Below are positions 1 through 64,000 of a stretch of 64,000 bases of DNA, piece after piece. Under the pieces are notes generated by a model. It searched no databases. It saw nothing but the letters and a program-made list of their open reading frames with translations, and had not been told where the DNA came from. Position 1 is the first letter of the stretch. Each line of letters begins with the position of its first letter. The stretch comes from Promethearchaeota archaeon (lineage in GTDB: Archaea; Asgardarchaeota; Lokiarchaeia; Sigyniarchaeales; SOKP01). The translations under genes were made by a program, and so were the position numbers. The DNA is taken from the NCBI GenBank assembly GCA_016839765.1, contig JAEOTP010000068.1:27218-91217 (forward strand), read 5' to 3'.

Positions 1-890
1 ATTCCAGGTTTTGGTTTAATACTTCCTAATAATACATATTTTGAAATCTCAGAGAGATATTCATAAACTGATTGTCCTTCCTTTAATTTTCCCTCTTTTT
101 CTAAAAACCGTCTTCTACCCAACATCTTAGCAATAGCAATTCCTGCTCTAATAGATGCTGGTATTTCAATATCTATTTTATTTCTTCTAGTTTCATCGAT
201 TATCGAATAAATCAACTCTAGCTCAGACTCTTCGACAATAAAATACTCAGGTAAATTAATTCTTATAATATCTAATTCAGTAGTTTTATCTGGATAAGTT
301 AATTTAATCCACACTTTAATTCTATCTTTTAAAGCTTCTGAAAGCCGATGTGTTCCAGATAATTCCTCTGGGTTCATCGCAGAAATGAAGAAGAAATCAT
401 CATCTGCTTTGATTCTACCTAAATGGGGAATTCCAATTGAAGCTTCTTCTAAAGGTTCCAAAAGTGTATTTTGTGAATATTCTGTGGCTCGATTGATTTC
501 ATTTGCTAAAAATGTCCCTCCTTCTAGCATAGCACTTAATAAAGGGCCTGGATTAAATGCTTCAAGCACGAAACCTTTTTTTAAAGTTATTGCTGGATCA
601 AAAGAGCCAATAAAATGTGATGGTTTAATTGATTCATCAAGAGTCATCCAGTAAAAGCTTTTATTTTTTTTCTCTTTTACTCTTAAACTCGCGAAGTATC
701 TACATAGAATGGTTTTTCCAACACCTGGAGGACCAACGAGGGCTGGAAATAAACCAGTGGCCTCAGCATCCCTTAATAATTCTAAAGCTTTTCCATATTG
801 ACCAGATAATACAATTTTAATATCTTCTTCAGAAATATCCTTGATAAGATGTTGACTAAATAATTGTTCAAATCTTTCTTTATTTATCAT
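1..890 (-). CDS. MoxR-family AAA ATPase, 3' end outside window (partial)
   Basis: Reverse-strand reading from ATG at 890 gives MINKERFEQLFSQHLIKDISEEDIK...ALVGPPGVGKTILCRYFA...FFFISAMNPEE (Walker A, MoxR-like), open to the window edge; missed by the ORF track because no stop lies inside the window. Confidence 0.85.
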   Translation of the reverse strand, partial: MINKERFEQLFSQHLIKDISEEDIKIVLSGQYGKALELLRDAEATGLFPALVGPPGVGKTILCRYFASLRVKEKKNKSFYWMTLDESIKPSHFIGSFDPAITLKKGFVLEAFNPGPLLSAMLEGGTFLANEINRATEYSQNTLLEPLEEASIGIPHLGRIKADDDFFFISAMNPEELSGTHRLSEALKDRIKVWIKLTYPDKTTELDIIRINLPEYFIVEESELELIYSIIDETRRNKIDIEIPASIRAGIAIAKMLGRRRFLEKEGKLKEGQSVYEYLSEISKYVLLGSIKPKPG

Positions 891-1167
891 ACCAATTTCT
901 CAAATGAATTATAGAGATAAATATCTAATCCTTTATGGGAATATTAAGTTAATGATGATTTAAAACTTTAAAGTTAATAAGTTAAAATGGATTCTAATCC
1001 AGAAACAGAATAAGGTAAAGCTTTTTAAAAATTTTAAATTTCTTTTTTAAATCTTATTTTAAATAATATTTTGTGCCTAATAATATCTGATAATAATCAA
1101 GATTAACAAATATATTGTTTTAAATGATTTAATATTATAGGTAACTAAAAAAGGTTTATAATAAAAT

Positions 1168-2097
1168 TTGCCCGAGAAAAATCATTACCAGAAATCAATA
1201 ATTCGATATTTTGAATCAGAAAATCAATTGGATTTATTCATTTCATCCAAAAGAAATGAAAATAAGAAAAATAAAACTATAGTTGGAACACCTCATCCTT
1301 TCTTAAAATGGGCAGGTGGAAAAAGACAATTAATTTCCCAATTAGATAAATTTATTCCCCTTAACTTTAATAAATATATTGAACCATTTGTGGGGGGAGG
1401 AGCACTATTTTTTTATTTATTGCCAACAAATGCTATTTTAATAGATAATAATCTAGAACTAATCAATTGTTATAGAGTTATAAAAGAAGAGGTCGAGAGT
1501 TTAATATTATCTTTAGAAAAGCATAAATATGAACAAGAATACTATTATAGAATTCGCGCTATGGACCGTAATCCTCAAATATTTATGAATCTAACTGATA
1601 TTGAGAAAGCTTCAAGAACTATATTTCTGAATAAGTCGGGATACAATGGTTTATATAGAGTTAATAGTAAAGGCTTTTTTAATGTACCATTTGGAAGGCA
1701 TAAAAACCCAAATATATGTGATAAAGAAAACTTAAAAGCTGTGCATAAAATTTTAAAAAATATAAAAATTATTCATGGTTCCTTTGAATTATGTCTAAAT
1801 TATGCTGAGAAGGATGATTTTATTTATTTAGATCCACCTTATTATCCTCTTTCAGATACAGCCTTGTTTACTAGTTATACTAAACAGGATTTTGGACAAG
1901 AATCCCAAATAAAACTATATGAAGTCTTTAAAGAGTTGGATAAAAAAGGATGCCAATTGCTATTAAGTAATTCTTACTGTGATTTTATTTTGGATTTATA
2001 TAGAGATTATAGGATTATTACTTTAAAAGCCAAAAGAGCTATTAATTCTATTTCTTCTAAAAGAGGAGAGATAAATGAAGTGTTAATTATGAATTAA
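1168..2097 (+). CDS. Dam-family DNA adenine-N6 methyltransferase
   Basis: Motifs FLKWAGGKRQL, EPFVGGGALFF and DPPY; TTG start likely. Confidence 0.9.
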   Translation: MPEKNHYQKSIIRYFESENQLDLFISSKRNENKKNKTIVGTPHPFLKWAGGKRQLISQLDKFIPLNFNKYIEPFVGGGALFFYLLPTNAILIDNNLELINCYRVIKEEVESLILSLEKHKYEQEYYYRIRAMDRNPQIFMNLTDIEKASRTIFLNKSGYNGLYRVNSKGFFNVPFGRHKNPNICDKENLKAVHKILKNIKIIHGSFELCLNYAEKDDFIYLDPPYYPLSDTALFTSYTKQDFGQESQIKLYEVFKELDKKGCQLLLSNSYCDFILDLYRDYRIITLKAKRAINSISSKRGEINEVLIMN

Positions 2098-2214
2098 AAA
2101 AATATTGTTATGCTCCTTTAATTATTTCCTCGAAATCTTTTTTAATCTATAAATCTATAATTTAAATCGTTGTACTTATTATTATTAAATAATTCTTGAT
2201 TTTGGTGATTAAAA

Positions 2215-4593
2215 ATGCAGTTAAAGCAGACATCTCATCTAAATTATGAGGATAGAATCCTTAAAATGAAAAATAAAGTGGTCACAGCTCCACATGAAGT
2301 ATGTATTGAGAGAGCAAAATTATTCACAGAATCGTATAAAAAAACTAAAGGAGAAAGTCCTGTTATTCGCTTTGCAAAAGCAATGGAAAATTTATTATTG
2401 AATATGACCATAGAAATTTGGGAAGACGAATTAATTGTAGGAAATCAATGTAAAAAGTTTTTTGGAACTCCATTATATCCTGAAATAAATGTGGAGTTTC
2501 TAGAACAGGATGTGGATACTTTTGAAAATCGCCTTGCGCAAAAAATGCATATTTCGGACGAGGAAAAACAAATTTTTAAGGAAGAAATTTTACCTTTTTG
2601 GAAAAGTGAGGAAAGTACTTTAAAAGAGCACTTTTTAGAAAGTTTAGATCCACAAGTGAAAAATATTATGGATTCATTAGTCTTTCTAGTTGAAACAGAA
2701 TTAACTAATGGTATTGGTCATTTTTTCCCAGGTCATGAAAATATTTTAAAACATGGATTAAACGGTTTGATTAAAAAGGCAAAAATCAAGTTGAAAGGAT
2801 TTTCCGTTGATACTCAAAAAGTGTCTTTTTTACAGTCTGTTATTATTGTATGTACTGCAGCCAAATCATTTATTAAAAGATTTTCATCTCTAGCAAAGAA
2901 AATGGCGGAAAAAGAAACAAATTCCGAACGACATAAGAAACTTATAGAAACTTCAGAAATTTGCTTAAATATATCTGAAAATCCTCCAAAAACTTTTAAA
3001 GAAGCACTTCAATTGGTATATTTTAATCATCTTATATGTAGACTGGAAGATGGGGGATATGCTATCAGTATTGGGCGCCTTGACCAATTACTTTATCCAT
3101 TTTTTATGAATGACATAAATATCGGAATTATTACTAAGGAAGAAGTTAAATTTTTAATTGAATGCTTTTTTCTGAAATTAACAACTTTATGGAATTATGT
3201 CTTTTATTTAGCTATTAGTGCAGCAGAAGGACCTCCAATTACCGAGAATGTTACGATTGGGGGTTTAGATCGAAAAGGAAGTGATGCTACTAATGAATTG
3301 TCATATATTATACTAGATGCATATACTCAAATCCAGACAGTTCAACCCACATTTTCGATAAGAATTCATCAAAACACTCCAGGAGATTTCTTAATTAAAA
3401 TTGCAAAATCCGTTAAATCAGGCACAAGTATAGCTTTATTTAATGATGATTTAATGATAAGAGGTCTTATAAATCGTGGTTTTACCCTCGAAGATGCACG
3501 AGAGTATGCACCAATTGGATGTGTAGAACCTCAACATCCAAGTAAATCATTTGGTTCAACAAATGCATGCCAACTTAATATTGTTAAATGTTTAGAATTA
3601 GCCTTAACAAATGGAAGCGATATTTTCATCAGAAGAGAAATTGGAATAAAGAGTGATAAAAAAATTAAATCTTACCAAGATCTCTGGGATTCTTTTTTAG
3701 AACAGATGAGATTTTTTATAAAAAATATGGTCTTAACAATGGATACACTCGATAGGACTATTGCTAAATTCAATCCGCAACCCTATTTATCTTCTACTAT
3801 TGATAATTGTATCGAAAAGGGCTTAGATGTAACTCAGGGTGGTGCGATATATAATTTTACAGGACCCCAGTTAATTGGTTTGGCAACAGTTGCAGATAGC
3901 TTAGCAGTAATTAAAAAATTTGTTTTTGAGGATAAAATAATTTCATTCGAGGAAATGGTACAAATACTTATGAAGAATTTTAGAGGAATTTACCAAGGAA
4001 AAAAGGGTTCTGAGTGGAGGGAACTCTTTATAAACAAAGTTCCGAAATTTGGGAATGATAATGATTATGTAGATCAAATTGCTGTAGATATTGTCAAAGA
4101 ATACTGTAATGAAATTTCAAAATATAATAATTATCGTGGTGGTAGCTTTAATCCAGGGGTATATTCCACTTCTTTTCATTTAACATTTGGATCTTTTACA
4201 GGTGCATCAGCTGATGGACGAAAGTCTAGAGATCCACTCTCAAACGGTGTGGGACCTACTCATGGAAGAGATAAAAATGGTCCAACCGCAATTCTCAATT
4301 CAGTAAAAAAATTAGATACTGAATTAATAACTAATGGTACTTCTTTAATATTAGATTTTCATCCAAATACTATTAAAGAAGATATCTTTGTACCATTGAT
4401 CAAATCATATTTTGAACCTAATGGGGGATATCACATACAATTTAATGTTATTCGCAAAGATACATTATGTAAGGCGCAGCAAAACCCTGATGATTATCGT
4501 GGTTTAGTTGTAAGAATTGCTGGATATTCAGTCTTATTTACAGAGCTCTCAAAACCCGCACAGGATGATATAATCGCAAGAACCCAATATTAA
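2215..4593 (+). CDS. Glycyl radical enzyme (pyruvate formate-lyase / glycerol- or choline-lyase-like family)
   Basis: Active-site YAPIGCVEPQ and C-terminal glycyl radical motif RIAGYSVLFTELSKPAQDDIIARTQY. Confidence 0.92.
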   Translation: MQLKQTSHLNYEDRILKMKNKVVTAPHEVCIERAKLFTESYKKTKGESPVIRFAKAMENLLLNMTIEIWEDELIVGNQCKKFFGTPLYPEINVEFLEQDVDTFENRLAQKMHISDEEKQIFKEEILPFWKSEESTLKEHFLESLDPQVKNIMDSLVFLVETELTNGIGHFFPGHENILKHGLNGLIKKAKIKLKGFSVDTQKVSFLQSVIIVCTAAKSFIKRFSSLAKKMAEKETNSERHKKLIETSEICLNISENPPKTFKEALQLVYFNHLICRLEDGGYAISIGRLDQLLYPFFMNDINIGIITKEEVKFLIECFFLKLTTLWNYVFYLAISAAEGPPITENVTIGGLDRKGSDATNELSYIILDAYTQIQTVQPTFSIRIHQNTPGDFLIKIAKSVKSGTSIALFNDDLMIRGLINRGFTLEDAREYAPIGCVEPQHPSKSFGSTNACQLNIVKCLELALTNGSDIFIRREIGIKSDKKIKSYQDLWDSFLEQMRFFIKNMVLTMDTLDRTIAKFNPQPYLSSTIDNCIEKGLDVTQGGAIYNFTGPQLIGLATVADSLAVIKKFVFEDKIISFEEMVQILMKNFRGIYQGKKGSEWRELFINKVPKFGNDNDYVDQIAVDIVKEYCNEISKYNNYRGGSFNPGVYSTSFHLTFGSFTGASADGRKSRDPLSNGVGPTHGRDKNGPTAILNSVKKLDTELITNGTSLILDFHPNTIKEDIFVPLIKSYFEPNGGYHIQFNVIRKDTLCKAQQNPDDYRGLVVRIAGYSVLFTELSKPAQDDIIARTQY

Positions 4594-4702
4594 TCTTTTT
4601 TAATTTCGATTATCTCGTTAATTACTATATTAGCATATGTTTAAAAATGAAAAAAAATATTAGAGATACTTGTTTTAATTAAATAACAAAATTATTAAAA
4701 AA

Positions 4703-4802
4703 GGGCCTGTAGATTAGTCGCAGATCACTTGTAGTTTGGTTCAAATTACGGATAAATTGATTCGCATTCAAGAGGCCGCGGGTTCAATTCCCGCCAGGTC
4801 CA
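4703..4802 (+). tRNA. tRNA-Ala(CGC) with ~28-nt intron in the anticodon stem (approx. 4732-4759)
   Basis: Acceptor GGGCCTG/CAGGTCC with G3-U70 wobble (Ala identity), D-stem GATT/GATC, T-arm GCGGG-TTCAATT-CCCGC, anticodon loop TTCGCAT after removing TAGTTTGGTTCAAATTACGGATAAATTG; mature length 72 nt. Confidence 0.85.
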
Positions 4803-4888
4803 CTTATCATTAAAAAAATAAGTATATAATTCTATATTCGTCCAGAACAACAATCTTAAATTAAAAATTACATTAAAATTGACTTAAG

Positions 4889-7636
4889 ATGATTGATTTT
4901 AACAATTTACCACGAGTACATGATCCACAGAAAATTGAAAAGGGTATTTATGAATGGTGGGAATCACAAGGATATTTTCGCCCTGAAAAACAACGGGAAT
5001 TAAATTTAGTAGAAAAAGACGGACCCCGTTTTTGTATTACACTTCCTCCTCCTAATGTAACTGGTGTACTTCATCTAGGTCATGCGATAGTCCTTACTCT
5101 TGAAGATCTGATGACGCGTTATGAACGTATGAAACAAAAAGAAACCTTATTTCTTCCAGGAACTGACCATGCAGGTATAGCAACTCAAAATGTTGTAGAA
5201 CGGGAATTAGCTAAACAAGGGGTTTACAGAAAAGAAATTGGCCGAAAAAAATTTTTAGAAGAAGTGTGGAATTGGATAAATAGAAACCAGAGTATAATTT
5301 TAGGTCAATCCAAAAGTATGGGGGTCTCATGTGATTGGAATCGTAATAGATTTACTTTGGATGAGAAGTATTATAAATCTGTAATAACTGCCTTTAAAAT
5401 TCTTTATGATAGAGGATTAATTTATAGAGGAAAATATTTGGTTAATTGGTGTCCTGGAAAGTGTGAGTCTGCAATTTCTAATCTAGAAGCAGAAGCCGAG
5501 GAACATGAAAGTCATTTATGGTATTTAAAATATCCAATTATAACGGATGAATGGAAGGGACCAAAAGCAGAGTGGGCATCTGGTAAATGGGCAGAAGGTG
5601 TAACAGAATTTATAATATTGGCAACAACTAGACCAGAAACATTATTAGGCGATACTGGAGTTGCAATCGCACCAAGGCATCCATATTACTCTAAATATGG
5701 AGGTAAAAAGGCCGTTTTACCAGTACTTGGTCGTGAAATCCCAATATTTGAGGATTCATATGTAGATCCAGAATTTGGAACTGGTGCTTTAAAAATCACT
5801 CCAGCTCATGATCCAAATGATTATGAAATTGGAATTAAGCTTGGTTTAGAAGCTATCACGGTAATAGATAAAACTGGTAAGATGGTTCCAAAATACTCAG
5901 GTAAATATGCTAATATGGATCGGTTTGAGTGTAGAGATGAAATTGTTAAAGATTTAGAAAAAGAAGGTCTAATAGAAAAAATTGAACCTTATACACATAT
6001 AATCGCCCATTGTCAAAGATGTAATGCAATAATTGAACCGAGAATTTCTACTCAATGGTTTATTAGAACTCGAACTATAGCAAGAGAAGCAATGGATATT
6101 GTAAGAAGTGGGTTAACAAGGATGATACCAGAAAGAGAAGAATTGCGGTTCTATCAGTGGATGGAAAAAATAGAAGATTGGTGTATCAGTCGTCAATTAT
6201 GGTGGGGTCATCAAATTCCAGTATGGTATTGTTCAAATGGCCATCAAATTTGTGAACCTGAAAAACCTAAACAATGTCCTACATGTAATGATAAAAAATT
6301 AAAGCAAGATGAGGACGTTTTAGATACTTGGTTCTCTTCTGGATTATGGCCATTTGCTACTTTAGGTTGGCCAGATCTAGAAAGTGAGGATTTCAAAAGA
6401 TATTATCCCAATGATATGCGAGAAACTGGATATGATATTCTTTTCTTTTGGGTAGCTCGGGAAATGATGTTAGGATTAGAATTGACAAAACAATCACCAT
6501 ACCAAATGGTTTATTTTCATGGAATTATTCGCAATGAACAGGGTAAAAAAATTAGTAAATCAATGGAAAATATCAAGGAATATGATCCTTTAAAAATTAT
6601 TGAAAAATATGGTGCAGATCCACTAAGATTCACATTTATAGCCAACATGATACCCGGTAGAGACTTAAATTTGGGGGAGGGCCTTCTTAAAGCTTCAAAA
6701 AATTTTTGTAATAAGATTTGGCAATCAACTAATTATATTTTAGGTAATTTGGATAAAGCATCTGAAATAGAAAGATTTACAGCCTCATACCCTATAGAAA
6801 AGCTTAAGACTGGAGACCATTGGATTCTTTCACGATTAAATCAAATGGTAAAAAAGATAAATAATTACTATGAGGAATATGATTATTTAAACGCATCTAG
6901 AGAAATACGATCATTTTTTTGGGATGAGTTTTGTGATTGGTATATTGAAATTTCTAAAATTCGAATTTATGATGAAAACGAGCGGAATAAAAATACACCT
7001 ATATCAATTTTAATTCATGTTTTAGAAATATCACTTCGACTCCTCCATCCCATCATCCCTTTTTTAACAGAAGCTTTATGGCAAAAACTACCTAATATAG
7101 TAAAAGATGGTCCTGCTTTAATAGTAGCAAAATGGCCTGAGCCTAATGAATCATTAATCAATGACATGTTTGATGAAAATTTTAATTTAATCATAACATT
7201 AATTCATGAGATTCGACGTGTAAGAAAGGAGTTTAATGTAAAACCTGGTTTGAAAATACCCTTAATTATACAAACTGGAGACAAACGAGAATTGGTTGAA
7301 AATAATGCTTTAGAAATTATCACTCTATCTCATATAGATAAAAATCAATTTAAACTTGATGAAGCTGAGGTACCTAAACATTCTGCTCAAATTATCCTTC
7401 AAGGTATCATAAGTTACCTTCCCTTAGAGGAAGTAATTGATTTAAAAATAGAAACAGAGCGAATTTCAAAACAACTCAAATCAATCGAGGAAAAAATACA
7501 AAAAAGTGAAAAAAAATTGAGTGGTCCTTTTACTAAGCGTGCAAATCCAGAAATAGTTCAAATCGAACGAGAAAATCTAGATGAATTAAAAGAAAGGAAG
7601 AAGATACTTGAAGATCAGCTTGAAATATTACGTTAA
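4889..7636 (+). CDS. valS: Valyl-tRNA synthetase
   Basis: Class I signatures PPPNVTGVLHLGHA and KISKS; 915 aa; C-terminal coiled coil. Confidence 0.97.
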   Translation: MIDFNNLPRVHDPQKIEKGIYEWWESQGYFRPEKQRELNLVEKDGPRFCITLPPPNVTGVLHLGHAIVLTLEDLMTRYERMKQKETLFLPGTDHAGIATQNVVERELAKQGVYRKEIGRKKFLEEVWNWINRNQSIILGQSKSMGVSCDWNRNRFTLDEKYYKSVITAFKILYDRGLIYRGKYLVNWCPGKCESAISNLEAEAEEHESHLWYLKYPIITDEWKGPKAEWASGKWAEGVTEFIILATTRPETLLGDTGVAIAPRHPYYSKYGGKKAVLPVLGREIPIFEDSYVDPEFGTGALKITPAHDPNDYEIGIKLGLEAITVIDKTGKMVPKYSGKYANMDRFECRDEIVKDLEKEGLIEKIEPYTHIIAHCQRCNAIIEPRISTQWFIRTRTIAREAMDIVRSGLTRMIPEREELRFYQWMEKIEDWCISRQLWWGHQIPVWYCSNGHQICEPEKPKQCPTCNDKKLKQDEDVLDTWFSSGLWPFATLGWPDLESEDFKRYYPNDMRETGYDILFFWVAREMMLGLELTKQSPYQMVYFHGIIRNEQGKKISKSMENIKEYDPLKIIEKYGADPLRFTFIANMIPGRDLNLGEGLLKASKNFCNKIWQSTNYILGNLDKASEIERFTASYPIEKLKTGDHWILSRLNQMVKKINNYYEEYDYLNASREIRSFFWDEFCDWYIEISKIRIYDENERNKNTPISILIHVLEISLRLLHPIIPFLTEALWQKLPNIVKDGPALIVAKWPEPNESLINDMFDENFNLIITLIHEIRRVRKEFNVKPGLKIPLIIQTGDKRELVENNALEIITLSHIDKNQFKLDEAEVPKHSAQIILQGIISYLPLEEVIDLKIETERISKQLKSIEEKIQKSEKKLSGPFTKRANPEIVQIERENLDELKERKKILEDQLEILR

Positions 7637-7713
7637 AAAAAGATATTCTAACAAAAAATTGTTAACTTCTCTATTTTAATATTTATACTTATAAGAGATT
7701 ACAAATTTACCTT

Positions 7714-8457
7714 TTGATAAAACGAGATTTAATGAAGAATGGAAAATTAGTAGTTGTAATTCCAGCGTATAATGAAGAAAATACTATCCTTAAAGTAATT
7801 AATAATATTCCATCAATTGTAAATCTAAAGCAAGAAGTAATCGTAATTGATGATGGAAGCACTGATAAAACATTTAAACTGGTAAAAAGTACAGGTGTAA
7901 CAATAATTTCTAACATGAAAAATTTAGGATTAGGATATACTTTCAAATGCGGTTTAATAAATTCATTAAAAAATGGAGCAGACATCATTGTAATTTTAGA
8001 TGGTGATGGACAATACAATCCAAAAAACTTAGAATCCCTGATATTTCCAATATTAAATAACCAGGTGGATATAGTAATTGGAAATCGTTTTTTATATGAA
8101 ACTTCATATGAACTCAATTTTATAAAGAAATTAGGAAATAGATTATTATCTATATTTTTATCTAAAATATTATTAAAACTTGATCAAGTTTATGATATAC
8201 AATCATCATATAGGGCATTTAATGGAAAAATTGCAAAATTTCTTGTAAGAAATCTAAAAGGACATTATAATTATGCGCAAGAAATGTTTATTCTATGCTG
8301 TCTATATGGTTTCAAAATAAAGCAGATCCCTGTTGAATGTTATAAAAGAACTTCTGGTAAATCAAGACTAATTAAAAATCCTATTATTTACTTATTTAAG
8401 ATCCTTTGGGTGATTTTTAAGACATATTTAAAAATTAAAATTAAATTATTAAAATAA
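7714..8457 (+). CDS. Family 2 glycosyltransferase (dolichol-phosphate sugar transferase-like)
   Basis: VVVIPAYNEENTI...VIVIDDGSTDKT...ILDGDGQ; true start may be ATG at 7735. Confidence 0.9.
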   Translation: MIKRDLMKNGKLVVVIPAYNEENTILKVINNIPSIVNLKQEVIVIDDGSTDKTFKLVKSTGVTIISNMKNLGLGYTFKCGLINSLKNGADIIVILDGDGQYNPKNLESLIFPILNNQVDIVIGNRFLYETSYELNFIKKLGNRLLSIFLSKILLKLDQVYDIQSSYRAFNGKIAKFLVRNLKGHYNYAQEMFILCCLYGFKIKQIPVECYKRTSGKSRLIKNPIIYLFKILWVIFKTYLKIKIKLLK

Positions 8458-8464
8458 GACTATC

Positions 8465-9199
8465 CTAGGGTTGTTCTTTATCGATTCCTAGTTGTGTAAT
8501 CATCATTCTTTTAAGTTCTTCCTTATTTTTAGGCAGGCCAAACATATCAGCATATTTATCAGTCGTTGTTAATTCATGAGTTCTTCCTTTTTTCACAGCA
8601 GATATGAGGTCGTTATCTAAAAGATATTTAATATGCTCATAAGCACCACTTCCCCTTATTTTTACGACAGTTGATTTTAAAATTGGTTGTTTTAATGCAA
8701 TTACGGTTAAGGTTCTTAAATTAGCTTCTGAAATACCACCTCCTTTTGCAAATTTTGAAACGCGCTCTGTGTATTCTGGTCTTAATTGCATTTGAAACCT
8801 TTCGCCAACCTGGGCAATTATAAGTGCACTTGAGCGTTCTAAATAGTCAAAGGCTAGTTGGTTGACCAATTTCTCGACTTCTTTTTTTGGAAGCTCTAAT
8901 TTAGTGGATAATTCTTCAATGTCTAATGGTCTTCCTGAAGCATAAAGTGCTCCTTCAATTAAATTTCTATTTAGTTCCGTTAATTCAATTTGTATAGCAA
9001 ATTCTGATTCTTGAGAGCTATTTTCTTGTTCTAATCCAGATCCAACTCCTATTCCGTTTAATTTTTCATTTGTTAAAGATATTGTTTGATCTTCTTCATC
9101 ATTTTCATCATTTGTCTGCGATCCATCGTTAGATTTCTCTTCCTCATTATTTATTTGATTATTACCCACAAATTTATAATTATCATCATTATCTTTCAT
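8465..9199 (-). CDS. scpB: Segregation and condensation protein B-like, with acidic low-complexity N-terminus
   Basis: Winged-helix region NLIEGALYASGRPLDIEELSTKL...LRTLTVIALKQPILKSTVVKIRGSGAYEHIKYLLDNDLI; operonic with scpA and smc. Confidence 0.88.
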   Translation of the reverse strand: MKDNDDNYKFVGNNQINNEEEKSNDGSQTNDENDEEDQTISLTNEKLNGIGVGSGLEQENSSQESEFAIQIELTELNRNLIEGALYASGRPLDIEELSTKLELPKKEVEKLVNQLAFDYLERSSALIIAQVGERFQMQLRPEYTERVSKFAKGGGISEANLRTLTVIALKQPILKSTVVKIRGSGAYEHIKYLLDNDLISAVKKGRTHELTTTDKYADMFGLPKNKEELKRMMITQLGIDKEQP

Positions 9200-9225
9200 A
9201 AAATTTCTCCTAATAGTGTAAATTA

Positions 9226-10242
9226 TTATTTCTTTAGGGTAATCACAAAATCCTTAAAATCTTCATCTTGAGATAAAGTTAGCCTACTATTATTAGATAA
9301 AAACATTAATGCTAAGAACATTCTTACAAACGCAAACTTTTTATCTATATCATTTTCTTCTTCATTTTTAATTATTTCAGTTATATCGAAAAAACTCGTT
9401 TCCTTATTATCAAATTCTGTTTTTGCCTTTATTCTATTATACCAAGAATCGTGTAATTCTTCTATACTTTGTTCTCTACCACTAATATGTTTTAATAACT
9501 CTTTTGGTAATCTGGCGTTTGATTTCATATGTATTCTTTGTTCCTTTAATTCATCTCTACGTAATCGTCGCCTTCTTAGCTTTTCTTTATTTTGCATTGT
9601 TTCTATAATTGCTGATCGCATTGCTTCAAACAATTCTTCCTTAGTAGATACTAGTAATTTTGGTTGAATGGGTTGAGGTAAGGTTTTAGGAATTGATCTC
9701 CCATGTCTTTGTCTGAATTTTTCAAGTTCTTCTTTTTTTTGAATTATTTCTTCTTCCTTTATAATACTCGATATTTTATAATGATGTAAATAAGCAGAAT
9801 TTTTTAGGGCAATTCCAGAAATTTTATAATTGATCAATTCTTCGTGAAGCATATTGCTAAAGAATTTATCAACTAGGGAAGCTAAATCATAAAAAGCTAT
9901 ATCTGAATCTTTTGCTAATTCAAAATCTAGTAAGCTAGAAAAAGGAGGTTTTTGCCAAAATTTTAACTCCAGTCTTTCTTTTTGTAATAGAGCAGGATCT
10001 TCTTCTTCGCCCGCTATTAATTCTTCTTCTAAAACCTCATCTAACTCATCTTCCTTGGTTCTATCTATAAATTCAGGATGGGATACTACATCATTCAGTA
10101 ATTTTATTATATCATTCTTTTTAGATTTAGAGGGGATAGTTATATTATTCTGTGTAGCAAAATCTCTTAACTCTTTTACAGTCCAATCTTTAAAATTATA
10201 TCCCTCCTTTATGCCATTTTCTTTCGAAATTTCTAGCACCAC
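9226..10242 (-). CDS. scpA: Segregation and condensation protein A-like kleisin with N-terminal SAP-like domain
   Basis: N-terminal FKDWTVKELRDFATQNNITIPSKSKKNDIIKLL resembles SAP; C-terminal winged-helix region FAFVRMFLALMFLSNNSRLTLSQDEDFKDFVI; position between smc and scpB. Confidence 0.8.
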   Translation of the reverse strand: MVLEISKENGIKEGYNFKDWTVKELRDFATQNNITIPSKSKKNDIIKLLNDVVSHPEFIDRTKEDELDEVLEEELIAGEEEDPALLQKERLELKFWQKPPFSSLLDFELAKDSDIAFYDLASLVDKFFSNMLHEELINYKISGIALKNSAYLHHYKISSIIKEEEIIQKKEELEKFRQRHGRSIPKTLPQPIQPKLLVSTKEELFEAMRSAIIETMQNKEKLRRRRLRRDELKEQRIHMKSNARLPKELLKHISGREQSIEELHDSWYNRIKAKTEFDNKETSFFDITEIIKNEEENDIDKKFAFVRMFLALMFLSNNSRLTLSQDEDFKDFVITLKK

Positions 10243-10257
10243 ATTTTTTTGATAAAT

Positions 10258-13200
10258 TTAATTTTCTTCTACATTTGTAGGAACCTCTGATAAATCTAAA
10301 AGTCGCTTTGCTTCTTCTTCTAAATCAACACTAAATACATCCGTGATACCCGATTGTTGCATTGATACCCCATATATCCTGTCCGCATTTACAATATTCT
10401 CTTCTCTATGGCTTATAACCAAAAATTGGGCTTGCGTGGAAATCTCTTTTAGCAACATTGAAACTCTATGTGTGTTAGGACCATCCAACTGAGCATCAAT
10501 CTCGTCGAGAATATAAAACGGACTTGGCATAAATTCCTGAATCGCGAAGATAAACGAGAGGGCCACGAGTGTTTTTTCTCCACCGCTTAGAATTTCTAAG
10601 CTTGATATTTTCTTACCTCTAGGTCTTGCTTCAATGCTAATACCTCCTTCAAATGGTTTATCGGGTCTATCTAATATCATTTTAGCTGAACCTCCGGGAC
10701 TTAATTTCTGAAAAATTCTACTAAATTCTCTGTTAATTTCATGATACGCTTTCATAAAAGTCCTAGTTTTTTCTAATTCAATTTTTTCAATGGCATCTAA
10801 GATTGCTTTTCTTTCTCTTTGAATTGTCTGTCTACGCATATCTATCTCATCGAATCTTTCTTTAACTGTATCATATTGTTCAATTGCTTTTAAGTTAACT
10901 GGTTCAAGAGCCTTCTTCTTACTATTAGCTTCATTAATATCTGTTTGTAGACCGGTTTCCGATAAATCAGCGGTTACTTGTGGCAAGGAACCATAATCCT
11001 TTGATCTATGGTACAGTGTTTCAATTTGATCTGTTGTCATGATTTTTTGGGATTCATAATTATTTAATTTGGAATTTTCCATTGAAAGATCAGATTTTAA
11101 GTTATTTACAATTTTTTGATACGATTTTTGCTTTTTCCAAGATTCGTCCTTTTGATTAATGTAATCATCAATTTCTTCTTGCTTTAAACGTTTCTTTTCA
11201 TTTTCACTAGTTAAATTATCTTTTACTTTTTCAATATCTTCTACTAAAGATTTGATTTCTTTTTCAGTGTTTTTTATCTCTTCGTTAAGTGAAAATATTT
11301 TTTGTTCGCGCTCTTTATTTTTATTTAATTCATTTAGTTTTTTCTGAGATTTTTGTAGATCCTTATTAAATTTATTCAATTTACTCTGAGTCTTTTTTTG
11401 GGCTTCAAGCTCCTTGTTTTTCTCTTCGCGAATATGATCAATTTCTTTTTGAACTTCATCTACTTTTTTTTGAATATTATCTACTTGGGAATTGAATTCT
11501 TCAATATCTTTTTTACATACATCAATATTTTTATTGGCTTCGATATTTTCTTTTGTTAATTCTTCGATGGAATTTATCATCATCATAATATTTTCTAGAG
11601 CTCTCAGTTGATCCATTTTTTCCTCTAATTTCTTGTTATAATCTTCAGTTTCCTTTCTTATTTTCTCAATATTTACCCAATAATTCTCTTTTTCAGTTAT
11701 TAATTTTTCAATATTTTTATCCAAATTAGATTGCTCCAAGTTTAAATTTTTAATATTTTCTTGATTTGTATTTATTATTTCTTTCTTTTCCTCTATGGAT
11801 TTGTTCAATTCTTTAACACTATTTTCAATTTCTAAAACATTCTCAAATAAATTTTGAATACCTCGAAGATCTTGTAATTTTGATTGTAATTCTTCTAATT
11901 CTTTCTGTTTTTCATCAATTTGTAATTTAATTGCTGAAGAATTATCCCAATATTCATTTTTAAGGTTTTTTAATTTTTCTATCTCAGCTTTGTAATCTTC
12001 TTTTTGCTTTTCATCAATCGAAGTAGTCCTTTTTCGAATTTCGTCATCAGATTGTAAATTTAGTTGATTTATTTCTGCTATTCTTTTATTAATTTCTTCA
12101 AGTCTTTGATTAAAAAGCACTAAATTATCTGAATCATTTTTCTTTTGTGTATAAAATTCAGTTAATTTCATATCAACTTTATTTAAATCTTCATTTTGTG
12201 AGCTGATATTTTCGGAAATTTCCTCCAATTGTCTATATAATTCTTGACTCTTAGACATTGTTAATTTTCTTAAGGAGAGATATACGTTTTCTAAGATTTC
12301 CATTAGATCTTGCACAAAACTATCAAAAGTAGATGTAGATTGTTGAATTTCAACATCTGCAGATTCTTTTACTCTACTAATTAACTGATCTAATGTTAAA
12401 TCAACATTTTCGGTGAATAAAGTTAAAGTTTGTAAAATTGAGCTGAGCATTTGGGACATCTCTGATTTTTCTTCTTCATCATCGGTGACCCCTTCAACAG
12501 TTTTCATTATATCTACAACATCCAATACAAATTTCTTGAAATCTTCCGCAGAAGTTTCAATAGCTTCTGCATTTGACTGTTGGATGTTGCTTTTTATAGA
12601 TTCGACGGATATATTAATATTTTGAGTCAACATATTTAAAATCTGGAGAATTCCTGTAATATCTTCAGTATTTCTTTCATATTCTTTTTCTGAGTTTTCA
12701 ATTTTTGATAATAAATTTTCTTTTTCAGCTGCTAAGTCATCTAAACGTTTAGTGATATTTTGCTTTCGAGTTTCAAGATTTTTTCTCTCGCTTTCAATTT
12801 GAGAAAGATTTTTATTTAAACTACTAACTTTTAAATCTAAATCTCGTTTTTCACGCTCTAGGTTTGTTAATTCTCTTTTAGATAGTTTTAATTTAGTGTT
12901 TATATTATCTATTTTTGCTCTATTATCAAATATTTCAGATTGGATTGAATCTTGCTTCAATATTAATAGTTCTAATTCTTGTTCATTTTTTCTGTACGTA
13001 GAATCTTCAATATTTGCTTTTTCCTTAAGATTGTCCAAATTTTTGATAAGAATTTCTCTATTATCCATTAATTCTTTTAAAATTGATTCGGTTTCTTTTC
13101 CCTTGCTTAATTCTTTAATTTTATTTTCAATGGATAATTTTCTGCTGTTTAATTTTTGGATTCTATCATTATTCATTTTAATTTCAGTATTTATCGAGGA

Positions 13201-14706
13201 TAAGCTAGACTGTAATTCTGCGGATTTTGAATTCAGCTGGTATTTTTGTTCTTGTAATTCCTTAATTTTCGTTTCTAATTCTTTTTGTTTTTGATTTTCT
13301 TTTGTGATATTTCCTTTTAATTCATTAATCTTTTTCCTTAAATCTGCTTCTTCTTTTCTTACTGCATTTATTGCCTCATCGATACTTTCTGCTTCTCCCT
13401 TTAATTTATTTAGATCAACTTCCAATTTCTGTTTCTTTTCTTCATTTTTTATGATATTTTCTTTAAAAATTTTAATTTGGGCTTTATTGGAAGAAATATT
13501 TTGCTTTAAGTTTGAAATATCAGTTTTATGAGATGATTTCACATCTTCACTTTCGCTTATTTTTAATTCGAGTTCTGTTTGACTTTGTTGTTTTAGTTCA
13601 ATATCTTTTTTTGCATCTTCAATTTGATTTTCTAATTCAAGGATTTGATTATTTTCATTTTCAATTAACGCGTCAAACGTCAGACCCTCTTCAAGCTTCA
13701 TTAGTAAATTTTCTAAACTTTTTATTTCTTGAGATAACTTCTCAATTGATTTATGAGCTAATTCCAATGTAGTTTGATTAGAGGATAACTGAGTTTTCAA
13801 TTGGGTTATATTTTCATTTATTATCTCTCGATCTTTTTCTTTTTCTGTAATTGTCTTCTGTATATTATCCATTACTAAAGATTCTTGCTTTAAAACCTCT
13901 TCTTGTCTTGTTACTTTTTCTTGTAATTCCTCAATTAGTTTATTTGATTCTTCAACTTTTTTTTCCAAAACCTCTTCTTGATCTCTTAATTTTGAAATTC
14001 TTAACGCAATTAATTGTGCGTTATAAAATTTGATTTTTTCATCCAATTCTTTCCAAGCTAAAGCATCGCTTTTCTCTTTTTCTACTTTTTTAAGTTGTGA
14101 AGATACTTCTTTAAAAATTGCTTCAAATTGCCCTAAATCTCTCTCTGCTTTTTCTAATTCTTTTAAAGTAGAATCCTTCATCTCATCGTATTTCTGTAAT
14201 CCAATTAGTTCCTCAATAAAAATTCTACGTCCTTCGGTATTCATGTGAGTCAATTCTACTATTTTACCTTGTAATACAAACTGATTAGATCCGTCTGGAT
14301 CTACATTTGCAGTCGCCAGAGCATTAAGAATTTGTTGTCGTGTAACTTTTTTCCCGTTCATTTTGTATCCTCCTCCACCACCCCGTTTTATAGTTCGAGT
14401 TATTTGAAATTCATCCCCTCCTCCAGGAAATATCTTCTCTGAATTATCAAAAAACATAGTTACTGCTGCTCTTTGTGATGGGTTTTTGCCTCTAGAACCT
14501 GCAAAAATAAGGTCCTCAAGACTTTTTGCTCTCATTGTTTTTTTACTTAATCTTCCTAAAGCAAAACATAAAGCATCAATAATATTTGATTTTCCTGCAC
14601 CGTTAGGTCCTACTATACAAGTAAATCCACTTGAAAGTCGAATAGTCACTGTTCTATCTCCAAATGACTTAAATCCAGTCATGGAAATTTTTTTGATATA
14701 AGTCAA
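10258..14706 (-). CDS. smc: SMC ATPase (1482 aa, extended coiled coil)
   Basis: Walker A GPNGAGKSNIIDAL; signature LEILSGGEKTLVALSFIFAI; Walker B FYILDEIDAQLDGPN; long heptad-rich arms. Confidence 0.95.
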   Translation of the reverse strand: MTYIKKISMTGFKSFGDRTVTIRLSSGFTCIVGPNGAGKSNIIDALCFALGRLSKKTMRAKSLEDLIFAGSRGKNPSQRAAVTMFFDNSEKIFPGGGDEFQITRTIKRGGGGGYKMNGKKVTRQQILNALATANVDPDGSNQFVLQGKIVELTHMNTEGRRIFIEELIGLQKYDEMKDSTLKELEKAERDLGQFEAIFKEVSSQLKKVEKEKSDALAWKELDEKIKFYNAQLIALRISKLRDQEEVLEKKVEESNKLIEELQEKVTRQEEVLKQESLVMDNIQKTITEKEKDREIINENITQLKTQLSSNQTTLELAHKSIEKLSQEIKSLENLLMKLEEGLTFDALIENENNQILELENQIEDAKKDIELKQQSQTELELKISESEDVKSSHKTDISNLKQNISSNKAQIKIFKENIIKNEEKKQKLEVDLNKLKGEAESIDEAINAVRKEEADLRKKINELKGNITKENQKQKELETKIKELQEQKYQLNSKSAELQSSLSSINTEIKMNNDRIQKLNSRKLSIENKIKELSKGKETESILKELMDNREILIKNLDNLKEKANIEDSTYRKNEQELELLILKQDSIQSEIFDNRAKIDNINTKLKLSKRELTNLEREKRDLDLKVSSLNKNLSQIESERKNLETRKQNITKRLDDLAAEKENLLSKIENSEKEYERNTEDITGILQILNMLTQNINISVESIKSNIQQSNAEAIETSAEDFKKFVLDVVDIMKTVEGVTDDEEEKSEMSQMLSSILQTLTLFTENVDLTLDQLISRVKESADVEIQQSTSTFDSFVQDLMEILENVYLSLRKLTMSKSQELYRQLEEISENISSQNEDLNKVDMKLTEFYTQKKNDSDNLVLFNQRLEEINKRIAEINQLNLQSDDEIRKRTTSIDEKQKEDYKAEIEKLKNLKNEYWDNSSAIKLQIDEKQKELEELQSKLQDLRGIQNLFENVLEIENSVKELNKSIEEKKEIINTNQENIKNLNLEQSNLDKNIEKLITEKENYWVNIEKIRKETEDYNKKLEEKMDQLRALENIMMMINSIEELTKENIEANKNIDVCKKDIEEFNSQVDNIQKKVDEVQKEIDHIREEKNKELEAQKKTQSKLNKFNKDLQKSQKKLNELNKNKEREQKIFSLNEEIKNTEKEIKSLVEDIEKVKDNLTSENEKKRLKQEEIDDYINQKDESWKKQKSYQKIVNNLKSDLSMENSKLNNYESQKIMTTDQIETLYHRSKDYGSLPQVTADLSETGLQTDINEANSKKKALEPVNLKAIEQYDTVKERFDEIDMRRQTIQRERKAILDAIEKIELEKTRTFMKAYHEINREFSRIFQKLSPGGSAKMILDRPDKPFEGGISIEARPRGKKISSLEILSGGEKTLVALSFIFAIQEFMPSPFYILDEIDAQLDGPNTHRVSMLLKEISTQAQFLVISHREENIVNADRIYGVSMQQSGITDVFSVDLEEEAKRLLDLSEVPTNVEEN

Positions 14707-14876
14707 AATATTAACTCCATTTCATTAGTTATTTAGAATAAAGAATAAACATATCTATATATATACTCTTCATTCAAATAGAAAAGATTTTGCATTTTAC
14801 TTAAAATTAGTTATAATTAGAATTATCCAAATTAAACATTTGGATATATCCACAAAGATAAAAATTTTTTTAGTCC

Positions 14877-16070
14877 TTAAAATTTATTAAATATTGCATC
14901 TGCAATAGCTTTAAGTTGTTTTGGATTTATTGCCATAAAATAGAATTTATAATTTAATAAATTTTTTTGATCAGATTTTAATAAGGTTTGATCACTTCTT
15001 TTTGAGAAACTCAAAACTCCGATACTATGTAATGCTTTAATTAATTCATAAAATTCATCCATTCTTTTATTATATTCTAATGATTCACAAGATATATAAT
15101 ATAATTCCTTTAGTTCATCTATTGTTATATAATAATTAGGTCTTTTTAAAAAGAAATTCGCTAAGTTATCAAGAAAGATTAGAGTTAATATATCTTCTTC
15201 AGAAATATAAGTTAACATGGCAAACTCATCTGATAGGTGAATTGAATCAAATTGATTTTGAAGTATTTCAATAATCTCCAGATTATTTATAACATTTTGA
15301 TGAGCTAATATTGGATATAGTTCTCTTAATATCTCAACCCCTTTTCCCGGTACAGGAACATAATGTTCAAAAATCAAATCGCTTATAAATTCAATTAATT
15401 CTTTATCAATTCCATTGATGAAGGTTAAAGCAACTCGTTGTTCAATAATATCAAGAAGTTCATGGTAATTGTAATAGCTTAATTTTTTTTTAAGATCAAA
15501 TTTATTGATTAAATCTAGAGTTTCAGGTTTCAATACTTTATTTACAGTTGAAATTGAACTAATTTTTGATTCTTTTCCATATTGTAAGAATTTCTTATAA
15601 TATTCTGGTTTTAAATGCTCAATATTGTTGAAAACAAGGATCAAATTATTTCTAGTTTTGTTACAGATTAGTTTGAAAATATTCCATAATTCAGATAAAT
15701 TACAATTGAGGAATTGAAGATAATCAACTTTGATATTAGTAAAACTACTAATATCAGTTATAATGGAGAAAACAATTTCATTAATGCTTTTTTCTTTACA
15801 ATCTATTGGAATTTTTATGAAACCTATAAAATCTTCTTCCGTTTTAATTAGATCTTGTATAACTTTATTAATAATTACTTTTTTACCAATTCCTTGGATA
15901 CCTTGATATAATACGTTTAAATTAAACTCATCTGAAACTGAATCTTTCAGAATTGAATACAAGTTGACTTCTTCTTTCTTCCTATGTAAAATCTCAGGGG
16001 GAACATAATTAGGATCAAAAATAGCTTTTGGTCCAATACAAAAATTCATAGATTTTGATTTTCCAATCAT
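14877..16070 (-). CDS. Orc1/Cdc6-like AAA+ protein with degenerate Walker motifs
   Basis: NYVPPEILHRKKEEVNLYSIL resembles the Orc1/Cdc6 N-terminus; P-loop-like GIQGIGKK; Walker B position LILVFNNIEHL; C-terminal winged-helix-like region. Confidence 0.7.
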   Translation of the reverse strand: MIGKSKSMNFCIGPKAIFDPNYVPPEILHRKKEEVNLYSILKDSVSDEFNLNVLYQGIQGIGKKVIINKVIQDLIKTEEDFIGFIKIPIDCKEKSINEIVFSIITDISSFTNIKVDYLQFLNCNLSELWNIFKLICNKTRNNLILVFNNIEHLKPEYYKKFLQYGKESKISSISTVNKVLKPETLDLINKFDLKKKLSYYNYHELLDIIEQRVALTFINGIDKELIEFISDLIFEHYVPVPGKGVEILRELYPILAHQNVINNLEIIEILQNQFDSIHLSDEFAMLTYISEEDILTLIFLDNLANFFLKRPNYYITIDELKELYYISCESLEYNKRMDEFYELIKALHSIGVLSFSKRSDQTLLKSDQKNLLNYKFYFMAINPKQLKAIADAIFNKF

Positions 16071-16208
16071 TTTTTTTATTTTAGTTTTTGTTTTATATTC
16101 TAATAATTTATATTTAAACCCCCCCAGAGAGAGGGGTCATAAGAAGTAAAAATAAAGATCTAAATTATTAAAACTGAAGAATTCAGAGTCAGATTCAGAG
16201 TCAGATAA

Positions 16209-17021
16209 CTAAATTTTTTTTACATTGATCTTATTTTTTTCTTTAATTTCTTTAAATCTTAATTTTCTAATTTTACTTGGAAAGCTTAAATCAATATTAT
16301 CATAAAGAAATCCATTTGAATTAAAAGGACCTTCTGTAATTTTTAATTTTGATGGTGAAATATGACCCTTAATGAATGAAATAATCTTACTATTTCCAGG
16401 AAACTTTCTTTTAAAAAAATATCCAAAAGTATTACACCCCACTACAGGTATTCTGTTTTCAAGTGCACGCGCTTTTAAATAAGTCTCCCAATTCTCCATC
16501 CCTTCTTCTCTTATTTGCGTTGGAGAGAATAGAATATCTGCGCCATATTCAGCAGCTAATCTTGGAGTCTCAAAAAAAGCCATATCAAAACATATTAAAA
16601 TTGAAAAATTATTGGAGTTAAGTTTAAAAATTTTCAATTCTTGGCTCGATTCAAATTGCTCTTTTTCATATGAATAAAGATGAATCTTATCTTGGCGACC
16701 GATTTCTTCTCCACGATTATTAAAATAATAACTTGTGATTGCAGGTTTAAAATTTTTCTTTCTTTTTTCCCAAATTGCTCCAGAAATAATATTAATACTA
16801 TATTCATACGCAAGTTTCTTAATAAATAAAAAGTCTGAACCTCTTTCCTCTTGAAAATTATTAGAAAAATTTAATTCAAAAGGAACCCAACGCTCTGGTA
16901 AACAAACAATATCAAGTTTTTGACGGTTTTCTATCAATTTTTTCAATAAAGTTTCCACTTCAAAATAGCATTTTTCTCTATTTTGAAGAACCTTTGGCTG
17001 AATACAAGCAACATTAATCAT
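16209..17021 (-). CDS. Carbon-nitrogen hydrolase (nitrilase superfamily)
   Basis: INVACIQPKV, CLPERW (Glu), DKIHLY (Lys), LICFDMAF (Cys). Confidence 0.9.
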   Translation of the reverse strand: MINVACIQPKVLQNREKCYFEVETLLKKLIENRQKLDIVCLPERWVPFELNFSNNFQEERGSDFLFIKKLAYEYSINIISGAIWEKRKKNFKPAITSYYFNNRGEEIGRQDKIHLYSYEKEQFESSQELKIFKLNSNNFSILICFDMAFFETPRLAAEYGADILFSPTQIREEGMENWETYLKARALENRIPVVGCNTFGYFFKRKFPGNSKIISFIKGHISPSKLKITEGPFNSNGFLYDNIDLSFPSKIRKLRFKEIKEKNKINVKKI

Positions 17022-17029
17022 ATCGATTA

Positions 17030-17776
17030 TTATAAAGGATTATGTTTATTAATTTCTTCAATAATTGGAAGTATTTGATTTAAGTTTGTTATTTCATAAT
17101 CAGGTTTAAATTCAACTGATATTTTTTGACCGGTTTTATATGTATCATATTTCCCACCTCGATGTATATAAATGCTATGAATGTTATTTAACTTAGCTGG
17201 AACGATATCCTTGTAAATATTATCGCCAACATAAATCGTGTCCTTTCCATTAACTCCAAATTTTTTTAAAAAAAAAGAAAACAGCTTCGGATTTGGTTTT
17301 CGTATTCCAATTTCATCTGAAATTACGACTAAATCAATCTTATCTTCAATATTTAATCTCAAAATCTTTTCATATTGTTTTATTGGAATACCATCAGTAA
17401 TAATAGCAGTTTTTATAGATAAATTTTTTAATTTCTTTAAACAGGGCATTACATCATCATATAATTTAATATATTTTATTTTTTGAGCATGATAGGCCAT
17501 GACAGCCGCTGCGATATATTTATATTGTTCAATAAAAGAAATTGAAAGCTTTTCTATTTCATTCAATCTTCTAATGAAATAATCATAGTGTCTAGATGAA
17601 TTCGAACCATATTCTTCTACAATTTCTTTTATTAAAAGGATTGCTTTCTCGCGATCTATATCTAACCCCAAATTTATCATCGCATCTATTCCTTTTATTC
17701 TAGCTTTTTCAGAAAGTCCCGTTGAATCAAAGAGACAATCATCCAAGTCAAAACCTACTAATTTAATAGCACACAT
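17030..17776 (-). CDS. HAD-superfamily hydrolase
   Basis: GFDLDDCLFDS, AIITDGIPIKQ, YVGDNIYKDIVPAK. Confidence 0.92.
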   Translation of the reverse strand: MCAIKLVGFDLDDCLFDSTGLSEKARIKGIDAMINLGLDIDREKAILLIKEIVEEYGSNSSRHYDYFIRRLNEIEKLSISFIEQYKYIAAAVMAYHAQKIKYIKLYDDVMPCLKKLKNLSIKTAIITDGIPIKQYEKILRLNIEDKIDLVVISDEIGIRKPNPKLFSFFLKKFGVNGKDTIYVGDNIYKDIVPAKLNNIHSIYIHRGGKYDTYKTGQKISVEFKPDYEITNLNQILPIIEEINKHNPL

Positions 17777-17905
17777 GATTGTTAGTTTAATAATAACTCT
17801 ATTGATATTTATTAATATAATTATAATTAATAGATGTTAAACCAAAGATAAATTTATTATTCCTTTAAATATTAAAAAAAAAAATAACAAAAACAAAATT
17901 AATTT

Positions 17906-18742
17906 TTACATTTTAGCATATTTAGGTTTTGTAATGAAACCAAGGAATATCACAAAATTTACGATAATTGTAACAACTTCAGCTATAACAATCATAGATG
18001 GGTTCTCTAAGGCAATTGAAGTTATAATTGATCTTATTAAACTACTAGCAATTAGGCAAAGAAAAGCAATACCAATTAATAATGCATTTGCTTGAGATAA
18101 TCTTTTATTCTTATACATAAAGAAAAACATAATTGCTAACAATAAATAAATCCCTATAGTAAAATAAGGAAGGGCAAAAATAAGAGCACTCAATGTTGGG
18201 GCAATTATTATAATAAACAACATTATTGATAAATAGATACCAATAATCCCCAATCTTATCTTATTAAACTGTGATTTATTTACATTTTTTACATAAGCAC
18301 TTACAAGAGCCAATGTTGTTTCTAATCCAATATAAAGAACAGGTATGATATTTATGGTCACGATAAGATATCTAATTTTAGTTATGAGCAACACGAATTC
18401 AGCAGTAGCATTTTCACTAACAACAATTAAATTGTTATATATATCATAAATCTTCCCAACTATTAAAACTGAGAAAAATAAAGCAAATAAAAAATAGGCA
18501 TCTGAAGTATATATTGTCTCTTGTTTAAACCACTTAGCAAAGAGAATAGAACTCATTATTACTAAAATAATTATCCTAATAATCCCAGATATAACCGCAA
18601 GCCATGCACCCTCAACTAGATTTAATACAATTACCAATTCATTCCAAGAAAAAGCAAATAATAGGCCAAATCCAGATCCTATAAAAAAACCTGCTATAGC
18701 TAAATAAGATTTAAATCTTTTTTTCTTTTCCATTTTATTCAC
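17906..18742 (-). CDS. Polytopic membrane protein, unknown function
   Basis: About seven to eight hydrophobic helices; no recognised motif. Confidence 0.7.
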   Translation of the reverse strand: MNKMEKKKRFKSYLAIAGFFIGSGFGLLFAFSWNELVIVLNLVEGAWLAVISGIIRIIILVIMSSILFAKWFKQETIYTSDAYFLFALFFSVLIVGKIYDIYNNLIVVSENATAEFVLLITKIRYLIVTINIIPVLYIGLETTLALVSAYVKNVNKSQFNKIRLGIIGIYLSIMLFIIIIAPTLSALIFALPYFTIGIYLLLAIMFFFMYKNKRLSQANALLIGIAFLCLIASSLIRSIITSIALENPSMIVIAEVVTIIVNFVIFLGFITKPKYAKM

Positions 18743-19101
18743 TATTATAGAATGGTTATTATGAATTCACTAAGAATTCATAAAGATATTTATTATAAAA
18801 CTATAAAAAGCCAGATATTTTTAATAACGATTTTAAAAGTTAGGAGATAAATGTTTTTTATACAAACATTTTTATCTAAATTGCCTTATTGCGTTAAAGA
18901 GGATAAATACTGATGAATGATCACCAAGTAAGATTAATATATTAAATCTATTATATACCTACATGAGAAATAATTTTAAATAAAAGTAAGGAAAAATTTT
19001 TAAATTAAATAAATCTTAATTATTAATTTATTCTTTATTATACTATTAAAAAATTAATATTATACATTATTGAGATAAAAACTTTTATGGAGTAATAATA
19101 A

Positions 19102-20262
19102 TTGTCCACTATTGTTGCTTTATCATATTTTCACCGAAAAATTGGTCCATTAGTATTCTATTCTTATCCAAGTGTTATGCTAGATGACCAGTTGTCAATT
19201 AGAATTGCTAATATTATGGATCAGACTGTTAGTGAAGGTTTTTTTACACACTCATTCGAAAATAAAAATTCTATGAATTTTTATTTTGAAATACATTCAG
19301 ATTGGAATCGCGGAAATAAAGAAATGTTAATGATTTCAATTATTCTTGATCGTCATACATCACCAGAGATAGAGCAAAATATTTCAACACTTTGTACTGA
19401 ATTCTCTGAAAAACTTCAATCAAATGAGGAAATTTTTACTGCTTTTTACGTAAATGATGTAAATAATTTTGATGAGACTGATAAAGAGTTAATCTTAAAA
19501 AATAATTCTTCAATAAAAACCTGGGTTAAAGAGCTATACTGGGCTACACTCGAAGAAACAAGAGAAAAAAGTGAAGAAGAAAAAATTGCCATATTATTGA
19601 ATAAAGAACATATATTTTCAACGTTAAAAAAGCTATCAAAAGGACCTATAACTTTAGAGGGATTGAATGAGTGGTTTAATGAGATTTTCCCTGATTTAAA
19701 TTTCAATGATTTAATTGACCTTTTAGCAGAAAAACAATTTATTTTTATAAACCAAATCGGGATTGTAGAAAAATACATTTTATTAGTAAAAGAAGTTAAT
19801 GCTGAAAGAATACCTCCCGATAGTGTTATCGAGTATATTGATGAGACTCCAGAACAAATCGAAAGAGAACTAATTGACTTACTAATCCCAAAAGTGCAAG
19901 AATATTTTAGTATTTATGAAAATAAAAGCAAAAAAGAACTAGAAGAAGATACTCTAACATTATTCCAGATAATATCTGATGCACGAAAATATAACGTTCT
20001 TTCAGAATTAAGGAATGGTTTAATATCAAAAGACAAACTTCCGAAGCTTGTTTCAAAGAGAACTCTTGACAACTTAAATACTTCATTAGATTTTTTGAAA
20101 AAATATGATGTCATCGAAGAATTAAAGTATAAAAATGAAACTTATATAGTACTAAAAACAAATATTCAAATTACAACAACATTTCCCGAATATTTGAGGA
20201 AACTTTTACCAAAAGAAAGCAAACCTGTTGTAGCGAAAAAATATATTCCAAAAAATCGCTAA
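19102..20262 (+). CDS. Unknown protein; longin/roadblock-like N-terminus followed by winged-helix-like segments
   Basis: N-terminus VALSYFHRKIGPLVFYSYP resembles longin-type sensor folds; downstream wHTH-like stretches. Fold call by eye only. Confidence 0.55.
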   Translation: MSTIVALSYFHRKIGPLVFYSYPSVMLDDQLSIRIANIMDQTVSEGFFTHSFENKNSMNFYFEIHSDWNRGNKEMLMISIILDRHTSPEIEQNISTLCTEFSEKLQSNEEIFTAFYVNDVNNFDETDKELILKNNSSIKTWVKELYWATLEETREKSEEEKIAILLNKEHIFSTLKKLSKGPITLEGLNEWFNEIFPDLNFNDLIDLLAEKQFIFINQIGIVEKYILLVKEVNAERIPPDSVIEYIDETPEQIERELIDLLIPKVQEYFSIYENKSKKELEEDTLTLFQIISDARKYNVLSELRNGLISKDKLPKLVSKRTLDNLNTSLDFLKKYDVIEELKYKNETYIVLKTNIQITTTFPEYLRKLLPKESKPVVAKKYIPKNR

Positions 20263-20331
20263 ATCAATCTCTATTTAAGTAGGTTTTGAATTTTAGAAAA
20301 TTAATTCAATAAAGAATAATATAGAAGATTT

Positions 20332-20589
20332 GTGATGAAGAAGGGGGATGAATCTCCTGAGGATATAAAATATCTTTTAGGAAATATGGGAATTGAAATT
20401 CTATATGCGATAGAAAGAGGAGCAAAAGATCTTGAAACAATCAAATTATTTTCGGGAGTTTCAATGGAATGTATTAAAGGAAGACTTCCTGTGTTAATGG
20501 ATCTGAACCTTATTGAAAAAAAAGAAAGAGGCTTTTCTTTAACATTGAAAGGATTTGATTTTAAAAAAAGGATTGAAAAATCTGATTAA
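20332..20589 (+). CDS. Small winged-helix (ArsR/MarR-like) DNA-binding protein
   Basis: 85 aa; ILYAIERGAKDLETIKLFSGVSMECIKGRLPVLMDLNLIEKKERGFSLTLKGFDF. Confidence 0.65.
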   Translation: MMKKGDESPEDIKYLLGNMGIEILYAIERGAKDLETIKLFSGVSMECIKGRLPVLMDLNLIEKKERGFSLTLKGFDFKKRIEKSD

Positions 20590-20597
20590 TTTAAATT

Positions 20598-20663
20598 TCA
20601 GATTGGGGCGACAACGTCATTGCTACGAGCAATAGCTCAAACCACTTGTCATAAGTTCATCAT
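20598..20663 (-). ncRNA. Candidate C/D box sRNA
   Basis: Reverse strand: ATGATGA (C) - 16 nt - TTGA (D'-like) - 16 nt - ATGACG (C'-like) - 13 nt - CTGA (D), located in an intergenic gap between convergent genes. Confidence 0.45.
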
Positions 20664-20701
20664 TAATCTAAATTACTGAATAGATCTAATTCATTACTTT
20701 A

Positions 20702-21160
20702 TTAAACTTTTTTGGAGTAATATTTCCTTTCATAATACCCTGGTTTTTTTGGTCCACCACATTCTTTAATTAACTTCTTTAATCCGTCTTTTTTTAGTAT
20801 TTGGTTTTTAAGTTTTTTATAAAATTCAAGATTAATTTCTTTTCTCTTAAATAAATAATCGAGTATCTCAAGAGCTTCATCATCATTAGTACATCTTCTA
20901 ATGAAATCAATTACCTCTGGATTGTTTAAATCCTCCTTATAATCTTCAGTTTTAGTGAGGTTTGTTGGTTTATTTTTGGATTCAATATTAAATTTTACTG
21001 AATCGATTTTAATCGATTTCTTTTTATTTGAAATTTCTGACATTAGATTAGGAAATTGTTTTTCTAATTCACTTTTTTCATATGCGATTTTTAATCCATC
21101 AAAATCGATTACTTTTGGCTTTTTTAAAGCATTTTCCTTATCCTTTTGCTTTTTTTCCAT
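20702..21160 (-). CDS. Lysine-rich protein of unknown function
   Basis: 152 aa, highly charged, intact ORF. Confidence 0.55.
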   Translation of the reverse strand: MEKKQKDKENALKKPKVIDFDGLKIAYEKSELEKQFPNLMSEISNKKKSIKIDSVKFNIESKNKPTNLTKTEDYKEDLNNPEVIDFIRRCTNDDEALEILDYLFKRKEINLEFYKKLKNQILKKDGLKKLIKECGGPKKPGYYERKYYSKKV

Positions 21161-21459
21161 TTATGAGATTAACATCCTCTGGTATTATCTTCAAGGAATT
21201 ATTAATTAAAATAATATAATCAAAAATATATAATTTATTGTCAAGAAAAAAGTATGAATATATAAATTACTGATAAATTCTAATAAGAAGCTGGTAAAAT
21301 TATTAAAGAAATTGAATTTATCTTTATAAAGGATGATAGTTAAGAATGTTTCAAATTAAATAAAGCATTTAAATTCATATCAAAAAATCTATTAAAATAA
21401 TAAAATTAATTAGTTTTTCACTATTTCAATAAATATTCTCAATTAATAAAAGAGTAGTT

Positions 21460-22044
21460 ATGAAGTCTGGATATAGCTTTGTAAAGGAAACTTTCGAGAA
21501 GCATGAAACGGGTTATAAAACCCCCCATTGGTATAGAGGAATCGAATATAGGAAAGGAAAATCGATACAGAGTATAGAAAAGCCAACGAAGCTCCATAGA
21601 GCAAGATCATTAGGATATAGAGCGAAACAAGGTTATATCATCGTAAGAGCGAGAATAAGAAAAGGAGGAATGCATAAAGTTAGACCTAAACGCGGCAGAA
21701 AACCAAGAGCTATGGGAGTTTCAAAATATACAACAGGTAAGAATCTTCAATGGATTGCTGAGGAACGCGTTCAGAGGAAATATCCAAACATGCAAGTATT
21801 AAATAGTTATAAAATCTATTCTGATGGAAGACATTGGTATTATGAAGTTATTTTAGTTGATCCCAGTCATCCTGTAATAAAATCAGATCCAAAAATAAAT
21901 TGGATATGTGACCCCGCTCATAAAAAAAGAGTTACTCGTGGTTTAACTTCAGCTGGAAAAAGAGCTAGAGGGTTACACAAAAAAGGGTGGGGATCTGAGA
22001 AAACTCGACCAAGTATTTCAGCGAATAAAGGTCGTGGTAAATAA
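21460..22044 (+). CDS. rpl15e: Ribosomal protein eL15 (L15e)
   Basis: [35 protein letters not shown]...[14 protein letters not shown]-like core; 194 aa. Confidence 0.96.
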
Positions 22045-22137
22045 AATTTACTGATTTCTGATTTTTTTAATTCATGCTAACCTTCAATAGTTTTAAGACA
22101 TGAGCTTTAAAACTGTATTTTGATTTGCAATGAAATG

Positions 22138-25100
22138 TTAATTTTCTCTTTTTTCTCCATACAACAAATCTGGATAAATTGGTTCAAATTTTTCATTAAA
22201 AAGTTTATGATTCATCCAAATTTTATCTTTATCATTCCAAATAAGGTTCTTTAAAGGATTATAAGAGTCTAGGAACTCTAAATTATCATAAACGGACTTT
22301 AACAATTGTTTTCCATCAACTAAATCAGTTAATATTAGATAATGCTTAATATTAAAATACTGAAATATGAGATCGAACACCTCAAAAAATTCATCCAGTT
22401 CACATCTTGGGAACCATATTTCGAGTAAGAGTCCATTTTCGAATGATTTTACATCCTCAAATCCATAAATAAAAAATTCTCCTTCAATCTCATAGATATG
22501 ACACATATTAAAAAAGCTAAATATTTTGATAATTTTCTCATTAAACTCCTTCTTAACGTTAGGTAAAATAATTGAAACTTTATCTTCAAAATCCAAATTT
22601 TTTAATGACAGATAAGGAAAAATCAATTTTTTTTTCAAAAGGTCTCTTATAAAATTAATGGTCTCATGTTTTTTCGTGCCTAAGTATGATTTAATATCAA
22701 TAGAATGAGTATTATATATCTGAGTTAAAGCTTCATATTCTTGAGTATCTTGTCCATAAATATTATATTCGGATTTTTCACTTATGTCAAATTCTCTTAC
22801 TCCTGATATCTTTGGATCATAAGTCAGGTTGAATAAAACATCTTGTATATAAGATTTAAATCTAATTGATGAGTAATTCCAGCCTTCTTTTGATAGGTTG
22901 CGATTAAAGTGAAGTATTTCAAAAAATTGCTTCTTATAGAACAGACAATATTCAGAAACAATCTTTTTTGATTTTGCAAGCCAATTCAAATAAGTCTTAT
23001 TAGGATTTCTGAGTGGAAAAATGAATTCAGAATAAACGGCTTGGTTAGATTCGATACACGCAGGATACTTAATCTTTTGGTATGAATTTATAAATAAAAG
23101 TCTGAAATCAATTTCAAAAGTCTGAGATCTATAAAAAAATGGACGAAAATATAAATGATATTGAGAAAAACCGAATTTCTGAAATGCAGGGAGAAATTTT
23201 ATTGATTTTATATATCTCTCGAAGAAAGCTTTAGCTCTAAAATCTACAAAATTATCACGATCAATCAAATTGGTATCTAAATTTTTTCTAAAATCTGAAA
23301 AATCATCTATCTCTCTCAAATTGAAATCTATTTTTTGGTGTGAAATTCTATTATTTACTGTCTTTACCAAATTATCCATATTTTGTTTGTTGGACCAGAA
23401 AACTTCCTGTACATCATTATTCAATAGATATTTAGGCCACTCCATTTTTTTACCAAAAATTCTTTGAGCATATGATCTTGTTTCCTTAAATATATCTTCT
23501 GAATATAAAAACGCTCCCTTTTCAAAATCATAAAAATCTCTTGCCTCAAATTTCACTCGTCTCATAACACCTCTCCAAAAGCACCGGTTGAGCTTAATAA
23601 TATCATCCTTAAAATAAGAATAGAACAATGATAAGAAAAGCTTTTTTTCTTTAATGTTTATAAAATAAATTAACAACCGAATGAAATTCTTGTTGGTAAA
23701 TAGTTCTTTAGATTTATATATAAATATCCTTGGAAAATAAAGTTTTAAATCTTCAAGTTTCTTATGAACCGCGGACGAATCTTCTATTAATATTTCAGAA
23801 TAATATTTCAAAAATGTAATATTATAAATTGTATTTGTTACAAAGGGCTTTATTACAGGAGGATCATAGCTCACAAAAGTCTCAATCCAAGCCTCAATCT
23901 TCTCATTGGTGATTTTATATGAGGTTGCATTTTTGAATATTTTCCGATATTTTTTTTCTCTTGTACGGTAAATCTCTTCAGCTATATTAGGTTCTTTAAT
24001 AATCAGTTTTACCTTATTTAAATTTAGAATTTTTAGATTATAACAAGAATTTAGCATATTGTAATAACTTTGAATCTTCTCCACTTCTTTTTCGAAAAGG
24101 CCTCTGGATTGAAAAAATAATGGGAAAACATCCCGTAAAACGATCTTTTCAACTTTTTTATTATATATAAGTATTTGATCTTCAATATCTTGAGAGATTA
24201 ATGTGGTAAGTAGGAATGTTTTTAGTTGATTTATTTTTCTAATTTCAGGATATCTTTTTAAAACCTCTTCAAGTAAGTGTATATAGTTTAAAATTTGATT
24301 TAGATGAGAATATGCTTGAAAAAATCCATAATCTTTATGTTTTTCTAAATAATGTAGAAATTGCGGTTTATATTTAATAACATTATTTAAATTGTTTTTA
24401 AACTCTTTAGTAATACTATTTTGCTTTAGTAATTCATTTTTGATATCTTCTTTTATTGTATTTAGGGTTTCGATTCTTTTATCAAAGGTTAAACCAGTAA
24501 TTGAGGGATATTTTACACGCTCTAACATGGTGTAATCAAAAATGGAAAGGGGAAGAAGTTGAGATACAGGTGAATAGTCCATTATAAATTCAATTTCAAA
24601 TTTTTTCTCATACTTACTGTTATTAAGATCAATAATTTTTCTTATATTTGCAATGTCCATATAATAGTTTAGATTTATAAAATCTATCTTGTGTAAGACA
24701 CACAGAAATTTTTTATCTATAATATATCCAAACTCTTCTAACCAATTAAAATAGCTTAGAAAATCTTCTAAGTATACGTAAGGGACATGAAATGTCACGG
24801 ATAGTTCTAATGCAAAACTATTTACTTTTACTTTTGATAAATAAAAAAAGGGGATTTCTTCTATCAGAGTTTTGATTTTGGGTTTCTCTAAAAGAGGATT
24901 AAACTTTAAAAAGGTATTAATTGTATAGAACCCAATTATACTATAGTTATAATCATAAGAAGGTGCGATAGAAGAGCATTTATTAATCCATTGCATGCTT
25001 TCGGTAAATTTTCTTATACTTAACTCCGAAATTATCTGATTTTTTTCCTTATATTTCTTGAAAAGAGTCTGATAATCTATTAAATTTAAATATAATTTGG

Positions 25101-25767
25101 TTTCATAGAAAATCTGGATTATTATCCTCAATGTTTCTATAATATCTGGGTTAAATAAAGATTGTGAAGTCTTATAGGCATACCCTTCAAAAATGATATC
25201 ATAAAACCTGTCAATATTGTCATTTTGGCACATTAATTTATTTTCTCTTATCTCCCTGAAGAAATATTGAGTTGCACTCTCAAATGGAGCTTGTGCCTTA
25301 ATTTTAAAAAATTTTTGAAGTCTATCTAATTCAGAATCAATAAATTTTTTATCCACTAAAGAATCTCTGATTAATTTCTTCCAATTTTTAAACCCTGAGA
25401 GTCTATTGAGGTCATTTTCTACAATTTGATTGATACATATTTTCACAAGTTCACTTGCTCGTTTATCGATAAAACAATAATAACCTTCTCTCAAAAGGAT
25501 AAATGGCAGAAAATCTTTAGTATAATTAATAAGATTTATTACTATCTTATCATTATGATAATTTCTCTTTACACCAAAATCAAAAACCGAAGCTGTCTCT
25601 TTTTTTTTATGAGTCTCCTCTATAACTAACTTTACATTATGGTATATGGGCTGTAACTTAAGAGTGGCTTCTAAATCAGATAATAATATATTAAAGAACC
25701 GCTGGATTTGATTATTATCTTTCTCATAAGATAAAGCTTCAAGAAAATTAAAGTCTGAAAATTGCAC
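22138..25767 (-). CDS. Giant (1209 aa) protein of unknown function
   Basis: Single uninterrupted ORF, aromatic- and lysine-rich, no recognised domain by eye. Confidence 0.75.
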   Translation of the reverse strand: MQFSDFNFLEALSYEKDNNQIQRFFNILLSDLEATLKLQPIYHNVKLVIEETHKKKETASVFDFGVKRNYHNDKIVINLINYTKDFLPFILLREGYYCFIDKRASELVKICINQIVENDLNRLSGFKNWKKLIRDSLVDKKFIDSELDRLQKFFKIKAQAPFESATQYFFREIRENKLMCQNDNIDRFYDIIFEGYAYKTSQSLFNPDIIETLRIIIQIFYETKLYLNLIDYQTLFKKYKEKNQIISELSIRKFTESMQWINKCSSIAPSYDYNYSIIGFYTINTFLKFNPLLEKPKIKTLIEEIPFFYLSKVKVNSFALELSVTFHVPYVYLEDFLSYFNWLEEFGYIIDKKFLCVLHKIDFINLNYYMDIANIRKIIDLNNSKYEKKFEIEFIMDYSPVSQLLPLSIFDYTMLERVKYPSITGLTFDKRIETLNTIKEDIKNELLKQNSITKEFKNNLNNVIKYKPQFLHYLEKHKDYGFFQAYSHLNQILNYIHLLEEVLKRYPEIRKINQLKTFLLTTLISQDIEDQILIYNKKVEKIVLRDVFPLFFQSRGLFEKEVEKIQSYYNMLNSCYNLKILNLNKVKLIIKEPNIAEEIYRTREKKYRKIFKNATSYKITNEKIEAWIETFVSYDPPVIKPFVTNTIYNITFLKYYSEILIEDSSAVHKKLEDLKLYFPRIFIYKSKELFTNKNFIRLLIYFINIKEKKLFLSLFYSYFKDDIIKLNRCFWRGVMRRVKFEARDFYDFEKGAFLYSEDIFKETRSYAQRIFGKKMEWPKYLLNNDVQEVFWSNKQNMDNLVKTVNNRISHQKIDFNLREIDDFSDFRKNLDTNLIDRDNFVDFRAKAFFERYIKSIKFLPAFQKFGFSQYHLYFRPFFYRSQTFEIDFRLLFINSYQKIKYPACIESNQAVYSEFIFPLRNPNKTYLNWLAKSKKIVSEYCLFYKKQFFEILHFNRNLSKEGWNYSSIRFKSYIQDVLFNLTYDPKISGVREFDISEKSEYNIYGQDTQEYEALTQIYNTHSIDIKSYLGTKKHETINFIRDLLKKKLIFPYLSLKNLDFEDKVSIILPNVKKEFNEKIIKIFSFFNMCHIYEIEGEFFIYGFEDVKSFENGLLLEIWFPRCELDEFFEVFDLIFQYFNIKHYLILTDLVDGKQLLKSVYDNLEFLDSYNPLKNLIWNDKDKIWMNHKLFNEKFEPIYPDLLYGEKREN

Positions 25768-26133
25768 TTATTCAAGTACCTTTATAATATATATAATATA
25801 TACTTCTTGCACTTCAATCATATTTAAAATTTTGGTTAATGGGACTTGTAAAAAACTTCTTGTTGGCATAAAAAAATTTTGCTTCTTTCTAGAGACTTTT
25901 GCAAGGTCAAAATTGATATTTTGCTACATTGAATGATCCTTGACAGATTTTAGAGTCAAGCCCAATTGTTATATATACTATAGAAGTTGTTAAATTTATC
26001 ATCAACTAAATTCAGTAAAAAATTAATTTTTTTCAGTTCACTTTAAAAACGTGAATGAAAATATATTGTTACCAGTTGTTAATGGTGTAGAGGTATATTA
26101 AAATGCCTGCTGGAGTGGGAGATGGTTAAGTAC

Positions 26134-26200
26134 TTTTAGAATCCTCAACACTAAATCGATGTTCAAACATAAATTAACGTCAATATAAAGGATTCTAAAA
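26134..26200. repeat. 12-bp perfect inverted repeat (TTTTAGAATCCT / AGGATTCTAAAA), 43-nt spacer
   Basis: Arms at 26134-26145 and 26189-26200 in a 0.5-kb intergenic region. Confidence 0.75.
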
Positions 26201-26310
26201 ATATTTCTTATTTTTTTTAATTATCCCTTAGCATATAAAATTCATTATTACTCAATGAGTTTTTAAATATTTACTTAAACAACTTAGTAAAATAATTATT
26301 ACGTTAAAAA

Positions 26311-27480
26311 ATGATTAATAAATCAAATTTGTTTATCTATTTTTACACATATTTTAGCGCGGATATGATATTTGTCTATACAAGAAGTTATTTACCTATT
26401 TACTTTTCAAATATAATTAAAATTGACACTACTCAGCTTTCTTTTGTCCTATTTTTATCTTATTTAGCATTGTTATTGCGCCCTCCTATATCAATTTACT
26501 TTGATCGAAAAAATTCAAAACGAAAATTCTTAGTGATTCTTAGTGGATTTGCGATTTTAGTGAGTTTTTCGCTATTACTTTTTAACTTACAATCAACATT
26601 ATTATTTGGTGTTTTCTATGCTATTTTATTGGCATTTATATCGATTTCTTCTGTAGGTGTTAATAAAATTATGATTTCCAGATCACCAGACATCAATAGC
26701 AAGAATAAAAATGCTTTACTTATTCAAATTGGGGCAATATCAGGAAGCTTGTTTCCTATTTTTATCTTTTTAATAAGTGTGGATTCATTGTCTAATTGGA
26801 GTATTTTTTTTATCATGGGAATTATTTTTACAGCTCCGCTTTTATTGTTCTATTTTTTTTTAAAAGAGAAGCCTTATGACAATTATCATGAAATAGAAGA
26901 AAAACCAACTAAAAGTTCAATTAATAAAAAACCTATTATTTTGGTATCCTTATTTCTATTTTTAGCTTATTCAGATAGATTATTTTCATACTCAATAAAG
27001 CCCTGGATTTCAACTCAAACTAGTATTACATTTTTTTCAATCTTATGGTTTATTTTAATCTTGATTTACACTTTTGGGAATATTATTGGTGGTATTTTTC
27101 TTAAAAAGTTGAACTGTAAAAAGATTCTCATTATCACAACCTTGATTATTGGGACTATTCTCTTTTTGGTACCTTTTACTAATTTTTCATTATTCCTGGT
27201 GATTTATGGAGCTTACTTTTTTGTATCCGGTTTGTTCTTAATAAAACTGATTCCTTATAAAATGGAGCTTGCTCAAAATAGAGTCTTTTATTATCAGTTA
27301 ATGACAATGTTTAGTATCTTAGCAAGTATCATTTTTATTCCGGTGGGGACGTACCTTTATAAATATATAGAAACAGAAATTATCATCATGATTTCAGGAA
27401 TCTTGATAATATTATCCATTATTCCTTTTTATTTTGTTAAAATAAATGAAGAAGAAGGTTCAATTTTCATAAAAAAATAA
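26311..27480 (+). CDS. MFS-like transporter
   Basis: About 12 hydrophobic helices; LLRPPISIYFDRKNSKRKFL loop resembles MFS motif A region. Confidence 0.75.
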   Translation: MINKSNLFIYFYTYFSADMIFVYTRSYLPIYFSNIIKIDTTQLSFVLFLSYLALLLRPPISIYFDRKNSKRKFLVILSGFAILVSFSLLLFNLQSTLLFGVFYAILLAFISISSVGVNKIMISRSPDINSKNKNALLIQIGAISGSLFPIFIFLISVDSLSNWSIFFIMGIIFTAPLLLFYFFLKEKPYDNYHEIEEKPTKSSINKKPIILVSLFLFLAYSDRLFSYSIKPWISTQTSITFFSILWFILILIYTFGNIIGGIFLKKLNCKKILIITTLIIGTILFLVPFTNFSLFLVIYGAYFFVSGLFLIKLIPYKMELAQNRVFYYQLMTMFSILASIIFIPVGTYLYKYIETEIIIMISGILIILSIIPFYFVKINEEEGSIFIKK

Positions 27481-27502
27481 ATGAAGAAACTTAACTAATT
27501 CT

Positions 27503-28305
27503 TCACAATTTGTTAATACTTACAGTCATACCGCCATCTAAAATAATATTTTGTCCAGTTATATAATCAGCTGCTGGAGATGCTAAAAATAAGGCAACAT
27601 CAGCAACATCAGTCGTTTCACCAATTCTGTTTATAGGAAGAGAGACTTTTCTTAATTTCATCCATTCCTTAATAAATTCTCGGCTTTCGTAAATCGGAGT
27701 AAAAAAGATACCCGGACAAATAGCATTCACGGTAATGTTATTAGCTCCTAGTTCAAGAGCCCACAGTTTAGTGAACATGATAAGTGCTGCCTTACTTGCG
27801 CTGTATATTCCAATAAAAGGATTGGCTCCACAATCTGTACCAGCACACGATGTAATGTTAATAAGTTTTCCTGTGATTGGTTTAAAAGTCTGGTTTCTCA
27901 TCTTTTTAGAAAACACTTTTGTCATATTCCATGCTCCTTTTACGTTTACATTCATTATTCTATCATATTCTGCTTCCTTTGCAACCAGTGAGAAACTACT
28001 TGCTTTTTTTCCAATTCCTCGTACTCCCGCATTATTTACTAATATATATACATTATCAAATTGACTAAAGACTTGCTTACTCATTTGCTTGACTTCTTCA
28101 AAATTAGAAATATCTGCTTTAGCTAATAAAATATCAGTTTTTATTGATTTTAAAATGAGATCACGCGTTTCTTTAAGATTATCCAAATTAATATCGTTTA
28201 TAACTAAATTAGCTCCTTTATTTGCAAAAGCAATTGCCATTTCGCGACCAAATCCACTTCCTGCCCCCGTTACAAGAGCTACTCTTCCCTTTAAAAATTT
28301 TTCAT
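27503..28305 (-). CDS. Short-chain dehydrogenase/reductase; start region needs a 1-nt frame correction
   Basis: VLVNNAG, YSASKAAL, PG motifs. Cofactor motif VTGAGSGFG is encoded upstream of the ORF-track start but the only plausible ATG (28303-28305, with SD GGAGGGGAGG) is one frame off across a T5 homopolymer. Confidence 0.8.
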
Positions 28306-28325
28306 TAAAAATTTATCCTCCCCTC

Positions 28326-30065
28326 CTAAAATTCTCCAAATAATCCCTTATTCTTTTTATATAATCCTAAGAATTTTCCAACTGGAGGTGATTCAAATGC
28401 AATACTAACATCAATTACCGCTGGTTTTTTCGACTCCATTGCTCTTTTTATTGCAGGTTTAATATCCTCTGGCTTTTCTACTTTTTCACCATAACAACCA
28501 AAAGATTTTGCTATTTCAGCATAATTAATTGGAGGAAAATCAACATCACAATATCGCTTCTGGAGATTATTTTTTTGATAAGTTTTGAGCATACCCCAAG
28601 CACAATTATTTCCAATTATTATGATTATAGGTAAATTCAATCTAACTGCAGTTTCTAATTCTTGAATATTAAATAAGAAGCTACCATCTCCATTAATACA
28701 CACAACAGGTTTATCTGGTTTAGCTAATTTTACAGCAATCGAATAGCACACACCTACACCCAGATGCCCCATACCTATTGAAGTAAATGTACTCCGCGGA
28801 TATCTTTGAAAATTAGATAAAAGGCCATAACTGAAAATAGCGATATCTCCACCATCAATGACTAGCTGTGTTTCTGGTGGAATGTATTCAAGTATTTCAA
28901 CAACAAATCTCTCAGGTTTCATTGGTATTTTATTAGACTTTAGAAGGCTCTGAATAATGTTTTTATCATTCTCTCGAGCAGCTTGCAAATATTCATTCCA
29001 TTCATTCCATTCAGATATTTTTTCTTTTGGAAGTTTTTCTTCCATATGGTTAAGAAATTGAATTAAAACTGCCTTTGCATCACCTATAATTCCTACATCA
29101 ACTGATCTATTTTTTCCAATTTCCTTAGGATCAATATCAACCTGTATAATCTTCTGATCTTGATTCCATAATGGAGGGGTGCCATATAGAGTGGTATAAT
29201 CCCATTTGCATCCGATAGATATTACCACGTCTGCTTCCGAGGCTGCTCTACGAAATGCATTCGATAAGGGATAAGATCCTGCATAAGTTTTTTGATCACA
29301 ACTTATTGCTCCAATACTCAAAACCGTAGTTAGCGCTGGAATATTATAAGCTATTGATAATTTTATTAAATCTTCTGAAGCTTCAGAGGCTATAGTTCCG
29401 CCTCCAGAAATAATTATTGGTTTTTTAGCGCTTTTCAGAATTTCTAGGGCATTATTTATTAAATAAGGATCTCCATAAGGTCTGTTTACTGGTCGATATT
29501 TTTCCGGGTTCAAAATCTTTGTGAAAAGTTCTTCTTTTGCTGTTCTAACTAGAGCAGTCTCTCTTAATTCAAGATATACAGGGCCTCTTCTTCCCGACAT
29601 AGCTGCTTTCATACATCTTTGTACTGCAAATGGAATTTCATATGGATGCTCAACAGATATTTGTAATTTAGTAATTGGTTTCATCAAACCCATTTGATCT
29701 AATCCCCCTTGCATTATTCCTGTATCATCAAACATTCGTGCAATTTGAGCGCCAATAATTAACATTGGTATTGAATCGGCATTTGCAGCTGCAACCGCAG
29801 GTATAAGATGTGAGACTCCGGGTCCTGCGGTACCAAAACATACTCCTATTTCCCCTGTTGTTCTTGCCCAAGCATCTGCCATATGTCCTCCTGCCTGTTC
29901 ATGGCGGACCATGACAGTATTAATTCCCTCTTCGCGTCCCCATCTTTCGATGGCATCATAAATTCGTGTTAACTCTCCACCAACAATTCCAAACATTTTA
30001 GTAATGCCTTCATTTAAGAGGCACTTGACAAGTAAATCTCCACCATTTTTAAGTTGTTTAGACAT
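28326..30065 (-). CDS. Thiamine-diphosphate enzyme (acetolactate synthase-like large subunit)
   Basis: VRHEQAGGHMADAWAR (catalytic Glu), GTAGPGVSHLIPAV, GDGSFLFNIQELETAVRLNLPIIIIIGNN. Confidence 0.9.
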   Translation of the reverse strand: MSKQLKNGGDLLVKCLLNEGITKMFGIVGGELTRIYDAIERWGREEGINTVMVRHEQAGGHMADAWARTTGEIGVCFGTAGPGVSHLIPAVAAANADSIPMLIIGAQIARMFDDTGIMQGGLDQMGLMKPITKLQISVEHPYEIPFAVQRCMKAAMSGRRGPVYLELRETALVRTAKEELFTKILNPEKYRPVNRPYGDPYLINNALEILKSAKKPIIISGGGTIASEASEDLIKLSIAYNIPALTTVLSIGAISCDQKTYAGSYPLSNAFRRAASEADVVISIGCKWDYTTLYGTPPLWNQDQKIIQVDIDPKEIGKNRSVDVGIIGDAKAVLIQFLNHMEEKLPKEKISEWNEWNEYLQAARENDKNIIQSLLKSNKIPMKPERFVVEILEYIPPETQLVIDGGDIAIFSYGLLSNFQRYPRSTFTSIGMGHLGVGVCYSIAVKLAKPDKPVVCINGDGSFLFNIQELETAVRLNLPIIIIIGNNCAWGMLKTYQKNNLQKRYCDVDFPPINYAEIAKSFGCYGEKVEKPEDIKPAIKRAMESKKPAVIDVSIAFESPPVGKFLGLYKKNKGLFGEF

Positions 30066-30185
30066 ATGAAATGGTATTAAAAATGAAAATTAAATTTTGT
30101 TAAAAAGGGGACTTTTTTACATTTTGATATAATTATTTCCCAATTTTCAAATCAGAAATTATTTTCAATTCTCAGTTTATATAGT

Positions 30186-31484
30186 CTATTTCACACTATC
30201 AGCAAAATCTAATTTGTCAATTGGATTTTCAAGGGGAAATTCTCCCTTAAGAATCTTCAATTTTAATTCTTCTGCTAATTTAATGGCTCCATTTCTATCT
30301 GATTGCCTTAATACAATAGGAATATCCCTCTCTTCAAACTTGATTGTTTTCATGTCTAATTGAAATGCGTCTGGACAAACAGTAGTGCAGGCACCACAAT
30401 TAAAACATCTAGCCCTATCAATTCCTTGAACAGTACCACCGTTCACAATGAAAGCATTTGTGGGACAGATATCTATAACTCTACATTTTTCACATGTAAT
30501 ACAAGCTTCTGGATTGAACTTCATTAAGAAATTGTCTTGCCAAACATCCCCATAAGTAATTTCACCAATTTTTTCTCTACCTACAAGACTTAAAATTTGT
30601 AAAGCAACATTATTATCTGACTTTACAATGTCATTGAATATAGCTTCATTTAAAATTGGGATTGGTAATGCAATACTACATATCGGTTCCAAACCATAAG
30701 ATGTCTTAAATGCGCCCATGTATTCAGGCTTCATCCCATTAAATGGGGCAATAGTCATCATATTTGGCTTTTTAATATAATTTCGTGTACCTGGCCCCAT
30801 CAAATAACCAGTACTTCCATTTACTAATAGTGGTGTTCCAACCCCAAAAGTCTGAAAGTTTGGATCATTTTGAAAGGGATTTAATGCTCCGCATCCAGAG
30901 AAAGTCATTTGGGTTCTATTTGGTTTAAATGGAAGCGCAGAAAATATTGTATTGACTTCATATGATTCACAATTTATCATTGCGTTATAATTTTTTATTG
31001 CTTGCCTAGTTCCCATTAATTTTGCAAACTGCATATCCTCTAATGTCATTGTTTTTTGAACTTTTTCACCCTCGCTACTCTTCGCAATAATTTCTACATC
31101 TTTACCTTCAACTAGTTCTCTGAAAAGTAATCCCCCACAATAATTATTTCTTGTCTGGCTCTGAGTAGTTCCATAAATGATTAGATCAACAATTCCTAAA
31201 TACTCATTCGGGCATGGTCCTGGAAATGCTGGGATTCCATTCATATCTACTTCTGTGAATTTTCTTAGTGCTTTTGGTGGGGAAAGACGGAAAGAAAATA
31301 CACCCATTATTCCGCTCATTAATCCCTTAGTTGCTGTTGTAATGACATCTACGTCTTCAAAATTTATATTTTCGCCATCACTCAAACGATCAATTAAGTT
31401 CTGGACGGTAATTATTATAACAGTTCTTTTCTCAATCTTTTTCTTTATTTCAGAAAGTGTCCTCTTTTTAGGCAATAGAAACAC
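30186..31484 (-). CDS. HcyS / DUF39-like homocysteine biosynthesis protein fused to two [4Fe-4S] ferredoxin motifs
   Basis: DUF39-like core DVDVITTATKGLMSGIMG...NGIPAFPGPCPNEYLG; CITCEKCRVIDICP and CFNCGACTTVCP. Confidence 0.75.
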   Translation of the reverse strand: MFLLPKKRTLSEIKKKIEKRTVIIITVQNLIDRLSDGENINFEDVDVITTATKGLMSGIMGVFSFRLSPPKALRKFTEVDMNGIPAFPGPCPNEYLGIVDLIIYGTTQSQTRNNYCGGLLFRELVEGKDVEIIAKSSEGEKVQKTMTLEDMQFAKLMGTRQAIKNYNAMINCESYEVNTIFSALPFKPNRTQMTFSGCGALNPFQNDPNFQTFGVGTPLLVNGSTGYLMGPGTRNYIKKPNMMTIAPFNGMKPEYMGAFKTSYGLEPICSIALPIPILNEAIFNDIVKSDNNVALQILSLVGREKIGEITYGDVWQDNFLMKFNPEACITCEKCRVIDICPTNAFIVNGGTVQGIDRARCFNCGACTTVCPDAFQLDMKTIKFEERDIPIVLRQSDRNGAIKLAEELKLKILKGEFPLENPIDKLDFADSVK

Positions 31485-31611
31485 TCAAAAATATCAAATT
31501 TATAACTTGGTAAATATTCATTTATAATAAAATTTTTTTATTATACTAATGCTTACATTTCATAAAGAAATATTCTAAGATCTATTAGTTTGAATTGAGG
31601 TTTTTCATTTA

Positions 31612-32346
31612 TTGTCATATTTTGAATCAAGATTAAAGATAAGTTTCGATAATTTAGAAGAAGTTAGACATATACTAACCTTTTGTGAAAAATTGGGTAT
31701 AAAAAATTTAATTCTTGAACCAATAAATAATTCAAATAACCTTAAGGTTGAATTACTTAATAAAATTAAAAAAATTACAAAAATAAATATATATTATCGC
31801 TTTAATTTAACCCCAAGCAGCTTAAATGATTTTAAGAAGACATTAAAAAAATATGATTCTTTTCCTCATATTTTAGGGGTAGAAACTCCTTATAAGGAGA
31901 TTCAAATTCAAGCAGCAAAAGATTCTAGAATTGATATCTTATCATTTTCAAATGAAGAGATTATGAAGACAATCTCGATTGGAGTCATTTCATTAATTAA
32001 ACAAAACAATTCGTTTATTGAATTTTCACTAGCTCCAATAATGATGAAATCTAAAGGAATTCAGTCAAAGAATTTCAGAAATTTGTATCGTTTTACTAAA
32101 TTAGTATTAGATTTAAAACCAAACTATATCATTAGTGGAAATTTTAGTGAGTTATATCATTTTAGAAATCCAAGAAGTCTCTTAAGTATTTGCCACACAT
32201 TATTAGGAATGTCTTTATATGAAGCAAAAAAAGGATTCAGGGATAATGTCCAATTATTATTAAAGCGTGTTAACCATCGTGTTAATAAAAATATATTCCA
32301 AGAAGGTGTTAAATTCATTAAAGGAGGAGGTAATGATTGTGAATAA
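31612..32346 (+). CDS. rnp3: RNase P protein component 3 (Rpp30 family)
   Basis: TIM-barrel PHP-like pattern (ILSFSNEEIMK, IEFSLAPIM), 244 aa, directly followed by Pop5-like ORF. Confidence 0.8.
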   Translation: MSYFESRLKISFDNLEEVRHILTFCEKLGIKNLILEPINNSNNLKVELLNKIKKITKINIYYRFNLTPSSLNDFKKTLKKYDSFPHILGVETPYKEIQIQAAKDSRIDILSFSNEEIMKTISIGVISLIKQNNSFIEFSLAPIMMKSKGIQSKNFRNLYRFTKLVLDLKPNYIISGNFSELYHFRNPRSLLSICHTLLGMSLYEAKKGFRDNVQLLLKRVNHRVNKNIFQEGVKFIKGGGNDCE

Positions 32347-32686
32347 GGAGAGACAAAGATATATTCTATTCCGTATTTTTAGCGAAAACAAGAGCAAATT
32401 TGATCAAAATGAAATATTGAAAGCAATTTGGCAATCAATTTGGAGATACTTTGGTCTGAAGGAAGCTAACAAGACGGGATTATGGTTAGTAGAACTTGAT
32501 CTCGAGAAAGATTATGGAATAATAAGATGCTCTCATCAAACTAAAGAATTGGTAATTTCTGCTTTAACTCTCATAACAGAGATATCTAGTGAAAAAATGA
32601 TATTTTCTCCTATCAAAACTTCTGGGACTATTAGATCGTTAGTTAAAGTAAAAGAAAAAATATTTAATAGAAAGAAGAATAGTTAA
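32333..32686 (+). CDS. rnp2: RNase P protein component 2 (Pop5 family)
   Basis: RQRYILFRIFSENKSKFDQNEILKAIWQSIWRYFGLKEANKTGLWLVELDLEKDYGIIRCSHQ; likely start ATG 32333 overlapping the rnp3 end. Confidence 0.8.
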   Translation: MIVNKERQRYILFRIFSENKSKFDQNEILKAIWQSIWRYFGLKEANKTGLWLVELDLEKDYGIIRCSHQTKELVISALTLITEISSEKMIFSPIKTSGTIRSLVKVKEKIFNRKKNS

Positions 32687-32708
32687 TTTTAGAAAATATT
32701 GGAAAAAG

Positions 32709-33140
32709 ATGAAAAAAGATAAATTAACTAACGCAGTTATCAAGGAAAATTTAGATCCATTTAAATTAAATCTAACTCAGTTATTATCAGAAGTAAGAGA
32801 TTCTCGAAATAGTCCTTATTTATTAATTATTCAATCAAATACAGAAAATTATGTAAAATTAACAATTTATCCAATAAAGCATCAGAAGATCATTAAATTA
32901 ACTTTAAAAGGCGTTAACATTTTATATAAAGATATTGAAATCTTATCCAAAAGACTCCAAAAATATAATATAATTCACACTACTGGATTAGTATCAAAAA
33001 GTAAAAATGTTATTTATGAATGTTACCTTGATTTACGAAAAATTGATACTAAATATAGTGAACTTGAAAAATCTTTAGAAAAAATTAAAAGCATATTCAA
33101 AGATATAAAAATTGAGGAATTAAGTTTAAATCAAAGTTAA
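32709..33140 (+). CDS. Unknown 143-aa protein in RNase P operon
   Basis: Intact ORF 22 bp downstream of pop5, same strand. Confidence 0.6.
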   Translation: MKKDKLTNAVIKENLDPFKLNLTQLLSEVRDSRNSPYLLIIQSNTENYVKLTIYPIKHQKIIKLTLKGVNILYKDIEILSKRLQKYNIIHTTGLVSKSKNVIYECYLDLRKIDTKYSELEKSLEKIKSIFKDIKIEELSLNQS

Positions 33141-33152
33141 AATGTCATAAAA

Positions 33153-33602
33153 ATGAAAAGCTGGGAAATTACCTTAAAATACTCTGACGGTTCAGCTAAA
33201 AAACTAGATTTATTTGATGTTAAGAATTTATTCAATGGATATTTGAAAATTAAAAGAAGTTATTTTGACCGACTTTTAAAAGCAGTAAAGATAACTAAGA
33301 ATTATTTTACGGGCAACGCTATTGAAATGATAATTTCCCCAGATAAAGATGATTGGACTTTTAATCCTTGGATGTTAGTCTTAATACAGGATAATGAGAA
33401 GAAGAAACCATTTTGGCTGCTTATCAAAAGAGAGAGAGATCTTTCCGGGGAACTGGTTGCTATAGGGCCAAAAGGTTTTGCAGATTATAATGATAGCAAC
33501 AGTGACGAGGCTAGACGTGATCTTAAACGCTTAATGACTTATCTTGTTGTATATATTAATAAATTTGAATGTGGTGTGCTTTTACCTAATTATTTATCAT
33601 GA
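33153..33602 (+). CDS. Unknown 149-aa protein in RNase P operon
   Basis: Intact ORF 12 bp after the previous gene, same strand. Confidence 0.6.
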   Translation: MKSWEITLKYSDGSAKKLDLFDVKNLFNGYLKIKRSYFDRLLKAVKITKNYFTGNAIEMIISPDKDDWTFNPWMLVLIQDNEKKKPFWLLIKRERDLSGELVAIGPKGFADYNDSNSDEARRDLKRLMTYLVVYINKFECGVLLPNYLS

Positions 33603-33747
33603 TTTAAGATACTGTTGAGTTTATAGAAATAGATGATTTTTAGAATTATCAAATTAATACTCAATTTTTTGAATATATTGAAATAAGTATAAGAAACTTA
33701 AAATATCAAATTTAATTATCACCTTCATTAGTTGATAAATAGCTAAT

Positions 33748-34614
33748 TTGCATAAAATATCTGTAAGTGGCTTTAGAACTGTGAAAAGAATTGCGATTAA
33801 ATTAATTATCCTAATGTTTATTACAAGTCTAACGGTTAGTTCCTATTTATTAGTTATAAATGGCTCTGGGGCAGATTTAGAAATCAAACCCCTTTATGGG
33901 CAAGCTCCTGTAATAGATGGAGAAATTGATACATCTGAAAATGAATGGAACAAGGCAATAAAGGAACATCTAAATTTATATCCAAATGAATCCGCCCCAG
34001 AAAATCCATTACTAGTTGATTTATGGGTTATGCAGAATGGCTCAAATTTATATATCTCAATCCAATTTAGTTTTCTTCATAATAGTTTTGAATTTGTGGG
34101 ATTATTAATCTCTAGCAATCAATCTGAAAACCCAGAAGATTTTACAGATGCTAAAATCGTTCGATTTTCAAATATTAGTACCAATGAATATACATATAAA
34201 GATTATTATTTAAATAATTCAATTTATGAGGAGGATACAAATTCAAATGGTAGTGGAGCTGGAAAAATAGAGGGAGAGGATGTTATTTATGAATTTGTCT
34301 TGCCTGTTGAATATAATGAAAGTGATCCTGAAGATGTCTTTTTAGAATACGGAACTGATGAAGAAAGTGGTCATATATTTAAAATTATTATGGGAGATTC
34401 TACAGACCCTCCTTCTTATCCAGAGGATATAAGGATAAGTAATAATGTTTTAATTAAAATTACATACAATCCACTACCTACCGAGTTAACTCAAGAAGAA
34501 CTTTTAATCTTAATTTTTTCCATTATTATTTTTGGTACTAGTGGAATGCTTTACGTATTTTATATCTATAGAATTGTAAAATTGAAGGAAAGAATTGAAA
34601 GAATAAGGACATAA
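33748..34614 (+). CDS. Membrane-anchored extracellular DOMON/CBM9-like protein, left-arm copy
   Basis: N-terminal hydrophobic segment, APVIDGEIDTSENEWNKA...LWVMQNGSNLYISIQ, C-terminal TM; paralog 63177-63977. Confidence 0.7.
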   Translation: MHKISVSGFRTVKRIAIKLIILMFITSLTVSSYLLVINGSGADLEIKPLYGQAPVIDGEIDTSENEWNKAIKEHLNLYPNESAPENPLLVDLWVMQNGSNLYISIQFSFLHNSFEFVGLLISSNQSENPEDFTDAKIVRFSNISTNEYTYKDYYLNNSIYEEDTNSNGSGAGKIEGEDVIYEFVLPVEYNESDPEDVFLEYGTDEESGHIFKIIMGDSTDPPSYPEDIRISNNVLIKITYNPLPTELTQEELLILIFSIIIFGTSGMLYVFYIYRIVKLKERIERIRT

Positions 34615-34615
34615 T

Positions 34616-35029
34616 ATGCCAAAATTTAAAAAAGAGAAGAAAAGGGATAACCGTTCAAACAAAAAAGCATTTAACGAAGAATTCGCGTATAAGACAGTAA
34701 TTAAGTCAGTTATTTTCGCAGGCTTTTTTTTTACTTTATCAATTCTCTTTAATATGGAGATAATAACATTTTTTGTAAATTTGGGTGAACTTTGGTTTAT
34801 TATTGATATAATTATTAAACTGGTTGCAATTTTACTCTTTTTCTTTTTCATGGTAATAAGTATTGGCAATTATAAAGAATTAACAGGAAGACCGTTAGAT
34901 TTTAAGCTAATTCTTTTAATGTTTGTATTATCTCTCCTTCAAGCATTTCGAGACCCTATAGTTTTTACGTTTACCTTTTTTGGACTTGCTATTATAATTA
35001 TTTATATGTTCTTTGTCCAAGAAAGTTAA
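34616..35029 (+). CDS. Four-TM membrane protein, left-arm copy
   Basis: KKAFNEEFAYKTVIKSVIFAGFFFTLSILFN matches KQAFNEKFAYRSVIISVIFGGIFLIISIFFN of 62759-63175. Confidence 0.75.
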   Translation: MPKFKKEKKRDNRSNKKAFNEEFAYKTVIKSVIFAGFFFTLSILFNMEIITFFVNLGELWFIIDIIIKLVAILLFFFFMVISIGNYKELTGRPLDFKLILLMFVLSLLQAFRDPIVFTFTFFGLAIIIIYMFFVQES

Positions 35030-35063
35030 ATTTGAAATCGAAATCTCATTATTGATTATAATA

Positions 35064-35807
35064 ATGAAGTCAAATTTTTTATTTGTGGGACACAGAGGAA
35101 CGAGATTTCAGTTTGATGAAAACACTATAGAAGCATTTGAGATCGCATTAATCCATGGAGCAAATTATATTGAGTTTGATATTCGTGAATTAAAAGATGG
35201 AAATTTAATCATTATTCATGATTCTTCGTTAGAGAGAACAACAAACGGTTTTGGTTTAATTAAAGATTATAATTATTCAGAGATAAGTAATCTAAATACA
35301 AGAAATAGAAATTGTAAAATACCTCTTTTACATGAGGTTTTGGAAAATTTTAGGAGTAAAACTAATTTTATAATCGAATTAAAAGAAGTAGATTCATGGC
35401 AGGAAGTTATAGATATTGTAATTAAAAAACAATTACTACTTAACACAATTTTTAGTGGAAGAAATTTAGTTATGTTAAAACGTTTGAAGACAAAGGCACC
35501 AGAAGCTCAAGTTTGTTATAATATTACTAAGGGACAAGGATTTACTTTGAAAAATTTTCTTGAAAATCGGGGCATGGATAAATTAACTTTTATTCCAGAC
35601 ATAATTAGTCTTAGATCTAACTTAATTGAAAAAAAATTTATTAAAAAATGTCATAAGCATAATTTATTAGCATTAGCTTGGGATTTCATTAATTACAAAA
35701 ATCCCATCGAAAAAATCAAATATTTAATCGATTTAGGAATTGATGGTATATTATTTGATGATTATCGCAATATTGGATTTATAAAAGATTATTTATTGAC
35801 CAGTTAA
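35064..35807 (+). CDS. Glycerophosphodiester phosphodiesterase-like (GDPD), left-arm copy
   Basis: GHRGTRFQFDENTIEAFEIALIHGANYIEFDIRELKDGNLIIIHDSSLERTT; paralog 61982-62734. Confidence 0.9.
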   Translation: MKSNFLFVGHRGTRFQFDENTIEAFEIALIHGANYIEFDIRELKDGNLIIIHDSSLERTTNGFGLIKDYNYSEISNLNTRNRNCKIPLLHEVLENFRSKTNFIIELKEVDSWQEVIDIVIKKQLLLNTIFSGRNLVMLKRLKTKAPEAQVCYNITKGQGFTLKNFLENRGMDKLTFIPDIISLRSNLIEKKFIKKCHKHNLLALAWDFINYKNPIEKIKYLIDLGIDGILFDDYRNIGFIKDYLLTS

Positions 35808-37867
35808 TTGTTTTTTATGATAGATTTCCCTGATGGAAGAATCAATACTATCTCGTCTAAAGTTAATAATTTTATCCATTTCCTTAATTTCTTTTCAGAT
35901 GTTTTTAAAAAATAAGATATTATTTCTTTTGCTAATGCTCCTTTTTGGAGTCCTGTATTAGAAGGTTTTATAATTAAAAAATTACTATCTTCAGATTCGA
36001 TTGCCCTTATTGGTCCAACCTTTATTTTCGGATAAAATTGATGATTTTCATCATTTGAAGTATCATGTAATTCAATTAATTCTAAACTAATAGCTAACTC
36101 TGTCTCAGCGTCTTTTATAAGGTTTTTTTTTCCTGAAATCATAAAAGAGCCTTTAGGTAGAAATTCACCTGAAGGAGGGGTTTTTGAAACTTGATTTGGC
36201 AACACAAAGAACACATCAACAACACCCCAATTTTCTTTCCATGCTCGAGAATAACTAGCAACGAATATTGCAGCCTCTTTTATTGTATTTTGGGGAATAT
36301 CTTTACCTTCCGGATTTTTTATGACTGTTAATGGGGAACCTGGAAAGTTTGTATGAAAAACTAAATCATTATCATCAACATATTTCTTATATATTAATTC
36401 ATTTGAATTAGCATCTCTCCCTCCAATAACAAGAAATTCTTCCGATGAAAAGAACCATCTAAATTTTTCAAACCACTTCTTCTTTGGTTTCTTAATTAAA
36501 ACATCTACTTTTTCTTCGATTGCATCTCTTTTATCAAGTAATTGTTGTATAGTTTTTTTAGTTTTTTCAATTGCAGGGATGGTGCCTTTTATTTTTTTTT
36601 CAAACTTTTTTCCTTTAGTATAGAGCCTATTGGCATTCTCTCCTAGACTATAATTTAAATTTAAATATACTTCATTATCTTTTATGTTAATTATTACTTG
36701 TTTTGTTGATGGTATAATTTTAATGAAGAATTGTAAACCTTCAATATTATCATTCTTGGCATTTAATAATTTTTCATTAATTTCTTCAATTGAATAGCCT
36801 CTGCTTCTTGCATTTGAGATTGTATCAAACAGTTTTTCTAATGTATTGAAATTAGTATATATAAAATCTCCATAATCATAGAATTTTTTCTTTTGAACTT
36901 TTAACTCGTTTAGATACTCCTTTTGTCTTTTTAAAATTTGTTCCTGAACATTTATTTGGTGATCAAGATTATCATTTTGGGAAGATTTAACTAGATCTGA
37001 ATCAATTTGAGAATAATAATAATCAACTGCTTCATTGAAAGACTCAAAATATCTTTTATTTTGATTTTGGTATAAAATAAGATCAAAAGGCTGAACTGAT
37101 ATTTGATTTTCATTCTCATCAAGTATAATATTTGCGTTAATTTTACCGAAAAGTAATTGATTTCTTAAATTTTTGAAAGCATCGAATAGATTTTTCAAGT
37201 TATCAATACCTAAACTATTACCTTTTTCAGTTTTTTCGATTCCTGCTTCATAGCAAAGTTCTTCACTATGTAGACCTGAGATATTTATATTTCTTGCTAA
37301 AATTCTGACTATTTCCTGATCTGAATCAATGATCAAGTCATTAAATTCTTCTCGGTTTAAAGTTAAAAAATCCTTTCCCCTTGGTTTAGGAAAACTATAT
37401 TCTCTATTAGCTAAAATATCACGGTCTTTAAATCTTTTATACTTATTAGCAATTTTTACAACATCCTTATCGTCAACCAATATATAATTGCCTTTATTGA
37501 ATAGTTCGACAATAAATTTCCATGGTTCCTCATCATAATTACTTAAATTAAAAATGATAATCCTATCGAAATTATGTTGAGATATAGACAAAATTTTTCT
37601 GTTTTTCATGAATTTTCTTAAAGACATTACATATTGAGAAGGATATTTTGGGATAGGATAATTATAATTTGTTAAATTGATTCGAGAGTCATTTTTTATA
37701 ATTAAATTTTTCTTCTCATTTTTCTTTGTTTTAAGTTTTAATATCAAGAGATCTTCAATTTCATATATATTTAAGATGATCCCTTGAGAAAGTATTGAGT
37801 CTAATTCTCTAACAATTATATATACATCAAAATTTGAAAATTTTAATATTCTTCTCATAAATACCAT
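35804..37867 (-). CDS. NFACT-family protein (RqcH/Tae2/FbpA-like), left-arm copy
   Basis: KKPKKKWFEKFRWFFSSEEFLVIGGRDANSNELIYKKYVDDNDLVFHTNFPGSP; 687 aa; paralog 59930-61993. Confidence 0.93.
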   Translation of the reverse strand: MVFMRRILKFSNFDVYIIVRELDSILSQGIILNIYEIEDLLILKLKTKKNEKKNLIIKNDSRINLTNYNYPIPKYPSQYVMSLRKFMKNRKILSISQHNFDRIIIFNLSNYDEEPWKFIVELFNKGNYILVDDKDVVKIANKYKRFKDRDILANREYSFPKPRGKDFLTLNREEFNDLIIDSDQEIVRILARNINISGLHSEELCYEAGIEKTEKGNSLGIDNLKNLFDAFKNLRNQLLFGKINANIILDENENQISVQPFDLILYQNQNKRYFESFNEAVDYYYSQIDSDLVKSSQNDNLDHQINVQEQILKRQKEYLNELKVQKKKFYDYGDFIYTNFNTLEKLFDTISNARSRGYSIEEINEKLLNAKNDNIEGLQFFIKIIPSTKQVIINIKDNEVYLNLNYSLGENANRLYTKGKKFEKKIKGTIPAIEKTKKTIQQLLDKRDAIEEKVDVLIKKPKKKWFEKFRWFFSSEEFLVIGGRDANSNELIYKKYVDDNDLVFHTNFPGSPLTVIKNPEGKDIPQNTIKEAAIFVASYSRAWKENWGVVDVFFVLPNQVSKTPPSGEFLPKGSFMISGKKNLIKDAETELAISLELIELHDTSNDENHQFYPKIKVGPIRAIESEDSNFLIIKPSNTGLQKGALAKEIISYFLKTSEKKLRKWIKLLTLDEIVLILPSGKSIIKNN

Positions 37868-37944
37868 TATCGTTTGAATAAAATCTGAACTTTACTACAA
37901 TATATATAATGATTTTTATAATAAATAATATTAATAATACTATT

Positions 37945-38361
37945 ATGGTTAAAAAAGATAAACGCCAGAAGCGAACCAATATAAAGAAAGAACGTCAGAA
38001 GCGTATTAAAGAAAAAAAGAAACAACTACAAAAACAAGATTTATTATCAGATAAAAAAACTTCAAAGGGAATAGATCTCCGTTTAGAAAAAGAAACAAAA
38101 ATTTACTGGATTAGAGCAATAACAGGTGCCGCTAGCGCTTTAATTGGAATTTTAATAGGTTTAAAAGGATGGTGGATATTTCTCTGGATGATGTGCTTTT
38201 GGTGGATTACTCCATTTTTTGTAAGTTTTATAATATTAAGATATGAATATGATAAAGAGGAATGGAATTGGAAAAATATTATTAAGCCCGGAGTAGGAAT
38301 ATATTTCTTCCTTTTTATGATTATCTCAACTATTACATTCACATTAATTAGATATTTCTGA
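37945..38361 (+). CDS. Small membrane protein with basic N-terminus, left-arm copy
   Basis: KKTSKGIDLRLEKETKIYWIRAITGAASALIG matches KTTTKPFDLRLEKETKLYWIRAATGALSALIG; start at ATG 37945 preferred. Confidence 0.7.
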   Translation: MVKKDKRQKRTNIKKERQKRIKEKKKQLQKQDLLSDKKTSKGIDLRLEKETKIYWIRAITGAASALIGILIGLKGWWIFLWMMCFWWITPFFVSFIILRYEYDKEEWNWKNIIKPGVGIYFFLFMIISTITFTLIRYF

Positions 38362-38364
38362 AAT

Positions 38365-38871
38365 TTATAATGAAATTGCTTGTTTTACTTTTTTCTCAAT
38401 TTTTTCTTTTGAAGTAAAAATAATTTCTTCTAATTTATAATTGCGATTACAATATATACATTGAATTTTCAATGGCTTTTCTTCTAAAACTAAGAATTCT
38501 GTGTCGATTGGCTCTTTTTCTGAATTTGAAATACATGTTTTGTTTTGGCAGAGTATTAATCTTTCAATAATTTGTGGTATTTTTACTTTTTTCTTTTCTA
38601 TCACTTTATAATTATCGATAAGAGAAATTGTTGCATTAGGTGAGAGAATCGAAATTTGTTGCATTTGTATTTCGTTCAGAAAAACTCCTTCAATCTTAAT
38701 TATATCTTTTTTATTATACTTTTTAGACGATACATTCACCCCGATAGTCATAAGATTTGGTGATTCATCAAGACCCGTTAGATTCAGAATTGTTAATGCA
38801 TAACCCGCATCGATATGGTCAATTACAGTACCTTTTTTTATTTTATCTATCTTTAATTTTTCTTCAGACAT
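38365..38871 (-). CDS. pyrI: Aspartate carbamoyltransferase regulatory subunit-like (PyrI), left-arm copy
   Basis: KIDKIKKGTVIDHIDAGYALTILNLTG; C-terminal Cys4 zinc site; paralog 58892-59401. Confidence 0.92.
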   Translation of the reverse strand: MSEEKLKIDKIKKGTVIDHIDAGYALTILNLTGLDESPNLMTIGVNVSSKKYNKKDIIKIEGVFLNEIQMQQISILSPNATISLIDNYKVIEKKKVKIPQIIERLILCQNKTCISNSEKEPIDTEFLVLEEKPLKIQCIYCNRNYKLEEIIFTSKEKIEKKVKQAISL

Positions 38872-38936
38872 TTTCTTGTAATTTAAATAATCTAATTGAA
38901 AAAACTTTTGGCATAAATCAAGAATTTTATTATTAT

Positions 38937-40016
38937 TTAGATAATAATGAATGAGATAAAAAATAACACGGTTGATATAATAGAATTGTAAGTAAGATTA
39001 TCATCAATTTCTAAGTCTAAAAAATCTAACAATCCAATTAATAATGCACCAATCGAAGGTAATAAGAATATACTTAATAAATTTAATATTGATAATCCAT
39101 TTAAGAGTAATAAAACAATTATCCCAGAAAAGAAAGCAACAACTATTCCAGCAATTAATCCTGCATAAGTTTTATTTGTATTTCGAATTTTTTTATGACC
39201 AAATGTTCTCCCAAATAGATTAGCAGTCATATCACCAAAAATTGCCATTGTCATAGAAGTGCAGATTATTAAAGGGCCGATAGGTTGGATCACTCCATAA
39301 ATTATGATGATCGAAAAACACCCAATTCCCATAGAAATATGGGGGCCAAATCTCATGTGGCGTTCTTTCTCTCTTAGAATTCTATTAACAGGTTTTAAAG
39401 GATATACCTCTGGTTTCAATATCCTTATGAATTCTGCTGTGAAAAATCCAATTAAAGAAATTCCAACTAAGCATACTACTAAATATTGTGTAAAAATCAT
39501 ATTGGGTATATTATTATAAATTGAAAAAAATAATTCAGAGAAAAATGGCGGTAATAACTTGAATAAATAAACAAATAAATTCTGAACGAGGAATCCCAAT
39601 GTAAAATAGAAAAAGATAATTCCTAGTACTATTAAGTGGGATAATTTTCTGTAAATCTCATATTTTAATGGCAATTCTTTGGGAGTTAATAAATCATTTT
39701 TTCTTGTATTAGGTTTTCCTAGGCTAACTTTTTTCTTTTCCCTATGAATTAAAAGATAAAAAAAGGGTAAAAATAACAAAATGAAACCCAGTATAAGAAT
39801 ATCAAAAGGATATATAATCAAATCTATACTAGTTATATGAAGTAGATTAATTATTACTAAATTAATTGAGATGCTTATTAGGAAAACCAATGAATTAATC
39901 AGATTATTAAGGAATGCTCCCTTTTCACCCTTCTTTTTAGTAAGATAGGTAATATAGAATAAAATTAAGCCATATAGAGAAAAAATTCCTACTATAATGT
40001 ATGATAGCAAATCCAA
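38937..40016 (-). CDS. CTP-dependent lipid kinase-like (dolichol/diacylglycerol kinase family) membrane protein, left-arm copy
   Basis: RKLSHLIVLGIIFFY...MTMAIFGDMTANLFGRTFGHKKIRNTNKTYAGLIAGI; paralog 57838-58833. Confidence 0.75.
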   Translation of the reverse strand: MDLLSYIIVGIFSLYGLILFYITYLTKKKGEKGAFLNNLINSLVFLISISINLVIINLLHITSIDLIIYPFDILILGFILLFLPFFYLLIHREKKKVSLGKPNTRKNDLLTPKELPLKYEIYRKLSHLIVLGIIFFYFTLGFLVQNLFVYLFKLLPPFFSELFFSIYNNIPNMIFTQYLVVCLVGISLIGFFTAEFIRILKPEVYPLKPVNRILREKERHMRFGPHISMGIGCFSIIIIYGVIQPIGPLIICTSMTMAIFGDMTANLFGRTFGHKKIRNTNKTYAGLIAGIVVAFFSGIIVLLLLNGLSILNLLSIFLLPSIGALLIGLLDFLDLEIDDNLTYNSIISTVLFFISFIII

Positions 40017-40115
40017 AGATTACAATTCTCGTGAGATTTTAATAATGTTAATGATCTTTATAATTTTAAGATTTACTGTAAAATTATTATCAAGAAAGAA
40101 AGAAAAAAAAATAAT

Positions 40116-41516
40116 TTAAAATTGATTTTCATCGATTATTGGCATATCTGGAGAAGCTAATGCTTTCTTAATATCTTCTTTTGGTAATTCATAATCTTCT
40201 AACTTACCGCTCATGAATTCTTTGTATGCTAATAAATCAAAAAATCCATGACCACTGAAATTGAATACGATTACCTTTTTCTCATTATTCTCTTTTGCTT
40301 TTAAGGCTTGATTTATTGCTTCTTTTACCGCATGAGCAGTTTCTGGTGCGGGTAAGATTCCTTCTGTTTGAGCGAATTTAAGACCTGCTTCAATAATTTC
40401 TGTTTGGTGAAGCATTGAAGTTGAAATGATATTGTTGTTAGATAAAATTGAAATAATAGGCGCCATTCCATGATATCTTAATCCTCCCGCATGTATTGGA
40501 CTAGGAATAAATGTATGCCCCAGAGTATACATTTTTAATATTGGTGCTTTTTTTGCAGTATCTCCAAAATCCCATCTATATTCTCCTTTGCAAACGCTTG
40601 GGCAAGCTCTTGGTTCTACCCCTATTATTTCTAAATCTGGACATTTCCCCTGTAATTTATCTTTTACGAATGGAATTGCAAATCCTCCAAAATTCGAACC
40701 ACCACCCATACAACCTATGAGAATATCTGGCTCTAATCCGATTTTTTTTAGTTGTACTTTAGTCTCTTGGCCGATTATAGTTTGATGTAAAAGTACAAAA
40801 TTTACCACACTTCCTAGTGAATAGCGTATTTTATCACTCCTTAGACTATGTTCAACTGCTTCAGATATTGCAATGCCTAAGCTTCCAGGATGATCTGGAT
40901 TAATGTCATAAAATGTTCTTCCGGCATCGGTATGTTTTGAGGGACTTGCATGAATTGCTGCATTATATGCTCTCATTAATATCTTTCTACCAGGCTTTTG
41001 GATAAAGCTCGCTCTTACCATGTAAACAGTACATTTTAATCCATATATATTACATCCATAAGAGAGCGCTGAACCCCATTGTCCTGCTCCGGTTTCAGTG
41101 ACAAGCTCCTCAATTCCTTGTATTCCCGCATAATAAGCTTGAGCTAGAGCCGTATTAGGCTTATGGGATCCTGTAGGAGAAACTGATTCATTTTTAAAGA
41201 AGATTTTTATTCTACCATCATTTATACCAAGCATTTTTTCTAAACGGACTGCTCTGTGAAGAGGTGTTGGACGATATGTTGTAGCATAGATTTCTCTTAG
41301 CTCCTTTGGGATACTAATCGTATTATCTTGAGATACCTCTTGTAACACGCATTCTTTAGGAAAGATCGCAAAAGCTAATTCTGGAGGTGCCGGTTTTCCG
41401 TCCATAGGATTAATTAAAGGCGTTATAGGTGATGGTAAATCTGGAAGAATGTTTATCCATTCTTTAGGAACTTCGTTTGGATCTAATAAAACTCTTGCAT
41501 TAAAATTTTCTAACAT
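40116..41516 (-). CDS. trpB2: TrpB2-type tryptophan synthase beta-like protein, left-arm copy
   Basis: TYRPTPLHRAVRLEK, ESVSPTGSHKPNTALAQ, ETGAGQWG, GCMGGGSNFGG; paralog 56312-57727. Confidence 0.92.
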   Translation of the reverse strand: MLENFNARVLLDPNEVPKEWINILPDLPSPITPLINPMDGKPAPPELAFAIFPKECVLQEVSQDNTISIPKELREIYATTYRPTPLHRAVRLEKMLGINDGRIKIFFKNESVSPTGSHKPNTALAQAYYAGIQGIEELVTETGAGQWGSALSYGCNIYGLKCTVYMVRASFIQKPGRKILMRAYNAAIHASPSKHTDAGRTFYDINPDHPGSLGIAISEAVEHSLRSDKIRYSLGSVVNFVLLHQTIIGQETKVQLKKIGLEPDILIGCMGGGSNFGGFAIPFVKDKLQGKCPDLEIIGVEPRACPSVCKGEYRWDFGDTAKKAPILKMYTLGHTFIPSPIHAGGLRYHGMAPIISILSNNNIISTSMLHQTEIIEAGLKFAQTEGILPAPETAHAVKEAINQALKAKENNEKKVIVFNFSGHGFFDLLAYKEFMSGKLEDYELPKEDIKKALASPDMPIIDENQF

Positions 41517-41674
41517 TTAAATCACCGTTTTACATTTTTAGTTAAAAATGCTACATCTTTATATTGGAATTCAATATAATTGACGCATAATTGGCAAAAC
41601 AATTAAGATAATACAAAGAGAGGGAAATTATGTGATAGAAAGAAAAATTTGATTTAATCCAATGAAGGCGTAAC

Positions 41675-41745
41675 TAAAAACGCCAAGGCCACTGCCAACG
41701 CCAAAAAGTATTTTTTTCAGTAGCCATTGATAAAATCATTGTTGT
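41675..41745 (-). promoter_or_regulatory. Conserved stem-loop in the trpB2 upstream region, left-arm copy
   Basis: Transcript sense GGCTACTG-...-CAGTGGCC (8-bp stem including one G-U), followed by TTGG; matching element at 56112-56155. Confidence 0.5.
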
Positions 41746-41831
41746 TTTGTTATTAACAAAATAACAAAACTTATAAATTTAACTTTTTTTACCAAAAATA
41801 ATTTTTTTTACCAAAAATATCAAAAATCAAT

Positions 41832-42245
41832 TTATCTTCCTTCAAAGATTTTTGCTAAATTTTTTGCTGCAACTCTCATTACTTTAACGGTTTTCATTAA
41901 TGTGTCGATGAGTGTTCCAGCACATACAATTACTAATGGGCCTGCATTACTTACAACTATGTAGCCATTTTGGGCTCTTACAATTATTTCACTTAATTCT
42001 TCTTGAAACAGTGTCTGAATTGTTGAGCTACCAGTCATTAGTAGAGCACTTGCGAGCCCACAAAATTGATCGCCATCAACATGATATTGGGGAAGCGCAG
42101 AAAATGCAATTTGATACCCCTCCTGAGAAACAAGTGCAATTGCTTCAATGTCAGCATTAGAAGTTATAAATGTAATTTGAGGACTTATTTTTTCAATATC
42201 CTCATCAGTAATTCCAAGATCACTTCCGAACTGAATCCAAATCAC
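41832..42245 (-). CDS. Roadblock/LC7-domain protein, left-arm copy
   Basis: ADIEAIALVSQEGYQIAFSALPQYHVDGDQFCGLASALLMTGSSTIQTLFQEELSEIIVRAQNGYIVVSNAGPLVIVCAG; GTG start. Confidence 0.85.
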   Translation of the reverse strand: MIWIQFGSDLGITDEDIEKISPQITFITSNADIEAIALVSQEGYQIAFSALPQYHVDGDQFCGLASALLMTGSSTIQTLFQEELSEIIVRAQNGYIVVSNAGPLVIVCAGTLIDTLMKTVKVMRVAAKNLAKIFEGR

Positions 42246-42331
42246 CTTTCTTGGGATAAATGAAAATAGAACCTTTATCTTAGTAATTTTTTAAAATTCT
42301 TTTTATTTATATATTTTCATTAAAATTCAAT

Positions 42332-42601
42332 TTATTTATAAAATTGTCTTTTCTTGTCTTCTTCTGATTTAGACTCTTCTTTTTTCTTAAAGTATTTTCT
42401 AAGCATGAAATAATTTATAATCATACCAACAAGTTCAACTAAAATACCAACAAATGCAATAATTGTTCCACCGAATTTGAGATGTCTTAATAATAAAGCA
42501 ACACCTAAACCGGAGGAACTAAATACAAACAAAAGAAAACCTTTAATGATTTGAGAAAAAGAGATTCTTAATTGGGTCAACTCTTTTTTGATCAAAGACA
42601 T
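42332..42601 (-). CDS. Protein C: small 2-TM membrane protein, left-arm copy
   Basis: SFSQIIKGFLLFVFSSSGLGVALLLRHLKFGGTIIAFVGILVELVGMIINYFM matches 49604-49879. Confidence 0.75.
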   Translation of the reverse strand: MSLIKKELTQLRISFSQIIKGFLLFVFSSSGLGVALLLRHLKFGGTIIAFVGILVELVGMIINYFMLRKYFKKKEESKSEEDKKRQFYK

Positions 42602-42675
42602 AACTTAAATAATTTTTTATAGATTTTAAATTTGGTTAAATAAATAGTTCTCTATTAAATACTTTGTATCTTACT

Positions 42676-45075
42676 CTAAATATTTCTTCTTTTCTTTTTA
42701 AATTTAATATATAGAGCATTATCTAATATTTTTCCAATTTTAAGAGCAATATTTTTAGCAATCAAATATCTTTCCCCATCAAGCATGGATTTTATCTCAT
42801 TATGACTCGGCTTATGAGTTAACCTTTCAATTAATACATTTTCCACTAATAATTCGACAGAATCCTCAATTTGCTTGTAATCAGGTAAATTTATATCAAG
42901 TTTAAATGATTTTATTTTCTCGACGACAAAATTATAATATTCACAAAATCTCGTATAAGGATCATCATTTAATTCACTATGCAGTTTAATATTATCTGTT
43001 GCTATCTTAGTGTCTTTTTCTTGCCAATAAAATTGATTAGGATTTATTCCAGGGCGATTTATCCCCATCAACGAGGATGTTATACGTCTTTCTATCCAAT
43101 TAAAGGTACTTTCTTTCTGCTTTTCACGGATTTCTTCTTTTTTTATTTCCTTTTCTCTTTTTTCAATCTCAATGACTTTCTTAACTTTAGATTTACGTTT
43201 TTCCTCGAACACTTCTAGTCTTTTTATTAATTCAAATGCGATACAATAAGAGATAGGGGAAATTAAATCTGCTTGTAATTTCAATGGCTTAATATTTTCG
43301 TATATTAAGCTTGGATTTTCCCTTAATTCGATTATACATTCTTGAAGAGGTTTGTCTGTTAACCTTGATAAAATAAAACCATTCACTAGGAAAACTTGAT
43401 TATTCGCATTAAATACAATAACTAATTCTTTTTGTCTTCTTATTATTCGTTTAATTATTAATTCTTCTAATTTAATATTTATCCAATCTTCATATTCTAA
43501 AGTTCCCTCTATTTTTTTTAAAGCTTGTAATATTAATCCCTTGTCATTATTAATTTTGTTATACGATTCAATTATCCTACTTAATTGTCTAAGGATTTTT
43601 GATAATATATAATAAAAAATATCTCTTATCAAATTATCAATAACTTCTTCAAAACTTAAGAGTGTAATTATTTGATTATAATTACTCATCCCTAGTTCTT
43701 TTAGAAAAACTTTATCAATAATTTGCTTCTTTCTTACAAACTCTCTGAGGTCGTTAATTGATCCTCCCATTTTCTTTTCCAATAACTCCCATAATTTTTT
43801 TAGTTGTAAGTCATCTCTATACAAAAATTTAGAAAGATTAAATTCAGATATATTGTCAAAGCCTCCTAATATTCTTTCTATATAAGGAAAATTAAGTCCT
43901 ACAATCTCCTTTTTCGCTAGATTAACTAAATTTTTATTTTTATCATTTAATGCTAAAAAATCCTGTTTTTTTATATTAAATTTGATCATATTTTTCTTTA
44001 TTTCCGAAATTAAATCATTATCAACATTGATTAAATGCATAATATCATAAATTCCACGTTTATTTAACTGATACATAATTTCATCAAAAGAATATTCATA
44101 AAGGCTTTGTATTAAGTAGATAAAGTCATTTGGGTTAGTTTTAAGTTGTTTTACTATCAATTTTTTTAAAAAATTTAAAGTGCTATTCTCAAAATCTTCA
44201 TAAATTATCCTCTCTTGAAGAGCTTTATTTATAAGATTTAATAACTCCATTTTTATTGAATTGCCTTTTAAGAATGCTCTCAAACCTGGAACTGAAACTG
44301 GATATTTATTAAATTCATAATCCAAAATTTTCTTTTTAATCATCCTAACTGGCATAGCTTCAACTTGGAGCTCCTTATAAGATTTAAATTCGTAATCCCT
44401 GTGAATAACTTTTATCAATCGATTGAGTGTTGATAATTCGATGAATTTATCTTCCTTTTCTTTCTTATCTAATTTTTTTTCAATATCAACAGACAGATCT
44501 TTGAATGCTGATTCTTCTTCTAGGATTTCTCTCTTTATATGATTATTTAGACCAATTATATCTCCTAATAAATCATAGAAGTAAAAAGGAGGATATTTTC
44601 TAATTATCTCCAATAATTCAAACTCGATCTTTTGATCTATTTCCTTTAGTTTTTCATTTTTTTGATAGTCATTAAAAGAAGATACTCTTTCTTCAATTAA
44701 GAAAGATAAGAATAGATTTTCTAGAGTTATTATTTTATAGAGTAAATCAATCTCTAAATCGAAAGAATTTTTTAGTAATAATTCAACTTCGTTCATCAGA
44801 GTCTCTTTTTCATTAATTTCTAAGTCCCCTACAACTTTATCAGAAAAATGCTCAGATTCAAAATCTTGTGGAAATCTAACTCCAAAATTATGATACAAAT
44901 GAACTGATGCAGTTGCAACTAACAATATACTAAGATTTGGAGAAGAATCGGTCAGTTCAAAGATTTTTTGCCTATCTGCAGGTCTTTTAAAGTGTGAGAG
45001 AATTAAATCAATAGTTTGGAAGTATCTATAAGTACTTTCTATAGCAGTTGTTTTTCTTTTAATACCACTTATCAT
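42676..45075 (-). CDS. Protein B: 799-aa soluble protein, unknown, left-arm copy
   Basis: MISGIKRKTTAIESTYRYFQTIDLILSHFKR...; ATGA overlap with protein A stop; paralog 50035-52242. Confidence 0.8.
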   Translation of the reverse strand: MISGIKRKTTAIESTYRYFQTIDLILSHFKRPADRQKIFELTDSSPNLSILLVATASVHLYHNFGVRFPQDFESEHFSDKVVGDLEINEKETLMNEVELLLKNSFDLEIDLLYKIITLENLFLSFLIEERVSSFNDYQKNEKLKEIDQKIEFELLEIIRKYPPFYFYDLLGDIIGLNNHIKREILEEESAFKDLSVDIEKKLDKKEKEDKFIELSTLNRLIKVIHRDYEFKSYKELQVEAMPVRMIKKKILDYEFNKYPVSVPGLRAFLKGNSIKMELLNLINKALQERIIYEDFENSTLNFLKKLIVKQLKTNPNDFIYLIQSLYEYSFDEIMYQLNKRGIYDIMHLINVDNDLISEIKKNMIKFNIKKQDFLALNDKNKNLVNLAKKEIVGLNFPYIERILGGFDNISEFNLSKFLYRDDLQLKKLWELLEKKMGGSINDLREFVRKKQIIDKVFLKELGMSNYNQIITLLSFEEVIDNLIRDIFYYILSKILRQLSRIIESYNKINNDKGLILQALKKIEGTLEYEDWINIKLEELIIKRIIRRQKELVIVFNANNQVFLVNGFILSRLTDKPLQECIIELRENPSLIYENIKPLKLQADLISPISYCIAFELIKRLEVFEEKRKSKVKKVIEIEKREKEIKKEEIREKQKESTFNWIERRITSSLMGINRPGINPNQFYWQEKDTKIATDNIKLHSELNDDPYTRFCEYYNFVVEKIKSFKLDINLPDYKQIEDSVELLVENVLIERLTHKPSHNEIKSMLDGERYLIAKNIALKIGKILDNALYIKFKKKRRNI

Positions 45076-47378
45076 AACTCTTTAATCCACTCCCTATAAA
45101 CCTCTTTAAAATTATCTGAAATTTCAAACTTTGACTTAGTATGCCAATATTTAAAATTAACAAGGTGAAACAAAGTACTTTTAAAAAGCTCTTTTTCTTC
45201 ATTTGTTAAAGTATGCTTTAAGATTATGCTTTTAGGTCTAGGGATTAGTTTTGAGAAATATTTCAATTCATTTTCGTTAATATATTTATATAATGTATCC
45301 TCTTCTGAAATATTTAAAAGTGTAATTGGAAGTACTTTGTTTTGATTCAATTTTAACAAATTAACTTCAGTTTCAATTTTTTTTTGAACATACTTCGGAA
45401 ATTCAAGTTTAATATCAATACAGAATTCAAATTTTTTAGAAAAATCTAATAGAAGATTTTTCTCTGTCTCATCTAATACCTTAACAATATACGTATCTAA
45501 AAATACTAAAAATTGTTTTTCATTTTGCTCAAAAGTTTCGCGTTTTTCAATATATTCAACAAAATCTGTATATGTCTCATTTAAACTCCAATCTCTTTTT
45601 TCTTCTATCTTAAAAAATCTTTTTGCATAATCTTTTATCCATTCTAAGACATAAGATTTCCAAATTAAATCTATTCCCCCCATTCTTTTTTCCAGAAATC
45701 GATAGAATTTATTTGCGAATGTAACTGGATCTGAGATTTCAATATCATTTTCTTCCTTTAAAAAGCGATTAATTGTTGAATACCTTAATATATAATTTAT
45801 TAAAAACCTTAATTCGTTTGAAAATTTCTCAAAATTATTTAAATGCTTTTTAATTAAACCAGAATTACTTTCCATTTGTACTTCCGCAAAGGCTACTAAA
45901 TCACTAATACTTAATTTTACTTCTTTTATAAAAGAGGAAAGTGTTTCAATTACAATTTTTTTAAACTCTTTTATAAGTAAATTCAAATCAAAAAGATAAT
46001 CTTTTATCAAGGTAATTGAATTAAATTCAATTTTATTGAGGAGAACACTTTTAAATTTAGAAATTAAATTTTGACCTAGTGCTTTCACTGGTTTTTGTTC
46101 TTTATCAAACTTTTCATTTAAATTACTAATGAGAATATTTACTAAGAAAATCAATTCTCTGCGATAAAGAAAACGAGGTAAAGATTTCCTCATTAAGTTA
46201 AAGTTATTTTTAAAAATTTCAGCAAAGTAATTTACTGCTGAATTTAATTCTATAGCAATTAAATCTTCATCTTTTCTAATTGATTGATTTATTGAGAAAC
46301 TTGCTAATTCAAATAAATCTCTATAATTATAATTTCCTTGATCATTCTTCTTCTCTATGAAGTTATCAAACTTTTTTAAAAGATGGGTTGAATCACCCTT
46401 TTCGCCAGAAGCAAGAAACTCATTAGATACTTCTAAAAATTTATTTAATTTCTTTTCCATTCGATTAAAAAAATCTTCAAAGTAAGATGTTATCCATTCA
46501 ATGGAACAGTTTTCTTGATATGCTCCAACTTCCTCTCTAATTTTTTTAATTAAATAGAATAAAATTCTATCTTGAGATTCATCTATCGTACCAGTGTTAG
46601 CTAATTTCATAAGATTTGTCCCCAATTTTAATGTATTTTCAACCAAAAAATTAGCACTAGGGACGGAGATTAAGTATTTTAGGTGTTCTATGGCCATTTG
46701 GTCATCAAATGGAGACTGGAACTTTTCATATTCGGGATTAAAAAAGTTAAGCTCAAAAGGATTTTTATTCCAAAAAAATTCTACGTCATTTTTTATAGAG
46801 CCATATGTTTTTAACATATCTTCATCAGTGGGGAGGGAGATATTTATTCCAATCAGTTTTTTGTTCCATTTATCTTCAATTAATTCACCATACAGTTTTT
46901 TACTAAAGCGTTCAGCAAAACTTTCTAATAATCTAATCTTCCCTTCCCTGTCTAATTCGGGATGATCTGTGAATTCTTCTACTTCAAAAAACAATTTACT
47001 AATATCATCAATGGATTCCTTGGATTTATGAGTATCTAAATAGCCAGTATCCGGTTTTAAGGCAAGAAGTAAACTTTCACAATCTTTATAATTTCCCGGA
47101 ATCAATAACATAGATTTTGGATAAATATTGATTCTAGCATCCTTCTCATCAAAATTAAATAATTCAAACTCAGCGTAGAATAATTCAGAACCCGTATAAT
47201 CTCTCAATATTGCATTGTACATTCTCAAAAATCTGATAACTTCTTGTGATAATTCATTTACTCTAACACTTGTTAACTTACCTGGACCCAAAACATTTCC
47301 CACAATGATATCTTTTGGACTAGAATAACCAAAAATCAATGAAAATTGATAATTAATAGATTCTCTTGTTGTTATCAT
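45072..47378 (-). CDS. Protein A: 768-aa soluble protein, unknown, left-arm copy
   Basis: MITTRESINYQFSLIFGYSSPKDIIVG...; paralog 52224-54530 of identical length. Confidence 0.8.
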   Translation of the reverse strand: MITTRESINYQFSLIFGYSSPKDIIVGNVLGPGKLTSVRVNELSQEVIRFLRMYNAILRDYTGSELFYAEFELFNFDEKDARINIYPKSMLLIPGNYKDCESLLLALKPDTGYLDTHKSKESIDDISKLFFEVEEFTDHPELDREGKIRLLESFAERFSKKLYGELIEDKWNKKLIGINISLPTDEDMLKTYGSIKNDVEFFWNKNPFELNFFNPEYEKFQSPFDDQMAIEHLKYLISVPSANFLVENTLKLGTNLMKLANTGTIDESQDRILFYLIKKIREEVGAYQENCSIEWITSYFEDFFNRMEKKLNKFLEVSNEFLASGEKGDSTHLLKKFDNFIEKKNDQGNYNYRDLFELASFSINQSIRKDEDLIAIELNSAVNYFAEIFKNNFNLMRKSLPRFLYRRELIFLVNILISNLNEKFDKEQKPVKALGQNLISKFKSVLLNKIEFNSITLIKDYLFDLNLLIKEFKKIVIETLSSFIKEVKLSISDLVAFAEVQMESNSGLIKKHLNNFEKFSNELRFLINYILRYSTINRFLKEENDIEISDPVTFANKFYRFLEKRMGGIDLIWKSYVLEWIKDYAKRFFKIEEKRDWSLNETYTDFVEYIEKRETFEQNEKQFLVFLDTYIVKVLDETEKNLLLDFSKKFEFCIDIKLEFPKYVQKKIETEVNLLKLNQNKVLPITLLNISEEDTLYKYINENELKYFSKLIPRPKSIILKHTLTNEEKELFKSTLFHLVNFKYWHTKSKFEISDNFKEVYREWIKEL

Positions 47379-47608
47379 AATTAGAAAATAAAAAAAAATA
47401 ATTTTGCAAAGATACTAGTTAAAAAATTTAAATAATTTATAGTTGAATTAGTATTAAAATTTAAGCTGATCATAAGAAGATTTACATATTAAATAGTCAT
47501 TTATTTATTACAACCTTTTAGCCTACTATGACAGGTTTAAACCTCGTATCTTGCAACATCAATTAAGAGTTTCGCAGGGATCTGAAAATATATAAACCAA
47601 CTCCTATT

Positions 47609-48355
47609 TCATAATATAGCATAATTTTCCCATAATCTTTCCTTTACATTATGCGATATTAAATAATCCTTAATATCGGTTAATAATATATTTGGATCAA
47701 ACTCCCAAGCAGCATATTCGTTAAATGATAAGCATTTTAAATTCTCAATATTTAATACTGATTTCAATAAAAGCCCATAAGTAGCAACCTGAGGTAAAGA
47801 AAACATAAAATTTCCTTCAGGCTTATAATCAATCACTTTAACTGTATTATGTTGAATTTGAATCAGATCAATATGCCCAGTAATAGAATTTTTACCAACC
47901 CTTTTCCAAATAGGGATCTCAATAGCAACTGAATCCTTATCTTTAATTAAAATATATTTTAAAACAGGACCATGCCCTGGTTTTTGCCCAATTCCGTCAT
48001 TCTTAAAATTTGCATGAACCTTCCGAGCATATTGAGGTAAATTTGAATTTGAATCAAAATACTCAATTTTTCCCTCCCGGATTAGCTTTTTGGCAAAATG
48101 ATTAATAAATATCGACTTTATCCCGGTGATCTTAAATCTAGATACTCGAGGTAATGATTTTGAGTTAAATAAATTATTTGGAATCTTCCCTTGATAAATT
48201 CGATTAAAATATTTCCCTAAAAGTACAAACTCAGATCGATAAGGATTTAATTGGAAAACTTTTTGCTTATGATGTTCAATATTCCAATTAAAAACATATG
48301 GAATTTGTTGATGAACAAAAACTCGATTTCTAATTGATTGTTGATATGAACTCAT
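47609..48355 (-). CDS. PD-(D/E)XK nuclease, RecB/Cas4-like, left-arm copy
   Basis: VAIEIPIW, GHIDLIQ, VKVIDYKPEG, QVATYG (QxxxY); no 4-Cys cluster. Confidence 0.8.
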   Translation of the reverse strand: MSSYQQSIRNRVFVHQQIPYVFNWNIEHHKQKVFQLNPYRSEFVLLGKYFNRIYQGKIPNNLFNSKSLPRVSRFKITGIKSIFINHFAKKLIREGKIEYFDSNSNLPQYARKVHANFKNDGIGQKPGHGPVLKYILIKDKDSVAIEIPIWKRVGKNSITGHIDLIQIQHNTVKVIDYKPEGNFMFSLPQVATYGLLLKSVLNIENLKCLSFNEYAAWEFDPNILLTDIKDYLISHNVKERLWENYAIL

Positions 48356-48506
48356 CTAGTCAATATTTATGTTTTAAATTTAAAAAAACATTTATATTAA
48401 TGATTTATTAATTTGTAAAGTTGTTCTTAAATTTTTTTATTCCTAGAATTAAGGGAATTGAAATCTAAAAAGTTTTATTTAAAAAACTCAGCATAAAAAA
48501 TTAAAA

Positions 48507-48611
48507 CGGACCCGGCAGGATTCGAACCTGCGACTTTCGGATTAGAAGTCCGACGCCCTATCCATACTAGGCAAGCTAGGCTGGCTAGCTGGCTGGCTAG
48601 GCTATAGGTCC
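48507..48611 (-). tRNA. tRNA-Arg(TCT) with ~29-nt GCCTAGC-rich insertion in the D-loop; functional status uncertain
   Basis: Reverse strand: anticodon arm TCGGA-CTTCTAA-TCCGA, T-arm GCAGG-TTCGAAT-CCTGC, 3' acceptor CGGGTCC; 5' acceptor GGACCTA gives an A7-C66 mismatch; D-stem GCCT/GGGC encloses about 39 nt. Confidence 0.75.
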
Positions 48612-48866
48612 TTGCTTTATAAAATAAAGATTTTATATTTTATAAAATATCCTTTATGATGTTTAAAGTTTATTATGACTTGTTGTTGCTCTTCTCTTAT
48701 TAAGAAATTAAAAAATAATTTTCTATTTCTGAAAATAGACTCATTAATTTCTTGATGAATTAATAAATTATTAATACATTTTATTTAATAAAATACAACA
48801 TTAAATTATAATTAAGACATATATTGAATATATAAACGTGATTTGGTAATATAAAAGAGAGTATTA

Positions 48867-49592
48867 ATGGAGCTTAAACAAAAACATTTTGTACATCAAA
48901 ACATACCCTATTCTTTCAATTGGAATAAGATTCATCATAAACAAAAATTTTATCAAATAATTGCTAATCGAGAAGAATTAAATAGACTTAAAGCACATTT
49001 TAAAAGAGTAGCTGAAGGGAAAATTCCGAATAGGTTATTTAATTCTCGAGATCTTCCAAGAGTTTCTCAATTTAAAATTAGAGGTATTAAGCCAGCTTTT
49101 ATTAGAAGTTTTAGTAAAAGTTTAATTCGTTCAGGGAAAATAAAGCGTTTTGATTCCAATTCAAAATTATCCTTGTATGCTCAGAGAGTATTTGAAAGTT
49201 ATAAAGAAAGTGGATTCAGAGGAGACCCTGGACATGAACCAATTTTAAAAAACATTTTAATTAAAGATAAGGACTCTGTAGCAATAGAAGTTCCGATTTG
49301 GAAGGAAGAAGAAAACAAAACCATTACAGGGCATATTGATTTGATTCAAATTGAAAATAATGCTGTTAAAGTAATTGATTACAAACCAGAAGGAAAATTT
49401 TTACTCTCTTTACCCCAAGTAGCAATGTACGGTATTTTATTTAAATCGAGATTAAATATTAAGACGGTAAAATGCGTTTCTTTCAATAAAGAAGAAGTTT
49501 GGGAATATGATCCAAAAACGTTATTGTCTGAAGTTAAAGAATATTTAATTTCTCATCATATTAATGAAAGGCCATGGGAAGATTTCATATAA
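48867..49592 (+). CDS. PD-(D/E)XK nuclease, RecB/Cas4-like, right-arm copy
   Basis: VAIEVPIW, GHIDLIQ, VKVIDYKPEG, QVAMYG. Confidence 0.8.
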   Translation: MELKQKHFVHQNIPYSFNWNKIHHKQKFYQIIANREELNRLKAHFKRVAEGKIPNRLFNSRDLPRVSQFKIRGIKPAFIRSFSKSLIRSGKIKRFDSNSKLSLYAQRVFESYKESGFRGDPGHEPILKNILIKDKDSVAIEVPIWKEEENKTITGHIDLIQIENNAVKVIDYKPEGKFLLSLPQVAMYGILFKSRLNIKTVKCVSFNKEEVWEYDPKTLLSEVKEYLISHHINERPWEDFI

Positions 49593-49603
49593 AGGGAATC
49601 TAT

Positions 49604-49879
49604 CTAGAGCTTCTTTCCTTTTGGTTTTGAGGGTTCAGGTTCTTCCCTAGGTTTCACATACCCTTTAAACATGAAATAACATAAAAGTAAGGCTACTAAT
49701 TCTGTAGCAACACCAAGAAAAGAAATAATTGTACCATTATATCCCAGATATCTCAATACTAATGCAAAACCTAAACCTGAAAATGCTAAAATAAATAAAA
49801 TAAATCCTTTTATGATTTCTAGGAAGGAATCTTTAATATATCCAAGTTCTTTCTTAATCCAAGTAAAAATTGAAGCCAT
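49604..49879 (-). CDS. Protein C: small 2-TM membrane protein, right-arm copy
   Basis: SFLEIIKGFILFILAFSGLGFALVLRYLGYNGTIISFLGVATELVALLLCYFMF. Confidence 0.75.
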   Translation of the reverse strand: MASIFTWIKKELGYIKDSFLEIIKGFILFILAFSGLGFALVLRYLGYNGTIISFLGVATELVALLLCYFMFKGYVKPREEPEPSKPKGKKL

Positions 49880-50034
49880 AAGATGATTCTACTTCTATAT
49901 AATTTTAAATAAATTAAATAAATATCATTTTAATATCTTTGTTATTTTCTAAAGATTTATCTAAATATTCAAATCAGAAATGATTATGATTAAACTATAC
50001 TTATCGATATTAACCTAAAGTTTTTGAGATAGTC

Positions 50035-52227
50035 TTAGCTCCTTTGTTTACTTTTAAATTTAGAATATAATGCCTTATCTAACAATTTGCCTATTCTTTG
50101 GGCAATTTGTTTACCAATTTCATATCTTTCACCATCAAGTAAATTTCTCATTGCTTCTGGGGTAGGATTGTTCCCTAATCTTCTAAACAAAACTTTTTCT
50201 GTTATTTCATTTACCATATCTTTAATTTTTCCATAATCAGGTAAATTAATATTGGGATTAAAGCTTTTGATTTTCTCTATTGCAAATTGAAAAAATTGAC
50301 TAAATAACTCGATTGGATCACCTTTTAATTCACTATGAAGTTTAATATTATCAGTAGCTATTTTTGTATCTTTTTCTTGCCAATACAACTGATTTGGATT
50401 GATACCTGGACTATTTATTCTCATAAGTGAACTTGTAATTCGGCGTTCAATCCAATTTAATGTACTAACTTCCTGTTTTTCACGTATTTCCTTCTTTTTT
50501 TCTATTTTTTCTTTTTCTTTAGATTCTATAATTTGTTCTACTTTCGATTTACGTTGTTCTTCAAGGTCTTCAAACCTTTTAATTATATCATATCCTATAC
50601 AGTAAGAAATTGGTGAGATTAGATCTGATTTTAACTTTAATGACGATATCCCGGTATATACGTGACTATTCTTCTCTTTTAATTCTAAAATTCCCTCTTT
50701 TAAAGGAATACCCATCAATCGTGCCAATATAAAACCATTAATTAAAAATGGTTGATTATCCGCATTAAATACTATAACTAACTCTTCTTGTCTCTTATTT
50801 AATTTTTCTATTATTAATTCCTCTAACTTAACCCTAACCCATTCTTCAGAATCAGTAGTTCCAAATATTTTTCTTAAAGCTAAAAGAAATAATGTTTTAT
50901 CATTTGAAATTTTAAGATATAGCTCAATAATCCGACTAAGTTGTCTTAGTATTTTTGATAACATATAAAAAAATATGTCTTTCACTAATTTGTCCATGAT
51001 ATCTTCAAAATCTAACACAAATAAGATATGAGCATAATTTTTTAATCCTAATTCTTTTAAAAAGACCTTCTCAATAACTTGCTTTTTTCTTAGATCATTT
51101 GGATCTATAAGATCATGTTTTGTTATATTATATCTGACCATATTTCTCCTTACTTCTTCAGTAATGGACTCGTCTATATCCATGAGATATAAGATATTGT
51201 AGACTCCATATCTATTTAACATAAAGATTAAATCATTGAAACTACATTCATTTAGGCTCTGTAGAAAATAAATGAAATCATTTGGATTAATTTTCAGTTG
51301 TTTAAATAACTCAGATTTTAAGAAGCTCAAAATATTTTGTTCAAATTGGTCATAATTAATTTTTTCTTTTAGAGCATTTTCTATTCTCTTTAACAGTTCT
51401 TTTTTAAGGTTGTTTGTTTCTTTAAAGATTTTTAGTCCGGGAATGGAAATTGGGAACCGATCAAAGTTATAATCAAAAATTCTTCGTTTTATCATTCTAA
51501 CTGGCATTGCCTGTACCTGCAATTCCTTATATGATTTGAATTCGAAGTCTTTTCGGATTTTGTCAATCATTCGACTTAAGGTTGCTAATTCGATAAACTT
51601 ATCTTCTTTCTCTTCTCGTTCTAATTTTTTTTCAATTTCTAGTGATAAATCTTTAAAAGCAGAACTTTCCTCTAGGATTTGTAATTTAGTTTCGTCAGTT
51701 AATCCTATCAAATCGCCGATTAAATCATAAAAATAAAAAGGTGGGTAATTTAATATAATTTCTAATAATTCTTGTTCAACTTTTTGTTCAATTTCATTCA
51801 ATATTTGCTTCTTTTGAAACTCTGGAAGTGTAGATTCTCTTTCTTCAATTAGATATGATATAAATCTATTCTCTAAATCAAATATCTTATTAAGAACCCC
51901 AATTTCTAATATGAATGAATCTTTTAATAATGTATCAACTTCTTCTATTAAAATCTTTTTTTCAATGTGCTCTAAATTTTTAGTTGACTCAAAGGAAAAT
52001 TTATCTTGCTCTAAGGTTTCTTTAACTCTAATACCTAAGCTGTGATAAATATGAATTACAGCTGTAGCAATTAAAAGATCTTTGAAAGTGGTTTTTTGAC
52101 TTGTTAATTCAAATATTTTTTGCTTATCTGCATCTCTCTTAAAATGGGAAATAATTAAATCTACAGTTTGAAAAAATCTAAATGTACTTTCAACCGCGGT
52201 TGTCTTTCTTTTTATCCCACTAATCAT
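50035..52227 (-). CDS. Protein B: ~730-aa soluble protein, unknown, right-arm copy
   Basis: MISGIKRKTTAVESTFRFFQTVDLIISHFKR...; start at 52227 gives the same ATGA overlap with protein A as in the left arm. Confidence 0.8.
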   Translation of the reverse strand: MISGIKRKTTAVESTFRFFQTVDLIISHFKRDADKQKIFELTSQKTTFKDLLIATAVIHIYHSLGIRVKETLEQDKFSFESTKNLEHIEKKILIEEVDTLLKDSFILEIGVLNKIFDLENRFISYLIEERESTLPEFQKKQILNEIEQKVEQELLEIILNYPPFYFYDLIGDLIGLTDETKLQILEESSAFKDLSLEIEKKLEREEKEDKFIELATLSRMIDKIRKDFEFKSYKELQVQAMPVRMIKRRIFDYNFDRFPISIPGLKIFKETNNLKKELLKRIENALKEKINYDQFEQNILSFLKSELFKQLKINPNDFIYFLQSLNECSFNDLIFMLNRYGVYNILYLMDIDESITEEVRRNMVRYNITKHDLIDPNDLRKKQVIEKVFLKELGLKNYAHILFVLDFEDIMDKLVKDIFFYMLSKILRQLSRIIELYLKISNDKTLFLLALRKIFGTTDSEEWVRVKLEELIIEKLNKRQEELVIVFNADNQPFLINGFILARLMGIPLKEGILELKEKNSHVYTGISSLKLKSDLISPISYCIGYDIIKRFEDLEEQRKSKVEQIIESKEKEKIEKKKEIREKQEVSTLNWIERRITSSLMRINSPGINPNQLYWQEKDTKIATDNIKLHSELKGDPIELFSQFFQFAIEKIKSFNPNINLPDYGKIKDMVNEITEKVLFRRLGNNPTPEAMRNLLDGERYEIGKQIAQRIGKLLDKALYSKFKSKQRS

Positions 52228-54530
52228 AGTTCCTTTAACCACTCCCTATAAACTTCTTTAAAATTATCTGCTAATTCAAATCTAGAATTAGTATGCCAAA
52301 ACTTAAAGCTTAATACATGAAAAAGATCTCCCCCAAACAATTCTTTCTCTTCGCTTGTTAAATTGTGTTTTAAAATTAGAGTTAATGGTCTAGGGATCAA
52401 TTTTGAAAAATATTTTAACTCCAACTCTTTAATATAATCATAAAAGTGGTCCTCACCACTTATATTAAAAAAGTTGATAGGAACTTGCTCTTCAAATTGA
52501 GGACTAAGTATACTTACTTCTTGTTTAATTTTATTACTAACATACTTCGGAAATTCAGTACTAATATTTATGCTTAAATCATATTGCTTATAAAAATCAA
52601 TTAATAACTTCTTTTCCTCAATATTTGATATACGCGCTATATACGTATCTAAAAATTTTAAAAAATGCTCAAGCTTTTGCTCATTTGATTCTCTTTCTTC
52701 AAAATAGCTAATAAAATCATTATATATCTCATTCAAAGTCCAATCTTTTCTTTCTTCTACGTTAAAGAATTTTTTGGTATAATCATTTATCCATTCTAAA
52801 ATATAAGATTTCCAGGTTAGATTAATTCCTCCAATTCGTTTTTCTAAAAACCGATGAAATCTAGTGGCAAATGTAACTGGATCGGCTATCTCTTTATCAG
52901 GTTCCTCTTTTATATACCTATTAATTGTTGTATATCTAAGAATATAGCTTAATAGATAAGATAACTCACTCGAAAAAGTCTTAAATTTCTCTATATGCTC
53001 TTTTATAATATTAATATCTTTATCCATTTGTATTTCCGCAAAAGATACTAAATCTCCCATATCTAGTTTTATGTTGTTGAAAAATGGTTCAATATTTGTA
53101 TTAATTAATCTTCTAAACTCTTTTATTATAATTTCTTCATTAAATTTAAGAAACTCCGATAAAACCATTGGATTATCTTCAATTTGGTTAAAAATATGAT
53201 CTTTAAACTTTTCTATCAATTTGTGACCAAGGGTTTTCGCTGGTTTTTGTTCGCTTTCGAATTTTTGCTTTAAATTTTTTGTTAAATCAATAATTAAGGA
53301 TTTTAACCTCCTACGTGAAAGATATTTTGGAAGAGATACCTTTACCAAATTAAGACTACTTTTAATAATTTCTGAAAAATAATTAAAAATAGAGCTTAAA
53401 TCTATCGCTCTTAAGTTTGTTTTTGTAATTGCTGATTGATCAATTGATTTAATTGCTAAATTACAAATACCTTCAAAATCTTCATTTTCAAATTTAGCTT
53501 TATTTACAATAAAGTGCTTATATTTTTTTAATAATTCAGGTAAATCTCCAATTTCTCCAGTTGTAAGAAAAGAGTTAGAATATTCAATGAATTTATTTAG
53601 GTATCTTTCTAAATCGATTAAAATTCTATTAATAAAGGAAATTAACGATTTTGCTGTGCAAGGATCTTTTAAGTTATGTGTTTTTTGCTTAATATAGTTA
53701 ATAATAAACGAGACTACTCTATCTTGAGATTCATCAATTGTACCTGTATTTGCTAAATTAATTAAATTTGCTCCTAACTTTAATGTTTTATCCACAATAA
53801 AATTAGCACTAGGCTCTGATATAGAATATTTTATATGTTCTATGGATTGTTGCCCCTCAAAAGGGCTTATCAATCTCTCGAAAGTTGAATTGAAAAGGTT
53901 AATCTCATATGGTCGCTTGTGTAATAATATATCTACATCTGATTTGACTCTTGCATAAGTATTTAACATTTCTTTTTCTGTTGGAAGCGAAGCACTTACA
54001 CCAATTAACTTTTTATTCCATTTATCTTCAATTAATTCTCCAAAGAGTTTTTTGCTAAATCTAGTAGCAAATCTCTTATATACTTGTAGTTTATCTTCAC
54101 TTTTTAATTCAGGTCGATCTGTAAATTCTTCTACTTCAAAAAATAACCTACTTATATTGTTTATAGCTTCACGGGATTTATGGGCATCCAAATATCCTGT
54201 TTCAGGTTTTAATGCAAGCAATAAACTCTCACAGTCTTTATATTTGCCGGGTACGAAAATCATTGATTTTGGGAAAATATTTACTCGAGCACTTTTTTCA
54301 TCGAGGTTATATAACTCAAATTCGATACTAAAGACTTCTGAACCAGTATAATCTCTTAAAATTGCATTATACATCCTTAAATATTCTATTACACCTTGTG
54401 AAAGTTCATTCACTCTTTCTCTAGTTAATTTTCCAGGACCAATTACATCTCCAACAATGAGATCATTTGGAGAAGAATAACCAAATATAAGTGAAAATTG
54501 ATAATTAATTGATTCTCGTGTAGTTATCAT
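52224..54530 (-). CDS. Protein A: 768-aa soluble protein, unknown, right-arm copy
   Basis: MITTRESINYQFSLIFGYSSPNDLIVGDVIGPGKLTRERVNELSQGVIEYLRMYNAILRDYTGSE. Confidence 0.8.
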   Translation of the reverse strand: MITTRESINYQFSLIFGYSSPNDLIVGDVIGPGKLTRERVNELSQGVIEYLRMYNAILRDYTGSEVFSIEFELYNLDEKSARVNIFPKSMIFVPGKYKDCESLLLALKPETGYLDAHKSREAINNISRLFFEVEEFTDRPELKSEDKLQVYKRFATRFSKKLFGELIEDKWNKKLIGVSASLPTEKEMLNTYARVKSDVDILLHKRPYEINLFNSTFERLISPFEGQQSIEHIKYSISEPSANFIVDKTLKLGANLINLANTGTIDESQDRVVSFIINYIKQKTHNLKDPCTAKSLISFINRILIDLERYLNKFIEYSNSFLTTGEIGDLPELLKKYKHFIVNKAKFENEDFEGICNLAIKSIDQSAITKTNLRAIDLSSIFNYFSEIIKSSLNLVKVSLPKYLSRRRLKSLIIDLTKNLKQKFESEQKPAKTLGHKLIEKFKDHIFNQIEDNPMVLSEFLKFNEEIIIKEFRRLINTNIEPFFNNIKLDMGDLVSFAEIQMDKDINIIKEHIEKFKTFSSELSYLLSYILRYTTINRYIKEEPDKEIADPVTFATRFHRFLEKRIGGINLTWKSYILEWINDYTKKFFNVEERKDWTLNEIYNDFISYFEERESNEQKLEHFLKFLDTYIARISNIEEKKLLIDFYKQYDLSINISTEFPKYVSNKIKQEVSILSPQFEEQVPINFFNISGEDHFYDYIKELELKYFSKLIPRPLTLILKHNLTSEEKELFGGDLFHVLSFKFWHTNSRFELADNFKEVYREWLKEL

Positions 54531-54733
54531 GACTCAAAATAAATAAAAATCTTATTTCTTTAATCATTAAATCATAACTATTATAATTCTTACTGAAATT
54601 GCGAAAAAATTTAGGAATTATTTTTAATATTTTTAAGTTTATATAATATTAAAATTTACTTTTGAATAGTAAATAAATTAATTTCATAAAAATTTATATT
54701 TAAAATTCTAATATAGTAGATAGATGGAAAAAA

Positions 54734-55405
54734 TTGTCGGAGATCCTTCTTAATCAACTCATAGAGAAATTGGACGAGGTACTCTTAGGAAGAAGAGATA
54801 TTATATCTGAGATTGAAAAACTAAAGGATGCAATAGAAAAGATTCAGAGTGAGAAAAAAGACAATACAGGAATTCAAATCACGAATACTGTAAATGAAAT
54901 AAAAGTTTTTATGTCAAAGTCCACCAATGTTTTATCTGAACTTAATAATAATATGAGAAATTTACAAAATTTAATAATTTCCCTCAATAATGTTTTTGAT
55001 ACAATTTTAAGTACAATAAATATCCCCGAATCGTTTACGGCTAGTGAAATTTCAACAAAACCTCAAAAAATTGGAACTTCAACTAGATATGAAAACAATT
55101 TATCTGCTCCTATAAGATCTCCAAGTGAATCAATATCACCAAGTGCTCCTGAAAAATCATTAGATATTTTAGGAGATTCAGACTTTAAGTTAATTATTTC
55201 TATAGCTAAATCCAATAATCCGGCAGTTGAAATAGCGATAATGCTTGAAAAAATAAGAGCAAAATTAGAAAACGAGAATCCCTTAAACCCTATCTTGTTT
55301 GAATTAAGCATGGAATCAAGGCGACTAAAATCTTTAGGAAATATACCACTTGACGCATATAATCTGCAAATTCTAATAGAGAAATTACAAAAATGGATTG
55401 GATAG
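54734..55405 (+). CDS. Coiled-coil protein, unknown, right arm only
   Basis: Heptad-rich N-terminal half, Ser/Pro linker, helical C-terminal domain; TTG start; no left-arm counterpart. Confidence 0.65.
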   Translation: MSEILLNQLIEKLDEVLLGRRDIISEIEKLKDAIEKIQSEKKDNTGIQITNTVNEIKVFMSKSTNVLSELNNNMRNLQNLIISLNNVFDTILSTINIPESFTASEISTKPQKIGTSTRYENNLSAPIRSPSESISPSAPEKSLDILGDSDFKLIISIAKSNNPAVEIAIMLEKIRAKLENENPLNPILFELSMESRRLKSLGNIPLDAYNLQILIEKLQKWIG

Positions 55406-55531
55406 CAATTGAAAATTATGGAATTTTATTTGAATTAAATTTTATCTTAACGAAAATAAATAAATAAATGGATTTTAATTAATTTAATATAAGTATAATC
55501 TAAAATTTTATATAAATTATCTAAAAGGTGT

Positions 55532-55942
55532 AGGCTTATACAATTTGGATCTGATTTAGGTATTAACCATGAAGATATAGAAAAAATAAGTCCGCAAATC
55601 ACATTTATAACATCTAATGCAGATATAGAAGCAATTGCACTTGTAAGCGTAGAGGGTTATCAAATAGCTTTCTCTGCTTTGCCCCAGTACCAAGTAGATG
55701 GTGATCAATTTTGTGGACTTGCTAGTGCTTTATTAATGACTGGAAGATCAACAATTCAAACATTATTTCAAGAAGATATAACTGAAATAATTGTAAGGGC
55801 TGAGAATGGATATATAGTTGTTACAAATGCAGGACGCTTAGTTATTGTATGTGCTGGGACAATTATTGATACTCTAATGAAAACGGTGAAAGTTATGCGA
55901 ATAGCAGCAAAGAATCTCTATAAAATTTTCGAAGGACGCTAA
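55532..55942 (+). CDS. Roadblock/LC7-domain protein, right-arm copy; start codon appears frameshifted
   Basis: Open frame from AGG CTT ATA CAA TTT GGA (RLIQFGSDLGINHEDIEKISPQITF...) aligns to the left copy from its second residue; the GTG at 55528 is one nucleotide out of frame. Confidence 0.75.
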   Translation, partial: RLIQFGSDLGINHEDIEKISPQITFITSNADIEAIALVSVEGYQIAFSALPQYQVDGDQFCGLASALLMTGRSTIQTLFQEDITEIIVRAENGYIVVTNAGRLVIVCAGTIIDTLMKTVKVMRIAAKNLYKIFEGR

Positions 55943-56111
55943 ATTATAAATTTTTCTTATTTTAAATCTTCACAGTTCTGTGTATTTAGTTGGGCATGAA
56001 AGTATTTTATTGTCTTAATTTTATAGAAAGTACTTTTTAGATCAATTAACTTTTTATTTAATAATAAATAGTTAAATCAATAATTTTTATTATGATAATA
56101 TGGTTTAATTT

Positions 56112-56155
56112 TATGGCAACTGGAAATTATTATTTTTGGCAGTGGCCTTGGTCTT
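56112..56155 (+). promoter_or_regulatory. Conserved stem-loop in the trpB2 upstream region, right-arm copy
   Basis: ATGGCAACTGGAAATTATTATTTTTGGCAGTGGCCTTGG; stem GGCAACTG/CAGTGGCC with one mismatch. Confidence 0.5.
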
Positions 56156-56311
56156 GGTTGTAAGACCCATTATATTGCCTTAAACCATACCTTACTTTCT
56201 CTCTTTTCTTAATTTTCGTTTTTCTAAATTATCGAATACTCTATTTAAATGTGCATTAATTATTTTGATTTCCAATTTAGTAATGAGACACAAAAAATAA
56301 GTTGATAAAAA

Positions 56312-57727
56312 ATGATAGTAAAGAAGGTAAAGTATTATAATTCAAGAATTATATTACAACCAAATGAAATACCAAAGCAATGGGTAAATATTTTACCAGA
56401 TTTACCCTCTCCCATGACGCCCTTAGTAAATCCTATGGATGGCAAACCCGCGCCACCAGAACTAGCATTAGCGATATTTCCAAAAGAATGCGTTATGCAA
56501 GAAATATCTCAAGAACCAACAATTCCTATCCCTAAGGATTTAAGGGAAATTTTCGCAAGAACTTATAGACCAAGTCCTCTACATCGCGCATTAGGATTAG
56601 AGAAAGAATTGGGAATAGAAGGTGATAATATAAAGATATTTTATAAAAATGAATCTGTTTCACCTACAGGTTCCCATAAACCAAATACAGCAATAACTCA
56701 AGCTTATTATGCAAAAAAGGATGGACTTGAAGAATTGGTCACGGAAACAGGAGCAGGACAATGGGGTTCAGGACTTTCTTATGGATGTAATTTGTTTGGA
56801 ATAAAATGTACTGTATATATGGTAAGAGTGAGTTTTTTACAAAAACCGGGAAGAAAAATTTTAATGAAGGCTTTTAATGCAGAAGTTCATCCAAGTCCTT
56901 CGAGATATACAGAATCAGGCAAAAAATTCTTAGAAAAAGATCCAGAACACCCCGGTAGTTTAGGAATAGCCATCTCTGAAGCATTAGAACATAGCTTAAG
57001 GAGTGATAAAATTAGATACTCTCTTGGAAGTGTTGTAAATTTTGTTCTTTTACATCAGACAATTGTAGGACAAGAAACTAAAATCCAACTAGCAAAAGTT
57101 GGTGTTGATAAACCTGATATAATAATAGGTTGTATGGGAGGTGGTTCTAACTTTGCTGGCTTTATGATCCCTTTTGCAAGAGATAAAATACATGGAGTTC
57201 TTCCAGATGTAGAAATTATTGGAGTTGAGCCACGAGCTTGTCCTAGTGTTTGTAAAGGTAAATATGGATGGGATTTTGGAGATACTTCTATGAAGGGTCC
57301 TATTATAAAAATGCATACTTTAGGTCATACATTTGTTCCAAGTCCTATTCATGCAGGGGGATTAAGATATCATGGGATGGCACCTATAGTTTCAATCTTA
57401 TATAATAATAGAGTTATATCTGCGTCTATGCATCATCAAACTGAAGTCATTAAATCCGGTCTTTTATTTGCAAGGGCTGAAGGAATACTTCCTGCCCCTG
57501 AAACAGCACATGCCGTAAAAGAAGCAATAGATCAAGCATTAAAAGCCAAAGACAATAAGGAAAAGAAAACAATCGTCTTTAACTTTAGTGGTCATGGCTT
57601 TTTTGATTTATTAGCTTATAAATTGTATATGACCGGTGATTTGGAAGATTATGAATTACCGACTGAAAAAATCCAAAAAGCATTATCATCAGAAGAAATG
57701 CCAAAAATTGATGAATCTCAATTTTAA
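56312..57727 (+). CDS. trpB2: TrpB2-type tryptophan synthase beta-like protein, right-arm copy
   Basis: ESVSPTGSHKPNTAITQ, ETGAGQWGSGLSYG, GCMGGGSNFAG. Confidence 0.92.
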   Translation: MIVKKVKYYNSRIILQPNEIPKQWVNILPDLPSPMTPLVNPMDGKPAPPELALAIFPKECVMQEISQEPTIPIPKDLREIFARTYRPSPLHRALGLEKELGIEGDNIKIFYKNESVSPTGSHKPNTAITQAYYAKKDGLEELVTETGAGQWGSGLSYGCNLFGIKCTVYMVRVSFLQKPGRKILMKAFNAEVHPSPSRYTESGKKFLEKDPEHPGSLGIAISEALEHSLRSDKIRYSLGSVVNFVLLHQTIVGQETKIQLAKVGVDKPDIIIGCMGGGSNFAGFMIPFARDKIHGVLPDVEIIGVEPRACPSVCKGKYGWDFGDTSMKGPIIKMHTLGHTFVPSPIHAGGLRYHGMAPIVSILYNNRVISASMHHQTEVIKSGLLFARAEGILPAPETAHAVKEAIDQALKAKDNKEKKTIVFNFSGHGFFDLLAYKLYMTGDLEDYELPTEKIQKALSSEEMPKIDESQF

Positions 57728-57837
57728 ATAATAATTTTAAATAATTTTTTTTCCTAAATAATCTAATTTTACTTTTAAAGAAAATCTTAAAAATGAAAGA
57801 ATCCTTAAAATATTCAAATTTAAGAGATTGGTAATTT

Positions 57838-58833
57838 TTGAATGTCCTTTCCATAATAATTTTAAGCTTTTTCTATTTATACAGCCTAATTCTATTATAT
57901 ATAGCCTTTTTAGCAAAAAGCAAGGGAGAACGAGGAGCATTTATTAATAATTTGGTAAATGCTTTAGTTTTAATTATATCACTTACTATAAATTTGGGAA
58001 TTCATTTTTTTTTAAAAACTCCTTATAATGAATTTATTGTTTTTCCCTTTGATCTGTTGATGATAAGCTTTATTGGAATATTCTTTCCAATATTTTCGCT
58101 ATTTATTTTGCGAGAGAAAAAAAAAATTAAAAACCGGAAAGAGATAGATACCAAACACTTTAAACAATTACCTTTAAAATATGATATTTACAGAAAGTTA
58201 ACCCATTTAGTTGTTTTAGGAATAATTTTTTCGTATTTTACACTTGGGTTTAATATAAATGGAGATAAAATGTTTTTTTCTCAAAATTTAGTTATTTTCT
58301 TGGTAGGAATCTCTTTAATTGGATTATTAACAGCTGAATTTATTAGAATATTAAACCCTGAAATTTACCCTCTTAAACAGGTTAATCAAATATTACGAGA
58401 AAAGGAGTTGCATATGAGATTTGGGCCTCATATTTCTATGAGTATTGGATGTTTTTCAATAATTCTTTTATTTGGGTTAATTCAACCAATAGGTCCAGTA
58501 GTAATCTGCACCACTATGACAATGGCAATTTTTGGAGATATAGCATCAAATTTAATTGGTAGAATAATAGGAAAAACTATAATTCGCAATACAGATAAAA
58601 CGTATGAAGGTTTATTCGCGGGGATGGTAATATCATTTTCTTCGGGTATTATAATACTAATATTGTTGAGGAGCTTTTATGATCCAAGCATTTTAGGTTT
58701 TTTTTTAATTCCAATATTAGGTGCATTGATTATTGGGGGAATTGACTACTTAGATTTAGAAATTGATGATAATTTAACCTTTAATTTTATTTTATCAACA
58801 ATTTTATTTTTTATTTCATTTTTTGTTTTATAA
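57838..58833 (+). CDS. CTP-dependent lipid kinase-like membrane protein, right-arm copy
   Basis: RKLTHLVVLGIIFSYFTLGF...MTMAIFGDIASNLIGRIIGKTIIRNTDKTYEGLFAGM. Confidence 0.75.
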   Translation: MNVLSIIILSFFYLYSLILLYIAFLAKSKGERGAFINNLVNALVLIISLTINLGIHFFLKTPYNEFIVFPFDLLMISFIGIFFPIFSLFILREKKKIKNRKEIDTKHFKQLPLKYDIYRKLTHLVVLGIIFSYFTLGFNINGDKMFFSQNLVIFLVGISLIGLLTAEFIRILNPEIYPLKQVNQILREKELHMRFGPHISMSIGCFSIILLFGLIQPIGPVVICTTMTMAIFGDIASNLIGRIIGKTIIRNTDKTYEGLFAGMVISFSSGIIILILLRSFYDPSILGFFLIPILGALIIGGIDYLDLEIDDNLTFNFILSTILFFISFFVL

Positions 58834-58891
58834 GAGAAATTTAAGTTAATAAGAATTTACCATAAGTTTTTCAATAAGAATATTTTAATTA

Positions 58892-59401
58892 ATGAAAATG
58901 TTAGAAGAAAAATTAAAAATTGACAAAATCTCTAAAGGAACGGTAATTGATCATATTGATGCTGGTTATGCTCTAACCATACTTAATCTTACTGGATTAG
59001 ATGAATCTAAGAATTTAATGACTATAGGTGTTAATGTTTCTTCTAAAAAATACCAAACAAAAGATATTATTAAAATTGAAAATGTATTTCTAAACGAAAC
59101 TCAAATGCAACAAATTTCAATTCTCTCACCCAATGCAACTATTTCATTAATAGAAAATTATAAGGTAATTGAGAAGAAAAAAGTTAAAATTCCAAAAACA
59201 ATTAAAAAATTGATTATGTGTGTTAATCAAACATGTATTTCCAATTCAGGTGAGCCAATTGATACAGAATTTTACGTTTTAGAAGAAAAACCTTTAAAAA
59301 TTCAGTGTATATATTGTGAGCGAATATACAAACTCGAAGAAATTGTATTTACTTCTAAAGAAAAGAAAGAAAAGCAGGTAAAGCAAAGGATTCAATTGTA
59401 A
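58892..59401 (+). CDS. pyrI: Aspartate carbamoyltransferase regulatory subunit-like (PyrI), right-arm copy
   Basis: KIDKISKGTVIDHIDAGYALTILNLTGLDESKNLMTIGVNVSSKKY; Cys4 zinc site. Confidence 0.92.
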   Translation: MKMLEEKLKIDKISKGTVIDHIDAGYALTILNLTGLDESKNLMTIGVNVSSKKYQTKDIIKIENVFLNETQMQQISILSPNATISLIENYKVIEKKKVKIPKTIKKLIMCVNQTCISNSGEPIDTEFYVLEEKPLKIQCIYCERIYKLEEIVFTSKEKKEKQVKQRIQL

Positions 59402-59418
59402 TAAATCCTTAAATCCAC

Positions 59419-59859
59419 CTATAAAAATAATTCAAGGATTGATGAAAAATCAGGAATAAACTTAAGTGTTGTATGAATAACTACCCCAACTATCATAAAT
59501 AAAAAGAAAAATATGCCTATTCCAGGCATTAAAATATTTTTCCAAGTCCATTCTTCCTTATCGTATTTAAATTTTAATATAATGAAGCTAACAATAAAAG
59601 GAAATAAAAGCCACCAAAATAGCATCCAAAAAAATAAAAACCATCCTATGAATCCAAATAATAATCTTCCTATTAATGCACTTAAAGCACCTGTTGCTGC
59701 TCTTATCCAATATAATTTTGTTTCCTTTTCAAGTCGAAGATCAAAAGGTTTTGTAGTTGTTTTCTTTGGAATAACATCTTGTTTAGGTAATTCTTTCCTC
59801 TTCTCTTTTATTAATTTCTTCCTTCTCTTTCTAATATCGACTTTTTTATGTTTAGCCAT
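59419..59859 (-). CDS. Small membrane protein with basic N-terminus, right-arm copy
   Basis: MAKHKKVDIRKRRKKL start at 59859 preferred over the longer ORF, which overlaps the NFACT start. Confidence 0.7.
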   Translation of the reverse strand: MAKHKKVDIRKRRKKLIKEKRKELPKQDVIPKKTTTKPFDLRLEKETKLYWIRAATGALSALIGRLLFGFIGWFLFFWMLFWWLLFPFIVSFIILKFKYDKEEWTWKNILMPGIGIFFFLFMIVGVVIHTTLKFIPDFSSILELFL

Positions 59860-59929
59860 GTTATTAATATAAATAATTATTATTATAAAAATCATTATAT
59901 ATAATGATAAACAAAAGTACAGACAGAAA

Positions 59930-61993
59930 ATGATTAGAACCGTAAAGAAATTTTCCAATTTTGATGTATATGCTATTGTTAAAGAATTAGATTTAATTTT
60001 ATCAAATAGTTCGATTTCTAATGTTTATGAAGTTGAAGAATTATTGGTACTAAAAATAAATACCTCACAAGGGAAAAAAAATTTAATTGTTAAAGAAGAT
60101 TCTCGGATTAATTTAACTGAATATGATTATCCAGTTCCTAAATATCCAAGTCAATATATTATGTCTTTAAGAAAATTCTTAAAAAATAAACGAATTCTAA
60201 GAGTTTCTCAATACAATTTTGATAGGATAGTAATTATTGAGTTAAGCAATGGCGAAGCAGAACCTTGGAAGTTTATTATTGAACTGTTTAATAAAGGTAA
60301 TTTTTTGTTGTTAAATGAGAATAATATTGTTAAAATTGCTAAAAAATATAAAAGATTTAAGGATCGTAATGTTTTAGCTAACAAAGAATATATTTTTCCA
60401 AAATCACGAGGGATTGATTTTTTAAATATAAATAAAGATAATTTTAAAGAATTATTGAAATTAGATACAGACGTGGAAGTAGTAAGATATTTAGCAAGAA
60501 ATGTAAACATTGCCGGTTTTTATAGCGAAGAAATATGTTATAGAGCAGAAGTAGATAAAAAATTAGTTGGTGCGGATTTGTCTGAGGATGATGTAGAAAA
60601 ATTATATAACTCTTTTAAAAAATTAAGAAATGAATTACTCTTTGGGAAGATCGACGGTAAAATTATTTATGATAATAATGGTAATGAGATTTTTGTTCTT
60701 CCTTTCGAATTAAAATTGTTTAAAGATTATAAACAAAAAAAATTCGAATCTTTTAACAATGCCGTCGATGAATTTTTCTCAAAATTAGATTCAGAAAAAT
60801 TAATCATTCCCAAAGATCAAAAAATTTTAGACCAAATCAAATCTCAAAAAAAAATCTTAAAGAATCAACAAGAATATCTAGAAGAACTTAAAATTAAAAA
60901 GAAAAAATATTATACGTACGGAGATTACATTTATTCTAATTTTAGTACGTTAGATAAGTTATTTGCAATAATCCTAAATGCAAAAATAAAAAGATATGAT
61001 TGGGAAAAAATTAATGATGAGTTACAAAAAGCTAAAATGAAGAGTTTAGAAGATATCGATATTTTCGAGAAGTTAATACCCTCAACTAAGCAAGTGCTCA
61101 TTAAAATTAATAGTGATGAAGTTTATTTAGATTTAAAAAAAAGCATTGGTGAAAATGCTAATTTAATTTACTCTAAAGGAAAAAAAGCTGATAAAAAGAT
61201 AAAAGGTACTATAATAGCTATTGAAAAAACTAAAGCAAGTATTGAAAACTTAAAACTTGAGAAAGAATCTATGGAAGCTGAAGTTGATTTCTTAATAAAA
61301 AAACCAAAAAAGAAATGGTATGAAAAATTCAGATGGTTCTTCTCATCAGATGGATTTCTAGTAATTGGAGGAAGAGATGCCTCATCCAATGAAATTCTAT
61401 TTAAGAAATATATGGATTCAAATGATCTAATATTTCATACAAATTTTCCTGGATCTCCATTAACTGTTATTAAAAATCCTGAAAATAAGGAAATTCCTGA
61501 AATAACTATTAATGAAGCAGCGAACTTTGTAGCAAGCTATTCACGTGCATGGAAAGAAAATTGGGGTATGGCTGATGTTTTCTATGTGAACCCATCACAA
61601 GTTTCAAAAAGTCCACCTTCAGGTGAATTTTTAGCAAAAGGTTCTTTTATTATTTCAGGTAAAAAGAAATTTATTAAGAACGCAAAAACAGAGCTAGCAA
61701 TTGGATTAAATATTATAGACATCAGTCCTAATATAGAAGATAAGGGTGGAATTCTTTATCCTAAATTGATCTGCGGACCTCTATCAGCAATTCATATACA
61801 AACAAATTATTATGCATTAATAATACCATCAAAATCAGAAGGCTTAACCAAAGGAAAATTAGCTCAAAAAATAAAATCCTACTTTATTAACCATGTTGAT
61901 AACAAACTAAAAAAATGGATAAAATTATTGACAGTTGATGAAATATTACTTTGTTTACCAAGTGGACTCTCAACAATTAAATCAAGATCTTAA
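59930..61993 (+). CDS. NFACT-family protein (RqcH/Tae2/FbpA-like), right-arm copy
   Basis: FSNFDVYAIVKELDLILSNSSISNVYEVEELLVLKI...KWYEKFRWFFSSDGFLVIGGRDASSNE; 687 aa. Confidence 0.93.
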   Translation: MIRTVKKFSNFDVYAIVKELDLILSNSSISNVYEVEELLVLKINTSQGKKNLIVKEDSRINLTEYDYPVPKYPSQYIMSLRKFLKNKRILRVSQYNFDRIVIIELSNGEAEPWKFIIELFNKGNFLLLNENNIVKIAKKYKRFKDRNVLANKEYIFPKSRGIDFLNINKDNFKELLKLDTDVEVVRYLARNVNIAGFYSEEICYRAEVDKKLVGADLSEDDVEKLYNSFKKLRNELLFGKIDGKIIYDNNGNEIFVLPFELKLFKDYKQKKFESFNNAVDEFFSKLDSEKLIIPKDQKILDQIKSQKKILKNQQEYLEELKIKKKKYYTYGDYIYSNFSTLDKLFAIILNAKIKRYDWEKINDELQKAKMKSLEDIDIFEKLIPSTKQVLIKINSDEVYLDLKKSIGENANLIYSKGKKADKKIKGTIIAIEKTKASIENLKLEKESMEAEVDFLIKKPKKKWYEKFRWFFSSDGFLVIGGRDASSNEILFKKYMDSNDLIFHTNFPGSPLTVIKNPENKEIPEITINEAANFVASYSRAWKENWGMADVFYVNPSQVSKSPPSGEFLAKGSFIISGKKKFIKNAKTELAIGLNIIDISPNIEDKGGILYPKLICGPLSAIHIQTNYYALIIPSKSEGLTKGKLAQKIKSYFINHVDNKLKKWIKLLTVDEILLCLPSGLSTIKSRS

Positions 61994-62734
61994 TTTTGAT
62001 TTAATCCACTGTTTTATTTTAGGAATGTTTTTGTAGTTATCAAATAAAATGCCATCAATCCCTATATTAATCAAGGATTTAATGAGTTTTATAGGATTTT
62101 CACTTACAATAAAATCCCAGGATAATGGTAAAATTTCATTCTTATGACAGATATCAATAAACTTAGATGAAACCAGGCTTGATCTTAAACTAATTATATC
62201 TGGCTTGAAAATTAACTTTTTTTGTGCGCCTTGCTTTAAGAAATCATCTAACTTGAACTCTTGTGCTTTAGTAATATTATAACATATTCTACATTTGGGT
62301 AATTTAGCTTTCATTAGTTTTAAGATATGAATATCCCGCCCACTGATAATTGATTCTTCTATTAAATCATTTTCTTTAATTGTTTTTGTTATTTCATCAT
62401 GTAAATGTTCTTCTTTTAATTCAATCATGAATTGTATTCTTCTTTTTAGCAGTTTTAAAACTTCAGACAATAATGGAATTTGTTCTTGACATTTTTTTGT
62501 TTTTATAGTCTTAAGTTCATCATAGTTATGGTTATCTAATCGTCCTGTTCCATATGTCATTCTATCTAACGTGGAATCATGCATAATAATTAATTGTCCA
62601 TCTTTTGTTTTCCGCACATCCAATTCAATATAATTTGCACCGTATTCTATTGCTTTCTCAAAGGCATTTATTGTATTTTCATCAAAATCGGTTCTTGTTC
62701 CTCTATGCCCGATATATAAGAATTCAGATTTCAT
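61982..62734 (-). CDS. Glycerophosphodiester phosphodiesterase-like (GDPD), right-arm copy
   Basis: GHRGTRTDFDENTINAFEKAIEYGANYIELDVRKTKDGQLIIMHDSTLDRMT. Confidence 0.9.
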   Translation of the reverse strand: MKSEFLYIGHRGTRTDFDENTINAFEKAIEYGANYIELDVRKTKDGQLIIMHDSTLDRMTYGTGRLDNHNYDELKTIKTKKCQEQIPLLSEVLKLLKRRIQFMIELKEEHLHDEITKTIKENDLIEESIISGRDIHILKLMKAKLPKCRICYNITKAQEFKLDDFLKQGAQKKLIFKPDIISLRSSLVSSKFIDICHKNEILPLSWDFIVSENPIKLIKSLINIGIDGILFDNYKNIPKIKQWIKSKLRS

Positions 62735-62758
62735 TATTTTAAGAATATCTTAAATCTT

Positions 62759-63175
62759 TTAAATCTCTTGGATTAAATACAAATAAATTAAGATTATTAT
62801 AATTCCTAAAACAGTAAATGTAAAAACCCAGAGATTTAGAATAGACTGGCCCAAAGATAAAACTATGAGAAATAGAAATTCTTTCCAACTTATAGGTTTC
62901 CCAACAATTTCTTTATAATTTCCTATACTAACCATCATAAAGAAGAAAAATAATAAAATAACACTAGTTTTAATCAATAAATCTATTATGTCAAATAATA
63001 CATTTTTATCCATAAAAACAGTAATGATCTCAATATTAAAGAAAATAGATATAATTAAAAATATACCTCCAAAAATAACAGAAATAATTACGGATCTATA
63101 GGCAAATTTCTCGTTAAAAGCTTGTTTGGCTTTAAAATTTGTCTTTTTATTTGGGGATTTAGAAATTTTTGACAT
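62759..63175 (-). CDS. Four-TM membrane protein, right-arm copy
   Basis: See 34616-35029. Confidence 0.75.
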   Translation of the reverse strand: MSKISKSPNKKTNFKAKQAFNEKFAYRSVIISVIFGGIFLIISIFFNIEIITVFMDKNVLFDIIDLLIKTSVILLFFFFMMVSIGNYKEIVGKPISWKEFLFLIVLSLGQSILNLWVFTFTVLGIIIILIYLYLIQEI

Positions 63176-63176
63176 T

Positions 63177-63977
63177 TTATCGGCGATACCTTTCCATAAT
63201 TTCCTTTAGTTTTATAATTCTATAAATATAAAATCCATATAATACTACAGCAAGACTGAAAATTACTATAGTAAAAACAAAAATTGTTAGTTTTAAAAGA
63301 GGTAATTCACTTTCGGGAGGGTGGTTTATATTAATTAAAAAAATACTGCTTTTCATAATTCCTTGAGGATAACTGGGAGTAAGTCCATATGTTATATTAA
63401 AAGCGAAAGGTTCACCATATTCCAAATAAACATCTTCATCAATATCTCCTTGAAGATTATTTATTGGAATAGAAAATTCATAAGTAGAAGTTTCACCTTC
63501 CAATTTTGCAGCTCCATTGCCATTTGATGCAGAATCTGGAATAAAAACACTGTTATTTATAAAATAATCAAAATAGTCGAACTCATCTTCAGTTATATTA
63601 GAAAATTGAACAATTTTCGCATCTATAAAATCTTTTATATCTTCAGAAGAACTATTTGAAATTAAAATCCCTACAAATTCACTCGTTCTATTTACCACTA
63701 TAGATTCCAATTCAATTTTAACTGCAATATATAGATTTGAACTGCTTTGCATTACCCATAAATTAATTGGTAAATCAGTTAAGTTTGTCTGAATTTTATA
63801 TGCTTCATCCCATTCGTTGGCAAATGAATCAATCTGCCCATCAATAGTAGGAGTTTTGCCAAAGTTAGGATCGATTTCTTCCAAAGCACCATGACAAGGT
63901 ATTGTGAAAAGTACTGAAATGAAAAATATGTTAATAATAAACATAGATAATAAAATTTTAAGAATTAGTTTCCTCAA
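63177..63977 (-). CDS. Membrane-anchored extracellular DOMON/CBM9-like protein, right-arm copy
   Basis: KTPTIDGQIDSFANEWDEAYK...LWVMQSSSNLYIAVKIE, C-terminal TM. Confidence 0.7.
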   Translation of the reverse strand: MRKLILKILLSMFIINIFFISVLFTIPCHGALEEIDPNFGKTPTIDGQIDSFANEWDEAYKIQTNLTDLPINLWVMQSSSNLYIAVKIELESIVVNRTSEFVGILISNSSSEDIKDFIDAKIVQFSNITEDEFDYFDYFINNSVFIPDSASNGNGAAKLEGETSTYEFSIPINNLQGDIDEDVYLEYGEPFAFNITYGLTPSYPQGIMKSSIFLININHPPESELPLLKLTIFVFTIVIFSLAVVLYGFYIYRIIKLKEIMERYRR

Positions 63978-64000
63978 GATATTATTGCCACGTAATTATA

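Follow-up and report, generated by a model that had tools for sequence, protein, structure and literature searches.

An A-B-C gene module of Asgard archaea and its apparent doubling, most probably a misassembly, at a tRNA-Arg gene

Two sets of the same three genes lie in a 64,000-nucleotide stretch of Lokiarchaeia DNA (contig JAEOTP010000068.1, positions 27,218 to 91,217; hereafter the window), each coding for two large proteins, A and B, and a small two-TM protein, C, with a Roadblock/LC7 gene nearby. This arrangement raises the questions of whether one archaeon keeps two copies of an undescribed module, as the first-pass annotation had claimed, and what such a module may do. The genes concerned are listed below, and 'second species' marks the genes to the right of a putative join.

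41832-42236, minus strand: Roadblock/LC7 protein 1, 134 aa assuming a start at the ATT at 42236, which is preceded by AAAGGTG
42332-42601, minus strand: C1, 89 aa, two hydrophobic helices (two hydrophobic segments in orthologues)
42676-45075, minus strand: B1, 799 aa, predicted all-helical, ATGA overlap with A1
45072-47378, minus strand: A1, 768 aa, predicted alpha/beta N-terminus, helical middle and small alpha/beta C-terminus
47609-48355, minus strand: N1, PD-(D/E)XK nuclease-like, weak Pfam match below the cut-off, conserved neighbour
48508-48582, minus strand: tRNA-Arg(tct), probable join of the contigs of two species, left side as in L039 and right side as in L044 (both described below)
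48504-64000, no strand: probable foreign segment, 94.8% identical to JAHLWP010000037.1 (L044, isolate 9R3_44, another genus)
48867-49592, plus strand: N2, PD-(D/E)XK-like, second species
49604-49879, minus strand: C2, 91 aa, two-TM, second species
50035-52227, minus strand: B2, 730 aa, without a segment of ~69 aa present in B1, second species
52224-54530, minus strand: A2, 768 aa, second species
54734-55405, plus strand: X, coiled-coil protein of 223 aa
55538-55942, plus strand: Roadblock/LC7 protein 2, 134 aa, probable ATA start behind AAAGGTG, second species

The open reading frames of A1, B1, C1, A2, C2 and both Roadblock proteins lie where the first-pass annotation had placed them, A is indeed 768 aa long in both places, and each A-B pair overlaps by the four nucleotides ATGA. 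The lengths given earlier for B hold at the upper end (799 aa for B1), but B2, with its ATG at 52227 as start, has 730 aa and reaches 735 only from an upstream GTG. In addition, Roadblock 2 is longer than 87 aa, because the conserved frame extends upstream to 55538. The ~69-aa segment, about residues 378-446 of B1, is absent from B2 and from several g8 orthologues, so this part of B appears to be dispensable. A and B show no similarity to each other.

The doubling is not confined to A, B and C. In a comparison of the window with itself, 34.5-48.3 kb recurs inverted in 48.9-63.2 kb with 68-76% nucleotide identity, and the doubled unit spans ~12 kb from RqcH to the PD-(D/E)XK gene (RqcH, a membrane protein, PyrI, a protein we take to be DolK-like, a TrpB-like protein, Roadblock, C, B, A and the PD-(D/E)XK-like protein). 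A-B-C alone keeps the same strand in both halves, though the surrounding block is inverted. Nearly every genome of the genus has a single RqcH, and only this one has it full-length twice. The two halves have different closest relatives. Positions 35389-48572 match JAEOSD010000060.1 (L039), a contig of a sibling Lokiarchaeota MAG (G141), at 97.9% identity, and this contig runs on into other genes past the point matching 48572. Positions 48504-64000 match JAHLWP010000037.1 (L044) of isolate 9R3_44 (G120), which belongs to a different genus from the rest of the contig, at 94.8% in a single alignment of 15,510 columns (~15.5 kb). At the protein level, A1 and A2 share 57% of their amino acids, and A2 is 92.6% identical to its G120 orthologue. 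Genuine paralogy is not what these values show, copy 1 being 98% identical to G141 and copy 2 94.8% identical to G120.

The matches to L039 and L044 overlap in the window across tRNA-Arg only, and the join lies inside this gene, where 50 bp are exactly identical in both parents. Across the join, the window carries the flank and the 3′ part of the tRNA from L039, and then the tRNA insertion specific to L044 and its flank. Beyond the tRNA, both parents continue with the same stretch, containing tRNA-Ile and genes that we take to be kinase-like, Tgt-like and Trm5-like (68% match between the two), and neither version of this stretch is found in the bin to which the window belongs (G000). The orientation of the tRNA relative to the PD-(D/E)XK gene is opposite in the two parents, hence a misjoin through shared k-mers at the tRNA yields exactly the head-to-head product that is observed. 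Thus, the second A-B-C block is almost certainly due to a chimera, in which orthologous regions of two Lokiarchaeota species were misjoined at a common tRNA gene. The window would then hold one module, with 48504-64000 representing the orthologous region of another Lokiarchaeota genus, misassembled head-to-head at tRNA-Arg.

It may be argued that the second block is instead a real recent import, or a duplication, of the syntenic region at tRNA-Arg, which would give the cell two A-B-C sets. tRNA genes are known integration sites, and the contig contains no N at the join. However, the block brings with it the entire housekeeping neighbourhood of the other genus, no integrase was seen among its open reading frames, the foreign part reaches the end of the contig, the bin lacks the genes that lie past the tRNA in both parents, and the join falls in precisely the 50 bp that the parents share. 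We therefore regard a real import as hardly credible. Since the halves come from two species, their A, B and C genes are orthologues rather than maintained paralogues, and the earlier reading of two copies, both maintained, does not survive the finding that the whole ~12-kb region is doubled across the tRNA. The dN/dS between the copies, proposed in the first-pass annotation as a check, is 0.12-0.22, and because of the two-species origin it is an inter-species value. Only one other genome, G146, has two full A genes (L104, G146:C211:8000-22532). They are 89% identical in amino acids and enclose a truncated B fragment of 116 residues, beside Roadblock and near a contig end; this may possibly be another strain chimera.

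The module itself is real, and it is wider in distribution than could be seen from the window. In profile searches of 232 Asgard genomes, A homologues were found in 124, B homologues in 125 and both together in 123, the exceptions being A only in G102 and B only in G100 and G220. The genes are adjacent, tightly spaced or overlapping, in genome families f1, f2, f3, f4, f19, f20 and f28, so that the neighbourhood survey suggested earlier shows A and B co-occurring, and adjacent in nearly all genomes examined. Close orthologues have dN/dS of 0.13-0.23, which indicates purifying selection. Nine f1 genomes (G111, G113, G116, G121, G125, G126, G131, G148 and G157) are without A, B and Roadblock alike, and some of these are 90-99% complete; either the locus was lost in them or its sequence is missing. 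In f19 and f20, A is ~870-915 aa long, with a long coiled-coil insertion ahead of the C-terminus (L087, L089, L091 and L102).

Conserved neighbours may of course be kept together for expression only, without forming a complex, and C would then be unrelated. In accordance with this, A and B lie far apart in f7 (on C9 and C5 in G084, on C153 and C165 in G085), and within f1 the order of many adjacent housekeeping genes in the block is conserved as well. However, A-B is the only adjacency kept over f1-f4, f19, f20 and f28 while the other neighbours change between families, and the co-occurrence of A and B is near-perfect even in genomes where the genes are unlinked. An explanation by expression alone thus seems rather improbable to us.

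As far as Pfam, NCBIfam, PADLOC and PDB were searched, A and B are new families. Searches of these libraries, whether with single sequences or with profiles, gave no credible match to either protein, the best PDB sequence hit (E 0.011) being to a designed coiled coil. No known anti-phage defence system was recognized, since A and B of the window have no match in PADLOC; long A homologues match it in their C-terminal coiled-coil region only. With tblastn, neither A searched against plasmids nor B searched against phages gave a match, and scans of viral contigs with deep alignments gave no usable pattern. AlphaFold2 models reached a mean pLDDT of 76 for A (29 sequences; modelled on A2, the orthologue of A1) and 80 for B (28 sequences). 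The A model begins with an alpha/beta domain (residues 1-~220) and continues through a long helical part into a small C-terminal alpha/beta part, and the B model is all helical. When these predicted structures were compared with PDB by Foldseek, as the first-pass annotation had advised, the best E values were 0.29 and 0.31, which is no match; comparison with viral models returned noise only. The claim of a conserved, undescribed A-B(-C) module thus holds, given the co-occurrence in 123 genomes and the lack of any match among the curated families and solved structures searched.

The N-terminus of A deserves closer inspection. The order expected of a longin domain is beta-beta-alpha-beta-beta-beta-alpha-alpha, and A was compared with the description of longin in PMC10933270. 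In A, the model and the alignment, with its conserved hydrophobic strand-like segments, indicate beta-(beta)-alpha-beta-beta-beta-alpha-alpha, and the order over residues 1-~165 is compatible with longin, in a region that has pLDDT <50 in part (24-30 and 96-139) and no profile match. Profile searches with A, with B and with the N-terminal alignment of A gave no Robl or longin match. On the basis of the model, A possibly carries a longin/roadblock-like N-terminus on a helical arm.

Within the order, two families have protein C behind B, namely f1 and f3 (several genomes). Next to A, f7 and f20 have other two-TM proteins, and no two-TM neighbour was seen in f28. Relative to other f1 loci, G000 and G141 have A-B-C inverted as an intact unit between Roadblock and N, which themselves kept their places. 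This speaks for A-B-C as a unit to which Roadblock does not belong. Other neighbours are more restricted. Homologues of X have a conserved N-terminus and lie divergent to A in f7 and in G120 (L085, L086, L144 and L145); since genomes of f5/f6 that lack A have X as well, X does not belong to the core of the module. A HEAT-repeat protein gene directly after B is confined to f19, and f2 has at this place a 338-aa protein without a Pfam match, hence a HEAT link is not general. MfnB-like (4-HFC-P synthase), CutA, DHDPS-Fae and metallo-beta-lactamase neighbours are all family-specific.

The neighbouring Roadblock gene led to the earlier suggestion of a GTPase-regulating role, and A-B with this protein might form a complex like Ragulator or MglB. 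Roadblock 1 belongs to Robl_LC7 (PF03259; 33.2 bits against a cut-off of 23), and its ortholog adjoins A in f1 and f2. Asgard Roadblock and longin proteins form dimers resembling those in TRAPP and Ragulator (PMC10933270), and GTPases adjoin A/B in f20/f4 (f20/G164) and B in f7. However, Roadblock is beside A in f1 and f2 only, where it is normally divergent, it lies 23-130 kb from A in f3, and the A-B-C inversion altered its orientation relative to the module. The claimed linkage of A/B/C to Roadblock is thus true of f1 and f2, but it is loosened in f3, and the inversion left Roadblock behind. Moreover, the best relatives in f7 of the f20-type GTPase lie elsewhere in these genomes, indicating that the GTPase neighbours are not orthologous, and among the differing neighbours of f20, f4 and f7 no conserved linkage of A-B to an orthologous small GTPase was found. 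A GTPase-regulating role thus stands unsupported by these GTPases, and we consider such a complex unlikely.

Comparison with known systems gives likeness in part. In the MglA/MglB polarity module, as here, a Roadblock protein is involved, and in our case it is encoded beside A-B; the difference is that A-B has no linked orthologous GTPase, and A and B have no counterpart in MglA/MglB. Eukaryotic longin-containing regulators and large helical tethers include FLCN/FNIP, Mon1-Ccz1 and exocyst/COG. These may share with A-B a small alpha/beta domain with a long helical region and membrane docking, but in outline only, as neither Foldseek nor sequence searches matched them to A or B. Asgard Roadblock/longin/TRAPP-like proteins resemble the present system in their Asgard-wide occurrence, in the Roadblock gene adjoining A in f1/f2 and in the similar strand/helix order suggested for the N-terminus of A, and differ in that A and B are ~770-930 aa long, mostly helical and without sequence match to them (PMC10933270).

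The TrpB-linked Roadblock gene has a further peculiarity. A full-length open reading frame with ATG, GTG or TTG is found in only 9 of 28 f1 loci, as against 78-100% for the surrounding genes. At the homologous position, usually behind AAGGTG, many of the loci compared (L041-L068 and L147-L176) have ATT, ATA, ATC or ACG, and others have ATG, GTG or TTG. In L061, L062 and L064 a stop codon stands directly 5′ of the ACG. Roadblock 1 has an in-frame GTG three codons upstream of the ATT at 42236, and no in-frame ATG, GTG or TTG lies upstream in Roadblock 2. Purifying selection acts on the first 54 codons (mean pS 0.65, mean pN 0.09). Judged from sequence comparison, the gene appears to have a conserved initiation at near-cognate codons that its neighbours do not share. 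Bacterial infC, which starts at AUU, is a likeness to this start; no archaeal precedent was found among the titles and abstracts covered by a limited literature search.

In our model, A and B would be synthesised by tightly coupled translation as the obligate partners in a cytosolic two-subunit complex, and the two-TM hairpin C would dock this complex on the membrane in f1 and f3. A may hold out an N-terminal domain of longin/roadblock-like type on a helical arm, with B as a helical scaffold, so that A-B-C would form a membrane-bound assembly or tethering platform. A membrane-docked scaffold is a reasonable inference from C. Taken jointly, a single module with a misassembled second block and a membrane-docked A-B complex make up a reading that we favour, with some reserve. 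A much bolder version is a long shot: A-B-C as an Asgard-specific membrane-docked complex in which a large helical scaffold bears a fused longin/roadblock-like domain, acting together with a Roadblock protein whose near-cognate start is conserved, and as a prokaryotic counterpart of eukaryotic membrane tethering or GTPase-regulating complexes.

The chimera is a warning, as this contig would otherwise imply duplication of RqcH, PyrI, the TrpB-like gene and A-B-C. The near-cognate start of Roadblock, if real, would be an unusual case of archaeal initiation. A-B is present in the single-contig f3 genomes G089, G091 and G095, and may therefore be open to experiment in cultured relatives. Two large proteins that stay together over several Asgard families and match nothing in the libraries searched would point to an undescribed machine of the cell in the archaeal group nearest to eukaryotes.
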